A stretch of DNA of 64,000 bases from a virus, in the IMG/VR virus record IMGVR_UViG_3300032287_003317, positions 1-64,000 of that record. One strand, given 5' to 3'. Below the pieces are notes generated by a model, which was not told the origin of the DNA, ran no database searches, and saw nothing but the letters and a program-made list of their open reading frames with translations. A program made the translations under genes and the position numbers. This document shows, one piece after another, positions 1-64,000 of this stretch; position 1 is the first letter of the stretch, and every line of letters starts with the position of its first letter.

Positions 1-2340
1 GTAAACATCTTGTCTGGGGTGCAAACAAATATAACCGCTGCCAATGCCGCAATACAGTCACTCAGTGCCAATATTGGCACACTGGTTGCAGGCGCACCAG
101 GTGCGCTGGACACCTTGATAGAATTGGGAAATGCGCTGGGCAACAATGCCAGTTTTAGTGCAACCATGGTCACCTGGTTGAGCAACATCACCAGCAACGT
201 CACAGCGGCCAATAGTTCAATCACAACACTACAAACTCAAGTGTATGCCAATGCCAACGTGGCCACATACTTGCCCACATACACAGGCAATATTGCTGCC
301 AACATTGTCAAGAATGGATACACTTGGACATTTAGCAACACTGGTACCACAACATTCCCAACAGGAGTTAGATTATCAAATGCCAGGGGTGCAAACACAG
401 TTAACTTTCTTACTGATGTTGATAAATCATTTCAGATTGAAACACAAACCAGTGCTACTAGCAAACTTTGGAATTTTACCACTGATGGCAATTTGACTCT
501 GCCGCAAAATGCCAACATTAACTTTTCCAATGGTGTAAGCATCTTGTCCGCTGTTGGTGCATATCAAACTTTTGCCAATGCCAATGCAGCCACGCAAGCC
601 ACCAATATCAACACAATCAATAATACCTTGACCAGTTCAAATGTGGCAATTGGACTCAATACTGGATCAAACGCACAAAGCAGTAGTGCAACGGCAGTTG
701 GTGCATTTGCTGGTTATGATACACAAGGCGTCTATACTGTGGCCATTGGTTCAGGTGCTGGCTATACCAACCAAAAACAATACGCAGTGGCCATTGGTTC
801 CACTGCTGGTTCTGACTTCCAAGGTGCTCAAGCTGTGGCCATTGGAGCAGATGCTGGTTATGCTACACAAGGTGCTCAAGCTGTGGCCATTGGCCTCCAG
901 GCTGGTCAAGTTTCCCAAGGAACGAATACGGTAGCAATTGGTTCAGGTGCTGGCCAAAACACACAAGGTGCCTCAGCCGTAGCAATTGGTTTTGGGGCTG
1001 GCCAAACCAATCAAGGCAATAATTCAATCATCTTGAATGCCACTGGTAGTGTGTTAAATCGAACCACAGCCAGCACATTCACAGTGGCTCCTATCCGTGA
1101 AGCCACTGGCAATGTTGGAGTATTACAGTATAATGCAACTACCAAAGAAGTCACATACAGCAATACCATTAGTATTAATGGTACCATCAATGCCAATCAA
1201 TACAATTTTGCCAACGGTGTAAACATATTATCCACAGTAAGTGCTGGAAGTTATGGCAACACCGAAGTGGCCGCATACTTGCCAACCTACTCAGGCAACG
1301 TCCGTGCTCTAAACTTTGTTGGTGCTGTACAAGCCCAGGTGGGATCTAGTTTTTCCTACGCTACAGATGCATTTGGTTCTCTGTATGACACCGGTCTGGT
1401 CGCGTTGCCGGCAGACACTAATTCAAATGCCATAGTAGCTGGCTACACCATAGTTGGCAATAGTGGCGCAGTGACACTGACAGTTACGTCAGCAACTTTT
1501 GTTGCTGGCACTCCCAACTTTATATCAGTCTCTACCACTCCAACTGCATCCTCATTTGCATATCCTGTCACAGTATATTCAGCTGATTATGTTGCGGCAC
1601 TACCAAACTCAAGTTTGACCGTGGGCAATGCCACAGTCTCGGGCAACGTTACTACACAATATGTAAGAATCTCTGGCGGTATTATAAGCACCGGTGCCAG
1701 TCCTGCTCCGGTTATATCTGGATTTGGTTCTATATCTACTACCGGATCTGCAGTCAATGAAGGCAATATTACTGCATCTGGTAACTTGGTGGCCAGTCGT
1801 GGTGCTTATATAACAGGTAACGTTATTGCTGGTAACATCAATGCCAATCAATACAATTTTGCCAATGGTGTAAACATATTATCAACTGTGGGCGGCGGTG
1901 CATACAGCAACACCAATGTGGCCTCATACTTGACATCGGGTATAACTACTGCTAACCTAACTGTCACTGGCAATGTGGTACAACAAAGTGCCTACTATGA
2001 AACCTATGGTAACATTAGTAATAGTGGTGGCAACTTGACTTGTAACTTTAATCTTGGCACAATATTTTACGCTGCATTGACTGCCAATGTAACAGCAAAC
2101 TTTACTAATGTCAATGCTATTGCAAGTACAGTAACTGGTGCTACTATCATTGTTGACCAAGGTGCCACGGCCTATCGTGTTGCCAACGTACAAGTCAACG
2201 GTGTCAACCAAACTGTTCGCTGGGTTGGGGCCGCGATCGGGACAGGCACAGCAAGTAATACAGACATCATGAGCTTTAGCTTGATACACCTGGGCGGCGC
2301 CGCCTATCGGGTGTTGGGCCAAATCAGTAACTATGGATAA
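1..2340 (+). CDS. Tail fibre-like protein with YadA-head-like repeats, 5' end outside window
   Basis: The reading frame is open to base 1, and its first codons (VNILSGVQ) match a phrase that recurs inside the protein (FANGVNILSTV), so the gene starts upstream and 779 residues are visible. The sequence is Asn/Ala/Thr/Gly-rich, with repeated GNI.A..I/ANVA.YLPTYTGN modules typical of long phage fibres. Codons from about 640 to 1030 encode repeats of the form AVAIGxxAGxxxQG, resembling the head repeats of trimeric autotransporter adhesins (YadA/Hep_Hag). The C-terminal 150 residues are less repetitive and may be the tip or trimerisation domain. A module near the start (LQTQVYANANVA) recurs in the fibre at 30.6-32.8 kb. 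Role inferred: receptor binding or side fibre. Confidence 0.8.
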   Translation, partial: VNILSGVQTNITAANAAIQSLSANIGTLVAGAPGALDTLIELGNALGNNASFSATMVTWLSNITSNVTAANSSITTLQTQVYANANVATYLPTYTGNIAANIVKNGYTWTFSNTGTTTFPTGVRLSNARGANTVNFLTDVDKSFQIETQTSATSKLWNFTTDGNLTLPQNANINFSNGVSILSAVGAYQTFANANAATQATNINTINNTLTSSNVAIGLNTGSNAQSSSATAVGAFAGYDTQGVYTVAIGSGAGYTNQKQYAVAIGSTAGSDFQGAQAVAIGADAGYATQGAQAVAIGLQAGQVSQGTNTVAIGSGAGQNTQGASAVAIGFGAGQTNQGNNSIILNATGSVLNRTTASTFTVAPIREATGNVGVLQYNATTKEVTYSNTISINGTINANQYNFANGVNILSTVSAGSYGNTEVAAYLPTYSGNVRALNFVGAVQAQVGSSFSYATDAFGSLYDTGLVALPADTNSNAIVAGYTIVGNSGAVTLTVTSATFVAGTPNFISVSTTPTASSFAYPVTVYSADYVAALPNSSLTVGNATVSGNVTTQYVRISGGIISTGASPAPVISGFGSISTTGSAVNEGNITASGNLVASRGAYITGNVIAGNINANQYNFANGVNILSTVGGGAYSNTNVASYLTSGITTANLTVTGNVVQQSAYYETYGNISNSGGNLTCNFNLGTIFYAALTANVTANFTNVNAIASTVTGATIIVDQGATAYRVANVQVNGVNQTVRWVGAAIGTGTASNTDIMSFSLIHLGGAAYRVLGQISNYG
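640..1030 (+). repeat. Tandem AVAIG-type repeats inside the fibre gene
   Basis: About seven copies of an approximately 16-18 codon unit with the core VAIGxxAG. At DNA level a 23-base stretch beginning GGTGCTCAAGCTG is repeated exactly at about 823 and 865. The pattern matches left-handed beta-roll head repeats of trimeric autotransporters. Confidence 0.75.
1185..1232 (+). repeat. 48-base direct repeat, copy 1 (copy 2 at 1836-1883)
   Basis: The two copies differ at a single position (ccaacgg versus ccaatgg) and encode NANQYNFANGVNILS. Such near-identical segments within a fibre gene could support intragenic recombination. Confidence 0.8.
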
Positions 2341-2343
2341 CCC

Positions 2344-3090
2344 ATGAAGTTTGCAAGATTTAGTGCGTTACAACAACCAACACAACGGATTTATAAAAAA
2401 CCAGTGGCAGTTTCTGCTGGCCCAACAACCTCAGCCAGCTTGGTGTTAGATCTAGATGCGGCCAACTACGCGGCCATGCCTGCGAACGGCAGCACCATAG
2501 CAGGCACTGGGGCTTTTGCTATAACCACAAGCAATACCAATAGCAGTATGGCGTGGGCAGCTACCAACGGTGGCATATTCCGCAAGACCACTGCCAACGA
2601 CACAGATATGTTAAGGTTTGGTCCAAATTATTCATCCTCTTCACAGGCCTATACAGTAATGATGGTCTACCGATCACAGTCAGGCACAGCAGGTAGATTG
2701 TTGAACGCCAATACTGCTAGTCCGGACTGGTTAATGGGACTATGGGGTAATTCCGGTGGGGTACAAGATATCTTCTTCAACGGGTCATTTTTAGGCAGTA
2801 GTAGCACAGCTCAAACAGGTGCTTGGAGATTTGCTTGGATGACATCCAACGGCACTACTACCACAAATGCCTATGCGGCCGGCAGTACTGCCCCTACCGG
2901 TACTCACGGAACTAGAGCTGGTGTTAGTGGATTTAACGGCCTAAGATTGTTTGGTAGATATGTCAGTTCCGTCCAAAATACAGAAGTTGTAACTGCTGAT
3001 GTGGGCTTGGTCAAAGTCTGGGACGGTGCATTGACCTTGGCAGAGATACAGGCACAGCATGCCGCATACAAAACAAGGTTTGGATACTAA
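2344..3090 (+). CDS. Lectin-like (LamG/concanavalin A-like) virion protein
   Basis: 248 residues, starting 3 bases after the fibre stop. After a basic N-terminus (MKFARFSALQQPTQRIYKKP) the protein reads like a laminin-G/concanavalin A-like jelly roll: LVLDLDAANY near the start, YTVMMVYRSQSG in the middle, and a C-terminal GLVKVWDGALTLAEIQAQHAAYK segment. The last is the usual end of LamG-type domains (fly-leaf helix with a Y/F..R..FGY tail). Its place directly after a fibre gene suggests a carbohydrate-binding virion component. The family assignment is by pattern recognition only. Confidence 0.65.
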   Translation: MKFARFSALQQPTQRIYKKPVAVSAGPTTSASLVLDLDAANYAAMPANGSTIAGTGAFAITTSNTNSSMAWAATNGGIFRKTTANDTDMLRFGPNYSSSSQAYTVMMVYRSQSGTAGRLLNANTASPDWLMGLWGNSGGVQDIFFNGSFLGSSSTAQTGAWRFAWMTSNGTTTTNAYAAGSTAPTGTHGTRAGVSGFNGLRLFGRYVSSVQNTEVVTADVGLVKVWDGALTLAEIQAQHAAYKTRFGY

Positions 3091-3143
3091 CATGATGGAC
3101 ACAGAGTGCTACCAAACCATTCTAAGATTTGGTTATCGATCTG

Positions 3144-3172
3144 TTGATCTAATCCAAAAATTCTGCTATACT
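3144..3172 (+). promoter_or_regulatory. sigma70-type promoter of the primase gene, apparently leaderless
   Basis: TTGATC (3144-3149), 17-base spacer, TATACT (3167-3172). The primase ATG at 3180 lies 7 bases after the -10 hexamer, where transcription should start. An AGGA sits only 1-2 bases before the ATG, too close for a normal Shine-Dalgarno. Confidence 0.7.
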
Positions 3173-3179
3173 AGCAGGA

Positions 3180-4214
3180 ATGTTAAACTCTATTCGCGAC
3201 GCTGTCACACAAATATTACCGCATAAACGTAAAGCCAATTCTAGTTCGGGCTGGATCAGTTTCAACGGTGTTTGTTGTTCACACAACGGAGAATCAGCAG
3301 ACTCCAGAGGACGTGGCGGACTAGTAATGAATGCCGATGGCGGCGTCAGCTATCACTGTTTTAATTGCAACTTCAAAGCCAGCTATGTTCCCGGTCGTCA
3401 TTTGACCTACAAGTTCCGTAAACTACTTGCGTGGCTAGGTGCAGACGAAGGCACAGTCAAACGATTAGTTATAGATGCTATCCGCATACGTGAACTGGTC
3501 TCACCCGAGACGCTAGTAGAAGTAGCAGAGCAAGAAGAAATCAAGTTCAAAGCTCGTCCCTTACCTGAAGAAGCACAATCATTTCACGCATTAAGTAATT
3601 TTTATACCTTAAATAATGATAGAGATGTACCCAAAGAATTTCACAATGCTGTACTGTACTCGGCCACACGCAAGATAGATTTAAGCCGGTATGAATTTTA
3701 TTGGACTCCAGAAACACAGTACAATCTAAATCGTCGTGTGATTGTGCCGTTTACTTGGAAGAATCAAATCATTGGCTATACTGCTAGAACATTTGATGAG
3801 GGTGTCAAGCCCAAGTATCACAACAGCCACGAACCCAACTATGTGTTCAATGTGGATCGGCAACCAAAGGATGCTCGATTTGTCGTTGTTGTTGAAGGGC
3901 CGTTTGACGCCATGGCCATAGATGGTGTTGCTATCCTAGGCAACGAGTGTCACGAAACTCAGGCCGACATCATTGACAGCTTGGGACGTGAAGTGATTGT
4001 GGTTCCTGATGCTGATCGGGCTGGTGCTCGACTAGTTGACACAGCGGTAGAATATGGATGGACTGTGAGTTTTCCAGTCTGGCAAGAAACACACAAAGAC
4101 GTTGCAAGTGCAGTAGCGGCATTTGGTAAATTGTTTGTGATCAAAACAATATTAGAAGCTAGACAATCGAATCGATTAAAAATTGAACTACGTAAAAAGA
4201 AAATATATAATTAA
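3180..4214 (+). CDS. DNA primase, T4 gp61-like (zinc finger + TOPRIM)
   Basis: 344 residues. The N-terminus has a zinc-binding motif: VCCSHNG at about 31-37 and CFNCNF at about 60-65 (Cys32/33, His35, Cys60, Cys63 as likely ligands). A TOPRIM fold follows, with VVVVEGPFDAMAI at about 235-247 (catalytic Glu) and VVPDADRAG at about 273-281 (DxD). This is the layout of T4-type primases, which make RNA primers with the gp41 helicase, and the helicase gene follows 2 bases downstream. The ATG at 3180 is set by the promoter directly upstream. Confidence 0.9.
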   Translation: MLNSIRDAVTQILPHKRKANSSSGWISFNGVCCSHNGESADSRGRGGLVMNADGGVSYHCFNCNFKASYVPGRHLTYKFRKLLAWLGADEGTVKRLVIDAIRIRELVSPETLVEVAEQEEIKFKARPLPEEAQSFHALSNFYTLNNDRDVPKEFHNAVLYSATRKIDLSRYEFYWTPETQYNLNRRVIVPFTWKNQIIGYTARTFDEGVKPKYHNSHEPNYVFNVDRQPKDARFVVVVEGPFDAMAIDGVAILGNECHETQADIIDSLGREVIVVPDADRAGARLVDTAVEYGWTVSFPVWQETHKDVASAVAAFGKLFVIKTILEARQSNRLKIELRKKKIYN

Positions 4215-4216
4215 CT

Positions 4217-5641
4217 ATGGCCACTGATTACACACCCGAAATACAAAAACTATTTTTAGAACTGATGATGCAGGACGCACAGAGTTATGTGCGGGTGCAA
4301 AACATTTATAACCCAGAAAACTTTGATCGCAGTTTACGAGATGTGGCCAAGTTTATTGCCACGCACTCGGCTGAATATAAAACACTTCCCACATATGAAC
4401 AGATCCGAGCAGTGACTGGCATAGAGCTTAAACCTATTCCCACAGCCATTGATGGACATCAGGAATGGTTTATGCAGGAGTTTGAGGGCTTCAGTCGCAA
4501 GGAAGAATTAAGTAGAGCCATTCTCAAAGCCGCGGATTTGTTGGAAGAAGGCGATTACGATCCTGTAGAAAAACTGATCAAAGATGCAGTACAAATATCA
4601 TTAACCAAAGACTTGGGTACAGACTACTTTGCTGATCCCAAAGCACGTATTGACCGGTATTACAACTCGGGAGGACAAGTATCAACAGGTTGGCCTACCA
4701 TGGACAAGATCTTGTACGGCGGTATGAGTCGTGGAGAACTTAATATCTTTGCTGGTGGTTCAGGCTCGGGCAAGAGTTTGGTCATGATGAACATAGCACT
4801 CAGCTGGTTGCAAGCGGGACTATCGGGTGTATATGTGAGTTTAGAACTGAGAGAAGAACTTGTGGCCCTAAGAACAGATGCCATGTTGACCAGCACAGGC
4901 ACAAAGGACATTCGCAAGGATATTGAAACCACAGAACTCAAAGTCAAGATGGTGGGCAAAAAGTCTGGCAAGTATCGTATCAAAGCATTACCGGCACAGA
5001 GCAACGTAAATGACATTCGTAGTTTTATCAAAGAATATCAAATACAAACCAACAACAAAGTAGACTTTGTCATGGTCGACTACTTGGATTTGGTAATGCC
5101 AGTCAGTGTCAAAGTCAATCCCAATGATCAGTTTATCAAAGACAAATATGTGGCAGAAGAACTGCGTAATTTATCGCAAGAACTCAATGTGTTGTTTGTG
5201 ACAGCTTCGCAGTTGAATCGATCGGCTGTAGAAGAAATAGAATTTGACCACAGTCATATTGCTGGTGGTATCAGTAAGATCAACACAGCAGACAACGTGT
5301 TTGGTATTTTTACAAGTCGTGCTATGCGTGAACGTGGACGATATCAAATCCAGTGTATGAAGAGTCGCAGTAGTACAGGTGTGGGTATGAAGATTGACCT
5401 GGAGTACAACATTGAAACCATGCGTATCACTGATCCCGGTGAAGAAGGACAAGAAAGCTCGCATGGTCAATTTAGACCTGCAGCCAATATTTTGAATCAA
5501 CTCAAGCCCACAACCACACTTAATCCAATGGTCAAAGAAGGATGGAACCTAGAAAAAGATACTGCCCCACCGCCGGGCTCCAGCGTAGAAAGCAATAAAT
5601 TAAAGCAAATGATTGCTGGACTCAAAAGCAAGTCTGAATAA
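4217..5641 (+). CDS. Replicative DNA helicase, T4 gp41/DnaB-like
   Basis: 474 residues. A RecA-like motor domain carries the Walker A motif GGSGSGKS at about residues 180-187, YVSLEL, a Walker B-like stretch VDFVMVDYLDL, and TASQLNR as sensor/H3 motif. The N-terminal 140 residues are helical, as in DnaB-family N-domains. The C-terminus ends in a flexible Pro-rich tail (TAPPPGSS) that could contact partner proteins. It follows the primase directly, matching the T4 primosome pair; as a hexamer it unwinds DNA 5' to 3' on the lagging strand. Confidence 0.92.
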   Translation: MATDYTPEIQKLFLELMMQDAQSYVRVQNIYNPENFDRSLRDVAKFIATHSAEYKTLPTYEQIRAVTGIELKPIPTAIDGHQEWFMQEFEGFSRKEELSRAILKAADLLEEGDYDPVEKLIKDAVQISLTKDLGTDYFADPKARIDRYYNSGGQVSTGWPTMDKILYGGMSRGELNIFAGGSGSGKSLVMMNIALSWLQAGLSGVYVSLELREELVALRTDAMLTSTGTKDIRKDIETTELKVKMVGKKSGKYRIKALPAQSNVNDIRSFIKEYQIQTNNKVDFVMVDYLDLVMPVSVKVNPNDQFIKDKYVAEELRNLSQELNVLFVTASQLNRSAVEEIEFDHSHIAGGISKINTADNVFGIFTSRAMRERGRYQIQCMKSRSSTGVGMKIDLEYNIETMRITDPGEEGQESSHGQFRPAANILNQLKPTTTLNPMVKEGWNLEKDTAPPPGSSVESNKLKQMIAGLKSKSE

Positions 5642-5647
5642 CCCCGC

Positions 5648-5654
5648 ATAAATA
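5648..5654 (+). promoter_or_regulatory. T4-like late promoter core (ATAAATA)
   Basis: CATAAATAC in the 33-base gap after the helicase gene, 20 bases before the TTG start at 5675. The T4 late consensus is TATAAATA. Confidence 0.5.
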
Positions 5655-5674
5655 CTACATTACTGGAGCATATC

Positions 5675-5923
5675 TTGCAAAAGCGAGCACGTAGCATACT
5701 TGACGAACTAGACACCATGTTAGTACACAAAGATCGTGAGAATCTTGTGGAAAGTCGTGCCTCTAATGTGATCGCTGGTGCTATAAACCTGATTAACTAC
5801 ATACGTGAACACTACGAGCCCGAAGCGGCTGCTGAGCTAGAACGTAGACTGATCAACAGTATTCGCACTCAAGAGCCAGACAAATTCAAACGCGGTGTTA
5901 GGAAAATAAAACGTGAAGATTAA
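5675..5923 (+). CDS. Small charged helical protein of unknown function
   Basis: 82 residues starting at TTG (5675), preceded by a GGAG-containing stretch (TACTGGAGCA) about 7 bases upstream; no ATG is available. The sequence (RARSILDELDTMLVHKDREN, then ANVIAGAINLINYIREHYEPE) predicts two or three amphipathic helices. It overlaps the next gene by 11 bases. No family recognised. Position after primase and helicase, yet behind a late-type promoter, suggests it belongs with the following virion-associated genes. Confidence 0.65.
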   Translation: MQKRARSILDELDTMLVHKDRENLVESRASNVIAGAINLINYIREHYEPEAAAELERRLINSIRTQEPDKFKRGVRKIKRED

Positions 5924-6641
5924 AGATGTGATTCAATTGACGGAGGCAGAAACTGTTGATCAACGCATTCAGCGGGCAACTAAAACCTGGGTAGATGAAT
6001 GGAACAAAGAAGTACGTCAGAACCCAGCCATAGCCAAAGATCCAAACGCTTTACAGCAGTTTGGTGCCAGTCTAGCTAGAGACAAAACTGGACAACAGAT
6101 ATTTGAACCAAAAACGCCAATACTATTAGATCCCAAGTCTGTGAAAGAATACATTGAAGGCATTGTTAATGTCATGTTAAGTACCGCCGACTCACGAAAT
6201 GCGGTACCGGGCGGTTTTAAAAAACCAACATTGTCTCCACACCTGCAACAATTTAGTATCAGCGACGAAGGTCCTCCGCTGAAAGTATTTTATAAAAAAA
6301 ATGAGTACGTATTAAATCCCACCACTGGTGCTTGGACAAGTTATCCTGCCGGAAAACCCATACCAGAGCCGTTGACACAGTCGTTGAATCAATTTGTAGC
6401 TGCGGTAAAACCAACACCGGCTAAACCTGTAACTGCACCAATTGGTAATATACAACCAATCACAGTAACGGATAAACAAGGTGTGATATGGACCAAAGAT
6501 GAAGATAACAATCGTTGGTTAAATGACGACGGAGAAGTTGTAACCGATCCAGAATCTATTAGAAAATTAGAACAGCATCCACGTACTCAGCAGGTATATC
6601 AAAACAGAAATACACAACAACCAAGGCAAGCGGGTGCATGA
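5913..6641 (+). CDS. Unknown protein with capsid-targeting-like N-terminus
   Basis: 242 residues from GTG at 5913, inside the end of the previous gene. The N-terminus MKIKDVIQLTE/A resembles the capsid-targeting peptides of T4 internal proteins: a short amphipathic peptide ending in a L/I-x-E/(A,G,S) site for the gp21 prohead protease. The body is hydrophilic, with a Pro-rich stretch (KPTPAKPVTAPIG) and a YVLNPTTGAWTSYP/GVIWTKDEDNNRWL pair of Trp-containing segments. No enzymatic motif seen. Overlaps the next gene by 4 bases. Inferred to be an internal head or virion protein. Confidence 0.6.
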   Translation: MKIKDVIQLTEAETVDQRIQRATKTWVDEWNKEVRQNPAIAKDPNALQQFGASLARDKTGQQIFEPKTPILLDPKSVKEYIEGIVNVMLSTADSRNAVPGGFKKPTLSPHLQQFSISDEGPPLKVFYKKNEYVLNPTTGAWTSYPAGKPIPEPLTQSLNQFVAAVKPTPAKPVTAPIGNIQPITVTDKQGVIWTKDEDNNRWLNDDGEVVTDPESIRKLEQHPRTQQVYQNRNTQQPRQAGA

Positions 6642-7405
6642 TGTATCTATATGAAGGCGGCAACGTATTTGACAACACAGAGCCTGTGGCCAAAGAAGAT
6701 GTGCCTACAGTGGTCGGTACTGTCACAAGAGAACTTCCTAGTTCGTTAAAAGCCATTGCTGATATTGGATCAGCCGGATACAAAGTAGAGTCTGGCGATA
6801 TTGATCTATTCTTGGATGAACGTGCCACATTAAAAAACTTCAGCGTTGAAGATGCATTATCGGCCAAAAAAGCCCTACAACAATATTTCATAGCCAAAGG
6901 CTACGATGCAAAAATTAAAGGACGCAATGTTCACGTTGATGTTCCTTACACAGCTCAACGTGATGGCAAACAACGCTTTGGTCAGGTTGACCTAATGGTC
7001 ATACCCAATGCTAAAAAGGTTGCCGACTGGCATCAACATGGCCCACGTGGCATGTATGCAGATCCGGCATTTAAAGGTAATCAGTTGTTTATGCTATTGA
7101 ACAGCATTGGCAAGTTTCTAGGTTTAAAAGTGGATGCATTTGGTGGTGTGGTGATGCGACGTGATGACAACACCGTGGTTGCCGACAATCGTGAGTCTGC
7201 TGCCAAACTGTTACTAAATCCTGGAGCTCACGCCGCAGACTTAAACTCTGTAGCCACAGTATTAGCGGCACTCAAAGGCGATCCTGACAGAGAAGGCAAA
7301 CTGGCACAGGCCAAACAAGATCAGGCCAAGGGTGTGTTAACACTACCAGAAGATGTTACTCCAGGAAGTGCCGCATGGTTTAGAACCATGGGCCACAATC
7401 TATGA
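6638..7405 (+). CDS. Nucleotidyltransferase-fold protein, possibly packaged in the virion
   Basis: 255 residues. IADIGSAGYKVESGDIDLFL at about 43-62 fits the minimal nucleotidyltransferase motif (G-S-x-x-x-K-x-x-S-x-D-I-D-L), and VDLMVIP near 119 could give the third acidic residue. The N-terminus (MMYLYE/GGNVF) contains a L-x-E/G site like the T4 prohead-protease motif, although the leader is very short. It overlaps its neighbours by 4 bases on both sides, so it probably acts with the KxDG-type protein downstream. Substrate unknown; tRNA, RNA or protein modification are possible. Confidence 0.65.
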   Translation: MMYLYEGGNVFDNTEPVAKEDVPTVVGTVTRELPSSLKAIADIGSAGYKVESGDIDLFLDERATLKNFSVEDALSAKKALQQYFIAKGYDAKIKGRNVHVDVPYTAQRDGKQRFGQVDLMVIPNAKKVADWHQHGPRGMYADPAFKGNQLFMLLNSIGKFLGLKVDAFGGVVMRRDDNTVVADNRESAAKLLLNPGAHAADLNSVATVLAALKGDPDREGKLAQAKQDQAKGVLTLPEDVTPGSAAWFRTMGHNL

Positions 7406-8487
7406 AAATGGATTTTATAAACGAAATTCTAATTGAAGCACGTACAGGTGCTCAACCACATCCTGAAGATGCCATATTTGATGGCTCAGCTGCTGCCAAG
7501 CAAGCCTTAGACAGTTTACAATATGTGATAAAAAATCCTGGGTCGGTCACTATCAAGTGGGACGGATTTCCTGCACTGATCTTTGGTCGACTACCTGACG
7601 GACGCTTTACCATACAAGACAAGTATATGTTTGATAATCAGGTGTTTGCTGAGAATCCACAAGCATGGCAAACATACGACAGTAAAAAACGTTCAGGCAC
7701 AGTGAGACCTGACCTATATCAAAAACTTGAACGTATTTGGTCTGGACTCGAGCAAGCAGTGGGTAACAGCACCGGATTCTTCTGGGGAGATTTGCTCTGG
7801 AGCCAAATGCTTTCCCCAGTCAACGGCATGTATGTGTTCAAACCCAATGTGGTAGAATATCGCATACCAGCTAAAACTCCTTTAGGTCAACAAATAGGCC
7901 GTAGCGTAGGCGGTATAGTAGTACATCAATATTTTGCTGACAGCCGTGCTCGACCGCAACAATGGAACGGCCAAGGCTTAGATGTCAATGCTCCAGTGGC
8001 TGTACTTGCACCCAATGCCGGAGTCAAATTTAAACTTGATGATCCTGTACAGTTGACCAAAGCTGCCAGTGCCGCAGTAAATCAATACAGTAGATTGGCT
8101 GAAACATTCCTAGGTGGCATGGACGGAGTAGCACGTCAAGCCATACAAAAGTACATGAACAAAAAGATTACTGGACAAACCAACGAAGAACTAGTGGATT
8201 GGCTACAAACCAATGTCAGCGGAAAACAATACAAAAGTTTAGTTGGCGACAGCTACAACGGCTACCTGTATCTTAACGAAAATGGATTAACTGCCCTGTT
8301 TACGGTATGGAACGCTATATATGCCCTAAAAGTCAATCTAGCACAGCAACTAGAACAGCAAGTACAAGGTATAGAAAGCTGGGTGGGTGGGCAAAAACAA
8401 GGTGAAGGTTTTGTGTTCAATACTCCACAGGGTCTGGTAAAACTGGTACAACGTGGCACATTTGGCCAGGCTTTGTTCAACAAATAG
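7402..8487 (+). CDS. Ligase-like covalent nucleotidyltransferase with capsid-targeting-like N-terminus (DUF6267-like)
   Basis: 361 residues. SVTIKWDGFPALIFGR at about 49-64 looks like motif I of the ATP/NAD ligase and capping-enzyme superfamily (K-x-D-G). FFWGDLLW and KFKLDDPVQLTK could correspond to later motifs of the adenylation domain. The start MKMDFINEILIE/ART matches a T4 capsid-targeting peptide with a L-I-E/A protease site. I recall similar proteins annotated DUF6267 in T4-like cyanophages, but cannot check. It may be delivered with DNA at infection. No OB-fold ligase domain is obvious, so it need not be a DNA ligase. Confidence 0.6.
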   Translation: MKMDFINEILIEARTGAQPHPEDAIFDGSAAAKQALDSLQYVIKNPGSVTIKWDGFPALIFGRLPDGRFTIQDKYMFDNQVFAENPQAWQTYDSKKRSGTVRPDLYQKLERIWSGLEQAVGNSTGFFWGDLLWSQMLSPVNGMYVFKPNVVEYRIPAKTPLGQQIGRSVGGIVVHQYFADSRARPQQWNGQGLDVNAPVAVLAPNAGVKFKLDDPVQLTKAASAAVNQYSRLAETFLGGMDGVARQAIQKYMNKKITGQTNEELVDWLQTNVSGKQYKSLVGDSYNGYLYLNENGLTALFTVWNAIYALKVNLAQQLEQQVQGIESWVGGQKQGEGFVFNTPQGLVKLVQRGTFGQALFNK

Positions 8488-8497
8488 CACCAACTTG

Positions 8498-8505
8498 TAT
8501 AAATA
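8498..8505 (+). promoter_or_regulatory. T4-like late promoter (TATAAATA)
   Basis: Full T4 late consensus in the gap between 8487 and 8547. Transcription should start near 8511, exactly where a short stem (TGCG 8512-8515 / CGCA 8521-8524) begins. Confidence 0.75.
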
Positions 8506-8511
8506 AATGTA

Positions 8512-8524
8512 TGCGTGATTCGCA
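8512..8524 (+). promoter_or_regulatory. 5' leader hairpin of the 8547 gene
   Basis: TGCG-tgatt-CGCA at the predicted 5' end of the late transcript, followed by AAATAAATTAAGGAGATTT with a strong Shine-Dalgarno. The paralogous gene at 9073 has the same arrangement (TGCGT 9039-9043 / ACGCA 9047-9051) with altered but still pairing bases. Confidence 0.5.
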
Positions 8525-8546
8525 AATAAATTAAGGAGATTTAAAA

Positions 8547-8969
8547 ATGGCAATCCAAACAAGATTCAAAGGTACAACAGAAGCAGTCAAGAACGTTGGC
8601 GCACAAAGCCTGCAAGCTAATGCTGCAATCATCAACGTTGGTCTAAATAGTCCAATCGCAGCTTACAAAATTGGCACACTAGGTGCAACAAGTAACTTGG
8701 CCGCTGAACTAGGTCGTGGTAACAATGGCACAGCAGGTGCTGTTGAGACAATCCTCAACACAATTTCTGCTAATGCAACAGTTGTTGCTTACCAAGTTGA
8801 CGCAGCTGCTCAATCACAACTAAGCGTTATTGTTGAGCGTTCGAGCTGGGTAGATGACACATCATTGCAAAACGCAATCCGTGCTCTAGGTTCCAACATT
8901 GGTGCATTCAGTACAGTTAACTGCTCTAGTGCAGCTGTTACAAGTACTGGCGGTATCAAGCTAGCCTAA
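8547..8969 (+). CDS. Duplicated virion protein A
   Basis: 140 residues, Ala/Asn/Thr-rich with alternating hydrophobic pattern and few charges, as in abundant phage structural proteins. It starts MAIQTRFKGTTEAVKNVG and ends TSTGGIKLA; the next gene encodes a clear paralog (AIFTRRAGDAQQVRNVG...TSSGGFKLA). It has its own late promoter, leader hairpin, strong ribosome site (TTAAGGAGAT) and rho-independent terminator, an isolated high-expression unit. Possible roles are head decoration, tail sheath decoration or fibre-attached protein; the sequence does not decide. Confidence 0.7.
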   Translation: MAIQTRFKGTTEAVKNVGAQSLQANAAIINVGLNSPIAAYKIGTLGATSNLAAELGRGNNGTAGAVETILNTISANATVVAYQVDAAAQSQLSVIVERSSWVDDTSLQNAIRALGSNIGAFSTVNCSSAAVTSTGGIKLA

Positions 8970-8988
8970 TAGTTCTACAACTATAAAC

Positions 8989-9016
8989 AAAAAAGCGTAC
9001 CAGTTACGCTTTTTTT
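8989..9016 (+). terminator. Rho-independent terminator after duplicated protein A
   Basis: AAAAAAGCGTA / TACGCTTTTTTT stem with 5-base loop. A second hairpin, ATAGTT-ctac-AACTAT (8969-8984), lies directly upstream at the stop codon. Confidence 0.85.
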
Positions 9017-9025
9017 GTGGCCAGC

Positions 9026-9032
9026 ATAAATA
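9026..9032 (+). promoter_or_regulatory. T4-like late promoter core (ATAAATA)
   Basis: CATAAATAC, 10 bases after the upstream terminator and 41 bases before ATG 9073. The leader hairpin at 9039-9051 begins at the expected start of transcription. Confidence 0.7.
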
Positions 9033-9038
9033 CTATTA

Positions 9039-9051
9039 TGCGTAACACGCA
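9039..9051 (+). promoter_or_regulatory. 5' leader hairpin of the 9073 gene
   Basis: TGCGT-aac-ACGCA, equivalent in position to the 8512-8524 hairpin but with an extra base pair and different loop, so pairing is kept while sequence differs. Confidence 0.55.
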
Positions 9052-9072
9052 AATATATTAAGGAGATTTAAA

Positions 9073-9489
9073 ATGGCAATTTTTACACGTCGTGCAGGTG
9101 ATGCACAACAAGTTCGCAACGTTGGTACTTATGGTACACTAAACGCAAACGCACAAATCATCAACACTGGTTTGAATGCACCGGTTACATGTTTCAAAGT
9201 TTCATTCATTGCTGGCACAGCAAACTTAGCAGCTGAGCTAGGTACAGGCGGTGCAGTAGAAACAATTATCCGTACATTGAGTTCAAATGCTCAACCAGTT
9301 ATGTATCAAATTGATGCTGGTACAAGTGGCGCACAACAAGTTAGTATTCTAGCTGAGCGTAGTTCTATGACTGCAGCTGAACTACAAACAATCCTACAAG
9401 CCAGTGGTAACATTGGTGGTGCAGGTAACGTTTATGGTGGCGCAGCTCAAGTTACTGTAACTAGTTCCGGTGGTTTCAAACTAGCCTAA
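9073..9489 (+). CDS. Duplicated virion protein B (paralog of the 8547 product)
   Basis: 138 residues, colinear with the 8547 product: MAIxTR, VRNVG, NANAQIINTGLNAPV (versus NAAIINVGLNSPI), NLAAELG, GAVETI, ILAERSS, and the same SGGFKLA end. Leader, ribosome site and terminator are duplicated too, so the whole expression cassette arose by tandem duplication. Function unknown; probably an abundant virion component. Confidence 0.7.
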   Translation: MAIFTRRAGDAQQVRNVGTYGTLNANAQIINTGLNAPVTCFKVSFIAGTANLAAELGTGGAVETIIRTLSSNAQPVMYQIDAGTSGAQQVSILAERSSMTAAELQTILQASGNIGGAGNVYGGAAQVTVTSSGGFKLA

Positions 9490-9513
9490 TAGTTTAACTA
9501 CTATAAACAAAAG

Positions 9514-9538
9514 AAGCACTTTAATCGGTGCTTTTTTT
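9514..9538 (+). terminator. Rho-independent terminator after duplicated protein B
   Basis: AAGCAC (9514-9519) pairs with GTGCTT (9528-9533), followed by a T run and TGTGG, as at the first copy. Confidence 0.85.
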
Positions 9539-9545
9539 GTGGCCG

Positions 9546-9552
9546 ATAAATA
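9546..9552 (+). promoter_or_regulatory. T4-like late promoter core (ATAAATA), near-leaderless
   Basis: GATAAATATG, 8 bases after the terminator T-run. Expected start of transcription is about 9558-9560, so ATG 9561 would be at or near the 5' end of the mRNA. Confidence 0.55.
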
Positions 9553-9560
9553 TGTTTATC

Positions 9561-9995
9561 ATGTCATCGAACTTATATCTCTTCCAAGGATTCACTCTAG
9601 TAGACGTCACTGCCACAGGTGTCGTCCGCAGCCAGGACTCCAACAATATGGAACGCAATCAACAACGCAATTGGGAAACACTATTACAATGTATTGGCTT
9701 GCGTACACAGCCACAGAACATTCAGGAACCTATTGTTTCCACTGTTGAAGACATTGGCGTGGCTGAATTTGGAGACTTTTACGCCGGCTCTCAAAAAATA
9801 TGGACCTGGAGTTGGACTGTGGAACGAGAAGGAGTATACGATCTTGCTGGAACACCCTTGGGCGGATTGTTGCAGGATATTGAGCAAGTGCCTATAATCA
9901 CTGGCTTGGAAGAAACAGCTCGTTTTATGTTGCCCATCTTTTATCCCTATGGCACCATTAAAAATATATACATTAAACAAGTTACAATTGAATAA
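9561..9995 (+). CDS. Virion-associated protein of unknown function
   Basis: 144 residues from ATG 9561 (MSSNLYLF). An in-frame GTG at 9528 lies in the terminator and an ATG at 9552 lies in the promoter, so both are unlikely starts. The sequence holds IGVAEFGDFYAGSQKIWTW and a Trp-rich, mixed charged/hydrophobic pattern compatible with a small beta-rich structural protein. No family recognised with confidence. Confidence 0.65.
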   Translation: MSSNLYLFQGFTLVDVTATGVVRSQDSNNMERNQQRNWETLLQCIGLRTQPQNIQEPIVSTVEDIGVAEFGDFYAGSQKIWTWSWTVEREGVYDLAGTPLGGLLQDIEQVPIITGLEETARFMLPIFYPYGTIKNIYIKQVTIE

Positions 9996-9998
9996 ATA
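9992..9998 (+). promoter_or_regulatory. T4-like late promoter core (ATAAATA)
   Basis: AATAAATATA overlaps the stop of the previous gene. It is followed by an about 85-base leader to ATG 10088 with several AAGGC/AGGC repeats and no ORF. Confidence 0.5.
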
Positions 9999-10087
9999 TA
10001 CTGGATGCTACGGCACCATTAAGGCTCACAATTAAGGCACATACAGGCTCAAGAAAAAGCGTCGCTACCTGAAAGCGAGAAGTATAG

Positions 10088-10348
10088 ATGTCCACCACTG
10101 ATATTGAAAAGAAGAGTCTTGAGGCACACGTAGAACTTTGTGCAGAAAGATACTCTAACTTGGAATTTAAACTAGAAAATTTAGATAAGCGTATGGACAG
10201 CCTAGAAGGCCACATTGTGGACATCAAAGACAGCTTGGGTCGAGTGGGCGGAGAAGGCAATAAAACTATCATTACCATTGGTATCAGTGTGTTTGGTATA
10301 ATACTCACAGCCCTGCTTGGATTGATTGTACATCTAATACTCAAATGA
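10088..10348 (+). CDS. Small membrane protein, coiled coil plus C-terminal membrane anchor (XhlA-like)
   Basis: 86 residues: an N-terminal coiled coil (about 5-55, heptads such as YSNLEFKLENLDKRMDSLE) and one C-terminal membrane span (about 60-85, TIITIGISVFGIILTALLGL). This is the layout of haemolysin XhlA-type lysis-associated proteins, and of several tiny phage membrane proteins in the minus-strand cluster at 53.5-54.5 kb. Overlaps the next gene by 4 bases. Confidence 0.65.
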   Translation: MSTTDIEKKSLEAHVELCAERYSNLEFKLENLDKRMDSLEGHIVDIKDSLGRVGGEGNKTIITIGISVFGIILTALLGLIVHLILK

Positions 10349-10554
10349 AAATCGTAGAATTACTGAATAACATACAAATTGGCATTACTAACGAACAAGC
10401 CGATTTGCTAGGCAGATTCCAACACGAATCTAAAATAAACAAGAACACGCTGAATGAGCGTGAGCAAGAAATTGCTAATCAATTAACGACACAGGATATC
10501 CTGTTGCGCCGTCAAGAAAATGGCCAAATCACATACACGAAAAAAATCCGTTAG
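10345..10554 (+). CDS. Small unknown protein
   Basis: 69 residues, charged and helical (MKIVELLNNIQIGITNEQAD; NEREQEIANQLTTQDILLRR). The ILLRRQENGQITYTKKI end suggests a short amphipathic C-terminus. Stop/start overlaps on both sides (4 and 35 bases) support translation within an operon. No family recognised. Confidence 0.6.
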   Translation: MKIVELLNNIQIGITNEQADLLGRFQHESKINKNTLNEREQEIANQLTTQDILLRRQENGQITYTKKIR

Positions 10555-11050
10555 ACCTCCAAATCACGAAATACGCAAATTAACCAATGCCGCCACTGAC
10601 TATATCAAGCAGTGGACTGAGCGTGAGCTGGGCAAAATACATGCGGAAGAAAAAACTCCTGTTTGTATCCCGGTTAACAACGGGTATCGCATAGGCCTGT
10701 ATCACCTGAATGTAAATCCCAATCGAACCTGCGATGTGCTGGATCACAACAGGGAATTTGTACACAGATTTGAAAGCAAAATATCAGCAATCTTGTACAC
10801 GATTTACACTATCAAGAACAAGTATTATCAAGCAGATGAATTGTTGTTCTGGGACAGAGAAATAAATAAAAATTATACAGACATGTTGGCCTTGCGTAAT
10901 ACTATAGAAAAAGCCAGGCAACGTAGGGATTATGTGACAGTTGATACTAGATTGCCCAGGTTAGAAGTGGCAGAAAACAGGCTAACTCTTGCCCGGGACA
11001 AAATATTAAAAATGCACAAGACGGCTAAATACTACAAGATATGGGAATAA
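10520..11050 (+). CDS. Unknown protein with basic N-terminus and C-terminal helices
   Basis: 176 residues; starts with a basic stretch (MAKSHTRKKSVRPPNHEIRK), has a compact middle (IPVNNGYRIGLYHLNVNPN) and a long helical C-terminal half (residues 105-170). The start at 10520 overlaps the previous gene by 35 bases in another frame. Probably a phage-specific protein; no catalytic motif seen. Confidence 0.6.
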   Translation: MAKSHTRKKSVRPPNHEIRKLTNAATDYIKQWTERELGKIHAEEKTPVCIPVNNGYRIGLYHLNVNPNRTCDVLDHNREFVHRFESKISAILYTIYTIKNKYYQADELLFWDREINKNYTDMLALRNTIEKARQRRDYVTVDTRLPRLEVAENRLTLARDKILKMHKTAKYYKIWE

Positions 11051-11056
11051 TACATC

Positions 11057-11761
11057 ATGAGACTTTCTGAAATGCGAACCGAAGTAACACCACAAAAGAT
11101 TAACAAAGTCATGGAAAGCCGCTTTGGTTTTTCAGTTGATTATGACAATTTAACTTATGCTAAAGCACAGCGTTTAGCAAAAGCTCTTGGTGAAAACATC
11201 ACACAAATTAAAAAATCATTTGGCGCACACACCGCTGAAAAGAATTCTAAGTATATGGAACTTATGCTGGTCAAAGAAGGACTGGACAAGTGGATGAATT
11301 CTGAACAAGGCTTGTTTGAAAGTGAACTAGGTCGTAGCGAAGCTGTTCTAGCCGCCAAAGACATTGTTGACTCTGTACAAGACATGTTAGAGAAAATCTC
11401 TAAGATTCAAAACGAACAAGTACCTGCCCTGATTGACACAATCCGTGATCAAATTGGCAGTGAGCAAGCTGAAACATTCAAAACAGGTATCAGCCCAATG
11501 TTGGCAGACCTGTATCAAGCATTGAGCACAGCACGTGAGAGTTCAGACACAGCAGTTCGTCAACTCAGTGGTGAGCAAGTTGCTGCTCCAATGGACATGG
11601 GCCTGGGTGCTGATCAAGGTCTTGCTGGTGCCGTTCCCCCTGAAGGTGGTATGGACAGTGATCTAGATGCTGACCTAGGTGCCGCTCCTGAAGCTGACGG
11701 TTTTGATGCCACAGATGCAGCAGTTGGCGGAGAAGAAGAACTAGGCCGCGAGCGTCGTTAA
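11057..11761 (+). CDS. Acidic coiled-coil protein, possible prohead core/scaffold component
   Basis: 234 residues: a helical region (about 25-170) followed by a low-complexity, Gly/Ala/Asp-rich acidic tail (GLGADQGLAGAVPPEGG, DSDLDADLGAAPEADG). Such a helical body with acidic tail is common in T4-like prohead core proteins, which are degraded during maturation. The short N-terminus MRLSEMRTE/V weakly resembles the capsid-targeting peptides of neighbouring genes. Stop and next start overlap by 1 base (TAATG). Function inferred only. Confidence 0.55.
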   Translation: MRLSEMRTEVTPQKINKVMESRFGFSVDYDNLTYAKAQRLAKALGENITQIKKSFGAHTAEKNSKYMELMLVKEGLDKWMNSEQGLFESELGRSEAVLAAKDIVDSVQDMLEKISKIQNEQVPALIDTIRDQIGSEQAETFKTGISPMLADLYQALSTARESSDTAVRQLSGEQVAAPMDMGLGADQGLAGAVPPEGGMDSDLDADLGAAPEADGFDATDAAVGGEEELGRERR

Positions 11762-12186
11762 TGCGTATTCGGGATATCATCCTAGAGTCTATAGAACTAG
11801 TAGACGAAGTAATTGAAGATGAAGCAGAGACACGTGGTGACTCTGCTTTGATCACTGCCTTAGAATGGCTACGCAATGAAGCCGAACAAAGCAACGCAGT
11901 AACCCCACGTGTCAAAGTTGACACAATCATCAATCAAGTAAGAAACATTCCTGGCAACGAAGCATTTAATTTTGCAGCGTTAGATGCAGCATACCAGCAT
12001 AATGATTCTGTCAAGGCCTTAATCAAAGACATCAAAGATGATGACCATAGTGCTGTCAAGTATGTGTACTTGGCTCCACCGGAATCTGAACTTGACAACT
12101 CTGACCCACTTGGTGCTGAAGTAGCCGCACCCGGCGATCCGGCCAAGGTAGTTAGCAGTATGGCCAAACGAGCCGCTAAGAAATAA
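11761..12186 (+). CDS. Unknown protein with capsid-targeting-like N-terminus
   Basis: 141 residues. MRIRDIILE/SIELVDEVIED fits the T4 prohead-protease pattern (I-x-E/S) after a short amphipathic leader, as in the 5913 and 7402 products. The middle (LITALEWLRNEAEQSNAVTPRVKVDTIINQV) is helical and the C-terminus basic (SSMAKRAAKK). Could be an internal head protein; no domain recognised. Confidence 0.55.
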   Translation: MRIRDIILESIELVDEVIEDEAETRGDSALITALEWLRNEAEQSNAVTPRVKVDTIINQVRNIPGNEAFNFAALDAAYQHNDSVKALIKDIKDDDHSAVKYVYLAPPESELDNSDPLGAEVAAPGDPAKVVSSMAKRAAKK

Positions 12187-12189
12187 TAT

Positions 12190-12218
12190 TTGACAAACCC
12201 AATTAAATACGTTAAAAT
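12190..12218 (+). promoter_or_regulatory. sigma70-type promoter of iscU
   Basis: TTGACA (12190-12195), 17-base spacer, TAAAAT (12213-12218), then GTAAGGAGTGTATCT and ATG 12237. Confidence 0.75.
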
Positions 12219-12236
12219 AGCGTAAGGAGTGTATCT

Positions 12237-12629
12237 ATGGCATATTCAGACAAAGTAATTGATCATTATGAAAATCCACGCAATGTAGGCAAGATGGATG
12301 CCGGTGACGTCAATGTGGGTACTGGTATGGTGGGTGCTCCAGCCTGCGGCGATGTGATGAAACTTCAAATAAGGGTTGAAAATGGGATTATTCAAGACGC
12401 TAAGTTCAAAACGTACGGATGTGGATCTGCGATTGCCAGTTCAAGTCTTGTTACGGAATGGGTCAAAGGCAAAACGCTTGATGCCGCAATGGAAATTAAA
12501 AATACTCAGATTGCAGAAGAACTCGCGTTACCGCCGGTCAAGATCCACTGTTCGATCTTGGCCGAAGATGCAATCAAAGCGGCTATAGAAGATTATAAGA
12601 AAAAACATCCAGATGATAGCAGTAACTGA
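12237..12629 (+). CDS. iscU: IscU-type iron-sulfur cluster scaffold protein
   Basis: 130 residues, about the size of bacterial IscU. All key features are present: PACGDVMKL (first Cys plus the nearby Asp), YGCGSAIASSS (second Cys), and LPPVKIHCSILAEDAI, with the LPPVK motif bound by the HscA chaperone and the third Cys. The protein should therefore build [2Fe-2S]/[4Fe-4S] clusters using host IscS, HscA and HscB. It has its own promoter and overlaps iscA by 17 bases. In a phage this may serve iron-sulfur enzymes such as the radical SAM protein or the Cas4-like nuclease. Confidence 0.93.
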   Translation: MAYSDKVIDHYENPRNVGKMDAGDVNVGTGMVGAPACGDVMKLQIRVENGIIQDAKFKTYGCGSAIASSSLVTEWVKGKTLDAAMEIKNTQIAEELALPPVKIHCSILAEDAIKAAIEDYKKKHPDDSSN

Positions 12630-12939
12630 ATCTGCACAACAAAAAATACAAGAAAATTTAAAGCGTCGTGGACAAGGGCGAGGCATACGCATAGGTGTAC
12701 GTACCACAGGTTGTAGTGGCCTAGCTTACACACTTGAATATTTAGATAAAGTCACCGACTTAGACCCGGGATACACTAAATTATTTGAAACATTTTGTGT
12801 TTATATATCTGAAAAAGATTTGCCTTATTTTAAAGATTTAGAAGTAGACTATGTACGACAAGGACTCAACGAAGGATTTGAATTCCGTAATACCGCAGAA
12901 AAGGATCGTTGCGGTTGCGGCGAATCATTTAGAATATAA
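12613..12939 (+). CDS. iscA: IscA/ErpA-type A-type iron-sulfur carrier
   Basis: 108 residues. The three conserved cysteines are visible: GVRTTGCSGLAYTLEY near residue 36 and CGCGESF at the C-terminus. The sequence between them follows the HesB/IscA fold. It starts inside the end of iscU and its stop overlaps the following nuclease start (TAATG), so the three are translationally linked. It would transfer clusters from IscU to target proteins. Confidence 0.93.
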   Translation: MIAVTESAQQKIQENLKRRGQGRGIRIGVRTTGCSGLAYTLEYLDKVTDLDPGYTKLFETFCVYISEKDLPYFKDLEVDYVRQGLNEGFEFRNTAEKDRCGCGESFRI

Positions 12940-13649
12940 TGCTGATAGAAAAATACAATTACACACCATGTGATAGAGAAACAATCAACGGCAAGCGACA
13001 CTACTGTTTGCCTGATGGTAGCAAAGTTCCCAGTGTTACAACAATACTAGACAAGACCAAATCTGCAGAAAGCAAAGCGGCCTTGGCCAATTGGAAACGA
13101 GCAGTAGGCGAACAACGTGCTCAACAGATTACTACAGAAGCGGCCAATCGCGGAACACGTATGCACAGCTATTTAGAACACTATGTTAAAACTGGTGAAA
13201 TGAAAGAACTGCCCGGTAATCCGTTTGCACAGCCTTCATGGTTCATGGCTGCACAAGTTATTCTTGAAGGCTTCGCTCAAGTCAACGAAGTGTGGGGAGT
13301 CGAAGTGCCTGTGTATTATAGTGGGTTATATGCCGGCACCACAGACAGCGTGGGTGTACACAACAATGCACCTGCTATCATGGATTACAAACAAACCAAC
13401 AAACTTAAAAAACGCGAATACATTGGAGATTATTTTGTACAGTTGGCGGCTTATGCACAGGCCCACAACAACATGTACGGAACTGACATCAAAAAGGGTG
13501 TAATCCTCATGTGTCAACAACCAAAAGAGCTAGAACCTGGCGTGTTTGACACCCCTGTTTATCAAGAATTCGTACTTGAAGGATCAGAATTTGATCACTA
13601 CTGCACAGAATGGAACAAACGAGTTGAGCAGTATTATCTCGCAAACTAA
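12939..13649 (+). CDS. PD-(D/E)XK nuclease, Cas4/RecB-like
   Basis: 236 residues. Motifs read as RGTRMHSYLEHYV (core helix), YAGTTDSVG (motif with the catalytic Asp), IMDYKQTNK (D-x-K) and YFVQLAAYAQA (Q-x-x-x-Y). Together these are the RecB/Cas4/YqaJ pattern. A Cas4-like exonuclease is common in T4-like phages, acting in recombination or host DNA breakdown. The four-cysteine cluster of true Cas4 is not evident (CDRETINGKRHYC lies near the N-terminus), so whether it binds iron-sulfur is unclear despite the adjacent iscU/iscA. Confidence 0.8.
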   Translation: MLIEKYNYTPCDRETINGKRHYCLPDGSKVPSVTTILDKTKSAESKAALANWKRAVGEQRAQQITTEAANRGTRMHSYLEHYVKTGEMKELPGNPFAQPSWFMAAQVILEGFAQVNEVWGVEVPVYYSGLYAGTTDSVGVHNNAPAIMDYKQTNKLKKREYIGDYFVQLAAYAQAHNNMYGTDIKKGVILMCQQPKELEPGVFDTPVYQEFVLEGSEFDHYCTEWNKRVEQYYLAN

Positions 13650-13676
13650 ATACATTATATTTCAGGATTAATGTAA

Positions 13677-14807
13677 ATGGCAATTGTTCAAATCAGCAGA
13701 ATTCAGCATCGCAGAGGCCTACAACAAGACCTGCCCAATTTGGCCAGTGCCGAACTGGGCTGGAGCCTTGACCAACGCAGATTATACATCGGTAACGGCA
13801 CTTTAGAAGAAGGAGCGCCAACCGAAGGTGTAACAGAAATTCTCACCGAGTACACTGATTTTATTGGATTAATTTCCAGTTACACATTCAAAGGAACAGA
13901 AGCTGGTTATACCAGTGTCACCGGTGCATCGGCATTAACTCCAGTTGTTAGAACTTTACAGAATGTCCTAGACGAAACTATAAGTGTTAGAGACTTTGGA
14001 GCCAAGGGCGACGGAACTACCAACGACACAGCAGCCATTGATCGAGCCATTAGACAAGTTTACATCAGTTCGTTAAGTACCACATACAATTCTGTTCGCA
14101 GAACAATTCGATTCCCGGCCGGTAACTACAGAATTACCAGCAATCTGGTGATACCACCAAACTGTACTTTAGTTGGTGACGGAAAAAACAACAGCATCAT
14201 TACCAGCAACGTTGGAGTCATACAAACTTGTGACAGTTTGTTTCAAATCACCGGGGGAACATACGGTGTAGGAGCTACCTTACCGGGTAATATTACAATT
14301 CGTGATTTGGGATTGGTCACAACATCCACTAGTGTGCCAGCTGCATTGTTAGTAAGTGCAACCAACGTGACATTTGACGGCGTAGGCTTTGTTGGTGGCA
14401 CATATAATGTAAGTGTCACAGGTTCTTCTTCAAACATTGAAGTTTCAAGTAGTACTCTTCGTGGTGCCACTACTGGTGCTATTAACGTTGCTGATGCAGT
14501 TAGTGGAGTAATAACACGCAGTAATTATTTTGACACCGTACGTGTGCCAATGTCTGCTGGAACTAATGCTATTACAACACTAGCCAATGGTGCTGGCAAA
14601 ATTGATTACGAAATCACCAGCGGCACAAATTACAGAATTGGTACAATCAAATATAATCGCAGTGGCGGTGTATGTTCGTTTGATGATGAGTTCAGTGAAC
14701 CTGCTACCAGTATTGGTGCAAACATCTGGGCCAATCTTGGCGGTGTAATGACCTGTACCGTTGGATCAACATCCACTTTAAAATACAATATTAAACAATT
14801 TATATAA
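13677..14807 (+). CDS. Tail fibre/tailspike-like protein with beta-helix region
   Basis: 376 residues. The N-terminus (VQISRIQHRRGLQQDLPNL.SAELGWSLDQRRLYIGNG) is the common phage-fibre attachment module (IQ.RRG....LP.L..GE.G...D...L.IG). It is followed by VRDFGAKGDGTTNDTAAID, the hallmark start of pectate-lyase-like right-handed beta-helices in tailspikes. Later residues are Ser/Thr/Val-rich, fitting a beta-helix. Probably binds or cleaves host surface polysaccharide; catalytic residues cannot be assigned by eye. Confidence 0.82.
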   Translation: MAIVQISRIQHRRGLQQDLPNLASAELGWSLDQRRLYIGNGTLEEGAPTEGVTEILTEYTDFIGLISSYTFKGTEAGYTSVTGASALTPVVRTLQNVLDETISVRDFGAKGDGTTNDTAAIDRAIRQVYISSLSTTYNSVRRTIRFPAGNYRITSNLVIPPNCTLVGDGKNNSIITSNVGVIQTCDSLFQITGGTYGVGATLPGNITIRDLGLVTTSTSVPAALLVSATNVTFDGVGFVGGTYNVSVTGSSSNIEVSSSTLRGATTGAINVADAVSGVITRSNYFDTVRVPMSAGTNAITTLANGAGKIDYEITSGTNYRIGTIKYNRSGGVCSFDDEFSEPATSIGANIWANLGGVMTCTVGSTSTLKYNIKQFI

Positions 14808-14810
14808 ACA

Positions 14811-15260
14811 ATGTTTCAACTACAGCCAGAAGACCGAATGAAGGCCTGGCGTGAATTTCGAACGTCTATCGAGTCGTTACCATTAAAACACGCATTGGAT
14901 CAAACTGCAGAGTTTTGGTCCAGGGCACCTTTTGTTCCTTACAATCTGGACTTTGCTGAGCCAACGTCATGGCCCGATCCTTGGACATTAATTTTGGAAA
15001 ATGTCTATTGTGATGTTGCAAAATGTCTGGGAATAGTCTATACTATAGCATTAACTGGCCATAGAATACACACTGATATTGAGTTTAGAATTTATAAAGA
15101 TCCAAACACAGGGTATGAATATAATTTAGCTTGGTTTGCCCAGGGGAAATATATTCTTAATATGATTGACGGCGAGGTAGTAAATAACACACAGTTCGAC
15201 AAAAATTTAAAATTAATTAAACAGTTTAGTGAAAAAGAATTACAATTAGAATCTTATTAA
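14811..15260 (+). CDS. Conserved phage protein of unknown function
   Basis: 149 residues, soluble, Trp-rich (FWSRAPFVPYNLDFAEP, SWPDPWTLILENVYCDVAKC). The DPWTLI.ENVYCD segment is familiar from other T4-like aquatic phages, but I know no function. It lies 3 bases after the fibre gene and 9 before nrdA. Confidence 0.65.
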   Translation: MFQLQPEDRMKAWREFRTSIESLPLKHALDQTAEFWSRAPFVPYNLDFAEPTSWPDPWTLILENVYCDVAKCLGIVYTIALTGHRIHTDIEFRIYKDPNTGYEYNLAWFAQGKYILNMIDGEVVNNTQFDKNLKLIKQFSEKELQLESY

Positions 15261-15269
15261 GAGGCGTCA

Positions 15270-17564
15270 ATGACATCAATTCAAGTAACAAAAAGAGAAG
15301 GACATCGTGAAGTCCTCGATTTAGAAAAGTTGCATAAAGTAGTATTCTGGGCCACCGAAGGCATCACAGGCGTTAGTGCAAGTGAAGTAGAAATAAAAAG
15401 TCACATACAGTTTTACAACGGAATCAAAACTTCAGACATTCAAGAAACCTTGATCAAAAGTGCTGCTGATTTGATCAGTGAGGAAACTCCCAATTATCAA
15501 TACGTAGCTGGTCGCCTGATCAACTATCATCTACGTAAACAGATTTACAACAGCTATAAGCCTTGGCCGTTGTACGAACAAGTTACACGCAATGTGGAAA
15601 CAGGATTCTACGATCGTGGCCTGCTAGAAGCATACACAACAGACGAGTGGAATACATTAGATGGCTATATCCATCACGACCGTGACGAAAACTTTACCTA
15701 CGTTGCAATGGAACAATTCCGTGGCAAATATCTAGTACAAAATCGTGTAACCCGAGAAATTTTTGAAACACCACAAATGGCCTACATGCTTATCGCGGCC
15801 ACACTATTCCAGTCGTATCCTCGAGAAACAAGGCTACGTTGGGTAAAGGATTATTATGATGCAATTAGCCTTGGCGATATCAGCCTTCCTACCCCTGTTA
15901 TGGCTGGGGTACGTACTCCACAAAAACAATTTTCGAGCTGTGTGCTCATTGAAACAGACGACAGTCTTGATAGTATTAATGCTACTACCAGTAGTGTTGT
16001 TAAATATGTTTCACAAAAAGCAGGCATCGGTATCGGTGCAGGCCGCATCCGTGCCCTGGGAAGTCCAATCCGATCAGGAGATGCATACCACACAGGTGTA
16101 GTTCCGTTCTACAAACTGTTCCAAAGTGCCACACGCAGTTGTAGCCAGGGTGGTGTGCGTAATGGTGCAGCCACTCTGTACTATCCATTGTGGCATTATG
16201 AAATTGAAGACCTTATTGTATTGAAGAACAACAAGGGCACTGAGGACAATCGTGTACGTCATATGGATTATGGTGTTCAATTCAACAAATTAATGTACGA
16301 AAGACTTATCACAGGTGGCGATATTACCTGTTTTAGCCCCCACGACGTACCTGAAATGTACGAAGCTTTCTTTGCAGATCAGGACCGTTTCAAAGAGCTG
16401 TATGAAAGGGCTGAACGCAATACCAAACTACGTAAAAAAACGTTCAAAGCCGCAGATTTGTTTGCCCGTTTTATGCAGGAACGCAAAGATACCGGTCGTA
16501 TCTATTTGCAAAACGTGGACCATGCCAACACGCACAGTCCATTCGATGAGAGAGTAGCACCCGTTAAGATGTCAAACCTTTGTTGTGAAATTGATTTACC
16601 AACAGTTCCACTTAAGGATGTCAACGACGAGGATGGTAGGATTGCACTATGTACCTTGAGTGCAATCAATTGGGGCAATGTAAAAAGCCCACATGACTTC
16701 CAGAAGCCTTGTGAACTGGCTGTACGTGGATTAGATGCACTATTGAGCTATCAGAATTATCCTGTTAAAGCTGCAGAGATAGCTACCGAAGAGTTTCGTC
16801 CGCTTGGAGTAGGTATTATCAACTTTGCTTATTTCTTGGCAAAGAACGATGTAAGTTATTCAGATCCACAAGCACTAACACTAGTAGACGAGTACGCTGA
16901 GGCCTGGAGTTACTATCTTTTAAAAGCCTCAGCTGATCTCGCCGTTGAACAAGGTGCCTGCACACGAACACACGATTTAAAATCTGCTAGGGGTATTCTT
17001 CCCATTGACACACGTAAAGCAGAGATTGATGAATTGGTGCCGCACCAAGAACGTATGCCTTGGACAAAACTACGTGAACAAATCAAAGCCACTGGTCAGC
17101 GTAATGCTACCCTAATGGCTCTAATGCCAGCAGAGACAAGTGCTCAAATCAGCAACGCTACAAATGGCATTGAGCCCCCACGCAGTTATGTCAGTATCAA
17201 ACAGAGTAAAGATGGTGTACTCAAACAAGTTGTGCCTGAGTATCGACGTTTAAAAAACAAATATGAATTATTATGGGACCAAAAGAGCCCAGAAGGATAT
17301 TTGAAACTTTGTGCGGTATTGCAAAAATACATCGACCAAGGCATCAGTGTCAACACCAGTTACAATCCTCGCTTTTATGCAGATGAAAAGATTCCAATGA
17401 GTGAAATGCTACAACATTTGATCATGTGCTACAAGTATGGCACCAAACAGTTGTATTATTTTAATACCAATGATGGACAAGGCGAAATTGATGTAGATAA
17501 ATTAAATTCACCGCTGGCTGATTCGGCCGACGATGAAGTAGAATGTGATAGTTGCGTAATCTAA
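15270..17564 (+). CDS. nrdA: Ribonucleoside-diphosphate reductase, class Ia large subunit
   Basis: 764 residues, normal for NrdA. Visible features: an N-terminal ATP-cone-like region (VTKREGHREVLDLEKLHKVV), FSSCVLIETDDSLDSI (redox Cys), MSNLCCEIDLPT (radical-site Asn-x-Cys-x-Glu), and a C-terminal shuttle ECDSCVI with two cysteines. It reduces ribonucleotides with NrdB and needs glutaredoxin or thioredoxin; both nrdB and a glutaredoxin gene lie just downstream. T4-like phages use this to make deoxynucleotides for replication. Confidence 0.96.
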   Translation: MTSIQVTKREGHREVLDLEKLHKVVFWATEGITGVSASEVEIKSHIQFYNGIKTSDIQETLIKSAADLISEETPNYQYVAGRLINYHLRKQIYNSYKPWPLYEQVTRNVETGFYDRGLLEAYTTDEWNTLDGYIHHDRDENFTYVAMEQFRGKYLVQNRVTREIFETPQMAYMLIAATLFQSYPRETRLRWVKDYYDAISLGDISLPTPVMAGVRTPQKQFSSCVLIETDDSLDSINATTSSVVKYVSQKAGIGIGAGRIRALGSPIRSGDAYHTGVVPFYKLFQSATRSCSQGGVRNGAATLYYPLWHYEIEDLIVLKNNKGTEDNRVRHMDYGVQFNKLMYERLITGGDITCFSPHDVPEMYEAFFADQDRFKELYERAERNTKLRKKTFKAADLFARFMQERKDTGRIYLQNVDHANTHSPFDERVAPVKMSNLCCEIDLPTVPLKDVNDEDGRIALCTLSAINWGNVKSPHDFQKPCELAVRGLDALLSYQNYPVKAAEIATEEFRPLGVGIINFAYFLAKNDVSYSDPQALTLVDEYAEAWSYYLLKASADLAVEQGACTRTHDLKSARGILPIDTRKAEIDELVPHQERMPWTKLREQIKATGQRNATLMALMPAETSAQISNATNGIEPPRSYVSIKQSKDGVLKQVVPEYRRLKNKYELLWDQKSPEGYLKLCAVLQKYIDQGISVNTSYNPRFYADEKIPMSEMLQHLIMCYKYGTKQLYYFNTNDGQGEIDVDKLNSPLADSADDEVECDSCVI

Positions 17565-17577
17565 GGAAAAAAACACA

Positions 17578-18705
17578 ATGAGCGTATTTAATATTAAAAA
17601 AACAGATCATACCAAATCATTGGCTTTTCTTGATACCAATGGTACACCAGCTGTACAGCGTTATGATGTGCTGAAGTATCGACAGTTTGACAAACTCACA
17701 GATAAACAGTTGGGATTCTTTTGGCGCCCAGAAGAGATTGATGTCATGCACGATGCAAAAGACTTTAAAGATCTAACAGACTTTGAAAAGCATATCTTTA
17801 CATCAAACCTAAAGCGTCAAATTCTATTAGATTCTGTACAAGGACGCAGTCCTAATTTGGCATTCCTTCCTCTCGCCACCATCCCCGAACTAGAGACCTG
17901 GATTGAGACTTGGGCATTTAATGAAACCATTCATTCACGTAGCTACACGCACATCATTCGTAACATATACAGTGATCCCAGCGTGATCTTTGATGAGCTG
18001 ATGGAGTTGGATGAGATTGTTGCCTGTGCCACAGATATTAGCAAATATTACGATGATTTAATTGAAGCCAGCGGTTGGTATCGTATGTTGGGCTACGGCA
18101 CTCACACAGTCAATGGAAAACAAATTGTAGTTGATCCTTATCAACTTAAAAAGAAATTATGGTTATGTCTTAACAGCGTAAATGCCCTAGAAGGAATTCG
18201 TTTTTATGTTAGTTTTGCTTGCTCATGGGCCTTTGCTGAACTTAAGAAAATGGAAGGCAATGCCAAGATTATCAAACTTATTGCTCGCGATGAAAATATT
18301 CATTTAGGTAGTACACAAACACTTCTTAAATTATTGCCTACAGATGATCCTGACTATGCTTTACTCAAAGTGGAAACCAAAGCCGAGTGTGAGCAAATGT
18401 TCTTGGCAGCTGCGGCGCAAGAAAAAGCCTGGGCCAAGTACTTGTTTAAAGACGGAAGTATGATTGGTCTTAACGAAGTGTTGTTGGCACAGTACATTGA
18501 TTGGTTGACCTGCAAGCGTATGACCGCAGTGGGTCTGGATTGTGGTATGAAGCCAGGTGCAAGTAATCCCCTGCCGTGGACTATGAAATGGATCGCTGGA
18601 TCAGATGTACAAGTTGCTCCACAGGAAACAGAAATTACCACTTATGTGATTGGTGGTACAAAACAAGACGTAGACCAAAACACCTTTAAAGGATTTAGCC
18701 TGTGA
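17578..18705 (+). CDS. nrdB: Ribonucleoside-diphosphate reductase, class Ia small subunit
   Basis: 375 residues. Di-iron ligands and radical Tyr are readable: LDSVQGRSP (Asp), NETIHSRSYTHI (Glu, His and the radical Tyr), LEGIRFYVSF (Glu) and ARDENIHLG (Glu, His). All match E. coli NrdB. Provides the tyrosyl radical for NrdA. Its 13-base spacing from nrdA includes AAGGAAAAA as ribosome site; it overlaps the next gene by 4 bases. Confidence 0.96.
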   Translation: MSVFNIKKTDHTKSLAFLDTNGTPAVQRYDVLKYRQFDKLTDKQLGFFWRPEEIDVMHDAKDFKDLTDFEKHIFTSNLKRQILLDSVQGRSPNLAFLPLATIPELETWIETWAFNETIHSRSYTHIIRNIYSDPSVIFDELMELDEIVACATDISKYYDDLIEASGWYRMLGYGTHTVNGKQIVVDPYQLKKKLWLCLNSVNALEGIRFYVSFACSWAFAELKKMEGNAKIIKLIARDENIHLGSTQTLLKLLPTDDPDYALLKVETKAECEQMFLAAAAQEKAWAKYLFKDGSMIGLNEVLLAQYIDWLTCKRMTAVGLDCGMKPGASNPLPWTMKWIAGSDVQVAPQETEITTYVIGGTKQDVDQNTFKGFSL

Positions 18706-19415
18706 AGGTTTTGGTTAGTGGATGTAGTTTTGCTGAAGATTTAACTCCCGTAATTAAAAAACACATACCAGATCCTGTGGTTGTTAATCTGGCACAGAGT
18801 GGAGTTGGCAACAAGTACATTGCCGACTCTGTTGTCATGGCCACTGCCCGAGAAAAATTTGATGTTGTTTATGTGTCTTGGACCGGACTGTCAAGATACG
18901 ACGTATGCATAAGTTCTGAAAATAAAGAATTATTTAAAAACTGGGCTCAACAAAAATTCCTGTTTGACAAGTATTATGTTTGTACTGGTGGTGTAGGTGG
19001 ATGGGACCATCTTGACCATAGTTTTGCTAACATGTTGTTTAAGAATTATCATACCTTTGTGGATCATGAACAGTTATACTACAACAGCATATTAGAAATT
19101 TTAAAAACACAGGGATATTTAAAAAGCCTTGGCATACCTGCATATCATACCTGTATGTTAAATCAGTTTGTTGCAGATCCTGATACAATGACTCAACATA
19201 CCTGTGAATACGGCACAAAAAGATTTCCCAGCTTAGAAAAATTAATTGATCAAATTGATTTTACCAATTGGGTATTGGAAGATCAGTTGGGCATGTTTGA
19301 GACCTGTGCTCGACTCAATTTACTCAGCGACGATGGATTTCATCCCAGCGGCGAAGGTTACAATTATTGGATTGATAAATTTGTTGCTCAACTAAAAAAC
19401 GATAAAATACTATAA
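18702..19415 (+). CDS. SGNH/GDSL-type hydrolase-like protein
   Basis: 237 residues starting at GTG (18702) in the nrdB stop. Block-like motifs fit SGNH hydrolases: SGCSFAED (Ser block I), NLAQSGVGNKY (Gly/Asn blocks), and DDGFHPSGEGY (D-x-x-H block V) near the C-terminus. It could be a carbohydrate or lipid esterase, or a deacetylase acting on host surface. Position between nrdB and glutaredoxin says little about role. Motif-based call only. Confidence 0.65.
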   Translation: MKVLVSGCSFAEDLTPVIKKHIPDPVVVNLAQSGVGNKYIADSVVMATAREKFDVVYVSWTGLSRYDVCISSENKELFKNWAQQKFLFDKYYVCTGGVGGWDHLDHSFANMLFKNYHTFVDHEQLYYNSILEILKTQGYLKSLGIPAYHTCMLNQFVADPDTMTQHTCEYGTKRFPSLEKLIDQIDFTNWVLEDQLGMFETCARLNLLSDDGFHPSGEGYNYWIDKFVAQLKNDKIL

Positions 19416-19431
19416 CAAGAGGATAATAAAA

Positions 19432-19677
19432 ATGATAACAGTATATTCAAAAAATCACTGTCCGTTCTGCGACAAAGCCAAGTCCTTGTTGAAATTAAAA
19501 GGAATTAATTACACTGAAATAAAAATTGACGAAGATCCAGCGGCACGAGAATTTGTTCTTGGCCAAGGACACAGAACTGTACCACAAATTTATCGCAACG
19601 GTGAATTATTGGTAGAAGGTGGATTCCAAGGCTTAAGTAAACAAAGCAACGAATTTTTTCAACAACTCAAAGGATAA
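19432..19677 (+). CDS. grx: Glutaredoxin
   Basis: 81 residues with CPFC active site at about 10-13, TVPQIYRNGE (cis-Pro glutathione site) and GGFQGL near the end. Complete single-domain glutaredoxin. Together with nrdA/nrdB it likely supplies electrons to the reductase, as T4 NrdC does. Preceded by CAAGAGGATAATAAAA. Confidence 0.93.
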   Translation: MITVYSKNHCPFCDKAKSLLKLKGINYTEIKIDEDPAAREFVLGQGHRTVPQIYRNGELLVEGGFQGLSKQSNEFFQQLKG

Positions 19678-19679
19678 AA

Positions 19680-19991
19680 ATGTTAATTCAAAAAGGTTAC
19701 AATGCCGGCAGTATCGTGTGTTTCAAGCTGGTCAATGGTGACGAAACCATTGCCAAATTGGTAGAAGAAACTGACTCAGCATTTGTAGTAAGTCGACCCT
19801 GCACAGTGGTGCCTAGCCCACAGGGTCTGGGACTCATGCAAAGCCTGTTTTCTGCGGATATAAATACTAATATAACGCTGAACAAAACTCATGTAATCAT
19901 GCATAGTCCGGTAGTAGATAAGTTAGAAGCACACTATATCCAAACTACCACAGGTATTCAGCCGGTTACCAAAGGTGGAATTATAACTTAA
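19680..19991 (+). CDS. Sm-like small protein, unknown role
   Basis: 103 residues; GSIVCFKLVNGDETIAKLVE followed by AFVVSRPCTVV resembles the two-strand core of an LSm-type beta barrel. I recall such proteins in T4-like phages near baseplate genes, without known function. The sequence contains a TATAAATA late-promoter match at 19859-19866, upstream of the PAAR gene. Confidence 0.55.
   Translation: MLIQKGYNAGSIVCFKLVNGDETIAKLVEETDSAFVVSRPCTVVPSPQGLGLMQSLFSADINTNITLNKTHVIMHSPVVDKLEAHYIQTTTGIQPVTKGGIIT
19859..19866 (+). promoter_or_regulatory. Possible late promoter (TATAAATA) inside the Sm-like gene
   Basis: Exact T4 late consensus 126 bases before the PAAR-like gene. Because it lies in coding sequence it may be chance. 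Confidence 0.35.
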
Positions 19992-20321
19992 ATGCCAGTA
20001 CCAATAGCCAGCGTAGGAATCCCTGCAAGTGTCAATGGATTTCCACCACCCCCGGGAGTCATAGCACTTGGAGCCCAAACTGTAAGAGTCGGTAAAGCCG
20101 GTTTGCCAACGGCTTATGTGGGATCTTTGATTACTATACACGGCAATCCTTACAATCCCAAAGCACCTGGATTTAATCCAGTCTGTGCCGCTGCAGTGAT
20201 AGCACAGGGTATTCCCAACATTCTAGTAGAATGGCGACCAGTTGCCATGTTAGGTGCACCTTGCACTTGTGGACAACATTTTGTCACTGAAGGAATTCCT
20301 GACGTGTATGTAGGTCCATGA
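19992..20321 (+). CDS. PAAR-like spike tip protein
   Basis: 109 residues: Pro/Gly-rich, short beta turns, with late Cys residues (NPVCAAAVIAQGIPN, GAPCTCGQHF). This fits PAAR-repeat proteins that cap the tail spike of contractile phages and bind a metal at the tip. It immediately precedes a large virion protein gene (1-base gap), supporting a baseplate role. Confidence 0.65.
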   Translation: MPVPIASVGIPASVNGFPPPPGVIALGAQTVRVGKAGLPTAYVGSLITIHGNPYNPKAPGFNPVCAAAVIAQGIPNILVEWRPVAMLGAPCTCGQHFVTEGIPDVYVGP

Positions 20322-20322
20322 C

Positions 20323-22329
20323 ATGGCCACAGCCATTGCGTTAAATGCCACCAGCAGTATCATCAACAGCCAAGGCCTTGGTGCTAGTCCGGCACTACTA
20401 GCCAATATCTCCGCCTATCAAACCAACTCGGCTTTAGCGTCATTTGCCAACTGTTACATCAACTCGGGTATTTCACCCAGTCAAACTGCCAACATTGTCT
20501 CTCAATTAAATACCATCGGCAGTACCATAACGTCTGGTCATTTTTTATTAGACCTATATCCAGGCAATGTAACTCCTACCAGTAGTGCGTCGATCACTGC
20601 CTGGACTGCCAATACCGTGATTGCAACCGGCAGCTTTATATCACATCTTGGAAAAATTTATACCACCACGGGAAATGTGTTTGGCGCATCATTTAATGGT
20701 AACGTGATCAAAAACTGTACACTCACTGGTGTTAGCGGCATTGTTAAAAAACAGGCCCAATTGCCTTTTGATTCGGGCTATTCGGGATTTGCCAACATAT
20801 ATCAGCGTAGTCAAGGTTATGCCCAACAGGTTTTTGATACAGTAAGTTCTATGTCGATGTTGAGAAATACAACCTATGCCCAAACAGGAGTGGGATTTGC
20901 TGGTCCAACAGATTTAGTTACCAATGGTATTGGCACCAATGCTGTTTTATTAGCCAATGTCGTGGCCAATTGGGGAACCATGTATGATATCAACAACATT
21001 ACACAAATCAGTGATCCTTATGTGTTTGGTCAAAACATATTAAATCAAAATCTAGGTTATCTGAATGCCCTGGCAGATCAATTGACCAATGTGGGCCTGG
21101 ATATCACCAACCTGCCCGATGTTCCAGCGGTCAAAACCACCACCATACAAGAAGAAGTAATGACCACTGTTTCTTCGTTTGTGGGCGAAATAGAATTTCC
21201 AACACTCAAAGAAACAACAATAACAGAAGCTGTCACTGGCAATAGTCCTACTGTGGTACTGAACATTTATAAAACTGTTACCGGCGGCAATTTGGCCGCT
21301 GCAGTTACAGCAACTGGAATAACAACCAGTACTGGCAACGCCAGTCAATTGTTAACTCTAGCAGATTATCTCGATCTTAACAAGGTAGTGCCAGCCAACT
21401 TATACTCAGCACTAAATGCCTTGGGAATATACACATTCACAGAGCTTGGTCAGTACCTTGGAAAAAAACTTGGACAGGCCAGATTTAGGTCTTGGGCAGA
21501 AATGAGCAGATTTTTGCTAACTTTAGAAACTCCAACTTTATCGTATTTGACAGCCAATTCTGCATCTAATATATTGTACGGCAGTACTGTCACCACATTG
21601 ACCAATGCGTTTGGTACCGGATCAGGAGCCCTGGGCAATCCTGTAATGGTTGATTATCTTGGTGCCTGTGCCGGTGATCCTTACACCAATAAATTCTATG
21701 TTATAAATTCTAACTATAACACATTGGCTAACCAGGCAGGCATTACCACATCCTTGGCCAGTCTCGACCGGGCCATTATTGATTACAGCAATGCTTACAA
21801 TGCATATTTGGCGTCAGAAATTCCTGAAAGCAGTGAAGGTGCCGGGGATGGAACGCCACCCAATCCACTTTTGTTGTTGCCGTTTTCTATCATAACTTCA
21901 AATGTTACAACAGTAAACTCTGCACTGAGTTCATTACCAACTACCGGTACATTGGCCGAAGCCACATCCGTTTGTAACACCGGGTGGTACACAATGTTGG
22001 ATCGTGTTGCTGTCGAAGTGGCCAACTTGAATCGTGCCGGAGTAGTATTCACATCGGGTACCACATTGGGTCTTTTGGGTTTTGCTGAAAATATTGGTCA
22101 AACAGCCAGCGACAAAACACAAGTTGAAGGATACCAGTTTTTTGCCAATATTATAACCAATAATGCTGCCGGAGACTCAATTCGGGCCGTGGTCGCCGAA
22201 ACTCTCAACACTCGTGCCCTAAATGGGGTAGGTGTAAATATCTACAACAATCCTGATCCCAGACTCAAAATCTACCAAAGTCAGGCTCAAAACACACCAT
22301 TAACTACATACTTATCCCAGAATAAGTAG
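20323..22329 (+). CDS. Large virion protein, probably baseplate/tail
   Basis: 668 residues, Asn/Thr/Ala-rich with many GNxxSG-like short motifs; no signal peptide or membrane span. It follows the PAAR-like gene directly, so a baseplate or tail-tip structural role is likely. QSQGYAQQVFDTVSSM and an ITNLPDVPAVKTTTIQEEV linker are visible, but no known enzymatic domain was recognised. Confidence 0.6.
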   Translation: MATAIALNATSSIINSQGLGASPALLANISAYQTNSALASFANCYINSGISPSQTANIVSQLNTIGSTITSGHFLLDLYPGNVTPTSSASITAWTANTVIATGSFISHLGKIYTTTGNVFGASFNGNVIKNCTLTGVSGIVKKQAQLPFDSGYSGFANIYQRSQGYAQQVFDTVSSMSMLRNTTYAQTGVGFAGPTDLVTNGIGTNAVLLANVVANWGTMYDINNITQISDPYVFGQNILNQNLGYLNALADQLTNVGLDITNLPDVPAVKTTTIQEEVMTTVSSFVGEIEFPTLKETTITEAVTGNSPTVVLNIYKTVTGGNLAAAVTATGITTSTGNASQLLTLADYLDLNKVVPANLYSALNALGIYTFTELGQYLGKKLGQARFRSWAEMSRFLLTLETPTLSYLTANSASNILYGSTVTTLTNAFGTGSGALGNPVMVDYLGACAGDPYTNKFYVINSNYNTLANQAGITTSLASLDRAIIDYSNAYNAYLASEIPESSEGAGDGTPPNPLLLLPFSIITSNVTTVNSALSSLPTTGTLAEATSVCNTGWYTMLDRVAVEVANLNRAGVVFTSGTTLGLLGFAENIGQTASDKTQVEGYQFFANIITNNAAGDSIRAVVAETLNTRALNGVGVNIYNNPDPRLKIYQSQAQNTPLTTYLSQNK

Positions 22330-22368
22330 GGTTTTAACTGCGTTTTTCGCCATTGGGCAATACTTACC

Positions 22369-22397
22369 TTGACTTTGCGTCACTTATATAGTATTAT
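22369..22397 (+). promoter_or_regulatory. sigma70-type promoter of the lysis genes
   Basis: TTGACT (22369-22374), 17-base spacer, TATTAT (22392-22397). A 50-base leader ends in a strong AAGGAGGAATT site before ATG 22454. Confidence 0.7.
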
Positions 22398-22453
22398 TAC
22401 TATTGTTTTCGATACTTAAATAGAACTACGAAGTCCAAAAAAGGAGGAATTAT

Positions 22454-23035
22454 ATGATCGCAATTTTGGATAAGATTAAACACCTTGATGCTGTTCAACT
22501 AGTAAAAACATCAATGCGTTTAATTTGCTTTATGGTTTTGGTTGCTGTGGTTGTTGTAGTTACCAATACCAAATTACAAACTCTCAAAGTCGACAACGAA
22601 GTTTATCGTCAGGGATTTGTGAGTGTCACAGAGCGGACCAAACAATTGGAATGCTTGACCAAAAACATTTATTACGAAGCCGCAACAGAACCGTTTGAAG
22701 GCAAAGTGGCAGTAGCACAAGTTACTATGAACCGTGTGGAAGACGGTCGCTTTGGACGTGATGTGTGCGGTGTGGTTTATCAAAAAAATGTAATCTATGA
22801 AAAAATCGTTTGCCAGTTCAGTTGGACCTGTGATGGTGTCAGCCGAGTCAAACCCATTTATGCGGCACACTACAAAGAAAGTGAAGAAGTGGCCAAAAAA
22901 GTTCTACTGGAAAACTTCCGTTTGCCCAGCATGAAGGAAGCCATGTATTATCATGCTGACTATGTAAACCCACGCTGGGGCAAACCACAAGTGGCCAAAA
23001 TTGGTCGTCACATTTTTTATAGGGAAAACCGATGA
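22454..23035 (+). CDS. Cell-wall hydrolase, SleB family, membrane-anchored (putative endolysin)
   Basis: 193 residues: one N-terminal membrane span (about 22-40, LICFMVLVAVVVVVTN) followed by a SleB/CwlJ-type hydrolase domain. That domain shows CLTKNIYYEAATEPFEGKVAVAQV (Glu of the E-A motif), TMNRV, and CQFSWTCDG. The membrane segment could act as a signal-anchor-release sequence. The next gene (4-base overlap) encodes a small multi-span membrane protein, making a lysin/holin pair. Strong ribosome site indicates high expression, yet the promoter is sigma70-like rather than late-like. Confidence 0.85.
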   Translation: MIAILDKIKHLDAVQLVKTSMRLICFMVLVAVVVVVTNTKLQTLKVDNEVYRQGFVSVTERTKQLECLTKNIYYEAATEPFEGKVAVAQVTMNRVEDGRFGRDVCGVVYQKNVIYEKIVCQFSWTCDGVSRVKPIYAAHYKESEEVAKKVLLENFRLPSMKEAMYYHADYVNPRWGKPQVAKIGRHIFYRENR

Positions 23036-23346
23036 AATTCGATATCAACAATTTCAAACCTGTTATAAGTAAATTTTTTAGCAATCATTTTGGTCAGCTC
23101 AGTGCCGACACCCTAGGATGGTTGGCACCCATAGTAATACATTGTGCTACCATTCCAACCTTGTTAGCACTACTGACTGGGTTGAGTGATCGTACTCCGC
23201 CTATCGACATAGTGTTGTTCATGTGGGCCGGCCTGGTACTGTTGTTTGGACGTGCTATCATTCTCAAAGACATGTTCAACATCATCACCATTGGTGCTGG
23301 ATTTATACTACAAGCAGTCATAATGGCCTTGATCTTATTTAAATAA
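23032..23346 (+). CDS. Holin-like membrane protein
   Basis: 104 residues with three likely membrane spans (about 27-48, 58-76, 83-103) and short loops. Overlaps the SleB-type lysin gene by 4 bases. Size, topology and position fit a class I holin, although no family signature was recognised. Confidence 0.65.
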   Translation: MKFDINNFKPVISKFFSNHFGQLSADTLGWLAPIVIHCATIPTLLALLTGLSDRTPPIDIVLFMWAGLVLLFGRAIILKDMFNIITIGAGFILQAVIMALILFK

Positions 23347-23958
23347 ATGTTTTTTCTAGCTCTTGAGCGTTTGGAGTCTCTGGCCACAAGACACAGTGGC
23401 CGGACTTTTACGCCCGAGCAATTCACACACCTGATCCGTATGCAGTTCCGTGACCCACAGTTGCGATTCGCCTGTGTACGAGATCCGGACTTGACACGCA
23501 AGAACTTTACCATTCTTGGCGAATATCGACCGCACGAAGATGAACAAAACGAACCTTGTGTTTATATCACCTTAAACTTTAGTCCACGCTGTCGTAAAAT
23601 TGGTTTTAAAAACTACGACTGGGCGGCAATGAGTTTCCATTTGGCAGACATCTTGACTCACGAATACTTGCATCAATATTATTGCCGTCGGCGTGGATAC
23701 CGTCACGGTCGTGGTTATAGAGATCGACTAAATTCTAGATACAACGAAACCATGCAGGACTATCTAGGATGTGAAGATGAAATACAGGCTCATGCTTTTA
23801 ATGTGGCCAGTGAAATGGTAGTTTATAAACAGCACATGGTCTTGACAAAAGTGTATCGCATGTATAACCGATACTTTAGGCGAGATCGTAAAGTTATGTT
23901 AAAATTAGAAAAACAAGTGAATAAGTATATTAGTAGATACAAACTGGAGCTATCATGA
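23347..23958 (+). CDS. SprT/zincin-like metalloprotease
   Basis: 203 residues with ADILTHEYLHQYYCRRRG (HExxH zinc motif at about 101-105) and a downstream CEDEIQAHAFNVASE helix supplying a possible third ligand. This fits SprT/WLM-type zincins found in phages. Basic C-terminus (RRDRKVMLKLEKQVNKYI). Substrate unknown. Starts directly after the holin-like gene stop. Confidence 0.6.
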   Translation: MFFLALERLESLATRHSGRTFTPEQFTHLIRMQFRDPQLRFACVRDPDLTRKNFTILGEYRPHEDEQNEPCVYITLNFSPRCRKIGFKNYDWAAMSFHLADILTHEYLHQYYCRRRGYRHGRGYRDRLNSRYNETMQDYLGCEDEIQAHAFNVASEMVVYKQHMVLTKVYRMYNRYFRRDRKVMLKLEKQVNKYISRYKLELS

Positions 23959-24170
23959 CTAAGTTATCAGAAGAATTAGCAATCGAAGATGGTTTATATG
24001 ACACAGAAATCGAAGACGATGACTATGGTATTATACTTGGACCCAATGGCGAATTAAAAAGTGTATTTCTACCTGATAATATGCCGTTTGAAGTTCCAGA
24101 AAAACTAGCCAAGATATTTGCAATACTGGGCTACACAGATCCGGACCAACTGACCAATACCCTGCACTAG
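23955..24170 (+). CDS. Small acidic protein
   Basis: 71 residues, strongly acidic N-terminal half (EDGLYDTEIEDDDYG) and helical C-terminus. 4-base overlap with the metalloprotease gene. No family recognised. Its stop abuts the -35 box of the next promoter. Confidence 0.6.
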   Translation: MTKLSEELAIEDGLYDTEIEDDDYGIILGPNGELKSVFLPDNMPFEVPEKLAKIFAILGYTDPDQLTNTLH

Positions 24171-24199
24171 TTGACCTAAAATTCGTAATATTGTATAAT
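24171..24199 (+). promoter_or_regulatory. Early-type sigma70 promoter, leaderless
   Basis: TTGACC (24171-24176), 17-base spacer, TATAAT (24194-24199). ATG 24209 lies 10 bases after the -10 box with no ribosome site between. Member of the TTGACC promoter family also at 24345, 62219, 62575 and 63085. Confidence 0.8.
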
Positions 24200-24208
24200 T
24201 ACTATATT

Positions 24209-24355
24209 ATGAAGAATCAGCAACAAATCCCACGCCGAACACGCATTCACAATGTGTTGTTTTTTCGCGACACCCCGTTTCGCCCCCAGCGTGTGGAGCT
24301 CAAAACCCGCTATAAACGCAGTCAAAAACACCCCCAAAAAATGGTAGACCAATAA
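24209..24355 (+). CDS. Tiny basic protein
   Basis: 48 residues, very basic (IPRRTRIHNVLFFRD, FRPQRVELKTRYKRSQKH). A perfect promoter directly upstream and a following promoter whose -35 box overlaps its stop codons (MVDQ-stop) make it a real gene rather than chance. Small basic early proteins of phages often bind nucleic acid or host RNA polymerase; here that is only a guess. Confidence 0.6.
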   Translation: MKNQQQIPRRTRIHNVLFFRDTPFRPQRVELKTRYKRSQKHPQKMVDQ

Positions 24356-24373
24356 TTCCCAAAATGCTATAAT
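24345..24373 (+). promoter_or_regulatory. Early-type sigma70 promoter
   Basis: TAGACC (24345-24350), 17-base spacer, TATAAT (24368-24373), then ACTAATAAGGAGTTGAT before ATG 24403. Confidence 0.8.
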
Positions 24374-24402
24374 GTATGTATAGTAACTAATAAGGAGTTG
24401 AT

Positions 24403-24831
24403 ATGAGTACAGTTCAGTTTGCAGGTTTTAGTCGTATGAATGGTGTATTAAAGTTCCGTACTGCTAACGAAATTAGCCGTGCCCAGCAATTGGCCAAGTT
24501 AGGTGACACTGACATCAGTATGGCAATACTGCCAACCCCAATGACTAAAAATGACGCCGCCAAGTATGTTCTTACCAACTTGGCAATTTCTTACCCCAAG
24601 TTCAATACGCCTGAAGCCACAGGCCTGCTTACTGGCTTGATCAAGGATGAAAATCCGTTTGCAAAACCCAAGAAGCCGGCCAAGCCACGCACCGTCAAAG
24701 TTACCAAGCCACGTCTTGTTATTGGCTCTACATCAGTTGGTGAAGATGATGCTCCGTACACTCCCAAACAAGCGGCCAAGATCCGTGCTGAGTTTATGAA
24801 AAAACTCAAAGCCGCTTACGAGGCCAACTAA
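24403..24831 (+). CDS. Unknown early-type protein
   Basis: 142 residues. After a globular N-terminal part (VQFAGFSRMNGVLKFRTANE) there is a basic Lys/Pro linker (FAKPKKPAKPRTVKVTKPR) and a C-terminal helix (PYTPKQAAKIRAEFMKKLKA). The linker suggests nucleic-acid or protein binding. First gene of a run of seven small, closely packed genes up to the UvdE gene. Confidence 0.65.
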   Translation: MSTVQFAGFSRMNGVLKFRTANEISRAQQLAKLGDTDISMAILPTPMTKNDAAKYVLTNLAISYPKFNTPEATGLLTGLIKDENPFAKPKKPAKPRTVKVTKPRLVIGSTSVGEDDAPYTPKQAAKIRAEFMKKLKAAYEAN

Positions 24832-24832
24832 G

Positions 24833-25078
24833 ATGCCATACGTTCCACAAGAACTTCGTACACAATCGTTCATTGCCGGCTTTAATGATGTGTATATGAC
24901 TGTGCAAGCAAATCCTGAAATGCGTATGATTCCGATCAGTCAGTTAGAAACAGTTCGACGTGGATTACGTCAGTTGGGATATCGTTTTCGCATAGTGTAT
25001 CGTGGCCCACACCGAAGAAATCGCAGTACCCTCAAACACAATGCTCGTGCCTTTAATGTTTATTTTGGAGATTATTAA
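24833..25078 (+). CDS. Unknown small protein
   Basis: 81 residues; basic middle (VRRGLRQLGYRFRIVYRGPHRRNRS) and aromatic C-terminus (FNVYFGDY). One base after the previous stop and immediately before the next start. No family recognised. Confidence 0.6.
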   Translation: MPYVPQELRTQSFIAGFNDVYMTVQANPEMRMIPISQLETVRRGLRQLGYRFRIVYRGPHRRNRSTLKHNARAFNVYFGDY

Positions 25079-25288
25079 ATGAATAGCATCTATAATTATT
25101 TGGGTTATGAATATCGTCCCTGGGATGATGTGGAACCAGACAACATCAAAACATTCCACGAGTGCTATAAAAATGGCCAGCGAGTTAAAATGCCCGAAGA
25201 GTTTTACTGTCACAGCCCGTACGATACCATGACGTTTGAACAATTTGTTGGTCATGTTCAAACTGTAGAAGTATTTGTTCAAGGTTAA
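25079..25288 (+). CDS. Unknown small acidic protein
   Basis: 69 residues, acidic and aromatic (YNYLGYEYRPWDDVEPD; EEFYCHSPYDTMTFEQF). Starts at the base after the preceding stop (TAAATG). No family recognised. Confidence 0.6.
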   Translation: MNSIYNYLGYEYRPWDDVEPDNIKTFHECYKNGQRVKMPEEFYCHSPYDTMTFEQFVGHVQTVEVFVQG

Positions 25289-25290
25289 TC

Positions 25291-25527
25291 ATGTACCATT
25301 GGCGTTTTTGGTTTGTTCTTGGCATGGCGTATTTTGTAATACATTTTGCTGTGGGTGTCTACAACTGCCAAAAATACATGTGCCCGGGTGATATCGAAGG
25401 TGATTGGATATTGGAATTTACAGACGAGGACACCGGTAAACGTATGATGATGATTGACGGCAAAAAAATCCTCAAGGAAGAGTATCAAAAACAAATGGGC
25501 ATTGGACCATACAACACGGACAAATAA
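25291..25527 (+). CDS. Small membrane-anchored protein
   Basis: 78 residues: one N-terminal membrane span (about 4-23, WRFWFVLGMAYFVIHFAVGV) then two Cys (NCQKYMCPG) and an acidic soluble tail. Could sit in the inner membrane with the tail in cytoplasm or periplasm. No family recognised. Confidence 0.6.
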   Translation: MYHWRFWFVLGMAYFVIHFAVGVYNCQKYMCPGDIEGDWILEFTDEDTGKRMMMIDGKKILKEEYQKQMGIGPYNTDK

Positions 25528-25528
25528 A

Positions 25529-25705
25529 ATGGAAAAACCTGACAATCCCTTGTACCAGATACGCTACACTATTAGCCGTGATCAGATACAAGATTTTATA
25601 AACCATCTCCACAAACAGCAGTTTGACTATCTGGAGCAGGCTGTGGAAACAAGTAAATACAAAGATGCTCAGGAAGTGATCAAACGCATCATGGAGATGA
25701 AATGA
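25529..25705 (+). CDS. Unknown small helical protein
   Basis: 58 residues from ATG 25529, one base after the previous stop; longer in-frame extension upstream lies inside the previous gene. Helical (QDFINHLHKQQFDYLEQAVE). Overlaps the next gene by 4 bases. Confidence 0.55.
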   Translation: MEKPDNPLYQIRYTISRDQIQDFINHLHKQQFDYLEQAVETSKYKDAQEVIKRIMEMK

Positions 25706-25989
25706 AAAACCCAGAAAAACTTATCAAAGATTTTTTAGAAAATCGTGTTCGGTTAGAAGACTTGACCATGGACGAATTAGACAGCGTGTTAGACAGCCTG
25801 ATTGATATCGGTGAAAACTTGATAGGCACTGACAATCACGAAGTTGGCGTGGCCATATTACAAGTGCTTGATGCGGCCATTGATCTTCGTTGCCTGGACG
25901 CTGCAGACGCAGGTTTTGAGCAGGCAATCATTGACGCAGAAAAGCGTGGTAGTGTATACTGGGAATTTGAGGAGTATCTTGTCCACTAA
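25702..25989 (+). CDS. Unknown small acidic helical protein
   Basis: 95 residues, leucine- and acid-rich (LTMDELDSVLDSLIDIGENL). Overlaps the UvdE gene by 11 bases, and its last codons contain the UvdE ribosome site (GAGGAG). No family recognised. Confidence 0.6.
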   Translation: MKNPEKLIKDFLENRVRLEDLTMDELDSVLDSLIDIGENLIGTDNHEVGVAILQVLDAAIDLRCLDAADAGFEQAIIDAEKRGSVYWEFEEYLVH

Positions 25990-27010
25990 ACTCAAGCGTA
26001 TTGGTTTCTGTTGCAAATGGCTCAATGACCCCAGCGAATGTGGCGGTATGAAAGTCAATGCTGTAGATCGCGATCTCAATGGACGTAGCACCACCATGCG
26101 TTGGTTGCGTGAGCATCCGGATCTAGCCGAACAGCGTCAGTGGGACATTATGAATCACAACGCTGTGGCCGCTGTTAAATTAATCGAGCGTGTGGCCACA
26201 CTACCCGCTGAACGACGTATGGTGCGGTTAGGATCGGAAATGTTACAGGGCTATACCGAAAAAGACTGGAAAGCCTGGTGGCAAGATAGATCAATACAGG
26301 ATCATTTGGAACGCATATTTGCACCCATTGGCGAAACTGCCAGACGGTTAGATGTTAGGTTAAGTTTCCATCCTGGACAGTTTTGTGTGCTAGCTTCAGA
26401 GAATCCGGGCATCGTAGAACGAAGTATAGAGGAGTTTGAATATCATGCAGATATGGTCAGATGGATGGGATACGGTCGGACGTTTCAAGACTTCAAGATC
26501 AATGTCCACATCTCGGGTAAACGAGGTCCCGCCGGTATTCGCGATGCACTTAAACGACTCTCACCCGAAGCAAGAAACTGTATCACTATCGAAAACGACG
26601 AAAATGCCTGGGGAGTCGACAGCAGTCTTGAGCTCGCCCGAGACTGTGCATTGGTTCTTGACATACACCACCACTGGATACGTACAGGTGAATATATACA
26701 ACTCACCGATGATAGAGTTAAAGGCATAATTGATTCGTGGCGTGGTGTGCGTCCAGCCATACATTACTCAGTTAGTCGTGAAGATGTGCTGATAGATCAT
26801 CCTGCAGATTCTGCGCCGGACCATGCTGTGCTGTTAGAGTCGGGCTACAAGAAACAAAAGATGCGAGCCCACTCAGACTTTTACTGGAATCAAGCAACCA
26901 CAGACTGGGCTTTGACGTTTTGGGAAGATTTTGACATACAATGCGAATCAAAAGGCAAAAATCTAGCCAGTGCCCAGGTGTATGAACGTGCAAAACAGCT
27001 GGGTTTATAA
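25979..27010 (+). CDS. uvdE: UV damage endonuclease UvdE
   Basis: 343 residues. A TTG start at 25979 is chosen because GAGGAG lies 6-8 bases before it and the product then begins MSTKLKRIGFCCKW, as in the family. TIM-barrel motifs are clear: RLSFHPGQFCVLASENP, ITIENDENAWG, LVLDIHHHW, AIHYSVSRE and RAHSDFYW. The metal-binding His/Glu/Asp residues of UvdE lie in them. The enzyme nicks DNA 5' of pyrimidine dimers, so it likely repairs sunlight damage to phage or host DNA. Confidence 0.92.
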   Translation: MSTKLKRIGFCCKWLNDPSECGGMKVNAVDRDLNGRSTTMRWLREHPDLAEQRQWDIMNHNAVAAVKLIERVATLPAERRMVRLGSEMLQGYTEKDWKAWWQDRSIQDHLERIFAPIGETARRLDVRLSFHPGQFCVLASENPGIVERSIEEFEYHADMVRWMGYGRTFQDFKINVHISGKRGPAGIRDALKRLSPEARNCITIENDENAWGVDSSLELARDCALVLDIHHHWIRTGEYIQLTDDRVKGIIDSWRGVRPAIHYSVSREDVLIDHPADSAPDHAVLLESGYKKQKMRAHSDFYWNQATTDWALTFWEDFDIQCESKGKNLASAQVYERAKQLGL

Positions 27011-27013
27011 ATA
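27006..27013 (+). promoter_or_regulatory. T4-like late promoter consensus (TATAAATA) overlapping the UvdE stop
   Basis: Exact consensus, followed only about 19 bases later by a strong terminator (27032-27056). If active it would give a very short RNA. Confidence 0.4.
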
Positions 27014-27031
27014 CTAGTACACAGTTTACCC

Positions 27032-27056
27032 AAGCCCGCTTTATGCGGGCTTTTTT
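27032..27056 (+). terminator. Rho-independent terminator
   Basis: AAGCCCGC (27032-27039), TTTAT loop, GCGGGCTT (27045-27052), T run. Separates the small-gene/UvdE operon from the fibre gene. Confidence 0.92.
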
Positions 27057-27064
27057 GTTTGGCC

Positions 27065-27071
27065 ATAAATA
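27065..27071 (+). promoter_or_regulatory. T4-like late promoter core (ATAAATA)
   Basis: CATAAATAT directly after the terminator and 21 bases before fibre ATG 27093, with AATAAGGTT as ribosome site. Confidence 0.7.
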
Positions 27072-27092
27072 TACAATAATAAGGTTAAACTC

Positions 27093-29513
27093 ATGCCAGC
27101 TTTTGCAAACGTCTATTTAGGTGCCGCTCCAAATGATCTAACAGGTGATACGTTACGTCGTGCATTCGAAATAATCAACTTAAATTTTGCTAACATTACT
27201 TCAGGTAATGCCAACATCACTGTCAATGCACCAGTAAGAACAGTGGCTGGACGCACCGGTAATGTCACTCTGTATACCAACGATATTTTAGGCGCTGCCA
27301 GTTTGGCCAACGTGATTGCTCAAACCACGGCAGCCAATGTTTACGCCAATACCCTATATGCAACAACCACTAGCAATATCACTGCCAATGTGTATTCCCA
27401 GGTCAGTGCAAATTTATCCAGTAATATCGCCAGCATTGCCAACGCATTGATTGTTTCTGGCAATACATTGGCACCGGTCAATGCCAACGTGGCTCAAACC
27501 AATGCCAATGTGGCAGCCGCTAACTTACGCATACAAAATATCGAAGCAAACTTGGGCGGTGTCAACACCAGCGTGACCAGTTTGATATCGGCCAACATAG
27601 CTATTAATGCTAACCTAGGTACTGCCACAACAAATATTACCACTCTGTTGGCCAATTCTGCCACACAAAGCACTGACATCTCAACCAACACCAATAGAGT
27701 CACTGCTGCCAATGCCAGAATAGTTACCCTGGATGCCAACTTGGGCACAGCCACAACAAATATTACCTCCCTGTTGGCCAATGCGGCCACGCAAGCCGCA
27801 ACCTTAGACACTCTAACTGCCAACGCTGCTACACAATCCCTATCGTTGGCGGTACTTACAGTAAATGCTGCTGCACAAGCAGACACCCTTGGTACACTGA
27901 CAGCCAATACTGTGGCACAACAAGTGACCATTGCAGCCTTGCAGGCCAATGCACAAGTTCAGGTTGCTGAATTAATTGCGTTGTCTGCTAACGCAGTCGC
28001 ACAAGGCAGTCAGCTCAACACCATCGATGCCAATCTTGGCACAGCTACTACCAACATCGTCGGTTTACAAACGAATGTGGCCAGCTTGCAGGCCAATTTA
28101 CCTTCAGTTGTTGCAATCAATGCCAATGTAACTGCTGCCAATGCCAGAATAGTTACCTTAGACGCTAATCTGGGTACAGCCACAACTAACATTGCCACCG
28201 GATATACAGACACAAATAACCTACGTGCCAACATTACAGCTGCCAATGCGGCCATCATCACAGCCAACACTGGCATGAAGAGTTATGTTGACACAGTGAC
28301 CTCAGCCTGGACAGCCAACGCTGTAACACAGGCTGTACAAATTGATACTATCAATGCCAATCTTGGCACAGCAACTACTAATATTACTACTTTGTTTGCC
28401 AATGCTGCTACACAAAGCACAGCAATAACAGTTGTAAATGCCAATGTAGCTTCGGCCAATGTAGAGATTGGTAGCCTACGTGCCAACATCACAGCGGCCA
28501 ACGTACAAATTAATAGTCTACGTGCCAACATCACAGCTGCCAATGCCACGATCACGTCCTTCAACTTAATTACTACAGCAAATACCACAGCCGCCAACGT
28601 GGAAATTGGTAACCTACGTGCCAACATCACAGCGTCGAATGTGTTGATAGCTCCGGTGGCCAACTTGAGTGCCATTGTGGGCAATTTGATTCCAGTAACT
28701 AATAACACGTACAGTATTGGTAGCGCCAGCAAGCAGTGGAAACAATTATTCACTAGTGGTAATATACAATCCGCAACTTTTATTTTGGCAGGAACCAGCG
28801 TACAAACACCACTAACCGAAACCGGTAATATAGCTTCCAACACAGCCCTGATCTACGACCAAGCCATTGTGGGCAACATCCGTACTGTGGATGCGTTCGG
28901 CCTGGCCAATCTAGGCAATATCATAACATCCAGCGGAATATTCTGGGCCAATGGTACAAACTACAGCTCATCATTTACCACAGCAGGTAACCTGACATTC
29001 TCAGACACCACAATTGGTACAGCAGGTGGAGCAAGCAATGGTATTATCTTAAACTCAGGCGGCTCAGGCGAGATAGCCATACAAGACTACACCGGTATCA
29101 ACAATACCAATCCTGGCTACTGGTTGCACATTGGTGATGGTAGCCCTGGTACCGGCGACAACACCGGTAACATCAGCATTGACTTTAGAAACAACACTGG
29201 CACACAGCGTGGCAGTACTATCTTGGGTTATGCTTGGTGGGATAGTGCCAGCACCGGCACAGACAATCGCGGCACAGGCGCACATTCGCACTTTGGTATC
29301 TACAAAAATGATGATACCTTTGACAACAAGTTTATTGAGTTCAACTACACTTCAGGCAATGCCAACGTAGGCAACATCACAGCACGTAGTTTAACAGTAC
29401 TGACCAATGTGAGTTACACCATGGCCAACTATCAAAACTGGACCAGCAACGTGAGTACAGTTGGCGGTGCCCTGGATCAGTTGGCTCTAAGATTAAAGAA
29501 CGCAGGCTTTTAA
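27093..29513 (+). CDS. Large tail fibre protein with helical repeats
   Basis: 806 residues. The N-terminus (FANVYLGAAPNDLTGDTLRRAFEIINLNFANI) is a common phage-fibre attachment segment. Residues about 130-520 consist of degenerate repeats, such as LDANLGTATTNITTLLANAATQ and LRANITAANAxI, that suit a long trimeric coiled coil or fibre shaft. Residues about 530-780 form a beta-rich region (ATFILAGTSVQTPLTETGNI, GEIAIQDYTGINNTNPGYWLH). The end, ALDQLALRLKNAGF, is a short helix. Likely long fibre shaft plus distal domain. Confidence 0.8.
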   Translation: MPAFANVYLGAAPNDLTGDTLRRAFEIINLNFANITSGNANITVNAPVRTVAGRTGNVTLYTNDILGAASLANVIAQTTAANVYANTLYATTTSNITANVYSQVSANLSSNIASIANALIVSGNTLAPVNANVAQTNANVAAANLRIQNIEANLGGVNTSVTSLISANIAINANLGTATTNITTLLANSATQSTDISTNTNRVTAANARIVTLDANLGTATTNITSLLANAATQAATLDTLTANAATQSLSLAVLTVNAAAQADTLGTLTANTVAQQVTIAALQANAQVQVAELIALSANAVAQGSQLNTIDANLGTATTNIVGLQTNVASLQANLPSVVAINANVTAANARIVTLDANLGTATTNIATGYTDTNNLRANITAANAAIITANTGMKSYVDTVTSAWTANAVTQAVQIDTINANLGTATTNITTLFANAATQSTAITVVNANVASANVEIGSLRANITAANVQINSLRANITAANATITSFNLITTANTTAANVEIGNLRANITASNVLIAPVANLSAIVGNLIPVTNNTYSIGSASKQWKQLFTSGNIQSATFILAGTSVQTPLTETGNIASNTALIYDQAIVGNIRTVDAFGLANLGNIITSSGIFWANGTNYSSSFTTAGNLTFSDTTIGTAGGASNGIILNSGGSGEIAIQDYTGINNTNPGYWLHIGDGSPGTGDNTGNISIDFRNNTGTQRGSTILGYAWWDSASTGTDNRGTGAHSHFGIYKNDDTFDNKFIEFNYTSGNANVGNITARSLTVLTNVSYTMANYQNWTSNVSTVGGALDQLALRLKNAGF
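27540..28650 (+). repeat. Degenerate coding repeats of the fibre shaft
   Basis: Repeated units coding for ANLGTATTNITTL and LRANITAANA occur many times, with DNA similarity strong enough to create spurious antisense ORFs. Confidence 0.7.
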
Positions 29514-29528
29514 CCGATAAGTAAACAT

Positions 29529-30194
29529 ATGGCCGCTAACGGAATTTCAACACTCGCAACCAAAGAACTACGCCAAAAGGCCAAACTGGACTTGGCTGCA
29601 ACAGATAGAGCCGCACGAAGTAATGCCAGGTCAACATATGATCTATCACAACTGCCAACACAATACAACAACAATGCCATAATTAACAACCCAAACACAG
29701 GTGCATTAACCTTGGGTCGTCCGTGGATCGCTACACAATCTGCATTTACATTCTACGAAGCCTTTGGCACAACCACAGCAATATCAACCACACAGTATGT
29801 GAGTGGCAACAAGATTTACGCAGAATCATCAACCTATGATGTTCCCAGTTATCAACCTGCTAGAGTAGTTGTCAACGATATTGAAGTACTACGTCAAGGT
29901 GATAGCCCACTTCCATATGGCCGCGGCCACAACTTGGTAGTATTAGACTCATATGGTGATGTTGTTACAGCAGCCACTCAATATGATACATACATTAGCC
30001 CTGCCAATTTAACAGCATTGTCGTCGGCACTGACCAGTGTGTCCAGTGGCCGCATTGCGGTATTGGTAACATACGATGCATCAGCATTAAACGCCACAGT
30101 TCGCACAGCAATCAACACAGGATACGGATCTACTAATGCTAATACTTGGGCAGCAGGCAGAACAAGTCACATCTTTATTGGCATCAAAGTTTAA
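29529..30194 (+). CDS. Virion protein with ILEI/FAM3-like C-terminal domain
   Basis: 221 residues. The first 60 are helical and basic (TKELRQKAKLDLAATDRAAR). The C-terminal part (GRGHNLVVLDSYGDVV, ISPANLTALSSALTSVSSG, RIAVLVTYDASA, TSHIFIGIK) resembles the ILEI/PANDER domain found in FAM3 proteins and in some phage fibres. Between two fibre genes; likely a fibre-associated binding domain. Confidence 0.6.
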   Translation: MAANGISTLATKELRQKAKLDLAATDRAARSNARSTYDLSQLPTQYNNNAIINNPNTGALTLGRPWIATQSAFTFYEAFGTTTAISTTQYVSGNKIYAESSTYDVPSYQPARVVVNDIEVLRQGDSPLPYGRGHNLVVLDSYGDVVTAATQYDTYISPANLTALSSALTSVSSGRIAVLVTYDASALNATVRTAINTGYGSTNANTWAAGRTSHIFIGIKV

Positions 30195-30200
30195 TAAATA
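30194..30200 (+). promoter_or_regulatory. T4-like late promoter core (ATAAATA)
   Basis: TTAATAAATAC overlaps the stop of the previous gene, 17 bases before ATG 30218. Confidence 0.6.
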
Positions 30201-30217
30201 CACAAACAGGATATATT

Positions 30218-30580
30218 ATGAAAGCAAGTGAAATACTACGTAAATTGGCAGATGTGATTGATGGTCAAGACTCTGGCCCTGCACAATCTGTGGCAGATCA
30301 AGTACCACATCAAGATCAATCAGCACAATTACATTCAGTAGAAGTTGACAACACAGACAATACCGAAGCAGGCACATTTGTTCCGCCGTTGCAGGCCAAA
30401 TTGGAATTGCTCAAGAAAGCAGTCAATGTGGACAGCATCTATGATCAAGGTGGCGAAGATGGTGATCTAACTGGACACGGTGCTGACAATGAAGATCCAT
30501 TGGACACAATGAAAAAATTATCAGGTATCAATATTGTAGCCACAGCAGAAGCAGCCGACGACGAACCTTTTGAAGGTTAA
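30218..30580 (+). CDS. Small acidic protein, probably virion-related
   Basis: 120 residues from ATG 30218, preceded by CAGGATATATT; an in-frame ATG at 30146 lies inside the previous gene. The N-terminus MKASEILRKLADVIDG resembles the amphipathic leaders of the 5-12 kb proteins but lacks the protease glutamate. The rest is disordered and acidic. Followed after 9 bases by a fibre gene. Confidence 0.55.
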   Translation: MKASEILRKLADVIDGQDSGPAQSVADQVPHQDQSAQLHSVEVDNTDNTEAGTFVPPLQAKLELLKKAVNVDSIYDQGGEDGDLTGHGADNEDPLDTMKKLSGINIVATAEAADDEPFEG

Positions 30581-30589
30581 GGATTAACT

Positions 30590-32785
30590 GTGGCCAAAGT
30601 ACACAAAGTTTGGAGTAGTAGATTTGAAGGCAACCTCAGCACCTACGTGGGTGAAAAAGGTCGTCTCTTTTATAACGAACTGACCGGTGCCTTGCGCCTG
30701 AGTGATGGTGTCACCGCTGGCGGACAACCCGTTGGTGTTGAAGCCAATTTGGTCACTGCGGCCAGCATTGTGCCTGATGTGGACAATGTACACGGCTTGG
30801 GTACCGAAGCATTGCGATGGAATCATCTACACCTAGGTGACGGTGGCATTTACTTTGATGGTTCCGGATATCCCACTCCACAAACAATTCCTTACTTGCC
30901 AAACGCCATAGTTGCTAATCTGGTGCCAGCATATACCACTGCCAATCTGGACATAGGCAGCAATACATATCGTTGGGGTAATGTTTGGATTGGTCCGCAT
31001 AGTCTTCGTTTACAAGATCAAACTACACTATCGGATGTTGCTATCACAGTCAACAATGGTACCTTGTACCTAAACGGCGCACAGAACTTGGCAGTGGGTA
31101 ACTTGACCATTGTGGACACCACTTTAACCAGTGCCACCAATAACCTAGACATCTCAATTGGTGCCACCAACGATACCGGCTTCTTCTATGTCAATCGTAA
31201 AGCACAGTTTGACAACACCACGTTCTCCAGCACACAAGCCATGGTCAGTTTCAATGCATCAGGTGGAGCAGAACCTCTTACCATATTCCCCGATACTGTG
31301 ATGCAGACAACTGGTCGTCCCAACAAAAACAGTCGTATAGTTCAACGAAGTTATGGCAGTTCGGGTGAGGTGGGCGGAGACAATGCCTACTCAGTGTGGG
31401 CAGCATATAGTGCCCGAGGTAACATTGCCAGTCCCGCGGCGATTAAACAGAATGATATACTGAGTCGTTTAAGCAGCAACGGTTTTGGTACTACAACCTG
31501 GGGTGCCGGCGGCACACGTATAGAATCAGTTGCGTTGGAAAACTTCACAGATTCAGCCAAAGGCAGCAAGATCAACTTCTGGACCACACCTGTGGGCAGT
31601 ATTGTATCACAACAGGTGGCCAGCATCACTGCCACTGGTATTTCAGCCAACAGCATAACATTTACCACAGATGGCAGCATACAAACCAGCAATGCTATTC
31701 CATTCTCACAAAAAGGTGTAGCCACCGGTGTAGCCACTTTGGGCGTGGATGGTCGATTGACCACGGAACAGATCCCCAGCAGTCTAACTGGTGCCATTAC
31801 CTTCCAAGGCGGTTGGAATGCTGCCACAAACACACCAACCTTGTCCAATGGCACAGGCGTCACTGGCTATCAGTATATTGTCACAGTGGGCGGTGACCGC
31901 AACCTAGGCGCAGGCAATGTTGTTTATGCGTCAGGTGATACTGTCACTTACGGTGCCAATGTTTGGAACCGAGTATCTGGATCCAGCCCAATTTCGTCTA
32001 TAAGTGGAAACCTACACATGCAGGTTGGTCCCACAACTGGTGCTGTTGTGATCGGTATCAATGCCACTCCCAATGCCACTGCCAGTACTGTTGTGAGTCG
32101 TGATGCGTCAGGCAACTTCCAGGCCAACACTATTACCGCCACGTTGGCAGGTCAAGCAACTTCAGCAGTCACAGCCGCAACTGTGACTGCAGGTACACAA
32201 TCCGCCATTACAGCAGTGGGCACACTGACCAGTTTGGCAGTCACAGGCAATGTGACCGCGGGTAACGTTACGTCAACCACTGGAACAATCACAGCCGCAA
32301 CAGGTCAGTTTACCAACATCAACTCAAGTTTAACAGCAGCCAATATAAACATTGCCACACTACAAACGCAGGTATATGCAAACGCCAATGTGGCTGCGTA
32401 CTTAACCACTGCTACAATCAATACTACTGGCAATATCACAGCAGGCAATGTTATTGCTACAGCACATTATGGTAATGTGGTTGGTAAAGCAACACAGTTG
32501 GCCACAGCAGGTACAACAGCGATAGGAACATTCCTGGCAGGAAAACTTTCTGCGGCCACTGGTAGCGTTCCTAAAAACTCCGTAGCCACAGTGACATACA
32601 CCATAACCGGATTGACTACCAATCACAAAATCATTATTACTCCTGGCACAGCAATGCCCGATCGTCAATTCAGCGTAACAGCCGCGTGGGCCAGTGCCCT
32701 AAACACAATCAGCATTGAATATGCCAACAATAGTGGCGGTGCTGTCAGTGTCACACTGGACATCAACTACATTGCCTTTGTGTAA
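30590..32785 (+). CDS. Large tail fibre protein
   Basis: 731 residues from GTG 30590 (GGATTAACT upstream). It starts with KVHKVWSSRFEGNLSTYVGEKGRLFYNELTGALRLSDG, the fibre-type module (GE.GRL.YN...G.LRLSDG), followed by MGSNTYRWGNVWIG-like segments common in phage fibres. A central part resembles baseplate/fibre domains (GVATLGVDGRLTTEQIPSSL). The C-terminal half shares the LQTQVYANANVAAYL module with the fibre at 1-2340. Likely a receptor-binding fibre. Confidence 0.8.
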   Translation: MAKVHKVWSSRFEGNLSTYVGEKGRLFYNELTGALRLSDGVTAGGQPVGVEANLVTAASIVPDVDNVHGLGTEALRWNHLHLGDGGIYFDGSGYPTPQTIPYLPNAIVANLVPAYTTANLDIGSNTYRWGNVWIGPHSLRLQDQTTLSDVAITVNNGTLYLNGAQNLAVGNLTIVDTTLTSATNNLDISIGATNDTGFFYVNRKAQFDNTTFSSTQAMVSFNASGGAEPLTIFPDTVMQTTGRPNKNSRIVQRSYGSSGEVGGDNAYSVWAAYSARGNIASPAAIKQNDILSRLSSNGFGTTTWGAGGTRIESVALENFTDSAKGSKINFWTTPVGSIVSQQVASITATGISANSITFTTDGSIQTSNAIPFSQKGVATGVATLGVDGRLTTEQIPSSLTGAITFQGGWNAATNTPTLSNGTGVTGYQYIVTVGGDRNLGAGNVVYASGDTVTYGANVWNRVSGSSPISSISGNLHMQVGPTTGAVVIGINATPNATASTVVSRDASGNFQANTITATLAGQATSAVTAATVTAGTQSAITAVGTLTSLAVTGNVTAGNVTSTTGTITAATGQFTNINSSLTAANINIATLQTQVYANANVAAYLTTATINTTGNITAGNVIATAHYGNVVGKATQLATAGTTAIGTFLAGKLSAATGSVPKNSVATVTYTITGLTTNHKIIITPGTAMPDRQFSVTAAWASALNTISIEYANNSGGAVSVTLDINYIAFV

Positions 32786-33039
32786 TGGAAGTTATCTGGA
32801 TCAACCCTGTGGTCCGGGGCGCCTGTGATTCCAGTCGATGTGGTGCCGGTTGTTGCCAAGTTCGAGTATTTGACACCAATGGAAACTACACAATAGAACC
32901 CTGCCAGTATTTGGATACAATCGCGTTAAAATGCAAGATATACCAAACCAGATTCAGCGGTTGTAAGATTTATCCCACAGTGGAAAACTTACAAAGAGAA
33001 ATATATCCCGGATGCGGATACTATTTAGAAGAAGCCTAA
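32785..33039 (+). CDS. YkgJ-like cysteine-cluster protein
   Basis: 84 residues with nine Cys: CDSSRCGAGCCQVR, CQYLD, CKIYQTRFSGCKIYP and a late GCGYYL. This matches the CxxCxxxCC...C.IY..R...C..YP pattern of YkgJ-type zinc/iron-chelating proteins. Overlaps the fibre stop by 1 base. Role unknown; could be a metal-binding helper for protein modification. Confidence 0.65.
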   Translation: MEVIWINPVVRGACDSSRCGAGCCQVRVFDTNGNYTIEPCQYLDTIALKCKIYQTRFSGCKIYPTVENLQREIYPGCGYYLEEA

Positions 33040-33048
33040 TCAAAATAC

Positions 33049-33077
33049 TTGACAAACACCATTTATTGTAGTATTAT
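33049..33077 (+). promoter_or_regulatory. sigma70-type promoter of the 33108 gene
   Basis: TTGACA (33049-33054), 17-base spacer, TATTAT (33072-33077). A late-like TTAAATA follows at 33094-33100, 8 bases before ATG 33108. Confidence 0.7.
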
Positions 33078-33107
33078 TACTGAGCTAAAACTCTTAAATA
33101 TTACACT

Positions 33108-34721
33108 ATGATATTTGGTTACTTCACCCTATTTGTTGCATTACTGATCGAAGTTGTAGGTGCCTACTACAGCATCACCGGCCTTGCAGCAATCTTTTCG
33201 GGTGCAGTAATTCCAATCCTGATCATGGGCGGAGTACTAGAAGTTGGCAAAGTCACTGCCGCTGTTTGGTTAAAGAACAATTGGCACAGAGCCGGTGTAC
33301 AGTTCAAGTTATATCTACTGCCTGCTGTTATACTACTAATGTTTATTACCTCAATGGGTATCTTTGGTTTCCTAAGCAAAGCACACAACGATCAAAATTT
33401 GATTTCAGGTGATGTACTGGGCAAGATTGCCATTTACGATGAAAAAATAAAAATCCAGCGAGACAACATTGATTCGGCTCGTCGTGCTCTACAACAAATG
33501 GATGCCGCAGTTGATCAAACCATGAGTCGTAGTACCACAGAATCTGGTGCCGATAAAGCCACTGCCATACGTCGCAGTCAAGCACGTGAACGCACAAACT
33601 TACAAAATGAAATAGCTCGAGCACAAACGGAAATTGTCCGACTGAATGATCAACGTGCTCCGATTGCCGCTGAAGTACGCAAGGTCGAAGCCGAAGTGGG
33701 TCCTATCAAATATATTGCCAAACTGATCTATGGTGACAACCCTGATGCCAACTTGCTGGAACAAGCAGTGGTCTGGGTCATCATCATGATTGTTGCTGTG
33801 TTTGATCCACTAGCCCTGGTGCTGATCTTGGCTGCACAACAAAGTATTCGTTGGGCACGTGGAGAGGATGCAGAAGAACCTGTTGCCACAGACGCAAAGC
33901 CAAATCGATTTACGCAATTCACAGAAAAGATTCGACGCCGCTTTATCAAAGATGATGCCCCGGACTTTGAAGGTGTCAAGTTGCCCGACGGTACCTGGGT
34001 GCAAACTGGTCCAGCATTCAATACTGCTGAACCCCCAGAAGAATATACCAGCATTGACGAAGTCAATCGTCAGCTGGCAGACGCTCGTGAAGATCACTCT
34101 GAAGGCAGTTTGGTTGTAGAAGACGAACCAGATGATGAAGATCACAAACCATTCAAAGGACAAGGACTGTCTCCCACAGGTTTGGTAAGCACTCCTTATA
34201 TACAGGCTGAAGTCGACGACGAAGGCGAGAAACAAGCAAAAGCGTTTCTCAAAGATGAATATTACGATTTAGATGAAAAAACAGATCCATTTATGGAAGA
34301 CCTGGTCATGGCCAAAGAAGAACCTAAAACAGAACCGGTAGTGGTTGTTGACACACCAAACCCCAGAGCCGCTGAAGCCGCACCCGGCGCAGGCCGTGGT
34401 GCCATGTATTCAGCACCCATACAGGCAGACAACGCACCACAATTGGGCAAGGCCGCCAACACCGGATTTGGCAATGAGTTCCCTGCCAACCCACAAAAAG
34501 GTGATGTTTATTTGAGAACTGATTATTTGCCAAATCGGTTATACAAGTTCAACGAAAAGAAGTGGATCGAGGTTGACAAAAGCTCTACAGACGTGTATGC
34601 TTATGAAGAAGCGTATATTCGTCATTTGATCGAAGAAATCGAAGCCAATAGATATGACGCAGATACCTTGACAGATGTAGAACGTGAACAGATTGCTGAA
34701 TACCTAAGGAAAAATGCATAG
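33108..34721 (+). CDS. Membrane protein with coiled coil and long cytoplasmic tail
   Basis: 537 residues: three N-terminal membrane spans (about 2-22, 30-50, 64-86), a coiled-coil region (about 105-195, DEKIKIQRDNIDSARRALQQM), a further span (about 212-238, VVWVIIMIVAVFDPLALVLI), then a long acidic, disordered tail with FNEKKWIEVDK near 475. Similar large membrane proteins occur in T4-like aquatic phages without known function. No Shine-Dalgarno is obvious before ATG 33108. Could remodel host membrane or block superinfection (speculative). Confidence 0.65.
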   Translation: MIFGYFTLFVALLIEVVGAYYSITGLAAIFSGAVIPILIMGGVLEVGKVTAAVWLKNNWHRAGVQFKLYLLPAVILLMFITSMGIFGFLSKAHNDQNLISGDVLGKIAIYDEKIKIQRDNIDSARRALQQMDAAVDQTMSRSTTESGADKATAIRRSQARERTNLQNEIARAQTEIVRLNDQRAPIAAEVRKVEAEVGPIKYIAKLIYGDNPDANLLEQAVVWVIIMIVAVFDPLALVLILAAQQSIRWARGEDAEEPVATDAKPNRFTQFTEKIRRRFIKDDAPDFEGVKLPDGTWVQTGPAFNTAEPPEEYTSIDEVNRQLADAREDHSEGSLVVEDEPDDEDHKPFKGQGLSPTGLVSTPYIQAEVDDEGEKQAKAFLKDEYYDLDEKTDPFMEDLVMAKEEPKTEPVVVVDTPNPRAAEAAPGAGRGAMYSAPIQADNAPQLGKAANTGFGNEFPANPQKGDVYLRTDYLPNRLYKFNEKKWIEVDKSSTDVYAYEEAYIRHLIEEIEANRYDADTLTDVEREQIAEYLRKNA

Positions 34722-35004
34722 TAACTTTATTACCCCGCCCGACCTAATCGAAACAGTACTAGTGGTCAACGCCACTGAAGAACAAATCAAATCCTGTGCC
34801 GATGCTTGCAGAAACAGCAGTCGTGCCTATAATGTTTACTTTTATCATACAGACATGCGAGACGTGTATTGGTTAGGCCAAGCAGTCCAACGTGCAGAAA
34901 CCATTTTACAAGCGGCTGATGCAGAAGTACCTGTACTGTGTCCTACCATCAAGTTCGGCACAGATCAAGAATTAACTCAACCTGAAGACTATTTCAATAA
35001 ATAA
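34714..35004 (+). CDS. Small unknown protein
   Basis: 96 residues, soluble (DLIETVLVVNATEEQIKSC, YNVYFYHTDMRDVYWLG). Overlaps the membrane protein gene by 8 bases and ends 6 bases before bS21. No family recognised. Confidence 0.6.
   Translation: MHSNFITPPDLIETVLVVNATEEQIKSCADACRNSSRAYNVYFYHTDMRDVYWLGQAVQRAETILQAADAEVPVLCPTIKFGTDQELTQPEDYFNK
34997..35003 (+). promoter_or_regulatory. T4-like late promoter core (ATAAATA) in front of bS21, near-leaderless
   Basis: CAATAAATAAACAACTATGG: the motif ends 7 bases before ATG 35011 with no ribosome site between, so the late mRNA would start at or next to the AUG. Confidence 0.6.
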
Positions 35005-35010
35005 ACAACT

Positions 35011-35262
35011 ATGGCATACACACCAAAAGGCGGTCCAATCGTTTGTAGAGGTAACACAGTCACATTGCGTGAAGGTGAACCTGTAGAAAAAGCTCTACGT
35101 AAATTCAAGAAGAAAGTGCTGGAATCCGGCCTGCTTCGTGAACTCAAAGAGCGTGAAACTTACGAAAAACCTACCACACGTCGCAAGAAAGCCAAAGCAG
35201 CAGCCAAGAATCGTTGGCGCAAAAAACTAGCTAGCGAATCGCTTCCTAAGAAACTCTACTAG
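35011..35262 (+). CDS. rpsU: Ribosomal protein bS21
   Basis: 83 residues. REGEPVEKALRKFKKKVLESG, LLRELKERETYEKP and the basic tail RRKKAKAAAKNRWRKKL match bS21 throughout. bS21 sits by the anti-Shine-Dalgarno end of 16S rRNA and influences start-site choice. Phage copies are known in several large and marine phages and may replace host bS21 to favour viral messages. The ATG has a late-promoter motif 7 bases upstream but no Shine-Dalgarno. Its 3' end overlaps the converging minus-strand gene by 17 bases. Confidence 0.95.
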   Translation: MAYTPKGGPIVCRGNTVTLREGEPVEKALRKFKKKVLESGLLRELKERETYEKPTTRRKKAKAAAKNRWRKKLASESLPKKLY

Positions 35263-36226
35263 CAATATCAGCAAACATACATTGTTGAAACGCTGGACTA
35301 TACACAAGATCCAGATTTTTTTGACGGCGGTGGTATGTATCTGCCCAAATCTGATCTAAATCCTGTGCTAACAAATTGGTAATTGCCGTCATTAGCATGG
35401 CAATCTTCGTTTCTAAATTGGGTTCTTGATCGTACGCATGATCGACGATGTCATCAAATACATCTACACCAACGTCTCTAAGATACTCGATAGTTCCCAC
35501 AGATCCCAATATTAAAAATAACTGTCCGGAGAATATGGGCTTCCAAGTTTTTTCACTGATAAACGTATTTTCAGTACGACTTTCGGGCAAGTAATCTACG
35601 TAACAGGTTTGATATGTTGGACAAGCGTTGCTTTCAAATTTGTCCATGTCATCCGCCACACTTAGTCTAAGCGGATAGATCGAACGCAAATAGTCAGCGT
35701 CTTGTGCAGTGATCATATTCAAAACGTCTGTACTGAGATAATCATACTGTTCAGATATGTCTGGATAGATCCATCCAAAACTTTTTTGTACACTATCAAA
35801 CCACGGTTGTTTGCTCATGGCCACAAAGTTTAATGTTTTATGAGTCCATGGATTTTTGGTCAAGCAACTTATCGGGTGTGGTCTAAGGGTTGTAATGTCG
35901 GGACGTTGATTGTTTGGATCCCGCAACATACCAGCATAGTATCTTGGCAAGTGTACTATTTTAGAATGTTTATTGAAATGATAATGATAGTTTGAAGTGG
36001 TCAAAATAAACTCTTGCTGTAAATTTAATCCTGCTATCCACTCCAGGTATTCCAGCTCATTGTCTTCTGGTCCAAAACTTTTATCAAATATGATCAATTC
36101 GGCACTGGGATTTGTGGCAATTTGTTCTAGGATTTCCAGCCGTCGGTCATTGCCAGGTAACCCGTAGCCATTGACAACTATGGGTAATATTTGTTTTTTT
36201 GGGTTGAATAAATTATAAGGATACAT
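35246..36226 (-). CDS. Glycosyltransferase-like protein (paralog 1 of 3)
   Basis: 326 residues. The C-terminal half carries ENTFISEKTWKPIFSGQLFL, LRDVGVDVFDDIVDHAYDQE, the motif set shared with the minus-strand genes at 54520 and 60382. In each, S/TEKxxKPI is followed by F..LG..G...YLR..G...FD..ID..YD. This resembles the donor-binding half of GT47/exostosin- or GT10-like transferases common in T4-like phages. Substrate unknown; possibly modifies host surface sugar or phage component. Start at 36226 lies next to the promoter region of hsp20 on the other strand. Confidence 0.6.
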   Translation of the reverse strand: MYPYNLFNPKKQILPIVVNGYGLPGNDRRLEILEQIATNPSAELIIFDKSFGPEDNELEYLEWIAGLNLQQEFILTTSNYHYHFNKHSKIVHLPRYYAGMLRDPNNQRPDITTLRPHPISCLTKNPWTHKTLNFVAMSKQPWFDSVQKSFGWIYPDISEQYDYLSTDVLNMITAQDADYLRSIYPLRLSVADDMDKFESNACPTYQTCYVDYLPESRTENTFISEKTWKPIFSGQLFLILGSVGTIEYLRDVGVDVFDDIVDHAYDQEPNLETKIAMLMTAITNLLAQDLDQIWADTYHRRQKNLDLVYSPAFQQCMFADIASRVS

Positions 36227-36257
36227 TTGACAAACAGAATAAAATCGTGTATAAATA
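36227..36257 (+). promoter_or_regulatory. Dual sigma70/late-type promoter of hsp20
   Basis: TTGACA (36227-36232), 17-base spacer, TATAAA (36250-36255), which at the same time is a full late consensus TATAAATA (36250-36257). It could be read in both phases of infection. The leader (36258-36321) ends in TTAATTAAGGAGAAAAC. Confidence 0.65.
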
Positions 36258-36321
36258 CTTATGTAGATGCCCGGGTGGGGTCTACATTAAAGTCATACTT
36301 GCTTAATTAAGGAGAAAACAA

Positions 36322-36774
36322 ATGACAAACATTACACTTCACACACTCGATTTACCCACATTCGTTAACCAAATTCATCGCCATACCGTTGGCTTTGACA
36401 GTTTGTTCAATGAACTAAATCGCGGATTTGCCAACAGCAAAAGTGATAACTATCCCCCACACAATGTTATTCGCTTGGACGACCAACACCATGTGATTGA
36501 AATCGCAGTTGCTGGTTTTGCCGAAAGCGAAATTGATGTTGAACTAAAGGACAGCGTATTGACTGTTCGTGGCGAACAGGCTGCCAAAAACGAAGAGATT
36601 GAATACCTACACAAAGGTCTTTCAACTCGTAACTTTGAACGCACATTCCGTTTGGCCGACAACACCGAAGTTAAAGGTGCCACAATCAAAAACGGTATCT
36701 TGGCCATTGCTTTAGAGCACATTGTTCCTGAAGAACAAAAACCTAAAAAAATTGCCATTACGTTTGCAAAATAA
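36322..36774 (+). CDS. hsp20: Small heat-shock protein Hsp20
   Basis: 150 residues with an alpha-crystallin domain: YPPHNVIRLDDQHHVIEIAVAGF, LTVRGEQ, FERTFRLADNTEV, IKNGILAIALEHIVPE, and a C-terminal KKIAITF giving the I-x-I-like oligomer tail. It holds unfolded proteins for refolding; T4-like cyanophages often carry one, probably for virion assembly. ClpS follows 54 bases downstream. Confidence 0.95.
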   Translation: MTNITLHTLDLPTFVNQIHRHTVGFDSLFNELNRGFANSKSDNYPPHNVIRLDDQHHVIEIAVAGFAESEIDVELKDSVLTVRGEQAAKNEEIEYLHKGLSTRNFERTFRLADNTEVKGATIKNGILAIALEHIVPEEQKPKKIAITFAK

Positions 36775-36792
36775 GTAATAGGTGTGTATAAT
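36764..36792 (+). promoter_or_regulatory. sigma70-type promoter of clpS
   Basis: TTGCAA (36764-36769), 17-base spacer, TATAAT (36787-36792), inside and just after the end of hsp20. Confidence 0.6.
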
Positions 36793-36820
36793 AAGGGGAA
36801 GGCAACTTATTCCCCTTATT
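36790..36820 (+). promoter_or_regulatory. 11-bp perfect hairpin in the clpS leader
   Basis: AATAAGGGGAA (36790-36800) pairs with TTCCCCTTATT (36810-36820), 9-base loop. It lies just upstream of ATG 36829 and contains the only purine-rich ribosome-site-like segment (AAGGGGAA). It might work as a terminator for hsp20 transcripts or a translation switch for clpS. Confidence 0.6.
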
Positions 36821-36828
36821 AAAATATC

Positions 36829-37158
36829 ATGAGCGAAACAATGTCAAAAACCAAAACCCAGTCGGTAGTGCGTACCCGTATTGAACCCAAGCTCAATATC
36901 GGTGAGCCACCACAGTTCCGTGTGATCTATATCAACGATGAACAGACCACGCAGGAATTTGTAGTAGAAACACTCAAGGTCATATTCAACTATGATGAAG
37001 GCGCCGCTGTGTCATTGACCATGAAGGTACACGAAGAAGGTTCAGCAGTGGTAGCAGTATTACCCTACGAAATGGCCGAACAAAAAGGCATTGAGGTTAC
37101 CTTACTGGCTCGCAACAACGGGTTTCCTTTACAAGTCAAAATCGAACAAGACAGATGA
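36829..37158 (+). CDS. clpS: ClpS, ClpA adaptor for N-degron substrates
   Basis: 109 residues. FRVIYINDEQTTQEFVVETLKV matches the ClpS pocket motif (NDxxTxxEFVVxxL), followed by MKVHEEGSAVVAVLPYEMAE with the conserved His, and a PLQVKIEQD end. It should redirect ClpAP to proteins with N-terminal Leu/Phe/Tyr/Trp. A phage copy could speed removal of chosen host or phage proteins. Overlaps the next gene by 4 bases. ATG 36841 is an alternative start. Confidence 0.93.
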   Translation: MSETMSKTKTQSVVRTRIEPKLNIGEPPQFRVIYINDEQTTQEFVVETLKVIFNYDEGAAVSLTMKVHEEGSAVVAVLPYEMAEQKGIEVTLLARNNGFPLQVKIEQDR

Positions 37159-37634
37159 TATTCAATCACATTCGTAAACTCAAAGACGATGGCAAGAAGA
37201 TTGGTATTACCTTCAGCACCTTCGACATGTTACACGCTGGACACATTGCCATGTTGGCCGAAGCAAAGAATCATTGCGACTACTTGATCGCTGGCTTACA
37301 AACAGATCCAACTATTGATCGACCTGACACCAAGAATAAACCTGTACAAAGTATAGTGGAACGTCAAATACAATTGGCCGCTTGCCGTTATGTGGACGAA
37401 GTGGTGGTTTATCAAACAGAACAAGACCTAGTTGACCTGTTGTTAATCCTTCCATTGGATATCCGAGTACTTGGTGTTGAATACCAAGACAAAGAGTATA
37501 CCGGTAAGTACGAGGGTCAACGCCGTGACATTCAGCCAATATTTAACGGTCGTGACCATTCATTTTCCAGTTCGGGACTACGCAGTCGTGTGGTGGAAGC
37601 CGAAAGCATGAAATTATTGACAAAAAAATCTTAA
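37155..37634 (+). CDS. Cytidylyltransferase-like protein (glycerol-3-phosphate cytidylyltransferase type)
   Basis: 159 residues. GITFSTFDMLHAGHIAMLAEAK contains the HxGH nucleotidyltransferase motif (HAGH), and FSSSGLRSRVVEAE is a variant of the ISTSxI/R signature. Size fits TagD-type CDP-glycerol synthases or related small-molecule cytidylyltransferases. It could feed head-group or surface-polymer synthesis, in line with the lipid genes at 47-53 kb. Substrate uncertain. Confidence 0.8.
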   Translation: MIFNHIRKLKDDGKKIGITFSTFDMLHAGHIAMLAEAKNHCDYLIAGLQTDPTIDRPDTKNKPVQSIVERQIQLAACRYVDEVVVYQTEQDLVDLLLILPLDIRVLGVEYQDKEYTGKYEGQRRDIQPIFNGRDHSFSSSGLRSRVVEAESMKLLTKKS

Positions 37635-37645
37635 TGTAGTATAAT
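37617..37645 (+). promoter_or_regulatory. sigma70 consensus promoter, leaderless
   Basis: TTGACA (37617-37622), 17-base spacer, TATAAT (37640-37645): both hexamers perfect. ATG 37652 is 7 bases after the -10 box, at the expected +1. The -35 lies in the end of the previous gene. Confidence 0.85.
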
Positions 37646-37651
37646 ACTAAC

Positions 37652-38209
37652 ATGGACATAATGTTAGATTTGGAATCACTAGGAACACGCCCAGACTGTG
37701 CTATTCTCACCCTGGGTGCTGTCAAGTTCGATCCTTACACTCCCGATAGTTTTAGCGACAGCCTATACTTACGCATAGACGTGGATGAACAGCTTGCCCT
37801 GGGTCGAGAAGTGCAACAAGATACACTGGCCTGGTGGTCAAATCAAGCAGAAGACGTCCGCGAGGAAGCCTTGGGCGAAGGCAACCGTGTTAGCCTGGAA
37901 TCAATGTATCGACAATTAAATAAATTTACAGTTGGTGTTGATGCCATCTGGTGTCAAGGCCCTGCGTTTGACATTGTTATCCTAGAAAACATTTACCGTC
38001 AGATGGGTTGGCCCACTCCTTGGCAGTTCTGGCAAATACGTGATAGCCGTACCTTGTTTCAAGTACACGGTGATCCTAGAGAAAAAGGCAAAGCAGGCCT
38101 ACACAATGCCTTAGAAGATTGCGTCAGCCAAGCACAGGGTGTGCAAGCAATATACCACTCATTGAAACTAGAAAAGCGTACCTACGCACGAGCAATGGAA
38201 CAAGCATAA
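37652..38209 (+). CDS. 3'-5' exonuclease, DEDDh type
   Basis: 185 residues. MLDLESLGTRPDCAILTLGA (D-x-E motif I), GPAFDIVILENIY (motif II Asp), and LHNALEDCVSQAQ (H-x(4)-D motif III) make a complete DEDDh active site, similar to Rv2179c-like exonucleases found in phages. It may degrade RNA or single-stranded DNA. Expressed from a consensus promoter with AUG at +1. Confidence 0.85.
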   Translation: MDIMLDLESLGTRPDCAILTLGAVKFDPYTPDSFSDSLYLRIDVDEQLALGREVQQDTLAWWSNQAEDVREEALGEGNRVSLESMYRQLNKFTVGVDAIWCQGPAFDIVILENIYRQMGWPTPWQFWQIRDSRTLFQVHGDPREKGKAGLHNALEDCVSQAQGVQAIYHSLKLEKRTYARAMEQA

Positions 38210-38514
38210 TGCAAATCATTTGGAATCGAGCGGCAGCAGAAAGTTTACGCACCAATCAAACTGTGCTAGAATTAGAAACATTTCCAGTTGGAGATCAAAC
38301 CATCACAGCATATTGTGTGGTGCCAGCTGAACGAGTATTTCCCGATATCGCACGTCTAGAAAATCTTAAAGAATTACACCAGGCATTTATAACAGCATTC
38401 AACAACAAAAATTATCAACTATGTCAGGACCTGGCACCAAATCTTGTTGGCGCTTTTGCTGGCGAACTGGATAGCTTTTATCAAGCCATACTAGATAAAA
38501 TTTCATCCCTGTAA
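38209..38514 (+). CDS. Unknown small protein
   Basis: 101 residues from ATG 38209 overlapping the exonuclease stop by 1 base (TAATG). Sequence IIWNRAAAESLRTNQTVLELETF then a helical C-terminus. No family recognised; translationally coupled to the exonuclease. Confidence 0.6.
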   Translation: MQIIWNRAAAESLRTNQTVLELETFPVGDQTITAYCVVPAERVFPDIARLENLKELHQAFITAFNNKNYQLCQDLAPNLVGAFAGELDSFYQAILDKISSL

Positions 38515-38534
38515 TTTTTCTACTTAAAACAAAA

Positions 38535-39701
38535 ATGACACAGTTGCATACGGATTCTTACGAAAATGGTTATTACCAAGTTGGTAATAAACTGTATGCA
38601 AACAAAATGCAAGCACTATATGATGCTACACAAACTAAACAAGATGTATCATGGCACTTCAACGATGACACTTATAAAAAAATAGATTGGACTAAACCTC
38701 CGAAAGAATCTTTGCTGGAATTGTATCGCCAGCGGGCACAGCAAATCAGAGACGAATACGACTATATTGTTCTCAGTTTCAGTGGCGGCGCCGACAGCCA
38801 TAATATACTACAAACATTTTTAAAAAACAACATAAAGTTAGACGAAATTTATACTAAATTTCCGTTACGTGCAGAGAGAAAATGGGTAGAAGCCAACACA
38901 CAAGATCTTGATGAACAGAATGTTGATAGTGAATGGGAATTTGCTGCCAGGCCCATGTTGGAGTATGTTGAAAAACACCACCCTGATATAAAAATTAGTT
39001 TTGATGATTCGTCGGACAGTTATGAACAATCAATCATACCTGAAAGTAGATTTCAAGCAGACACAGCCAATCATTATCAGGCCATTAGAACTTATACCAC
39101 GTGGAATAGAACCACAGACTCCATAGAACAACAAATGCGTTTAAATAAACGGATTGCGTTTGTGCAAGGACACGACAAAATACAGGTTATAAAAGTTGAT
39201 GAAAAATATCATGCTCATTTTGTAGATCGTGCAGCCGAAGAAACAATACCCGGCAGACACAATGAATGGTTTTACTGGACTAAAAAATTTCCACTGTTGC
39301 CTGTAGCCCAGGCACATCATGTGATGAATTTGTTTAAAGTAATAGATAATTTTAAAAATAATCCCGATAAAAAAACAAAACACTATAAAATATTGCAGAA
39401 AATGTTAAAACAACGCATTTTAGATATTAGGTTGCCAACGAATATAAAATATAGAGAATTTTATAGAGACGCTTGCTATCCGTATTGGGACGATAACACA
39501 TTTCAGGCAGGTAAAGTGCTGGGTCCAATGGTTGTCAAAAGTGAATATTGGGTAAAAAAACATAATCCTCAACTGTACGACTCTTGGGTCTGGGGCACAA
39601 ACCAATGGATAAACAACATTGATCAAAAGTATTTAAAAATCAAAGACAATGTCATTGTTGGCGCAGAAATAATGCATTCTTGTTTGTATTCTTTAGAGTA
39701 A
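38535..39701 (+). CDS. PP-loop ATPase-like protein (asparagine synthase/PAPS-reductase type)
   Basis: 388 residues. YIVLSFSGGADSHNIL gives an SGGxDS PP-loop at residues 83-88, as in ATP-pyrophosphatases that adenylate a substrate (asparagine synthase, QueC, PAPS reductase, TilS). The rest (WYWTKKFPLLPVAQAHHVMNLF) is rich in Lys and aromatics. Such proteins recur in T4-like aquatic phages near surface-modification genes, but the substrate is not known. Local AT content appears higher than in neighbouring genes. Confidence 0.7.
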   Translation: MTQLHTDSYENGYYQVGNKLYANKMQALYDATQTKQDVSWHFNDDTYKKIDWTKPPKESLLELYRQRAQQIRDEYDYIVLSFSGGADSHNILQTFLKNNIKLDEIYTKFPLRAERKWVEANTQDLDEQNVDSEWEFAARPMLEYVEKHHPDIKISFDDSSDSYEQSIIPESRFQADTANHYQAIRTYTTWNRTTDSIEQQMRLNKRIAFVQGHDKIQVIKVDEKYHAHFVDRAAEETIPGRHNEWFYWTKKFPLLPVAQAHHVMNLFKVIDNFKNNPDKKTKHYKILQKMLKQRILDIRLPTNIKYREFYRDACYPYWDDNTFQAGKVLGPMVVKSEYWVKKHNPQLYDSWVWGTNQWINNIDQKYLKIKDNVIVGAEIMHSCLYSLE

Positions 39702-39760
39702 ATTAAAACCACCACTTAATTTGTGCTAGATCCTGTTAAATACTAATAGGAGCTAGAGTC

Positions 39761-39788
39761 TTGACGATTCTACTGCCGATAATAATAA
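39761..39788 (+). promoter_or_regulatory. Possible sigma70-type promoter of the curli-like locus
   Basis: TTGACG (39761-39766) and TAATAA (39783-39788), 16-base spacer, followed by AAAAGAGGTAGCAGT and ATG 39806. A TTAAATA late-like motif lies upstream at 39736-39742. Confidence 0.45.
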
Positions 39789-39805
39789 TAAAAAGAGGTA
39801 GCAGT

Positions 39806-40285
39806 ATGCGTATGTTTAACCAGGTTATTCTAACCTTAATCGCTGTGTGGTCGACCACTATCTACGGCGCCCCTTTCAATGATTACAGTTTTAAAAGCCC
39901 AAGTTTCAATGGTTCAGGTTACAGTAGTCACGTCCTTACTATCGAAAATCAAGAGTTTTCACGCAGAGCACAGGTGGCCAAAGACATCCAAGCAGCCATT
40001 GACAAGGCCAAAGCCGATAAACAAAATACCAACATACAAAAGTTTTTAAACAACTTAGAGTCGCGTATCTACGCTCAGATCAGTCAAAACTTGGCCACTG
40101 CCATGTTTGCCAACAACAACTGTAGTGGCAGCAACAGCGTGGGTTGTTCAGGTACTTTGAACTTTGAGGGCAATACTATTTTCTGGAGCAAAGACAGTAG
40201 CAACATTTATCTGCAGGTCACAGACACAGTGGGCAACCAAACCACAATTACAGTACCGCTGGGTACATTTCAGTTTGGAAGTTAA
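39806..40285 (+). CDS. csgF: CsgF-like curli assembly factor
   Basis: 159 residues from ATG 39806 (AGAGG upstream). Signal peptide (about 1-21, ending STTIYGA), then a CsgF-type mature start: FNDYSFKSPSFNGSGYSSH (compare the NPNFGGNP.NG motif that plugs into CsgG), followed by VLTIENQEFSRR. The C-terminal half has NNNCSGSNSVGCSG (two Cys) and a beta-rich end. In bacteria CsgF binds the CsgG pore and anchors the nucleator. It abuts csgG with no gap, which strongly supports the call. Confidence 0.8.
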   Translation: MRMFNQVILTLIAVWSTTIYGAPFNDYSFKSPSFNGSGYSSHVLTIENQEFSRRAQVAKDIQAAIDKAKADKQNTNIQKFLNNLESRIYAQISQNLATAMFANNNCSGSNSVGCSGTLNFEGNTIFWSKDSSNIYLQVTDTVGNQTTITVPLGTFQFGS

Positions 40286-41620
40286 ATGCGTACATTATTC
40301 ACCTTACTCTTTGTCGCTATCTTAACTGGTTGTGCTGCCACGCAAAAAACTAGCATCACTGAATATCGTCCTGAACCCACGCCCAACAAAATGCAAAAAG
40401 AGTTTGATACATTACCACCACCCAATGGCAAGAAAGTCACAGCGGCAGTTTACAGTTTTGCTGATAAAACTGGTCAGCGTAAACCTACCCCGGGCATAGC
40501 CAGCTTGAGCTCGGCAGTGACCCAAGGTGCCGAAGTGTTCCTGATCAAGGCCTTACAAGACGTGGGTCGTGGTGAGTGGTTTGATGTAGTAGAACGTGTG
40601 GGCATAGATAGCTTGACCAAAGAACGTACCATCATACGACAAATGCGTGAAGCTTACGAGGGACCTGGTGCCAAGCCCTTGATGCCCCTACAATTTGCCG
40701 GCATCATCATGGAAGGTGGTATCATTGGCTATGACTCCAGCTCAGAGTCTGGTGGTGCCGCTTATAGATTTTTGGGCATTGGCCCACAGACACAGTATAG
40801 CAAAGATACTGTAACTATTAGTCTACGAGCCGTGAGTGTAAACACCGGCAAGGTCTTGGCCGCCGTGAGTGTGACCAAGATAGTTTACAGCACATCAGAT
40901 AGTGTGGCTGTGCTAAAGTTTATTGAAAATAAAAATATTGCTAGTCAAGTTTTTGGTAGTGCCAGCAACGCACTTAGCCCGACTGCCAGTATGTTTGAAT
41001 TTGAAACTGGATTAACAATTAACGAGCCTGGCACTTTGGCAGTCAAAGCCACAGTGGAAGCTGCCGTGGTTGAATTGATCAAAGAAGGTGAACGCAAAGG
41101 CGTTTGGAGCTTTAAGCGAGAGGAAACACGAAATGATGTCAAACCTGTTACAACAGTTACACCGCCTACGCCAGTCGCAGAACAACCAGCCAAAAAACCA
41201 GAGCCAGGGCCAGTCGCAGTCGCAGAAACCAAAGCACCAGTCCAAGCCCCTGTAACGTCACAACCGGAAGCAAAACCAGCACCAGCTCCTACCAGTCTGG
41301 AACGCCGTCCTGGGGAAAATCTAGCTGACAGCGTGAAACGAGTACAGTCCGAAGTAAAAACAAAAGAACCAGTGGCCAATCGAGTTTGGTTACGAGAAAC
41401 AGAATACATTTATAAAGAAACACGAGAAACCAGCCAAAGAACTTGGCAATTTCTTCGTGGTACAGAATTAACAGTAGTTGCTATCGAAGGTGAGTGGCTA
41501 CGGGTTAAGGATCATCAAGGTAGGGGTGGTTATGTTTTACAAAAAGTAGTATCAGCAACACCGTTGGTTGTTGGGGTCAACGAACCAAAGGTCAAGAGTG
41601 GTAAAGTAGAGACCAAATAA
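40286..41620 (+). CDS. csgG: CsgG-like outer-membrane secretion channel with C-terminal SH3-like domain
   Basis: 444 residues. Lipoprotein signal with lipobox LTGC (Cys at 16). The CsgG domain (about 20-275) is clear: KKVTAAVYSFADKTGQRKP, QGAEVFLIKALQDVG..EWFDVVERVGIDSLTKERTIIRQ, IIMEGGIIGYDSSSESGGAAYRFLGIG and VSVNTGKVLAAVSVTKIVYS. After it come a Pro/Ala linker (about 285-345) and an SH3b-like domain (LRGTELTVVAIEGEWLRVKD...GGYVLQK). E. coli CsgG ends after the first domain, so the SH3 extension is unusual; it may bind peptidoglycan. Forms the pore through which curlin subunits leave. Confidence 0.9.
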   Translation: MRTLFTLLFVAILTGCAATQKTSITEYRPEPTPNKMQKEFDTLPPPNGKKVTAAVYSFADKTGQRKPTPGIASLSSAVTQGAEVFLIKALQDVGRGEWFDVVERVGIDSLTKERTIIRQMREAYEGPGAKPLMPLQFAGIIMEGGIIGYDSSSESGGAAYRFLGIGPQTQYSKDTVTISLRAVSVNTGKVLAAVSVTKIVYSTSDSVAVLKFIENKNIASQVFGSASNALSPTASMFEFETGLTINEPGTLAVKATVEAAVVELIKEGERKGVWSFKREETRNDVKPVTTVTPPTPVAEQPAKKPEPGPVAVAETKAPVQAPVTSQPEAKPAPAPTSLERRPGENLADSVKRVQSEVKTKEPVANRVWLRETEYIYKETRETSQRTWQFLRGTELTVVAIEGEWLRVKDHQGRGGYVLQKVVSATPLVVGVNEPKVKSGKVETK

Positions 41621-41641
41621 GGTCAAAAAGGAAGAAGTATT

Positions 41642-42433
41642 ATGAAACACAAACTAGCGACAAAAGTAACAACAATCCTGCTAGGTATTGTGATGAGTGT
41701 GAGTGTGCATGCTGTGGATAACAGTATCTACATTGATCAAACAGGTGACAACGCCACCATTTCTATTACACAAGACGGAACAGGCAACGTGGTACGCGGC
41801 ATACAAGGCACAGGAACCAGCAACACTACCCCATCCGGCATCTATGGTGACGGTAACGAAGTGACGGTGAATCAGGTTGGTAGTAGTAATACCTTGAGTT
41901 TAGGAATCAATCGTGGCACAGGCACAGGAACCACTGGTAACACGGTGAATTATAGTGTCACGGGTAACAACGCCGCAGGTATTATTAATTTAAATAATGC
42001 CAATGACAGCACAGCCGCAGGTAATACTGTGAATATCACACAGTCGGGTAACAATGCTTCCGCTAATCTTAACATCAAAGGCGACGACAACTCAGTGACT
42101 GTAAACACCGCAGGTGGTAGTAACAATGTGTTTACTGGCGTTGTTGAAGGCAACACCAATACACAAAACATCAGCCTAACTGGTGGCGGTGGCAATGGTG
42201 CTACAGTTACACAAACTGGTAACAGTAACAGCGCCACAATCACAGCCGTGGGGGCCAGTAACTCATTTACTGTAAGTCAAGCTGATGGCGGACATACCGC
42301 AAGTATAACACAGACTGGTAGTAGTAATACTTTTACTGTGACACAGTCTGGTGGTGTTGCGGCTAATGTGTTTAATTTTACCAGTAGCAGTGGAAATGGA
42401 AATAGCGTAACTATAAACCAAACTGCTAGATAA
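41642..42433 (+). CDS. Secreted curlin-repeat protein (CsgA/CsgB-like)
   Basis: 263 residues: signal peptide (about 1-24, VHA cleavage) followed by about ten curlin-like repeats. Examples are IYIDQTGDNATISITQDGTGN, NTVNITQSGNNASANL, GATVTQTGNSNSATI and HTASITQTGSSNTFTVTQSGG (consensus I-x-Q-x-G-x-x-N-x-A/S). This is the amyloid-forming pattern of CsgA/CsgB, so the protein is probably the fibre subunit or nucleator exported by the CsgG channel just upstream. AAAGGAAGAAGT gives a good ribosome site. Confidence 0.85.
   Translation: MKHKLATKVTTILLGIVMSVSVHAVDNSIYIDQTGDNATISITQDGTGNVVRGIQGTGTSNTTPSGIYGDGNEVTVNQVGSSNTLSLGINRGTGTGTTGNTVNYSVTGNNAAGIINLNNANDSTAAGNTVNITQSGNNASANLNIKGDDNSVTVNTAGGSNNVFTGVVEGNTNTQNISLTGGGGNGATVTQTGNSNSATITAVGASNSFTVSQADGGHTASITQTGSSNTFTVTQSGGVAANVFNFTSSSGNGNSVTINQTAR
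41700..42430 (+). repeat. Curlin-type repeats (first array)
   Basis: Tandem units of about 22-30 codons with I-x-Q-x-G-x-x-N-x-A/S core. Confidence 0.8.
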
Positions 42434-42443
42434 GCGATTATAA

Positions 42444-43562
42444 ATGTATAAGGGGAACAAATTATGCAACCTGACACTATGCGTACTCTTGCTGAGTACA
42501 TCCATGAACTTAGAAGCCGCGATTGGTACCATAACGGAGCAAGTGAACAGCCCGCCTTCGATACAACGACAGAAGACGACGCTCACTGGGACCAAGGGAA
42601 CTCGAGTGGAGATGCAGGACGCGGTAAAAACCACAGCGGGTAAAGTTGGCATAACTTTTGCCGATGATACCAAAGTACAGGTCAATGAAAACAGCAGGTT
42701 GGTCATTGACGATTTTGTATACGATCCCAAGTCAACCAAAGGCGGCAAGTTAGCAGTCAATGTGGCCGCAGGAACAGTGAGATATGCGTCAGGACAGATC
42801 GCTAAAAACAGTCCTCAAAATGTTGCCCTTAATACTCCTACCGCTACTGTTGGTGTACGCGGTACAGACTTTACTGCTACAGTAGACGAGCTGGGTGCAT
42901 CAACTATAATCTTGTTGCCCAGTTGTCCACGTGGTTGGGTCAATGTGGAACGTGATTGTAAAACTGGAGAAATATCAGTCAGCAACGATGCTGGTAGTGT
43001 AATATTAAATAAACCATTTCAAGCCACCAAGATAGAAACACGCTCAAGTTTCCCCACACGTCCGGTCATAGTCAATCTCTCCCCTGATGCCATCAACAAC
43101 ATGTTGATTGTGGCACCGCCCAAAGAACTCAATGAAGTTCAAACTACACAACGAGCCGTTGCTAAAGGAGCCTTGGATGTAGATTTTTTACGTGAAAATG
43201 GCTTGGTCAACATGTTGACAGCCGAAGAAACACATTTTAAAGATTTTCTTAGTACCAGTTTGCTAGATCAGAATCTCTTAGCCAATATCTTAGATATCAT
43301 CAACGCACAGATGGCTGCTCAATTGGATTTTTTAAACACAGCTAAAAGTGGATTGTTACCGGACTATGTGGCCACCACGGGTGTTGTAGCATCAGTGGAT
43401 GACTACTCAGTGAACTTGACCAGAGACGATGGAAGCAATGTACAAAGTGTGACTGTGCCTAAAAATCAAAACACCACAATTTATCAGATACAAGGCAGCA
43501 TAGAAATCCGGAACCGCGTGAATTCAGGCGGCGGTACTACAATAACGCTAAGGCAGAATTAA
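42444..43562 (+). CDS. FecR-domain secreted protein
   Basis: 372 residues. Signal peptide (LTLCVLLLSTSMNLEAA), then IGTITEQVN, GTRVEMQDAVKTTAGKVGITFADDTKVQVNENSRLVIDDFVYDP, GGKLAVNVAAGTVRYASGQIAK and TPTATVGVRGTDFTATV: a FecR domain as found beside curli-like genes in Proteobacteria. The C-terminal half is helical then beta-rich. A good ribosome site (AAGGGG, about 42451) precedes ATG 42464 in another frame rather than ATG 42444, so the start is a little uncertain. It could anchor the fibre or cap it. Confidence 0.82.
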   Translation: MYKGNKLCNLTLCVLLLSTSMNLEAAIGTITEQVNSPPSIQRQKTTLTGTKGTRVEMQDAVKTTAGKVGITFADDTKVQVNENSRLVIDDFVYDPKSTKGGKLAVNVAAGTVRYASGQIAKNSPQNVALNTPTATVGVRGTDFTATVDELGASTIILLPSCPRGWVNVERDCKTGEISVSNDAGSVILNKPFQATKIETRSSFPTRPVIVNLSPDAINNMLIVAPPKELNEVQTTQRAVAKGALDVDFLRENGLVNMLTAEETHFKDFLSTSLLDQNLLANILDIINAQMAAQLDFLNTAKSGLLPDYVATTGVVASVDDYSVNLTRDDGSNVQSVTVPKNQNTTIYQIQGSIEIRNRVNSGGGTTITLRQN

Positions 43563-45004
43563 TGAAAAGATTAGTGGCGTACCTGTTGATAATTTTTGCT
43601 GTGGCCTTGTTAGAGCTGGCCTGTTTGGGTCTGGTAAAAGCACAAACAACGTCTAATGCTATCAAAATGGCCTATAACTTTGTAACGGTCAGTCAGACTG
43701 TGGTTTTCGATAGTGCCATGCAGACCGGTGGAACACTAACTCTTTCTGTGCAGGCAATGGATGGTGGTGGTCGTGCTCCGGGCGATCCGTTTACCATAAG
43801 ACTGGTTTTTTATAATAGCAGCAACCAAATCGTTAACACAGTACAGCAGGCCAACACCTTGGTCTATGGTGCCACTACTCCCACGACATATACACTAACA
43901 GCTACCAACTGCGGTGGAAGCTGTGCCTCAGTTGCTTATGTTAACGTAGAGTTCTATGGTAAAGACGGCGGCTACTGGGCAGGTAACTATGGACCTTACA
44001 TCATTGATCCATCCTTGAGCTTTAACGGCGGATCAAATATTTTATATAACCCAGGGTTTGGAGTATACGGCACCAACGGATTTGCACAAGGTTGGGCCAG
44101 CAGCAACGGTTGGCAAAACTGTGCCCTGTACAGCGGAGCACAGACCTGTGTTATCAACAATGGAGCACCAGTCAATGGCGGCAACTACTCGGCCACAGGC
44201 GGTACCACCAGCGGGTCTGCTGGAGGATATAGTGCCCCACCACCGGCACCCACATACACAGCCAATATTACAACCGAACAACAATCCAGAGTCACAGCTT
44301 TTCAAAACAGATCAATCACCAACAACACCATCTACATAGATCAGGTGGGCGACAACAACACCTTAAACATTAGTCAGTCAGGTCGTGCCAACGAACTCAA
44401 GGGCATAGGGCAACAGGCTGTACAGATACAAGGCAGTAGTAATAGCATTACTGTACGCCAAGGCGATCAAGATACCGCGGGCAAAAACTCAATAGAACTG
44501 CGTGTGGTGGGCGACACAAATACCTTAAATCTAAATCAAAGCCGAACCACCACAGGAGCCGCTGTCAACAGTTCCAACAATCATTATCAACGTGTGGACG
44601 TGGACGGTTATTCAAACTCTGTGACCACGCAACAAACCAACACCGGCGGTGTGGGCGGACACTACATGGAAACCACCATCACTGGTAACACCAACATAGT
44701 GAATGCCACACAGACCAACAATGCCAACAAAACCATGTTCAACACAGTCTCCGGCAACAACAATACTGTGTCGGTGACGCAAAAAGATGGCGGACAACAC
44801 TATCTGGAAAGTACTCTAACTGGCAATGGCAATACCATAACAGCAGTACAAGAAGGAGCTGCCGCCAATCGTGCGTCGATCACAATCAATAACAATGGCG
44901 GTCCGGGGTCAGTAGATATGATACAATCGGGTGGAGCTGTATATAACATAACAACAACCTGTGTGACAGCAGGCGGATGCGGGGTAATAACCGTAAGACA
45001 ATAA
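43562..45004 (+). CDS. Two-domain secreted protein with C-terminal curlin repeats
   Basis: 480 residues. N-terminal signal peptide (MKRLVAYLLIIFAVALLELA..., ending KAQ), a beta-sandwich-like domain (about 33-150, TGGTLTLSVQAMDGGGRAP, IRLVFYNSSNQIV), a Gly/Ser/Asn-rich stretch, and a C-terminal array of curlin-like repeats from about 255 (IYIDQVGDNNTLNISQSGRAN, NTLNLNQSRTTTG, NTVSVTQKDGG). The sandwich could bind a ligand while the repeats join the amyloid fibre made from the 41642 product. Overlaps the FecR gene by 1 base (TAATG). Confidence 0.8.
   Translation: MKRLVAYLLIIFAVALLELACLGLVKAQTTSNAIKMAYNFVTVSQTVVFDSAMQTGGTLTLSVQAMDGGGRAPGDPFTIRLVFYNSSNQIVNTVQQANTLVYGATTPTTYTLTATNCGGSCASVAYVNVEFYGKDGGYWAGNYGPYIIDPSLSFNGGSNILYNPGFGVYGTNGFAQGWASSNGWQNCALYSGAQTCVINNGAPVNGGNYSATGGTTSGSAGGYSAPPPAPTYTANITTEQQSRVTAFQNRSITNNTIYIDQVGDNNTLNISQSGRANELKGIGQQAVQIQGSSNSITVRQGDQDTAGKNSIELRVVGDTNTLNLNQSRTTTGAAVNSSNNHYQRVDVDGYSNSVTTQQTNTGGVGGHYMETTITGNTNIVNATQTNNANKTMFNTVSGNNNTVSVTQKDGGQHYLESTLTGNGNTITAVQEGAAANRASITINNNGGPGSVDMIQSGGAVYNITTTCVTAGGCGVITVRQ
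44320..45000 (+). repeat. Curlin-type repeats (second array)
   Basis: Units like NTLNISQSG and NTVSVTQKDG, interspersed with longer spacers. Confidence 0.7.
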
Positions 45005-45016
45005 TGGAGACAATCA

Positions 45017-45208
45017 ATGATATCATTTACAGCAAGATATTTTCATCACGGTAGAAACGTGTTGGATGATGTGAGCCTGTACGTTCAACAGGCAGGCGGA
45101 TATTTTGAAACGCATCGCGGTTACGTGGTTGAATTTTTTGTACCCGAAGAATACAGAGATTTTGTTGTTATGAAATATCCATTTTTACGGGAGGTAGTCT
45201 ACATATGA
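45017..45208 (+). CDS. Small unknown protein
   Basis: 63 residues; no signal peptide (ISFTARYFHHGRNVLDDVSLY). Good ribosome site (AATGGAGACAATCA) and 4-base ATGA overlap with the next gene, so likely real. No family recognised; placed inside the curli-like locus. Confidence 0.55.
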   Translation: MISFTARYFHHGRNVLDDVSLYVQQAGGYFETHRGYVVEFFVPEEYRDFVVMKYPFLREVVYI

Positions 45209-45363
45209 TCACAGGAATCCCACCAGTATGCCAGGTACCAGGTTGTGAACACGGCGCACAAGTCTACAGCAAGGTAGGCGATAACACTCAATATCTCAAG
45301 ACCTGTTATCGACACTGGGCCGATCTAATACCACAAAACCGAGAACAAAAACCCAATAAATAA
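45205..45363 (+). CDS. Tiny Cys/His protein, possible zinc ribbon
   Basis: 52 residues: CQVPGCEHGAQ and LKTCYRHW give C-x4-C-x-H and C-x2-H spacing, suggesting a metal site. Preceded by GGGAGGTAGTCTAC, a strong ribosome site, and coupled to the upstream gene by a 4-base overlap. Function unknown. Confidence 0.55.
   Translation: MITGIPPVCQVPGCEHGAQVYSKVGDNTQYLKTCYRHWADLIPQNREQKPNK
45356..45362 (+). promoter_or_regulatory. T4-like late promoter core (ATAAATA)
   Basis: CAATAAATAA at the stop of the tiny protein, 94 bases before ATG 45456. Confidence 0.5.
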
Positions 45364-45420
45364 TTTTGTAAATTTGAGATTTACTGAACACCCAGTACGG
45401 GATCAATGATGTATGAGTAT

Positions 45421-45452
45421 CGAGATCAAGAAAAATAATAAAAAGGATCTCG
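45421..45452 (+). promoter_or_regulatory. Leader hairpin that could occlude the ribosome site of the 45456 gene
   Basis: CGAGATC (45421-45427) is perfectly complementary to GATCTCG (45446-45452), which starts in the AAAAAGGA ribosome site and ends 3 bases before the ATG. Pairing would hide the site. Confidence 0.5.
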
Positions 45453-45455
45453 AAA

Positions 45456-47489
45456 ATGAAGTTTTTCACAACAGCCCTAGCGGCTTTTGCAGCATGCCTG
45501 GCTTTTTCAGCACAGGCACAAACACAAGATTACAGTTTTGGCACCGGCAACCTCAACGGTTGGACCGCAGGTGGCGGAACAGGCACACAAACAGGCCCAT
45601 ACATGCAAAGCGGTATTGGTGTGAGCACTACCAGTGGAACACAAACTATTAGTTGCTGTGGTCCTAACACATGGAATATCAATCCATACACAGGCAGTTA
45701 CATGGTTGGCATGCAACCAGGCGGCCAACAAAACTATTCTGCAATGACTACCGCATTGGGTTTGAGCAGTTCAAGTATTAGTAGTTTAAATTCTTTAGTG
45801 GCATCACAGGGCGGCGGCATCACCAGTGCCGCTTGGATCAGCAAAGATTTCACATTTACTGCACCAGCCACATTTAAAATGGCCTGGGTATATACCAGCA
45901 CAGACTATGTGCCGTTTAACGATGGCAGTATTGCCACTTTGGTCAACACAGGGTCAGCCGACACATTTGGTAAGGTCAATAATGTACTGGGACAGTACGC
46001 CCTATTGGGTGCTACCAACCCCAACACAGGCAACTACTCAACTGGCAGTTATGGCTCAACCGGTTGGCAGTTGGCACAGTTTGACATCTTAACAGCCGGC
46101 ACATACAAAGTGGGCTTTGGTGTATTCAACCAAGGTGATACTGCACTGAGTCCAGTGCTACAGGTCAATGATGCAATTGGTACAGTGACAAAAAATGGCG
46201 AAACATTTGGTGCTGTTGCACCCAATCCAGGTAGTGTTGCACCCGCAGTGGATCCAACTCCTCCACCTTCGGCTCCAACAGTGACCAGCACAACAACAGT
46301 CGACTCGGTTACCACAACAACCACAACCGGGACCGCCGCAGTTACCAACAGTATTGCTTACGGTACAGCGGCAGCGGCCTTGGCCATTGACAATGCAAGA
46401 GGTGCTCAAACTGCCAAGACATTGACAGTCACACAAACAAAAACAACCACTGTAACAACACCATTTACAGTTACACAAACAACCACAACTCCTGTGACTG
46501 TCACAACAACCACAACTCCTGTGACTACCACAACTTACAGCGATGGCACTCAAACAGTGACAAATGGAACTCCTGTAGTTACTGTGAGCACAACCGACTC
46601 TGTCAGTTCTAATAGTGCATCGGGCAATGAAATCAGTCAGGCAATTCAAACCAATGACTATTCAACTCGCGTGGATCAATACAGTCAGTTGAGCAACGTG
46701 AATCAGGCAATGAACTACATGTTAGACAGCAATGTGTTAGATCGCAATCGTGTGCTGGGTGGTGACTTCAATGTATCAGAACGCAACACCTTTTATGTGA
46801 CAGGCAGCGCCGGCCAATCAAACTCTGTAGGCGGTTACTCGTACAAGAGCATGACATACGGCCTGGGTTACGACTGGCAAGTCGCTCCAAACTGGATCAT
46901 CGGCGGTCAATACAATCGTGGTCAGGCTAACCTAAATGGTGCCGCAGGCACAAATGCAGGTGGTAGTTTAAACAAAGACCACGTAGGCATTTATAGTGCT
47001 TACACAGTCAATGACTGGATCTTTAAAAACGACATTGGTTATGCTGCCAACACATTTGATACCAATCACAGTTTACCTGAACTGGGCATGGCAAATACAA
47101 GTTCAACCAAGGGTCAAGACTTGTGGGCAACTGCTCGTGTTTACACACCAGAGTGGAATGACATACGTCCCTTTGTTGGTGTGCGTAACGAAACCAATCG
47201 TCGCAACGGGGTCGCAGAATCTGGTAGTAGTTTAACTGCTATGACATATGACGCAGTCAACACAAACAAGACCAGCACAGACATTGGTGTACGTTATGAC
47301 GCCACGGTTGCTACAGCATGGCGTGTAACAGGTGAGTATGCTTACAACAGTCAAAACTTTAACACAGCCTACGCCAGTGTTGGATATGCAATTGATCCAA
47401 AGAGTGTTGTGCGCCTACGTTATGGTTATGGCAAACAATATGATTACACAGTACAAAGTGCTATGATAGAGGCTCGTTTTAGTTTTTAA
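45456..47489 (+). CDS. Autotransporter-like outer-membrane beta-barrel protein
   Basis: 677 residues: signal peptide (MKFFTTALAAFAACLAFSAQA), an N-terminal domain (about 25-250, Gly/Thr/Ser-rich beta), a Thr/Val low-complexity stalk (TTTTTTGTAAVTNS, VTVTTTTTPVTTTTYSDG), and a C-terminal barrel of about 270 residues. Barrel strands include FYVTGSAGQS, MTYGLGYDWQVAPNWIIGGQYNRG and YAYNSQNF. The last residue is Phe (MIEARFSF), the standard outer-membrane barrel signature. It would place an adhesin domain on the cell surface. Downstream of the curlin genes, it may anchor or display the fibre. Confidence 0.8.
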   Translation: MKFFTTALAAFAACLAFSAQAQTQDYSFGTGNLNGWTAGGGTGTQTGPYMQSGIGVSTTSGTQTISCCGPNTWNINPYTGSYMVGMQPGGQQNYSAMTTALGLSSSSISSLNSLVASQGGGITSAAWISKDFTFTAPATFKMAWVYTSTDYVPFNDGSIATLVNTGSADTFGKVNNVLGQYALLGATNPNTGNYSTGSYGSTGWQLAQFDILTAGTYKVGFGVFNQGDTALSPVLQVNDAIGTVTKNGETFGAVAPNPGSVAPAVDPTPPPSAPTVTSTTTVDSVTTTTTTGTAAVTNSIAYGTAAAALAIDNARGAQTAKTLTVTQTKTTTVTTPFTVTQTTTTPVTVTTTTTPVTTTTYSDGTQTVTNGTPVVTVSTTDSVSSNSASGNEISQAIQTNDYSTRVDQYSQLSNVNQAMNYMLDSNVLDRNRVLGGDFNVSERNTFYVTGSAGQSNSVGGYSYKSMTYGLGYDWQVAPNWIIGGQYNRGQANLNGAAGTNAGGSLNKDHVGIYSAYTVNDWIFKNDIGYAANTFDTNHSLPELGMANTSSTKGQDLWATARVYTPEWNDIRPFVGVRNETNRRNGVAESGSSLTAMTYDAVNTNKTSTDIGVRYDATVATAWRVTGEYAYNSQNFNTAYASVGYAIDPKSVVRLRYGYGKQYDYTVQSAMIEARFSF

Positions 47490-47504
47490 CACAACCGTAA
47501 TATT

Positions 47505-47525
47505 CTAAGACTTAAATAATCTTAG
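47505..47525 (+). other. Small inverted repeat after the autotransporter-like gene
   Basis: CTAAGA (47505-47510) / TCTTAG (47520-47525), no T-run, so a weak terminator at best. A second one, ACTGG/CCAGT, follows around 47547-47565. Confidence 0.4.
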
Positions 47526-47572
47526 CGGACACAAAGATGGGGTGTCACTGGAACCCGTAACCAGTAACAATT

Positions 47573-47590
47573 CTGTAATATTTCTGCAAC
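47573..47590 (+). promoter_or_regulatory. Pho-box-like direct repeat upstream of the plcP-like gene
   Basis: CTGTAAT (47573-47579), 4-base spacer ATTT, CTGCAAC (47584-47590). It matches the PhoB pattern CTGTMAY-N4-CTGTMAY with one mismatch. Ten bases later comes ATAAAT(A), where a -10 box of a PhoB-dependent promoter is expected. Confidence 0.45.
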
Positions 47591-47600
47591 ACCTTGAGCG

Positions 47601-47607
47601 ATAAATA
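47601..47607 (+). promoter_or_regulatory. T4-like late promoter core or -10 box (ATAAATA)
   Basis: GATAAATATGG overlaps the first ATG (47607) of the plcP-like gene. If transcription starts about 47612, the second Met codon (47613) would be at +1. Confidence 0.5.
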
Positions 47608-48404
47608 TGGTTATGACAGCCAAAACTTATCGCTCAATTTTTATTTCCGACATACACTTTGGCACCAGAGATTGCAAAGCCGAACAACTCAACAACTTTC
47701 TCAAACACAACACCTGTGAAACACTTTATCTAGTGGGCGACATCATTGACGCCTGGAAGATTCAACAAAACAAGTGGCGATGGAAACAAAGCCACACCAA
47801 TGCAATCAGAAGAATCCTAGGACACGCCAAACGTGGCACTCGAGTGATCTATGTGGCCGGCAACCACGACGAGTTTCTGAGACCACTCATACCTTATGGC
47901 ATGGGATTTGGACGTGTTGAAATAACAAATCAAACAGAACACATTGGGGCGGATGGCAAAACATATTTGGTCACCCACGGAGACCTGTTTGATGGAATCA
48001 CACGTTTGGCCCCTTGGCTGAGTTTCCTGGGCGATAAACTGTACGACCTGGTATTAGATTGGAACAGCAGATTTAATTGGATCAGACACAAGTTGGGATT
48101 TGGCTACTGGAGTTTAAGCAAGTATCTCAAACACCGTGTCAAAAAAGCCGCAGACTTTATGTTTCAGTTTGAAACCAATCTAGCTACATATTGTAAGAAA
48201 CGTGGCTTTGATGGTGTGATCTGTGGACACATACATCACGCAGAAATAAAGATGATAGATGGCATTGTGTATATGAATGATGGCGACTGGGTCGAATCAA
48301 TGACTGCTCTGGTTGAGCATCACTCGGGTAGGTGGGAAATAGTAACTTGGACAAAGGCACATGACAATGTGGATACTGATACTACTGGCAGTTCACACGA
48401 ATAA
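47607..48404 (+). CDS. plcP: PlcP-like phospholipase C (calcineurin-type metallophosphoesterase)
   Basis: 265 residues (or 263 from ATG 47613). The dinuclear metal motifs are complete: SDIHFGTRDC, YLVGDIIDAW, VAGNHDEFLR, VTHGDLFDG and ICGHIHHAEIK. The sequence pattern (ETLYLVGDIID, GYWSLSKYLK, GVICGHIHH, NDGDWVESMTALVEH) is that of the family containing Sinorhizobium PlcP, often mis-annotated as LpxH. PlcP cleaves phosphatidylethanolamine/choline head groups during phosphate starvation, leaving diacylglycerol. The Agt-like gene follows after 117 bases, the usual bacterial partner. A phage copy could free phosphate for DNA synthesis. No signal peptide: cytoplasmic face. Confidence 0.85.
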   Translation: MVMTAKTYRSIFISDIHFGTRDCKAEQLNNFLKHNTCETLYLVGDIIDAWKIQQNKWRWKQSHTNAIRRILGHAKRGTRVIYVAGNHDEFLRPLIPYGMGFGRVEITNQTEHIGADGKTYLVTHGDLFDGITRLAPWLSFLGDKLYDLVLDWNSRFNWIRHKLGFGYWSLSKYLKHRVKKAADFMFQFETNLATYCKKRGFDGVICGHIHHAEIKMIDGIVYMNDGDWVESMTALVEHHSGRWEIVTWTKAHDNVDTDTTGSSHE

Positions 48405-48540
48405 TCCGCAAGACATACCAGGACGAATAACGATCGAATTCGCTACCGAATCCGAATGTTTGCGAGCTCAAAGCACCGTACAATATTGGCTTAAATTTGA
48501 TAATTTTAAGATAAGTACACGATGTCAAAAACAATCTTGA
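48361..48540 (+). CDS. Small exported protein between plcP and agt
   Basis: 59 residues starting inside the plcP-like gene and ending in the agt-like gene, in a different frame from both. A hydrophobic N-terminus (MTMWILILLAVHTNN), a folded-looking middle (IEFATESECLRAQSTVQYW) and a second Cys near the end (STRCQKQ) resemble small secreted two-cysteine phage proteins. It fills an otherwise empty gap. Could be a chance ORF; support is by pattern only. Confidence 0.45.
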   Translation: MTMWILILLAVHTNNPQDIPGRITIEFATESECLRAQSTVQYWLKFDNFKISTRCQKQS

Positions 48541-49517
48541 TCATAACAGACAATGTCCCAGATCAAATCAACGGCGTGGTCACAACTTTCAAAAACTTGG
48601 AAGATCATGCTAGGCGTGACGGGTATAGTGTTGTTTATCTTGATCCCGGGCAGTTCCCTAATTTTGCTTGCCCTGGTTATCCTGAAGTTCGCTTGTGCTG
48701 GCCGCACGGTATCAGTAAGAAAATTAAAGCGATACAGCCAGATTATATACACATCGCTACAGAAGGGCCTGTAGGCTTTTTTGCTCGTTGGTGGTGTGAA
48801 CGTAACAGTATTCCTTACAATACCAGCTATCACACAGACTTTCCCAAGTTCTTAAAAACAATGTATCATGTGCCTAAAAGTTTAACTTACTGGTATTTGC
48901 GTTGGTTCCACAAAAACAGTCATCGTGTGCTGGTCACAACAAAGACCATAGAAGCGGATTTAAAATCACACGGATTTGGACGCATGGTTATCTGGACTCG
49001 GGGTGTACGCAGAGATATCAAGCCCACAGCGGAATGGTGTGATGATCGTTCTAAGCCAATGGTTCTCAATGTGGGTCGGGTCAGTGCTGAAAAAGGTCTG
49101 ATAGATTTAATTCCTTTACAAGATGCGTACACACTAGTTATAGTAGGCGACGGACCGTACATGTCTGAAGCACGTCGGTTGCTACCTTCTGCTAAGTTTG
49201 TGGGCTACAAACAAGGACAGGAGCTGGTTGATTATTACAATCAAGCTGATGTGTTTGTGTTTCCCAGCCGAGCAGACACCTTTGGTCTAGTGATGATTGA
49301 AGCCATGGCACAAGGTACTCCTGTAGCAGCCTTTCCTGTACAAGGTCCCGTAGACATCATTGAAAATGGCATAAACGGCTATATGGACAACGACCTAGAG
49401 GTAGCAGTTGAAAAGTGTTTAAAACTAAGCGGTCGCGTGGTTAAACAGTCCAGTCAACGTTGGACCTGGGATGAATGCTGGCGTATTTTCAAAGACAATC
49501 TAGCAGTGATCAAGTAA
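48522..49517 (+). CDS. agt: Agt-like GT4 glycosyltransferase (diacylglycerol glycosyltransferase type)
   Basis: 331 residues. GT-B fold motifs: ITDNVPDQINGVVTTFKNLEDHA, YHIATEGP-like IHIATEGPVGFFARWWC, YNTSYHTDFPKF, VLNVGRVSAEKGLIDLI, VIVGDGPYMSEARRLLP, and VFVFPSRADTFGLVMIEAMAQGTP, which is the GT4 E-x7-E donor site. This is the Agt/MgtA group, which in Proteobacteria follows plcP and adds glucose or glucuronic acid to diacylglycerol, replacing phospholipids with glycolipids. The pair in a phage suggests phosphate scavenging or membrane remodelling of the infected cell. Confidence 0.85.
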   Translation: MSKTILIITDNVPDQINGVVTTFKNLEDHARRDGYSVVYLDPGQFPNFACPGYPEVRLCWPHGISKKIKAIQPDYIHIATEGPVGFFARWWCERNSIPYNTSYHTDFPKFLKTMYHVPKSLTYWYLRWFHKNSHRVLVTTKTIEADLKSHGFGRMVIWTRGVRRDIKPTAEWCDDRSKPMVLNVGRVSAEKGLIDLIPLQDAYTLVIVGDGPYMSEARRLLPSAKFVGYKQGQELVDYYNQADVFVFPSRADTFGLVMIEAMAQGTPVAAFPVQGPVDIIENGINGYMDNDLEVAVEKCLKLSGRVVKQSSQRWTWDECWRIFKDNLAVIK

Positions 49518-49523
49518 TAAATA
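49517..49523 (+). promoter_or_regulatory. T4-like late promoter core (ATAAATA), leaderless cyclase
   Basis: TAATAAATAC lies at the agt stop; ATG 49528 is 4 bases after the motif with no ribosome site. Confidence 0.5.
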
Positions 49524-49527
49524 CTTG

Positions 49528-51579
49528 ATGTTCAAAAAAATCTTAATCAGTCCTTGGACTGCTCTATTAACACTAGCAATCATTGTGGGCTTGCGTGTTG
49601 CAGATCCTATGTTTGTTGAAAGCGTAAGGCTACGCTATTTCGATACACTTGTTACTAGCCGACCTGCCGAAACGATCGGGGTCAGTGTAGTAAACATAGA
49701 TGAGAAAGCATTAGAACGATATGGGCAATTTCCTTTTTCCCGTGATACATACGGTGCCATTATTCGAGACCTTTACAGACGTAATGCTGGTCTTGTTGTG
49801 TTTAATATTCTTACTCCAGATAAAGACCGTATGGGGCAAGATACTGCGTATGTGCAAGCGTTAAAACAATACCCAACGGTACTTCCTAGCATTGGATCAA
49901 CAACGACAAGAAATCAACCACGAGCTCCAGGATCAGCAGTAATTGGACCATTTGGTTTAGATGCGTTTGTGACCTATCCGGGGCTTATCGCTAACATTCC
50001 CAGTGTAGAAACGGCCGCTGCCGGAGTTGGTGTTGTTAACACGTTTCCGGAAGTTGACGGTGTTGTGCGTCGTATGCCACTGGTAGTTGCTTACAACGGT
50101 CGATTGTATCCAAGCCTGGCCATGGAAGTCATGCGTGTGGCTGCAGGCGACTCAACCTTCCAAGTTAAAATCAATGAGCAGGGTGTTGAGAAAATGCGAA
50201 TTCCAGCATTTGGTCCTGTGACCACAGACAGCTTGAGTCGTATATGGATTGACTGGAGCTTGACACCAGAGCGTTATAGCCTAACCAACTTGCCCCGAGA
50301 CTTTGATGGTGAAATCGTTATTGTTGGTGTGTCGGCGCAAGGTCTAGCAAACCCTGTAGCCACAAGCCTGGGCGAAATGTTACCACAAGATTTACAGGCC
50401 GCAGTATTAGGCACAGTTATTGCCAACAAAGATCGTCCAGCAATATCAAGACCCGACTGGGCCGATGGTGCTGAGATCATTGCTATTGTGGTTTTAGGTA
50501 TCGTATTATTATTTTTAACGAGGTATGTATATGTTGGACTTGCTACTGGTGTTATCGCTCTTGGTATTTTGTATCCTGTATCTCAGTACGTTTACACGGC
50601 TAATGCTTGGCTATTTGACATTACTGCCCTTGCTGGCGGCCTCACTGTTATTCTCCTTCATGCTTACGGTGTTAAGTTTGTAAGTGAGTTCTTACAAAAA
50701 CAAGCAATCAAGAAACAGTTTGCTGGTTACTGTTCAAAAGAAGTTGTGGAGATGTTACAGAAAGATCCTGACTTGATCAAACGTGGTGTGCGTAAAGACG
50801 TAAGTGTTATGTTTAGTGACTTACGTGGCTTTACACCAATTGGCGAACACTATGGCGATGATGTAGGCGGATTAGGCAAATACATGAACGGTTACATGGA
50901 TGCTATTTCAAAACCTATCATGGACAACCGGGGTATGGTTATCAAGTATGTGGGTGATGCAAGTATGCACATTCATGGTGCGCCTATAGACGATCCTGAT
51001 CATGCTAGAACTATTGTCAAAGTAGGTTTAGAAATGTTAGACGCTGTAGATGCTTATACCAAAGAAATGGAAGCACAAGGCTTGCCGCCAGCTGCAATGG
51101 GCTGGGGCTGTAACACAGGTATTGGGTTCATTGGTGAGATGGGTTCAACCGACCGACACAGTTATGATATCTTGGGTGACATGGTTAGTACAGCCGCCCG
51201 ACTAGAAGCACGTTGTAAGGCTTACGGTGTGTTGGCCATTATCGGTGCTGAAACATACAACAGAACTAAAGATGATTTCTTCTACTTGCTGTTGGATAAC
51301 TTACAACCAAAAGGCAAGACAGTAGCAGACTTAATCTATACAGTATTACGTACTCGAGGTGAAGATTACAGCAAAGACAAGGAAGCACACGATGTAATGC
51401 ATGACCTGTACCGTCAGAAAAAATTCAATGAAGCGGCCGCCATGTGCAAAAAGTTAACAGGCAACTTTGGTGGACAAATGGACAAGTACTATAAGATATG
51501 GATTGAACGTTGCGACTTTATGAAGCAACAAGACCTACCAGCAAACTGGAATGGGGAATTCATAGCTCATGAGAAATAA
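49528..51579 (+). CDS. CHASE2-domain class III nucleotidyl cyclase
   Basis: 683 residues from ATG 49528 (a TTG at 49525 is possible). After an N-terminal span, a periplasmic CHASE2 sensor (about 25-300, IGVSVVNIDEKALERYGQFPF, RRNAGLVVFNILTPDKDR) is followed by three spans (about 310-385) and a class III cyclase domain. Metal Asp residues are present (FSDLRGFTP at about 431, YVGDASMHIHG at about 477), with K474 and the Asp of YDILGD for adenine choice, so the product should be cAMP. In GDMVSTAARLE the usual Asn is Ser (about 554), while the transition-state Arg (558) remains. Confidence 0.88.
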   Translation: MFKKILISPWTALLTLAIIVGLRVADPMFVESVRLRYFDTLVTSRPAETIGVSVVNIDEKALERYGQFPFSRDTYGAIIRDLYRRNAGLVVFNILTPDKDRMGQDTAYVQALKQYPTVLPSIGSTTTRNQPRAPGSAVIGPFGLDAFVTYPGLIANIPSVETAAAGVGVVNTFPEVDGVVRRMPLVVAYNGRLYPSLAMEVMRVAAGDSTFQVKINEQGVEKMRIPAFGPVTTDSLSRIWIDWSLTPERYSLTNLPRDFDGEIVIVGVSAQGLANPVATSLGEMLPQDLQAAVLGTVIANKDRPAISRPDWADGAEIIAIVVLGIVLLFLTRYVYVGLATGVIALGILYPVSQYVYTANAWLFDITALAGGLTVILLHAYGVKFVSEFLQKQAIKKQFAGYCSKEVVEMLQKDPDLIKRGVRKDVSVMFSDLRGFTPIGEHYGDDVGGLGKYMNGYMDAISKPIMDNRGMVIKYVGDASMHIHGAPIDDPDHARTIVKVGLEMLDAVDAYTKEMEAQGLPPAAMGWGCNTGIGFIGEMGSTDRHSYDILGDMVSTAARLEARCKAYGVLAIIGAETYNRTKDDFFYLLLDNLQPKGKTVADLIYTVLRTRGEDYSKDKEAHDVMHDLYRQKKFNEAAAMCKKLTGNFGGQMDKYYKIWIERCDFMKQQDLPANWNGEFIAHEK

Positions 51580-51733
51580 CCTAATTGATTTTTATATTGA
51601 TAATTATGTATGGTGGTTTTTACAGTTGTATTTCTTGCCGTACCGTATGCCCGAATATGGCAGCGAAGTCGACAAGTGGATCAGTATGTATAGTTTAAAC
51701 GGTGCCAAATCCAATTTGTGTCGCCCCGGTTGA
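51569..51733 (+). CDS. Small protein after the cyclase
   Basis: 54 residues, overlapping the cyclase end by 11 bases. Aromatic and hydrophobic start (NLIDFYIDNYVWWFLQLYFLPYRMP) may bind membrane. GGGGA about 15 bases upstream of the ATG. Function unknown. Confidence 0.45.
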   Translation: MRNNLIDFYIDNYVWWFLQLYFLPYRMPEYGSEVDKWISMYSLNGAKSNLCRPG

Positions 51734-51758
51734 TTCCTTAACCTTTTTCTGTTATACT
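51730..51758 (+). promoter_or_regulatory. sigma70-type promoter, leaderless radical SAM gene
   Basis: TTGATT (51730-51735), 17-base spacer, TATACT (51753-51758). ATG 51765 is 7 bases after the -10 box. Confidence 0.75.
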
Positions 51759-51764
51759 TAACTT

Positions 51765-52883
51765 ATGTCTGACGTATGTTCTATATCCTTTGCCTTGGAT
51801 CCCACCAACACCCCTAGTTTTCTATTAGATTGGGAAGTTACCAAACGCTGTAATCTTGATTGCACGTATTGTGGTCCAACTGAACACGACAACACAACAG
51901 AACACCCTCCACTTGCAGAATGTTTGCAAAGTATAGATTTTATGTTTGCGTATGTAAGCGAATACATGCGACATATCAAACCCAGTCAACGTAAAGTTAT
52001 CTTAAATGTGTATGGTGGCGAAAGTCTGTTCCATCCTGATATTGTAGAAATACTCGAGCAGGTCAGAATCAAATACCGACCCTATGAGGATCAATGGCAC
52101 TTGACTGTTACATGCACAACCAACGGAGTAGTAGGCGAAAATCAGTTTGGTAAAATAGTTCCGTTAGTGGATTATTTTTCAATGAGCTATCATGCTGAAG
52201 GCTTGCCCAAGCAACAACAACTATATTTCAATAACTTGTTGATCTTAAAGTCGGCCAACAAGCCTTGTAAAGCAATCATTATGATGCACAACACCAAATG
52301 GTCAGACAGTGAACAGGCAATTGAGTTTTGTAAAGAACACAATATCAACTATTTGGCAAAAGTAGTAGACACCCCTGCGGGCAAAGAGTGGAAGTACAAC
52401 GATCAACAAGTTGATTACATGAAAATGTTTTGGGTGAGTAAGTCAGATTTTGATGCTAGTAAAAACATGATTGAACAAGGTCGTGCCTGCTGTGGTGGAC
52501 GTAAGTTAAGTACCAATGGTACCTTACGAGAAGCTATTACGTTTGTTCCAAGGCAAGGATTTCGTGATTGGTCGTGCGGTGTCAACTGGTATTTTTTATT
52601 TGTAGAACAACTGACTGGACTGGTGTACACCAACAAGGATTGTAAAACAAGTACCACAGGACGAGTTGAGCCTCTTGGCACCATCAACAACTATCGAGCA
52701 ATTATTGACACAGTTCGACAACAGTTTACCACAGGCATGCCTGTAATACGTTGTGTTAAAGATACTTGTGCTTGTGGATATTGTGCGCCTAAGGCAGAAT
52801 CACAACTGGAGTTTTTAAACTTAATTGGCCGGCACGTTGTCGATTTGAGGGTTTTTGACAGTGGCAAGACCAAATCGATTTAG
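51765..52883 (+). CDS. Radical SAM protein
   Basis: 372 residues. CNLDCTYC at about 30-37 is the C-x3-C-x2-C iron-sulfur motif of radical SAM enzymes; VYGGESLFHPD supplies the GGE motif. A second group of Cys near the C-terminus (CVKDTCACGYC, residues about 327-337) suggests a SPASM/twitch-like auxiliary cluster domain. Substrate unknown: peptide or nucleotide modification possible. It would need iron-sulfur supply, perhaps from the phage IscU/IscA. The 3' end overlaps the converging desaturase gene by 63 bases. Confidence 0.85.
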   Translation: MSDVCSISFALDPTNTPSFLLDWEVTKRCNLDCTYCGPTEHDNTTEHPPLAECLQSIDFMFAYVSEYMRHIKPSQRKVILNVYGGESLFHPDIVEILEQVRIKYRPYEDQWHLTVTCTTNGVVGENQFGKIVPLVDYFSMSYHAEGLPKQQQLYFNNLLILKSANKPCKAIIMMHNTKWSDSEQAIEFCKEHNINYLAKVVDTPAGKEWKYNDQQVDYMKMFWVSKSDFDASKNMIEQGRACCGGRKLSTNGTLREAITFVPRQGFRDWSCGVNWYFLFVEQLTGLVYTNKDCKTSTTGRVEPLGTINNYRAIIDTVRQQFTTGMPVIRCVKDTCACGYCAPKAESQLEFLNLIGRHVVDLRVFDSGKTKSI

Positions 52884-53555
52884 AAGTTTAATATAGGTCC
52901 AGCCTAGATCCCATTCCCACCGCTTCATACTAAGTTTAGCACTAGCAGGATCTGCGTGATGATTGTTGTGCAGTTCTTCTCCGCCAATGAAGAATGCCCA
53001 CGGCACAATGTTGGTTGAGTAATCTTTGGTCTGTGTGTTGCGATATCCCCACCAGTGCCCAAAACCGTTGATGACACCTGCGGCCCATAAGGGAATCCAA
53101 ATCATTTGCCATAACCAAGGTAACCATCCCCATGCCCAACCAAATATAGCACAGTTGATAAAAAACATTAACACTATGCCCACAAAGTTAAATGGTGTGT
53201 AGATATTCTTTTCAACCCAATCGTCGGGTGTACCTACTCCGTATTGTTCAACCATTTGTTTGTCTTTGGCAGCGTCAGCATAGTAAAATGCACCACACAG
53301 GAATACTTGCCAGATTCCAAACACATGTGGGCTGTGTGGATCACCGTCGGCATCAGTGAATCTGTGATGCTTGCGATGTGTTGCTACCCATTGTTTTGTG
53401 ACCATGCCTGTGGTTAGCCACAGCCAAAAACGCATAAAGTGTTCAACACGTGAATCAAATTTAACGCCGCGGTGTGCTTGACTTCTATGTAGATATAGAG
53501 TAACGCAAGCAATGGTGATGTGAGTCATCACCAGAATGTATATTAATAAGCCCAT
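52821..53555 (-). CDS. Membrane fatty-acid (acyl-CoA) desaturase
   Basis: 244 residues with the three histidine boxes of delta-9-type desaturases: HRSQAH (about 23-28), HRKHH (about 61-65), and HNNHH (about 197-201), plus membrane spans between them. It introduces a double bond into acyl chains, raising membrane fluidity. The family is present in some cyanophages. Together with PlcP and Agt it makes a third lipid-acting gene within 6 kb. Overlaps the radical SAM gene end. Confidence 0.9.
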   Translation of the reverse strand: MGLLIYILVMTHITIACVTLYLHRSQAHRGVKFDSRVEHFMRFWLWLTTGMVTKQWVATHRKHHRFTDADGDPHSPHVFGIWQVFLCGAFYYADAAKDKQMVEQYGVGTPDDWVEKNIYTPFNFVGIVLMFFINCAIFGWAWGWLPWLWQMIWIPLWAAGVINGFGHWWGYRNTQTKDYSTNIVPWAFFIGGEELHNNHHADPASAKLSMKRWEWDLGWTYIKLLNRFGLATVKNPQIDNVPAN

Positions 53556-53567
53556 CTAGTACTTATG

Positions 53568-53888
53568 CTAGCCGTTACCGCCGGAGGCTTCTTTGTCGTT
53601 GACTGTTTTTTCTATTTTATTGATGGCTTTTTCTGCTTCTACACGTTCATACTCAATGGTCTTACCGCGTAGATGTAACACAGTATTGACTTTTTGATTC
53701 AAACGAATCAAGTCATTGTCTAGCATACGGATGCGATCGATAAGAGCAATAAGAACTGTATTGGCATCCGAAATAACAGGCTTGACTTCTTTTGTGGCCC
53801 ATTCCCACACATACTTGATGATGTAGCCCATGCCCACTGCCATCACAATGGGAAAGCCATATTTGTTTATTAAATTTACAATGTCCAT
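53568..53888 (-). CDS. Small membrane protein with coiled coil
   Basis: 106 residues: one N-terminal span (about 10-30, YGFPIVMAVGMGYIIKYVW) and a C-terminal coiled coil (about 45-100). It is a paralog of the 54188-54469 product: both have GFPI.(M/A)A...GY, and DNDLIRLNQKVNTVLHLRG versus MNHDVIRIDTIVSNALGLK. Topology is like the XhlA-type protein at 10088 but reversed. Possible lysis or superinfection function; unknown. Confidence 0.65.
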   Translation of the reverse strand: MDIVNLINKYGFPIVMAVGMGYIIKYVWEWATKEVKPVISDANTVLIALIDRIRMLDNDLIRLNQKVNTVLHLRGKTIEYERVEAEKAINKIEKTVNDKEASGGNG

Positions 53889-53890
53889 GA

Positions 53891-54007
53891 TTAAAATAAT
53901 ATCCCTGTAATTACGCCTGCTATAAATGCGATAAGTGCAAACTTGGCTAGATCACCATCGGTCCAAATCTGTTTAAGTGGTAATGCATAAGGATCATATT
54001 TTTTCAT
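53891..54007 (-). CDS. Tiny membrane protein
   Basis: 38 residues: short hydrophilic start (MKKYDPYALPLKQIWTDGD) and one span (LAKFALIAFIAGVITGILF). It fits exactly between two real genes on the same strand (2 bases from one, 14-base overlap with the other). Function unknown. Confidence 0.55.
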   Translation of the reverse strand: MKKYDPYALPLKQIWTDGDLAKFALIAFIAGVITGILF

Positions 54008-54188
54008 CGCCAACTCCGTCTCTTAGAAATTTTTCCAGCGGGTCAACTTTGACCAACATAACACGACCATTATGATTAATAACTTTAAAATAGTCGCCGC
54101 CGCGCCAGCCTAACGCATCTACATTGAGTTCAGCGTCTAATAGTATTCTATTGGGCTCCAAGTCCCATTCGTAGTCGTAGTATCTCAT
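53994..54188 (-). CDS. Small unknown protein
   Basis: 64 residues, soluble and acidic (MRYYDYEWDLEPNRILLD), with HNGRVMLVKVDPLEKFL giving a small beta unit. One-base overlap with the upstream gene in the minus operon. No family recognised. Confidence 0.6.
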   Translation of the reverse strand: MRYYDYEWDLEPNRILLDAELNVDALGWRGGDYFKVINHNGRVMLVKVDPLEKFLRDGVGDEKI

Positions 54189-54469
54189 CAGTCTCTCCGG
54201 GCATCGTTCTTGCCGTCGGCTCGAGCAATACGATCAGTATCAGGTTTGAGACCTAGTGCATTACTAACAATGGTATCAATGCGGATAACATCGTGATTCA
54301 TAGTTTTTACACGATTGTCTAAGGCTGTGATAATGCCGGCCATGCCTTTGATAGCGGACAATACTCCAGCTAATAACAGTTTGATTGTGAGATATACAAA
54401 GTAACCACCAGCGAGTGCGGCAGCAATCGGAAAACCTAGATCTCCGATGATCTTAAATGCTTCATTCAT
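54188..54469 (-). CDS. Small membrane protein with coiled coil, first gene of a minus-strand operon
   Basis: 93 residues from the ATG at 54469, chosen because AAGGAG lies a normal distance before it; another ATG at 54487 lies upstream of that site. N-terminal membrane span(s) (DLGFPIAAALAGGYFVYLTIKLLLAGVL) followed by a coiled-coil segment. Paralog of 53568-53888. Expressed from the late-type promoter at 54523-54517 with a leader hairpin. Confidence 0.65.
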   Translation of the reverse strand: MNEAFKIIGDLGFPIAAALAGGYFVYLTIKLLLAGVLSAIKGMAGIITALDNRVKTMNHDVIRIDTIVSNALGLKPDTDRIARADGKNDARRD

Positions 54470-54488
54470 ACTAGCTCCTTGATACACG

Positions 54489-54502
54489 ACAGCTTTAGCT
54501 GT
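54489..54502 (-). promoter_or_regulatory. Leader hairpin of the minus-strand membrane-protein operon
   Basis: ACAGCT-aa-AGCTGT on the minus strand, between the late-type motif and the AAGGAG site. Confidence 0.5.
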
Positions 54503-54516
54503 TCTTAATGTACAAG

Positions 54517-54523
54517 TATTTAT
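54517..54523 (-). promoter_or_regulatory. T4-like late promoter core on the minus strand (ATAAATA)
   Basis: CAATAAATACTTGTAC read on the minus strand, about 48 bases before the start at 54469. Confidence 0.6.
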
Positions 54524-55737
54524 TGTTTGAGGCGGGTTTTTACTTCTAGTAGATACTCTGGGGTCAATTCAAACCGTTGATGATAACGACTGTGATTACC
54601 AGGTTGTCTTCCGTTGTTGATTTGACATAGTACGTGTTCAAAGTTATCCACTAATTCGTCAACAATAAGATCCTTAAATCCGGTATAAAAATGCGTGAAG
54701 TTATATTCTAGTACCTCTTGCATTTCCAAGTACATTTGTCTAAGTACTGCCGGAGACATAGCACACAGTTTGGCAAGCTCAAATGTGATTTTTTCTATGC
54801 GTACATAATGATCCTGCTCTTGGTCGTAACTTTCATCTATCCAACGATCAAATGTACGAAACCCGTAGCGTTTTAAGTAGGCAAGACTGCCAGGAGTACT
54901 AACCAAAAAGAAAGGTCGTTGAGCCACAATGGGCTTAAACACTTTTTCTGTCAAGTGTAACTTGTCTTGAAAATATACAGTTTCTGTAACTACATGAAAC
55001 AAGGCGCTGGTTAGACTATCAAAATTGACACTGGCACTTAACGTACCATCGGGCGTCGCTGTGTCAATGATCAATGGATCGCTAATATTCCGTAATTGTT
55101 TATATATCTTTACTCGAGCACGATTGTCTAACGGATTGTTGGGATCTTCAATTGTCTTTTTCCAACCCTCATGGAATAGACTGACTGACCCCGATTTGAC
55201 CAAATCTTGTTCTAACAAACTACTAACAAGATGTAATCGATAGGAACGATATTTTGACGTCAAATGATTGTAACATATAAATACTTTATCAAATCGATTA
55301 AATGATCCAGGTTCAATATACTGAAAATCTCTGTACCAATCCAATGCAGCAAAGCCGTGATAAAAATAATACCAGTCGTAGTATCCATTGGATTTAACAA
55401 AATTATTTTTTAATTTTGAATGTTCGCTGTTAGCCAAAAGATTGATGCGTGATGGTCCTGTAAAATGTCCTGGTTGCAATTGAGATTTTCGTATAATTGG
55501 TAGTGTATAATCGTAGTAAGGCTCTTGATCAAAAAAGTAACAATGTATCCAGGAGTTTTGAATATGCCATTGTTGACTGTAGGTACCGAATCCCGGGTCA
55601 ACTGAATCAATTTTAGTATTTAGGAAATTTTGTTGCTGATACGTGCCAAAGGGGTAGAAGTAAACACTTTTACCGTTGGTAAATTTTGATATTAAGTTAT
55701 CATGAAGAATATTGTAAAATCTGTCTAAGGAAAACAT
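54520..55737 (-). CDS. Glycosyltransferase-like protein (paralog 2 of 3)
   Basis: 405 residues. C-terminal motif set LTEKVFKPIVAQRPFFLVS, LAYLKRYGFRTFDRWIDESYDQE is shared with the 35246 and 60382 genes. Aromatic-rich N-terminal half (YFYPFGTYQQQNF, SWIHCYFFDQEPYYDY) probably forms the acceptor domain. Likely transfers a sugar to an unknown host-surface or phage acceptor. Diverges from the UDP-glucose dehydrogenase-like gene with a 3-base gap, so both starts share one intergenic point. Confidence 0.6.
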   Translation of the reverse strand: MFSLDRFYNILHDNLISKFTNGKSVYFYPFGTYQQQNFLNTKIDSVDPGFGTYSQQWHIQNSWIHCYFFDQEPYYDYTLPIIRKSQLQPGHFTGPSRINLLANSEHSKLKNNFVKSNGYYDWYYFYHGFAALDWYRDFQYIEPGSFNRFDKVFICYNHLTSKYRSYRLHLVSSLLEQDLVKSGSVSLFHEGWKKTIEDPNNPLDNRARVKIYKQLRNISDPLIIDTATPDGTLSASVNFDSLTSALFHVVTETVYFQDKLHLTEKVFKPIVAQRPFFLVSTPGSLAYLKRYGFRTFDRWIDESYDQEQDHYVRIEKITFELAKLCAMSPAVLRQMYLEMQEVLEYNFTHFYTGFKDLIVDELVDNFEHVLCQINNGRQPGNHSRYHQRFELTPEYLLEVKTRLKQ

Positions 55738-55740
55738 TAA

Positions 55741-56964
55741 ATGAACGTAGGCTTTATAGGTTGTGGAAAATTAGGAATGGCTTGTGCTGAAACCATGGCA
55801 AGCCAACATAATGTAACTGGTTATGATATTTATCCAGTGAAAAGTGATAAAATAATTATTGCATCCACTTTGCAACAAGCGGTAGAAGGCAAGGAACTGG
55901 TGTTTATTGCTGTGCAAACTCCGCATGATCCTATCTACGGTGGCGATCAACCTATCACTCATTTGAAGAACAAAGACTTTGACTATACCATTGTCAATGA
56001 TGTATTACGGCAAGTCAATGAATTTGCAACACCCGAGCAGTTAGTAGTTCTTATCTCCACAGTTCTTCCCGGCACTACACGTAGAGAACTGAAGACACAC
56101 ATTACCAAGGCACGTTTCATTTATAACCCATACTTGATCGCAATGGGATCAGTTGAATGGGACATGGTTAACCCAGAGATGGTTATCATTGGTACTGAAG
56201 ACGGTAGCGAGACAGGCGATGCTCGCTTATTGACTGACTTCTATAATACATTAATGGAGAACAATCCACGTTACGTAGTGGGCACGTGGGACGAGGCTGA
56301 ATGTATCAAGGTATTTTACAACACATTCATCTCAGCAAAGATTGGCCTGGTAAACATGATCCAAGACGTAGCTGTCAAGCAAGGCAACATCAATGTGGAC
56401 GTGGTCACTGATGCCCTGGCCAATTCAACCATGCGGATCATGGGACCCAAGTACATGACGGCAGGAATGGGAGATGCAGGGCCATGTCATCCTAGAGATA
56501 ACATAGCCTTGCGTTATCTTGCAGAAAACTTGGATCTTGGATACGATATCTTTGATACCATCATGAAAGCACGTGAGGTCCAGGCCAAGAACATGGCACG
56601 TTACATTTATGACAACCGTACAGGACTTCCTGTTTACATACACGGCAAAGCATACAAACCTGGTGTGGCTTACCTAGAAGGCAGTTATAGTTTGCTAGTG
56701 GGTAGCTATTTAAAACAAATGGGTATTGATCCTTATTATATTGATCCCTTAACAGATCCAGACACAGTACCAGCCAGTGTTGTAGGTTGCGTATTGTTGG
56801 CACACAACCAACAAGTAACCTACGGTTATGCTGGTGTTACTGACAAGCAACCACTGTATTGTGAAATACTCAGTGGTAGCATTGTCATTGATCCGTGGCG
56901 CAAGTATACCACAGACAGCAAAGAAATTTGTGTTATACATTACGGAAACACACGACCACAATGA
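55741..56964 (+). CDS. UDP-glucose/GDP-mannose dehydrogenase family protein
   Basis: 407 residues. N-terminal Rossmann motif (VGFIGCGKLGMACAETMA), NPYLIAMG, FYNTFISAKIGLVN (catalytic Lys), and GMGDAGPCHPRDNIAL with the catalytic Cys. These make it a functional-looking sugar-nucleotide 6-dehydrogenase. Products would be UDP-glucuronate or a related acid sugar. It may supply the Agt-like enzyme (which can use UDP-glucuronate) or the paralogous transferases. Four-base overlap with the next gene. Confidence 0.85.
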   Translation: MNVGFIGCGKLGMACAETMASQHNVTGYDIYPVKSDKIIIASTLQQAVEGKELVFIAVQTPHDPIYGGDQPITHLKNKDFDYTIVNDVLRQVNEFATPEQLVVLISTVLPGTTRRELKTHITKARFIYNPYLIAMGSVEWDMVNPEMVIIGTEDGSETGDARLLTDFYNTLMENNPRYVVGTWDEAECIKVFYNTFISAKIGLVNMIQDVAVKQGNINVDVVTDALANSTMRIMGPKYMTAGMGDAGPCHPRDNIALRYLAENLDLGYDIFDTIMKAREVQAKNMARYIYDNRTGLPVYIHGKAYKPGVAYLEGSYSLLVGSYLKQMGIDPYYIDPLTDPDTVPASVVGCVLLAHNQQVTYGYAGVTDKQPLYCEILSGSIVIDPWRKYTTDSKEICVIHYGNTRPQ

Positions 56965-57467
56965 TAATAACATATCACATAGACAAGTTTTGGGACGATG
57001 AATACAAGCATCTGAATTATATTGATGAACCGTATAACGATGCAGACAGCGTGACTCGGTGGCAGGCAATGGGATATGAGTCCAGGATCGCTGGACATCT
57101 ATGCGATATGCGTCAACCCCAACCTTCGTGGAATCACAAGTTTATTGAACTGTATGAAAGCATGGGCTGGAAAAATATTGGTACAGCCTACTATCGCATG
57201 GATTGTGGCACAGTAATGCCCACACACCAAGATCATTATAAAAAATATGTAAGTGTTTTTAACTTAGAAGGCAAGGAACATACTATTCATAGAGCTATTG
57301 TGTTTATGGAAGACTGGGCCAGTGGACATTATTTTGAAGGACCCGGTAGTCCAATCACTGGCTGGCGAGCAGGTTTTGTGGCCGAATGGTGTTACGACGT
57401 ACCACACATGGCTGCTAATATTGGTCCAACACCAAGATACACTTTACAAATAACAGGGCATAAATGA
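56961..57467 (+). CDS. 2-oxoglutarate/Fe(II) oxygenase-like protein
   Basis: 168 residues from ATG 56961 (ATGA overlap). TAYYRMDCGTVMPTHQDHYKKYVSVF gives H-x-D, and WCYDVPHMAANIGPTPRYTLQITG gives the distal His and the Arg for 2-oxoglutarate, as in aspartyl-hydroxylase or prolyl-hydroxylase-like folds. Substrate unknown; may hydroxylate a protein or small molecule in the same pathway as the neighbouring amidinotransferase. Four-base overlap with it. Confidence 0.75.
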   Translation: MIITYHIDKFWDDEYKHLNYIDEPYNDADSVTRWQAMGYESRIAGHLCDMRQPQPSWNHKFIELYESMGWKNIGTAYYRMDCGTVMPTHQDHYKKYVSVFNLEGKEHTIHRAIVFMEDWASGHYFEGPGSPITGWRAGFVAEWCYDVPHMAANIGPTPRYTLQITGHK

Positions 57468-58384
57468 TATCCAGCTACAATGAATGGGATCCATTACGTT
57501 CAGTGGTAGTAGGTAGTGCAAAATACGCAAACTGGCCCAGTACGGATCCTGTATTTGCTCGCGAGTCGGAAAAAACAACCTGGAAAGAAACACCAGTTCC
57601 CAGCGGGCCAGTGCCAGATCATATTGTCAATGAGGCCAATGAAGATTTAAACGAATTGGCCTGCACCTTATACAATCTTGGCATACATGTAATACGCCCT
57701 GCTCCACGTAACTATCCGGTCACTGGCGGTATGTACAACTATTGTCCTAGAGATAGATTGTTAATCTACGGTAATACCATTGTAGATCCTGCAATGATGT
57801 ATCCGTGCAGAGATCAAGAAATCATTACATTAGACGAAGTAACACATAAATCACACGACATCAGAGTAATGCCCAGAGATGCGGGCATGGTGTTTGATGC
57901 TGCCAATGTTTGTAGACTAAATGATACTTGGCTATATCTTGAAAGTGACAGCGGAAATAAGAAAGCATACGAATGGTTGTGTGATCAATTTCCAGATGTC
58001 ACTATAGAACTTGTTAACTTTTACTCGGGCGTACACATTGACAGTACTATTGTTCCCTTACGTGAAGGACTTGTTATGTTAAATGCCAGTCGTGTGTCAG
58101 ACGCAACAGTTCCCAAATGTTTGCAAAGTTGGGAAAAAATTTGGGTACACGATGTAGTAGCACAAGGATTCTATGAGTATCCTTATGCCAGCAAATGGAT
58201 CGCGATGAATATGCTAGTCATTGATCCCACGACAGTCATAGTAGATCGACATCAAGTTGAACTGATAAAGACCCTAGAAAGTTATCGATTCACAGTTATA
58301 CCCTTAGAATTGCGTCATAGTCGCACTTTGGGTGGTGGATTTCATTGTGTGACACTAGATTTATTGCGTTCCAGCAATAAATAG
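57464..58384 (+). CDS. Amidinotransferase-like protein (GATM/StrB type)
   Basis: 306 residues. SSYNEWDPLRSVVVGSAKYANWP is the usual start of glycine/inosamine amidinotransferases. RDAGMVFDAANVCRLND (Asp), SGVHIDSTIVPLREGLVMLN (His-x-Asp), and LGGGFHCVTLDL (active-site Cys, with GGxHC) complete the pentein active site. T4-like cyanophages carry related genes. It could modify a small molecule or nucleotide; the real acceptor is unknown. Confidence 0.85.
   Translation: MISSYNEWDPLRSVVVGSAKYANWPSTDPVFARESEKTTWKETPVPSGPVPDHIVNEANEDLNELACTLYNLGIHVIRPAPRNYPVTGGMYNYCPRDRLLIYGNTIVDPAMMYPCRDQEIITLDEVTHKSHDIRVMPRDAGMVFDAANVCRLNDTWLYLESDSGNKKAYEWLCDQFPDVTIELVNFYSGVHIDSTIVPLREGLVMLNASRVSDATVPKCLQSWEKIWVHDVVAQGFYEYPYASKWIAMNMLVIDPTTVIVDRHQVELIKTLESYRFTVIPLELRHSRTLGGGFHCVTLDLLRSSNK
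58377..58383 (+). promoter_or_regulatory. T4-like late promoter core (ATAAATA), leaderless
   Basis: CAATAAATAG overlaps the amidinotransferase stop and ends 6 bases before ATG 58389, no ribosome site between. Confidence 0.6.
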
Positions 58385-58388
58385 TAGT

Positions 58389-59117
58389 ATGACTTTTGCA
58401 GACTATACAGATGCGGTCCTATCCGCTTTGACTTTTAATCCCCGCTTTGACGATGTGGTTGCTCGCAAGCAGGAAATCCTTGACGGTGTTTATCGCACCG
58501 AAAATCTTGAGCCAACCAGCATTTTATTTGTTGGATTCAATCCAGCAATACTAAGTTGTCAAGCCAAGACTATTGCAGTGACAGAAATCAGCGACTCTGC
58601 ACAGGCATTTCTTAAATCCAAGAATGTAAAGTTTACCTATATCAATCCTGTGGATTTACCAAAGCATCAAAAGCAATTTCAATGTGTGGTAGCAATGGAC
58701 GAGTATTTTACCTTTGCTGATAGCGATCAAGCACAGCAAGACAAAATAGCTAAAATTTGTAATTTGGCCACAGCATTTGTGGTAAGTACTATACGTGATT
58801 ATAAAAATCAGGATTACAAAGATCGTGAATTTAGTCAGCCAGTGTCAGTTAGAAATGGCAAAGACACTAGAATTTTTTTAGAAAATCACGACTGGGATTT
58901 AAAAGATCGTACACTATGGGATACCATGATTTACGAAATTGAAGGAAGCAGTTTAAAGACATACGGCACGTTTGATCGTCGTACTATGTTTTTTAAACAG
59001 TTAGCAAAGTTTAGTATGGACGCTGGAGCCGTGAATTTCCTCGTGCATAAAAACCTGATGTACAAGAGTCTAATCAAAAAGAACTACGAGCATGTAGTTA
59101 GCATACAATTCGAGTAA
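58389..59117 (+). CDS. Rossmann-like protein, possible methyltransferase
   Basis: 242 residues. SILFVGFNPAILSCQAKTIAVTEIS followed by FQCVVAMDEYFTFADSDQAQQ could be a SAM-binding Rossmann core (beta1-G.. / acidic beta2 / V.A.DEYF). No clear catalytic motif, so the call is tentative. It is followed 2 bases later by a fibre gene. Confidence 0.5.
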   Translation: MTFADYTDAVLSALTFNPRFDDVVARKQEILDGVYRTENLEPTSILFVGFNPAILSCQAKTIAVTEISDSAQAFLKSKNVKFTYINPVDLPKHQKQFQCVVAMDEYFTFADSDQAQQDKIAKICNLATAFVVSTIRDYKNQDYKDREFSQPVSVRNGKDTRIFLENHDWDLKDRTLWDTMIYEIEGSSLKTYGTFDRRTMFFKQLAKFSMDAGAVNFLVHKNLMYKSLIKKNYEHVVSIQFE

Positions 59118-59119
59118 AA

Positions 59120-60385
59120 ATGGATATTGACCAACACGTAAATCAAATAGTACAAAACCTAGTAGCAGAAATAACAACAAAAGTCCAACAACAAGCTGCG
59201 GCGGCTGTTGAGGCTAAAATTTCTGAAGTGCTTGCGGCTATTGACACCGGCACCATGCTTGGCGAACGACTCGGACAAAAAATTGATGAGCGGTTAGCAA
59301 AGTTACCAATTGATTCTAAAACAATTGAATCAGAGTTGACCAATAGAGTCAATGATTTGGTTACAGATTTAGCTACCCAAGTTCAAAGTAAATCTATACA
59401 AATAGCCAACGACACAATTCAACAGCAAGTCAATGCCATTAACTTTCAAGAGCTTTGCCAATCTGCACTGATATCTGCTATACAATCCAACAGGTTTTCT
59501 TTTCCTGAAGCCAGTGTACCAGGTGTTGCAGTTGATGTCAGCACCTTACGATTATCCGGCGAAAATATCACAGGCGGTATAGTTAAAAATTTTGGTAGTA
59601 CCGGCATCGATGACAAGGCCACAGCTTGTCAACTGAGCATCTTTGACGAAACCACAGTGGTAGAAAATAATTTATTAACTAGAGACCTCACAGTCAAAGG
59701 TTCAGCCACAATCGAAGGCGATTTAGTTGTAACTGGCACAGTACCACGGGATTCTGCCATGTTTGTTAGTCTAGTAGATTCGGTAGCTCTAGAAGTCAAA
59801 GGCGGATTAAACCACGATGTGTTCAGCGGATTTTCAGACTTGGTATTTAAACAGATTCGTGAAAACGGCCTGGACCTTAACAAAATTACTTTAAACGGTA
59901 CTGAAGTTGTCAGTGGCGGAAACCTAAGTAACAATATCACATTTAGTAATCTACAACGTGTGGGTACTTTGGCAGAACTACGTGTTGGTGGCGAAAGTTT
60001 GTTAAGTCAAACCCTGTATACCACCAATAAGCGTGTGGGAATTAACACCATTGAGCCAGCACATGCTTTGAGTATATGGGATCAAGAAATTGAATTTGGA
60101 TTTAGCAAACGTGAAACCAATGTGGCTGTGTTTGAAACACCTCGTAACCAACGATTAGTTATCGGCACCAATGGTAAAAACAATTTGGTATTAATGCCCG
60201 AGGGCGGAGTGGTTGTAGATAAAATTACCATTGGAACCACAACATTGTCCAGTGCCAGTATACCTCCAAACTATGATGCACCACACGGTGCTGTTGTGTT
60301 TAATTCAAGTCCCACAATTGGTGGGCCATTGGGTTGGGTAAGTTTGGGTGGTGCCCGTTGGGCCAACTTTGGTTTTATTGATTAA
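59120..60385 (+). CDS. Fibre-like virion protein with N-terminal coiled coil
   Basis: 421 residues: helical/coiled-coil N-terminus (about 1-130), then beta-rich repeats (LTVKGSATIEGDLVVTGTVP, LRVGGESLLSQTLYTTNKRVGINT) and a fibre tip (VVFNSSPTIGGPLGWVSLGGARW). The VTGTV / GINTxEPxxAL pattern is common in phage tail fibre shafts with chaperone-like ends. Convergent 4-base overlap with the minus-strand gene. Confidence 0.75.
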   Translation: MDIDQHVNQIVQNLVAEITTKVQQQAAAAVEAKISEVLAAIDTGTMLGERLGQKIDERLAKLPIDSKTIESELTNRVNDLVTDLATQVQSKSIQIANDTIQQQVNAINFQELCQSALISAIQSNRFSFPEASVPGVAVDVSTLRLSGENITGGIVKNFGSTGIDDKATACQLSIFDETTVVENNLLTRDLTVKGSATIEGDLVVTGTVPRDSAMFVSLVDSVALEVKGGLNHDVFSGFSDLVFKQIRENGLDLNKITLNGTEVVSGGNLSNNITFSNLQRVGTLAELRVGGESLLSQTLYTTNKRVGINTIEPAHALSIWDQEIEFGFSKRETNVAVFETPRNQRLVIGTNGKNNLVLMPEGGVVVDKITIGTTTLSSASIPPNYDAPHGAVVFNSSPTIGGPLGWVSLGGARWANFGFID

Positions 60386-61494
60386 TCAAACAACACGTGG
60401 CCTAATGTGCCACTAAATTCCCGATACCAGTCGCGACCCATCATCACATTGTAATTATGATCTACAATATCTCTGCATTCGGCCAAGATCCGTTCTTGTG
60501 GTTGTTTACACAGCCATTTTAGTTGCTCTAATGCAGCATACTGACGTATAGGGTAGTGTTCTATTTCGTCATAGCTTTCGTCAATTATGCTGTTGAATGT
60601 TCGAAATCCCAAGTCACGTAACATGGCCAGACTGTATCTATTAGCAACCATAACAAATAATCTACGTGCCAGGATTGGTTTAACTATTTTTTCTGTAAAG
60701 AACACACAGTCATTATCGCAGTTGGTTTCACACACAAGACTGTAGGCTGTTTGATTATAGATATTCAGCGGCATGACTTGACTTAGGCTCATAGTGTGTC
60801 CGTAATACTTGACAGGCTCTACTGTCCATTGTACATTTTCACGTTCAGTTAAACCTTCTTCTTCCCATAACCATTGACTATCAGTTGCAGTTTGAAAATC
60901 AATATCAAAAGTGTTTATATAAGTTACTATACCCTTATCTGCCAGTCCCTGTTCGTGTATAAAATCGTATGCACGACTGCGATGACGTTTCCTACGTCCA
61001 AGTAAAGCATCAAACATTAACGGTTTAGGTGCGTAGGGATTCAATTGGTATAGAGTTGTGGGACGCACATTTTTATAAAAATGTATGGTAGTCGTAAACC
61101 AATCCAAGAATGTGTATGTTCGGCCATTGTTTAAAGGAGGAGTTAATCTTCCACAAAGGAACCAACGCATCTTGGGCAGGTCATGACGCCGTACAAATTC
61201 CACTGTGGATGCGTGTAACTCACTGCAGAGAAGAATTATAATGTCTACGTGTTCGTAGATGTCGGCTATCTCTTGATCAATTTGATTGTTTTTTGGAAAA
61301 TTTGGATCACCGTAGGGGTACGGTACTTGAAAACAAGCGACTCGCCGGCTGTGATCAGAATTAACAAAACGATCTACATCGTTGTAATAACTCCAGTCAT
61401 CAGCAGGGCGGCCGCCTAGTTCTTTAAAATGAAACCTAAAAATAGGATTGGAACGCTCTGGGAAATAAATCCCAACATCCTGATTTGTTACCAA
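60382..61494 (-). CDS. Glycosyltransferase-like protein (paralog 3 of 3)
   Basis: 370 residues, with FFTEKIVKPILARRLFVMVA and LRDLGFRTFNSIIDESYDE matching the C-terminal motif of the 35246 and 54520 genes. The N-terminal half (SWYNDVDR-like, LEHDLPKMRWFLCGR) differs. Start at 61494 is 0 bases from the next minus gene stop. Substrate unknown. Confidence 0.6.
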   Translation of the reverse strand: MVTNQDVGIYFPERSNPIFRFHFKELGGRPADDWSYYNDVDRFVNSDHSRRVACFQVPYPYGDPNFPKNNQIDQEIADIYEHVDIIILLCSELHASTVEFVRRHDLPKMRWFLCGRLTPPLNNGRTYTFLDWFTTTIHFYKNVRPTTLYQLNPYAPKPLMFDALLGRRKRHRSRAYDFIHEQGLADKGIVTYINTFDIDFQTATDSQWLWEEEGLTERENVQWTVEPVKYYGHTMSLSQVMPLNIYNQTAYSLVCETNCDNDCVFFTEKIVKPILARRLFVMVANRYSLAMLRDLGFRTFNSIIDESYDEIEHYPIRQYAALEQLKWLCKQPQERILAECRDIVDHNYNVMMGRDWYREFSGTLGHVLFD

Positions 61495-61737
61495 TTATTT
61501 TTTAGCAGTTGTGGTTGCTTTTTTAACGGCAGTCTTGGCTCGGGTTGCTGTGGTTTTAGCTGCGGCTTTGGCCTTGGTTGCAACCTTTTTAACTTCAACT
61601 TTGGCTTCTTCAACCACAGCCTTTGCTTCAGCTTGGCTAACATGTCCGTCTTTGTTGGAATCGGCTTTTTTAGCAAATGCTTGATAACCAAAATATGCAA
61701 CTATTACTACTCCTACTAGAATGATGACTAATTCCAT
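61495..61737 (-). CDS. Membrane protein with EF-hand and H1-like Lys/Ala tail
   Basis: 80 residues in three parts: one N-terminal span (MELVIILVGVVIVAYFGYQAF), a canonical EF-hand loop DSNKDGHVSQAE (positions 1, 3, 5 and 12 acidic or Asn, Gly at 6), and a Lys/Ala-rich tail (KVATKAKAAAKTTATRAKTA, ending KKATTTAKK) resembling histone H1-like proteins. It could tether DNA or another polyanion to the membrane in a calcium-responsive way; that is speculation. AAGGAGATCT gives a strong ribosome site. Confidence 0.7.
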   Translation of the reverse strand: MELVIILVGVVIVAYFGYQAFAKKADSNKDGHVSQAEAKAVVEEAKVEVKKVATKAKAAAKTTATRAKTAVKKATTTAKK

Positions 61738-61812
61738 TTTTAGATCTCCTTAATTGATGGATAGTATTATTTAGTAGGTGTTTTATGATATTAATATTTT
61801 TGCCCAAAAAGG

Positions 61813-61841
61813 TTGCATTTTGTTGCGTTGCAATATATAAT
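61813..61841 (+). promoter_or_regulatory. sigma70-type promoter of the phasin gene
   Basis: TTGCAT (61813-61818), 17-base spacer, TATAAT (61836-61841). An 80-base leader follows, ending AAAAGGAAAATAAA. Confidence 0.65.
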
Positions 61842-61920
61842 TGCTAAATAAAGTAGTGGTACACAAGATGCCGAATGGTTTGGGTCTTGTTCATAACATT
61901 TCGCTTAAAAGGAAAATAAA

Positions 61921-62151
61921 ATGTTTAATTTCAAATCAGTAGTAGACCAAGTAGCAACAGCAAGCAAGCAACCTTTGACATTTGTTGAAGACAAGGCAAT
62001 CCGTGCAAACCTAGAAACTCTAGTGGATTCTTATGCCGGTTTTACCAAAACTGTTTACGACACCAATTTAGAGTTGGCAAAACAAGTAGTAGAAAGCACA
62101 AAATCTGTTGATTTTACCAAGGCTTTTGAAAAGTTTACAGCCACCAAGTGA
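61921..62151 (+). CDS. Phasin-like protein
   Basis: 76 residues. Length, FVEDKAIRANLETLVDSYAGFTKTVYDTNLELAKQVVEST and the amphipathic helix fit phasins (polyhydroxyalkanoate granule coat proteins), although shorter than most. If so the host may make PHB, and the phage could change granule use for carbon during infection. Structural use in the virion cannot be excluded. Followed by a strong terminator. Confidence 0.7.
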   Translation: MFNFKSVVDQVATASKQPLTFVEDKAIRANLETLVDSYAGFTKTVYDTNLELAKQVVESTKSVDFTKAFEKFTATK

Positions 62152-62174
62152 TCTGTTGTAGAAATACAACACCC

Positions 62175-62202
62175 AAAAACCCCGTGAAAATGGGGTTTTT
62201 TT
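62175..62202 (+). terminator. Rho-independent terminator after the phasin gene
   Basis: AAAAACCCC (62175-62183) / GGGGTTTTT (62192-62200), T run to 62202. Confidence 0.92.
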
Positions 62203-62218
62203 ACGGCTCATATTTTGG

Positions 62219-62247
62219 TTGACCCAAAAACCCATTAAATGTACAAT
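62219..62247 (+). promoter_or_regulatory. Early-type sigma70 promoter
   Basis: TTGACC (62219-62224), 17-base spacer, TACAAT (62242-62247); AACAAGGAGCGAAAA before ATG 62278. Confidence 0.8.
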
Positions 62248-62277
62248 AGTTGTATAGTAATAAACAAGGAGCGAAAA

Positions 62278-62550
62278 ATGAGCAAACTTACAGCATACAC
62301 AGTAGAAATTTACAAAGCTGATCGTCGTATCAAAGCGGGTCGCAGATTGGTTGAAAAACGTGACTTTGATCCAGTAACCCAAGATTATATCAACAGCGTG
62401 GTTGGAGGATTTAAAGCTCGCGGCTTTATTGCAGAAGTTCACGAAACCTTTGTGACCAAGAAAAACCTCATGGGTGGCAAAGAGTTCACTGAGCGGTATG
62501 ATACTCCGCATTATTGCAGTCCTGCTTCAGAATCATACTGGAGCATGTAA
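62278..62550 (+). CDS. Small basic early-type protein
   Basis: 90 residues from ATG 62278, behind AAGGAG. Basic and mixed (YKADRRIKAGRRLVEKRD), ending SPASESYWSM. No family recognised. Promoter of the TTGACC family suggests early expression. Confidence 0.65.
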   Translation: MSKLTAYTVEIYKADRRIKAGRRLVEKRDFDPVTQDYINSVVGGFKARGFIAEVHETFVTKKNLMGGKEFTERYDTPHYCSPASESYWSM

Positions 62551-62574
62551 GTTAGCGGGCACTAACCTGCCCGG

Positions 62575-62603
62575 TTGACCCAAAATTCCCAAAATAGTAT
62601 AAT
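62575..62603 (+). promoter_or_regulatory. Early-type sigma70 promoter
   Basis: TTGACC (62575-62580), 17-base spacer (CAAAATTCCCAAAATAG), TATAAT (62598-62603); AATAAGGAGCAGAT before ATG 62632. Confidence 0.85.
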
Positions 62604-62631
62604 AGTTATATTAAGTTAATAAGGAGCAGAT

Positions 62632-62937
62632 ATGACACAGAACCATTTAGCCCAGTACGATGTAGAAGAATTGCAGAGTTATTTTAGCGATTTCCACAAG
62701 GATTTTTTTGGTTTTCGTCCACGTTATGCCACTCCTGAGCAATGGCGTAGCCGTGAGTGGTTAGAGGCTGCTATCAATGCTATCCACAACACCTTAGACA
62801 AAATGAAAGAGACCCCATCTGGTCGTGCCGAATTGCGCCGTCAGGGTTGGGTAGTGGAAGAGTCAGATTTTGATGTGTTGGAGCAGGCCGAACAGTCTGC
62901 TGATGCCGATTCTGAATCTTATGGGGAGAAGCTATAA
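62632..62937 (+). CDS. Small early-type protein
   Basis: 101 residues, acidic C-terminus (EQAEQSADADSESYGEKL), aromatic N-terminal half (YFSDFHKDFFGFRPRY). One-base overlap with the next gene (TAATG). No family recognised. Confidence 0.65.
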   Translation: MTQNHLAQYDVEELQSYFSDFHKDFFGFRPRYATPEQWRSREWLEAAINAIHNTLDKMKETPSGRAELRRQGWVVEESDFDVLEQAEQSADADSESYGEKL

Positions 62938-63095
62938 TGGGATTTTTCAAAGATATCCATATCGAAATCATTGAATGGTTGGCCCGAGGCCGTTCAGTAG
63001 AAGAAACTTATATCTACTTCAAAGACTATGTGACCATGGAACAGGTGCTGGCCATGGCCAATCAAGAATATGATTCGGATCCAGTTGACCAATAA
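62937..63095 (+). CDS. Tiny acidic early-type protein
   Basis: 52 residues, helical and acidic (IHIEIIEWLARGRSVEETY). It is coupled to the previous gene by a 1-base overlap. Its last codons (VDQ-stop) contain the TTGACC box of the next promoter, as at 24355. Confidence 0.6.
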   Translation: MGFFKDIHIEIIEWLARGRSVEETYIYFKDYVTMEQVLAMANQEYDSDPVDQ

Positions 63096-63113
63096 TTCAA
63101 ACTGTCATATAAT
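63085..63113 (+). promoter_or_regulatory. Early-type sigma70 promoter, leaderless
   Basis: TTGACC (63085-63090), 17-base spacer, TATAAT (63108-63113). ATG 63120 lies 7 bases after the -10 box. Confidence 0.85.
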
Positions 63114-63119
63114 ACTATT

Positions 63120-63353
63120 ATGAAACTAGATCGAAACAATTTTAAACTCAGCCATCATGTATGGCACAAACGAGCATTTGACCCTGCCAGCGCCGAGGAC
63201 CTGCGTGTGTACCAGGACTTTTTATTAAACAGCCGTTGGAAAAATGGATGTCCTTTTGTGATCGAATGGCCGTACTTGACTGTGACTGATTTGATCAAAC
63301 ACAAGATTGTAAAGCATCATATTGCCGGATTAATAAAACAGGCACGGGCGTGA
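63120..63353 (+). CDS. Small basic early-type protein
   Basis: 77 residues (KLSHHVWHKRAFDPASAEDLR, DLIKHKIVKHHIAGLIKQAR). Leaderless from the promoter just upstream. Stop overlaps the GTG start of the next gene by 4 bases. No family recognised. Confidence 0.6.
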   Translation: MKLDRNNFKLSHHVWHKRAFDPASAEDLRVYQDFLLNSRWKNGCPFVIEWPYLTVTDLIKHKIVKHHIAGLIKQARA

Positions 63354-63649
63354 AACTGACGGCTGTCCTGTTGGTTGCACTATCGTTGGTTGGTTGTGCT
63401 ACAAGCCATAGGTCCGGTCAAGCACTCACTTATGACCAATTGGATGCCTTGCGATATACCAATGCAGACTGCCCGCAGTTGGATCGCCACATAAAATTTA
63501 TCGAAACACAATTACGCCTTAAGGGCCTGCTCAACGTGGATCCAACCACGCTAGATGAACCGGATCGGGTATATAATGCCACAGCTCGCATACTGATATG
63601 GAATTTGCGTATTGGTTGTACCAACCCCACCAGGTTCGGCAACAAATGA
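63350..63649 (+). CDS. Small lipoprotein
   Basis: 99 residues from GTG 63350. Lipoprotein signal: MKLTAVLLVALSLVGC with lipobox SLVGC (Cys at 16). Two further Cys lie in the mature part (NADCPQ, RIGCTNP). Likely anchored in the inner or outer membrane; Rz1-like or superinfection roles are conceivable. Coupled to genes on both sides by 4-base overlaps. Confidence 0.65.
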   Translation: MKLTAVLLVALSLVGCATSHRSGQALTYDQLDALRYTNADCPQLDRHIKFIETQLRLKGLLNVDPTTLDEPDRVYNATARILIWNLRIGCTNPTRFGNK

Positions 63650-64000
63650 AACTGGCAATAGCACTGACGTTATGCGTGGCCACATCAACCGCGGTGGCAG
63701 ATTGCTATATGAGATCAAACATTACCTTGTGGAAACAACCCATAAATGCCGAACCCACAGACATACAACGCCTGGTGGTACCGGATGACAAAGGCCAAAA
63801 ATGTGTATTGAGATATCGCTTGCACGTGGGCAACGAATGGAAAACGGTAGAAGGCACAGGAATCGGGAGAACCGAAACTGAAGCATGTGCCCAGGCATTA
63901 CAACTCACCCGTGGATCAATTTTAGAAGAAGTTGAACCCAATCGTGTACGTGCTGATACCCAAATGGTATGTTCGGATTTACCGGACATTCGTGTGCGTC
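63646..64000 (+). CDS. Secreted Cys-containing protein, 3' end outside window
   Basis: 118 residues visible. A signal peptide (MKLAIALTLCVATSTAVA) is followed by mature part with three spaced Cys (DCYMRSN, GQKCVLRY, EACAQALQL) and a fourth (MVCSDLP). Shares 4-base overlap with the lipoprotein gene, so likely co-exported. Frame is open to base 64000. Confidence 0.6.
   Translation, partial: MKLAIALTLCVATSTAVADCYMRSNITLWKQPINAEPTDIQRLVVPDDKGQKCVLRYRLHVGNEWKTVEGTGIGRTETEACAQALQLTRGSILEEVEPNRVRADTQMVCSDLPDIRVR

Follow-up and report, generated by a model that had tools for sequence, protein, structure and literature searches.

What would a phage-infected cell do with the genes of a bacterial amyloid export system? 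Passages of PMC7029224, PMC9599517 and PMC9004378 have put phage curli operons in print since 2020, and pore, lysis, shield and sibling-capture ideas about their use have coexisted in debate since then. The question is raised again by a stretch of 64,000 nucleotides (the window) of IMG/VR record IMGVR_UViG_3300032287_003317, which is 104,090 bp long, where positions 39761–47489 encode CsgF, CsgG, two curlin-repeat proteins, a FecR-domain protein and an autotransporter barrel. The locus belongs with the published phage-borne type VIII (curli) secretion operons, as a variant of its own; new here are a modular second curlin, an autotransporter partner, an SH3-like CsgG tail, a candidate late promoter, a Hyphomonas contig and CsgG-free capsid relatives.

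Extent and phage setting of the operon

The first-pass annotation had described a block ending at 47489. Its gene content held, with Pfam matches above the curated cut-offs for CsgF, CsgG, Curlin_rpt (curlin 1), FecR and Autotransporter, but its end was placed too early. The unit, all on the plus strand, continues through a PlcP-like calcineurin-type metallophosphoesterase (47607..48404; Pfam Metallophos) and a GT4 glycosyltransferase that is Agt-like by neighbourhood (48522..49517; Pfam Glycos_transf_1) to its last gene, encoding a CHASE2 plus class III nucleotide cyclase (49525..51579; CHASE2 132.5 bits, Guanylate_cyc 52.6 bits). The order csgF-csgG-curlin-FecR-(curlin)-cyclase of the pelagiphage T8SS module is matched here, with three extra genes preceding the cyclase.

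That a phage genome carries an export locus of curli type is borne out, as the block is non-chimeric and its gene order is retained in related phages. A chimeric join, which the annotation had named as a possible flaw, is excluded by the colinear independent contigs L006 and L007, which match window positions 33049–51617 at 97.5% and 35091–51617 at 97.7%, respectively; one of these two contigs, of 356,865 bp, carries a T4-type major capsid gene. The companion worry of bacterial codon use was rejected as well: the codon-use distance between the block and the rest of the phage (0.421) is ordinary for this phage, random six-gene sets having a mean of 0.416 and 219 of 500 being at least as distant.

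Thirty-three viral loci were collected by CsgG, and each gene was counted only where enough sequence was available. csgF was found in 33/33, a curlin beside csgG in 27/27, FecR in 24/24 and a second curlin in 22/22, and the cyclase in 14 of 16; in the two misses (L008 and L017), the contig stops no more than about 530 bases past the glycosyltransferase. Gene order is retained across CsgG copies down to 40% identity. A recent single acquisition event was rejected, since many diverged copies exist. Among the matches listed, 22 of 80 capsid relatives were on contigs of at least 25 kb, and CsgG was found in none of these 22 closest ones, which indicates that the operon is dispensable. In the 374-kb relative G030, the same slot is taken up by other genes; one encodes a D-Ala carboxypeptidase, and the N-termini of two further ORFs there are export-like.

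A TAAATA core at 39737..39742 (plus strand), 24 bases ahead of the csgF TTG codon, marks a candidate late promoter of T4 type. TAAATA is the commonest hexamer upstream of csgF, occurring in 25 of 31 distinct stretches (shuffle mean 6.2, maximum 13), which are related sequences and not independent ones. Exact TATAAATA was not found before csgF and gave no signal in the window as a whole (5 copies vs 3.3 expected, a count reached by 24 of 100 shuffles). Capsid-gene upstreams were unusable as a positive control for late promoters, with TAAATA in only 9 of 78, probably because the capsid gene is not first in its transcript, and a general promoter/terminator scan (39 sites vs 28.1 expected) was not used. 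A histidine kinase, stated in a passage of PMC9599517 to stand in front of csgF in podoviruses, was not found there: no Pfam family matches the immediately preceding 388-aa ORF (ORF 38119–38514 being outside the scan), and before it lie hsp20, clpS, a cytidylyltransferase and an exoribonuclease.

Pore, fibre subunits and displayed heads

The csgF gene for the pore-associated nucleator (39761..40285; Pfam CsgF 40.4 bits) may begin at TTG 39761 and more likely does so at ATG 39806, after which a signal-like N-terminus follows. In the solved CsgG-CsgF complex, the N-terminal segment of CsgF is the plug in the CsgG pore. The motif F..P.F.G near the mature N-terminus is present in 30/30 phage rows and also in E. 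coli CsgF; a single-sequence CsgF search of solved structures yielded nothing beyond matches to other proteins that are probably due to chance. The csgG gene (40286..41620; Pfam CsgG 143.2 bits vs a cut-off of 20.8) encodes an outer-membrane lipoprotein pore, of which the lipobox Cys is invariant in 14/14 aligned phage copies and residues 1–285 match solved E. coli-type CsgG. Its SH3-like C-terminal domain (residues 375–423) scored 23.6 bits with SH3_4, slightly below the cut-off of 24.1.

CsgE and CsgC had been reported missing, and profile searches, which detected both in the E. coli positive control, agreed in finding neither in 10 records that may be fragments (the own 104,090-bp record, eight relatives and a Hyphomonas genome). 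These accessory factors were not taken as defining for a curli or type VIII system; one passage of PMC7029224 describes CsgE as non-essential, and one of PMC9599517 states that alphaproteobacterial modules contain no CsgC, D or E.

Curlin-repeat protein 1 (41642..42433), the fibre subunit candidate, has three Curlin_rpt stretches (62.3 bits) and matches the CsgA and CsgB models below their equivalog cut-offs; its four copies of Q.G..N represent an enrichment (0 of 2000 shuffles reach four). The FecR-domain protein (42444..43562; Pfam FecR 38.3 bits) aligns with its relatives and has an export-type N-terminus; by eye, its C-terminus looks like a curlin repeat. Curlin-repeat protein 2 (43562..45004) stays under the Curlin_rpt threshold (19.8 bits vs 20.7) and is not enriched in Q.G..N (two copies; 150 of 2000 shuffles reach two), and its assignment is backed by the alignment with relatives and by short strand-turn-strand units predicted one after another. 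Its model comprises an N-terminal beta-sandwich head (residues 44–154), a linker and a curlin-type tail from about residue 255.

Curlin 2 is modular, the curlin tails of its relatives bearing differing N-terminal heads. Four of 10 second-curlin proteins chosen for a head scan gave Pfam matches over cut-off, namely PA14 in L030, L033 and L039 (HTVC008M) and F5/8 type C in L021. The window head has no Pfam domain match, and its weak Foldseek matches to sugar-binding beta-sandwiches did not reach E 0.001. Single-linkage clustering of the heads was discarded, having merged unlike ones.

The autotransporter-type protein (45456..47489; Pfam Autotransporter 54.0 bits; Foldseek matches to EstA and NalP) is laid out in the AF2 model as a passenger, a Thr-rich linker and a 12-strand barrel with a terminal Phe. 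The passenger was modelled poorly (pLDDT mostly below 60), and its match to NF038132 (PEP-CTERM type; 22.7 bits) is far under the cut-off of 90. csgG was not seen in the fetched flank at 4 of 12 autotransporter loci, and the homologue in L010 has no Pfam Autotransporter match. Judged by eye, all six products from CsgF to the autotransporter start with export-type N-termini.

For the PlcP-like phosphoesterase at 47607..48404, counterparts of 45–52% identity are present in 7 of 8 alphaproteobacterial genomes, and at 4 of 8 bacterial places a GT4 homologue adjoins the phosphoesterase gene. PlcP and Agt form a lipid-remodelling pair of a phospholipase C and a glycolipid synthase, which the putative phage phosphoesterase and GT4 resemble by adjacency and similarity. 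Class III adenylate cyclases have two metal Asp, an adenine Lys and a transition-state Asn-Arg pair; both Asp and the Lys are retained in 24/24 cyclase rows and the Arg in 23/23, and 14 of 25 classified rows, the window included, have Ser in place of the Asn.

What the infected cell may gain

The gene identities, order, conservation, modular heads and continuity with the phage are established. As to use, we give about an even chance to a surface amyloid fibre made by the infected cell from a late-expressed operon, with curlin 2 as decorator and sticking to neighbours or matrix as the main benefit. Transcription would be late, from the candidate T4-type late promoter. Carried to the outer membrane as a lipoprotein, CsgG would form the pore, the CsgF N-terminus would plug it and nucleate, and curlins 1 and 2, going by homology, would be exported and, on the infected cell, assemble into an amyloid fibre. 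The tail of curlin 2 would join the fibre and display the variable head as a ligand-binding, probably glycan-binding, adhesin. A second displayed head may come from the autotransporter, and the FecR protein and CHASE2 cyclase may have come along with the operon as its envelope-side partner and cyclic-nucleotide output. The likeliest use is that the infected cell, and the debris left after lysis, would adhere to nearby cells or matrix, bringing progeny into contact with new hosts.

The retained curlins, the conserved CsgF plug and the swapped heads of sugar-binding type, one of them in cultivated HTVC008M, speak for a displayed, adhesive fibre, and the head-bearing curlin proteins are directly testable candidates. 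Pelagiphage curli genes were detected in metatranscriptomes, according to a passage of PMC9599517. Against clumping, and against the adhesive-fibre reading, counts Melnitz, which has the same core genes as here and for which a passage of PMC9004378 reports no clumping in cytograms or TEM. Also counted against it are the absence of CsgE and CsgC, the lack of a Pfam match in the window curlin 2 head, the lack of TATAAATA enrichment, the sparse TAAATA before capsid genes, the 4 of 12 autotransporter loci without csgG in the fetched flank, the L010 homologue without a Pfam Autotransporter match and the 22 CsgG-free capsid relatives. More tentatively, the operon may be a programmable adhesive organelle on the dying host, in which an amyloid whose second subunit bears exchangeable glycan-binding heads of PA14, F5/8C or CBM-like type is combined with an autotransporter that has an exchangeable head of its own and with a CsgG anchored to peptidoglycan by its SH3 tail. 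The exchange of heads would then follow the surface sugars of target cells, and the operon would capture the next host or coat the cell with a chosen specificity, as a host-range-linked public surface device and not a general biofilm gene.

Sticking on behalf of the progeny is the use we rank first, followed by an anti-superinfection coat, in which the same machine yields another benefit: fibres and heads mask the receptors of the infected cell and rival phages cannot adsorb. A passage of PMC9599517 proposes this role for pelagiphage curli, and the D-Ala carboxypeptidase and other genes in the G030 slot fit an envelope-modifying region, but a shield needs early or middle expression and the candidate promoter appears late, and we consider the coat somewhat unlikely as the main use. 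Less probable still is that CsgG and CsgF serve only as an uptake channel or a pinholin- or secretin-like lysis-timing pore with the curlins as passengers, as put forward in passages of PMC7029224 and PMC9004378. The missing CsgE, a periplasmic cap, would suit such a pore, but both curlin genes are kept wherever the contig suffices (27/27 and 22/22), and the CsgF plug motif is conserved, contrary to published passages that describe a divergence of phage CsgF from its role. According to the Melnitz paper, csgA and csgB are lacking, yet two curlin-associated repeat proteins are annotated in the GenBank record of the phage.

Between an amyloid coat on the infected cell and a virion part, both offered by the first-pass annotation, the coat is the better reading, because the six export-type N-termini (by eye) and the lipoprotein Cys of CsgG are features that virion proteins do not need. 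A place in the virion, as fibres or decoration, is very improbable for the curlin-repeat and autotransporter proteins; the location on a phage genome and beta-rich modular heads recalling tail-fibre habits speak for it, but the barrel belongs to the outer membrane, and in PHROGs both curlins and the autotransporter have 0 matches, and csgF, csgG, FecR and the cyclase fall only in unknown-function families, none structural. Equally remote, and disfavoured, is non-functional cargo, recently acquired or mis-binned. The 22 CsgG-free capsid relatives of at least 25 kb among the matches listed would fit it, but the colinear independent contigs, intact frames, phage-like codons and gene order kept down to 40% CsgG identity argue against it.

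Likeness to known curli systems and autotransporters

The phage locus resembles E. coli csgBAC-csgDEFG in CsgG over its length, the N-terminal motif of CsgF and the curlin repeats, but it has neither CsgE nor CsgC, and the YPASNF constriction loop of E. coli CsgG is replaced by KPTPGIASLS, alphaproteobacterial rows also being without YPASNF. The autotransporter shares the 12-strand C-terminal barrel, preceding helix and terminal Phe of the type V proteins EstA, NalP and EspP, unlike which its passenger fits no known family.

With alphaproteobacterial curli operons (e.g. Sphingomonas and Erythrobacter) the window has the order csgF-csgG-curlin in common, the best CsgG matches among 80 genome loci kept being 38–48% identical. 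FecR lies beside 6 of these 80 loci and the cyclase beside 5, all on short phage-looking contigs except L051, the Hyphomonas sp. TMED17 contig NHBW01000006.1, where FecR and a CHASE2 cyclase follow csgF-csgG-curlin directly downstream; a profile built from phage rows found no autotransporter homologue in the 80 loci. To judge by the Hyphomonas operon, FecR and the cyclase may stem from an older cellular form of curli rather than having been added by phages. In the family of Hyphomonas TMED17, FecR was found in 2 of 105 genomes, TMED17 itself and one with a weak match (7.6e-6), which makes this cellular operon a rare one. The CHASE2 cyclase failed as a donor tracer, 120 of 385 genomes of the class matching at E <= 1e-80.

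In a quick, midpoint-rooted CsgG tree that included 40 genome loci kept via a hand-made list, 41 of 42 phage-labelled rows group with 8 genome-labelled rows at SH-aLRT 93, below the 95 mark. The one that does not, L040, falls with E. coli. The Salmonella phage record OR851715 (1,499 bp), placed with E. coli csgG, was taken as host DNA. The window belongs to a T4-type jumbo-phage lineage, unlike pelagiphage HTVC008M (NC_020484) and OM43 phage Melnitz (MZ577097), and its CsgG has 444 aa with the SH3-like tail vs 278–280 aa in those two. Between curlin 2 and the cyclase it has the autotransporter, PlcP-like and GT4 genes, where their module differs, and its curlin 2 head is of another type than the PA14 of HTVC008M. 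The CsgG proteins of all three nonetheless fall in one group, and both of those phages have the order csgF-csgG-curlin-FecR-curlin-CHASE2 cyclase as in the window.

Curli genes on phage DNA

Nine consecutive genes on the plus strand (39761-51579) encode, in order, CsgF, CsgG, a first curlin-repeat protein (curlin 1), a FecR protein, a second curlin-repeat protein (curlin 2), an autotransporter, a metallophosphoesterase, a GT4 glycosyltransferase and a CHASE2 cyclase. The first five, csgF to curlin 2, overlap or are spaced by 0-21 bases, and a gap of about 450 bases lies 5′ of the autotransporter gene. All assignments exceeded the Pfam cut-offs except curlin 2 (19.8 bits against 20.7) and the SH3-like tail of CsgG (23.6 bits against 24.1). 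Curated NCBIfam models of CsgG, CsgA and CsgB also matched, all under the equivalog cut-offs, as expected for a distant variant.

The 104,090-bp IMG/VR record that contains the window encodes a phage-type helicase, primase and ribonucleotide reductase, and its matches to tail and head proteins are of weak to moderate strength. Searches of this record revealed neither end repeats nor gp23, the T4-type major capsid gene, the latter because the record is a fragment. Contig G001 (locus L006, 356,865 bp) is 97.5% identical to 33049-51617, continues to match at 100% as far as 60400 save one gap, and encodes a T4-type gp23 capsid (E 5e-99). A contig from a third metagenome (L007) also covers the whole block. 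Since these separate metagenome contigs both span it, a chimeric block was ruled out, and the curli-type locus on a phage proposed in the first-pass annotation is borne out by the Pfam assignments and this continuity. Near 53567, the near-identical 357-kb G001 has about 866 additional bases.

Scanning IMG/VR with CsgG yielded 33 loci, in which presence was counted only where enough sequence was available. csgF occurred in 33/33, a curlin adjoining csgG in 27/27, FecR in 24/24, a second curlin in 22/22 and the cyclase in 14/16, both exceptions being contigs that end soon after the glycosyltransferase. The phosphoesterase-glycosyltransferase pair was found in 7 of 40 tabulated loci; these two genes and the cyclase are encoded on the opposite strand in L025 and L037. 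The operon is accessory: CsgG was encoded by none of 22 contigs of at least 25 kb (up to 374 kb) among the nearest capsid relatives listed, and the operon is present in the more distant gp23-bearing G002-G004. The 374-kb relative G030 retains the genes flanking the curli slot on both sides, the slot holding 6.3 kb of unrelated genes versus 16.0 kb in the window; these (L239, G030:209000-228000) encode, among others, a D-Ala-D-Ala carboxypeptidase, as well as an 824-aa protein that has no Pfam match and begins with an export-like N-terminus. Genes for an Hsp20 chaperone and a ClpS protease adaptor (36322-37158) lie 5′ of the block, as in many curli-bearing phage loci (27 ORF matches each) and also in curli-less G030. 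A radical SAM protein (51765-52883) is encoded immediately 3′ of the cyclase, its profile matching the window alone in the locus gene maps.

TAAATA was the most frequent hexamer 5′ of csgF, in 25 of 31 distinct stretches (500 Markov shuffles: mean 6.2, maximum 13), a figure that is no probability, the stretches being related. It also occurs in the window 27-33 bases 5′ of ORFs including tail-spike-like and minor-head-like genes, and the available text of the paper on the OM43 phage Melnitz (PMC9004378) takes TATAAAT as a known T4-like late promoter. Counting against a late promoter, the exact octamer was not enriched in the window, TAAATA preceded just 9 of 78 capsid genes, and the HTVC008M octamer stops just five bases 5′ of the annotated csgF start.

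Export pore, fibre subunits and autotransporter

Residues 1-285 of CsgG match solved E. coli-type CsgG, and the lipoprotein Cys is unchanged in 14/14 aligned rows. The E. coli constriction loop is substituted in the window CsgG; alphaproteobacterial copies likewise lack it. Among ten other CsgG proteins scanned with Pfam, a C-terminal SH3 exceeded the cut-off in five (L009, L010, L015, L032 and L130), was sub-threshold in L021 and L022, and was not found in L020, L126 and L036. As bacterial SH3 domains frequently bind the cell wall, the tail may anchor the pore. In E. coli, the N-terminal segment of CsgF sits inside the CsgG barrel. The aligned segment F..P.F.G is kept in E. coli and in 30/30 phage rows, which argues against the proposal in the available text of PMC9004378 that phage CsgF has abandoned its barrel-plug role.

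Judged from sequence, curlin 2 is modular, with differing heads among relatives. PA14 and F5/8C families have many sugar-binding members. Of ten second curlins from relatives scanned with Pfam, three (L030, L033 and HTVC008M, L039) carry a PA14 head above cut-off and one (L021) an F5/8 type C head; no head domain was found in the remaining six, and in several loci the second curlin has no head at all. The window head (residues 44-154) gave a model of middling confidence (pLDDT mostly 65-80). Foldseek placed sugar-binding F-box domains top and CBM4, CBM16, CBM22 and the EclA sugar-binding domain lower, nothing reaching E 0.001 (best 1.7e-3). The tail was modelled as a series of short strand pairs. 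By eye, the C-terminus of the phage FecR proteins (42444-43562 in the window) resembles a curlin repeat (I.Q.QG...N.GG.T.I...Q), so that FecR might join the fibre.

The autotransporter was modelled as a 12-stranded barrel (pLDDT mostly 80-95) with a helix in front and a poorly modelled passenger, and Foldseek matched it to EstA (2.4e-12) and NalP (4.7e-11, TM 0.77 by target). The C-terminal residue is Phe in 12/12 homologues; L010 and L023 have a different passenger (overall identity 27-28%), and Pfam Autotransporter gave no match in L010 and L134. It is present in 5/33 CsgG loci. Searching with the autotransporter itself gave 12 loci, with csgG within the fetched flank in 8, three of them contigs already found, and not in that of the other 4, two of which have <2.5 kb upstream.

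Cyclase, lipid-remodelling pair and origin of the operon

The putative cyclase (49525-51579) retains both metal-binding Asp and the Lys in 24/24 rows and the Arg in 23/23, whereas the transition-state Asn that pairs with this Arg is replaced by Ser in 14 of 25 classified rows, the window included. On quick trees the Asn/Ser types require 2 changes with the cyclase versus 7 with CsgG, and cyclases thus seem to have been swapped between operons while some cyclase was retained. The PlcP-like phosphoesterase adjoining the GT4 glycosyltransferase (47607-49517) forms an arrangement like that of the bacterial phosphate-starvation lipid-remodelling pair PlcP-Agt, and homologues of the two lie side by side in 4 of 8 alphaproteobacterial places. 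No phage-encoded pair of this type was found in the literature by title or abstract start. A phage exchanging phospholipid for glycolipid could release phosphate for DNA or alter the envelope.

A quick, midpoint-rooted tree of 82 CsgG rows grouped 41 of the 42 phage-labelled rows with Hyphomonas sp. TMED17 (L051) and seven MAG contigs of 3-36 kb, with an SH-aLRT of 93, below the 95 mark. For six MAG contigs checked, gp23 was present in the bins of four (L043, L047, L097 and L105) and absent from those of L045 and L050; L065 shares a named bin with L043. The single phage-labelled row outside the group (L040), a 1,499-bp public entry labelled 'Salmonella phage' (OR851715.1), clusters with E. coli by its csgG and is probably host DNA. 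L051, on a long branch (1.58), is on a 705-kb contig, surrounded by bacterial genes for metabolism and transport, and has csgF-csgG-curlin-FecR-cyclase; it is a counter-example to the statement, in the available text of PMC9599517, that FecR and cyclase lie outside bacterial T8SS operons. Phages may have acquired the five-gene set from such a bacterium, or this Hyphomonas may have acquired it from a phage; the rarity of the set in the Hyphomonas family is compatible with both directions.

Possible roles and comparison with known phage curli

The published texts available propose that phage curli serve to capture siblings and take up macromolecules (PMC7029224), to defend against superinfection, aggregate cells and import cofactors (PMC9599517), or as a pore that times lysis (PMC9004378). 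A bare pore is less favoured than a displayed fibre, because no testable locus has lost its curlins, CsgF has a conserved plug, and heads are swapped on curlin 2 and the autotransporter. Location on the cell is likewise preferred to the virion, since all six products from CsgF to the autotransporter have export-type N-termini as judged by eye. Capture and shielding are not told apart by this evidence for a fibre on the cell. Expression late in infection would fit capture and spread, but Melnitz culture did not clump according to the available text of PMC9004378; those cultures may have lacked the ligand of the heads.

No jumbo-phage curli were found in the literature, searched without preprints and with few subscription papers, which is weak evidence of absence. 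The words autotransporter, PA14, lectin, carbohydrate and jumbo are absent from the main text of PMC9599517, as far as available, and autotransporter, PA14 and jumbo from that of PMC9004378. Phage curli are already in print. The isolated phages HTVC008M and Melnitz share six genes with the window in an identical order, csgF-csgG-curlin-FecR-curlin-CHASE2 cyclase, and csgGF or csgG in viral contigs is mentioned in the available parts of PMC9636769 and PMC7003362.
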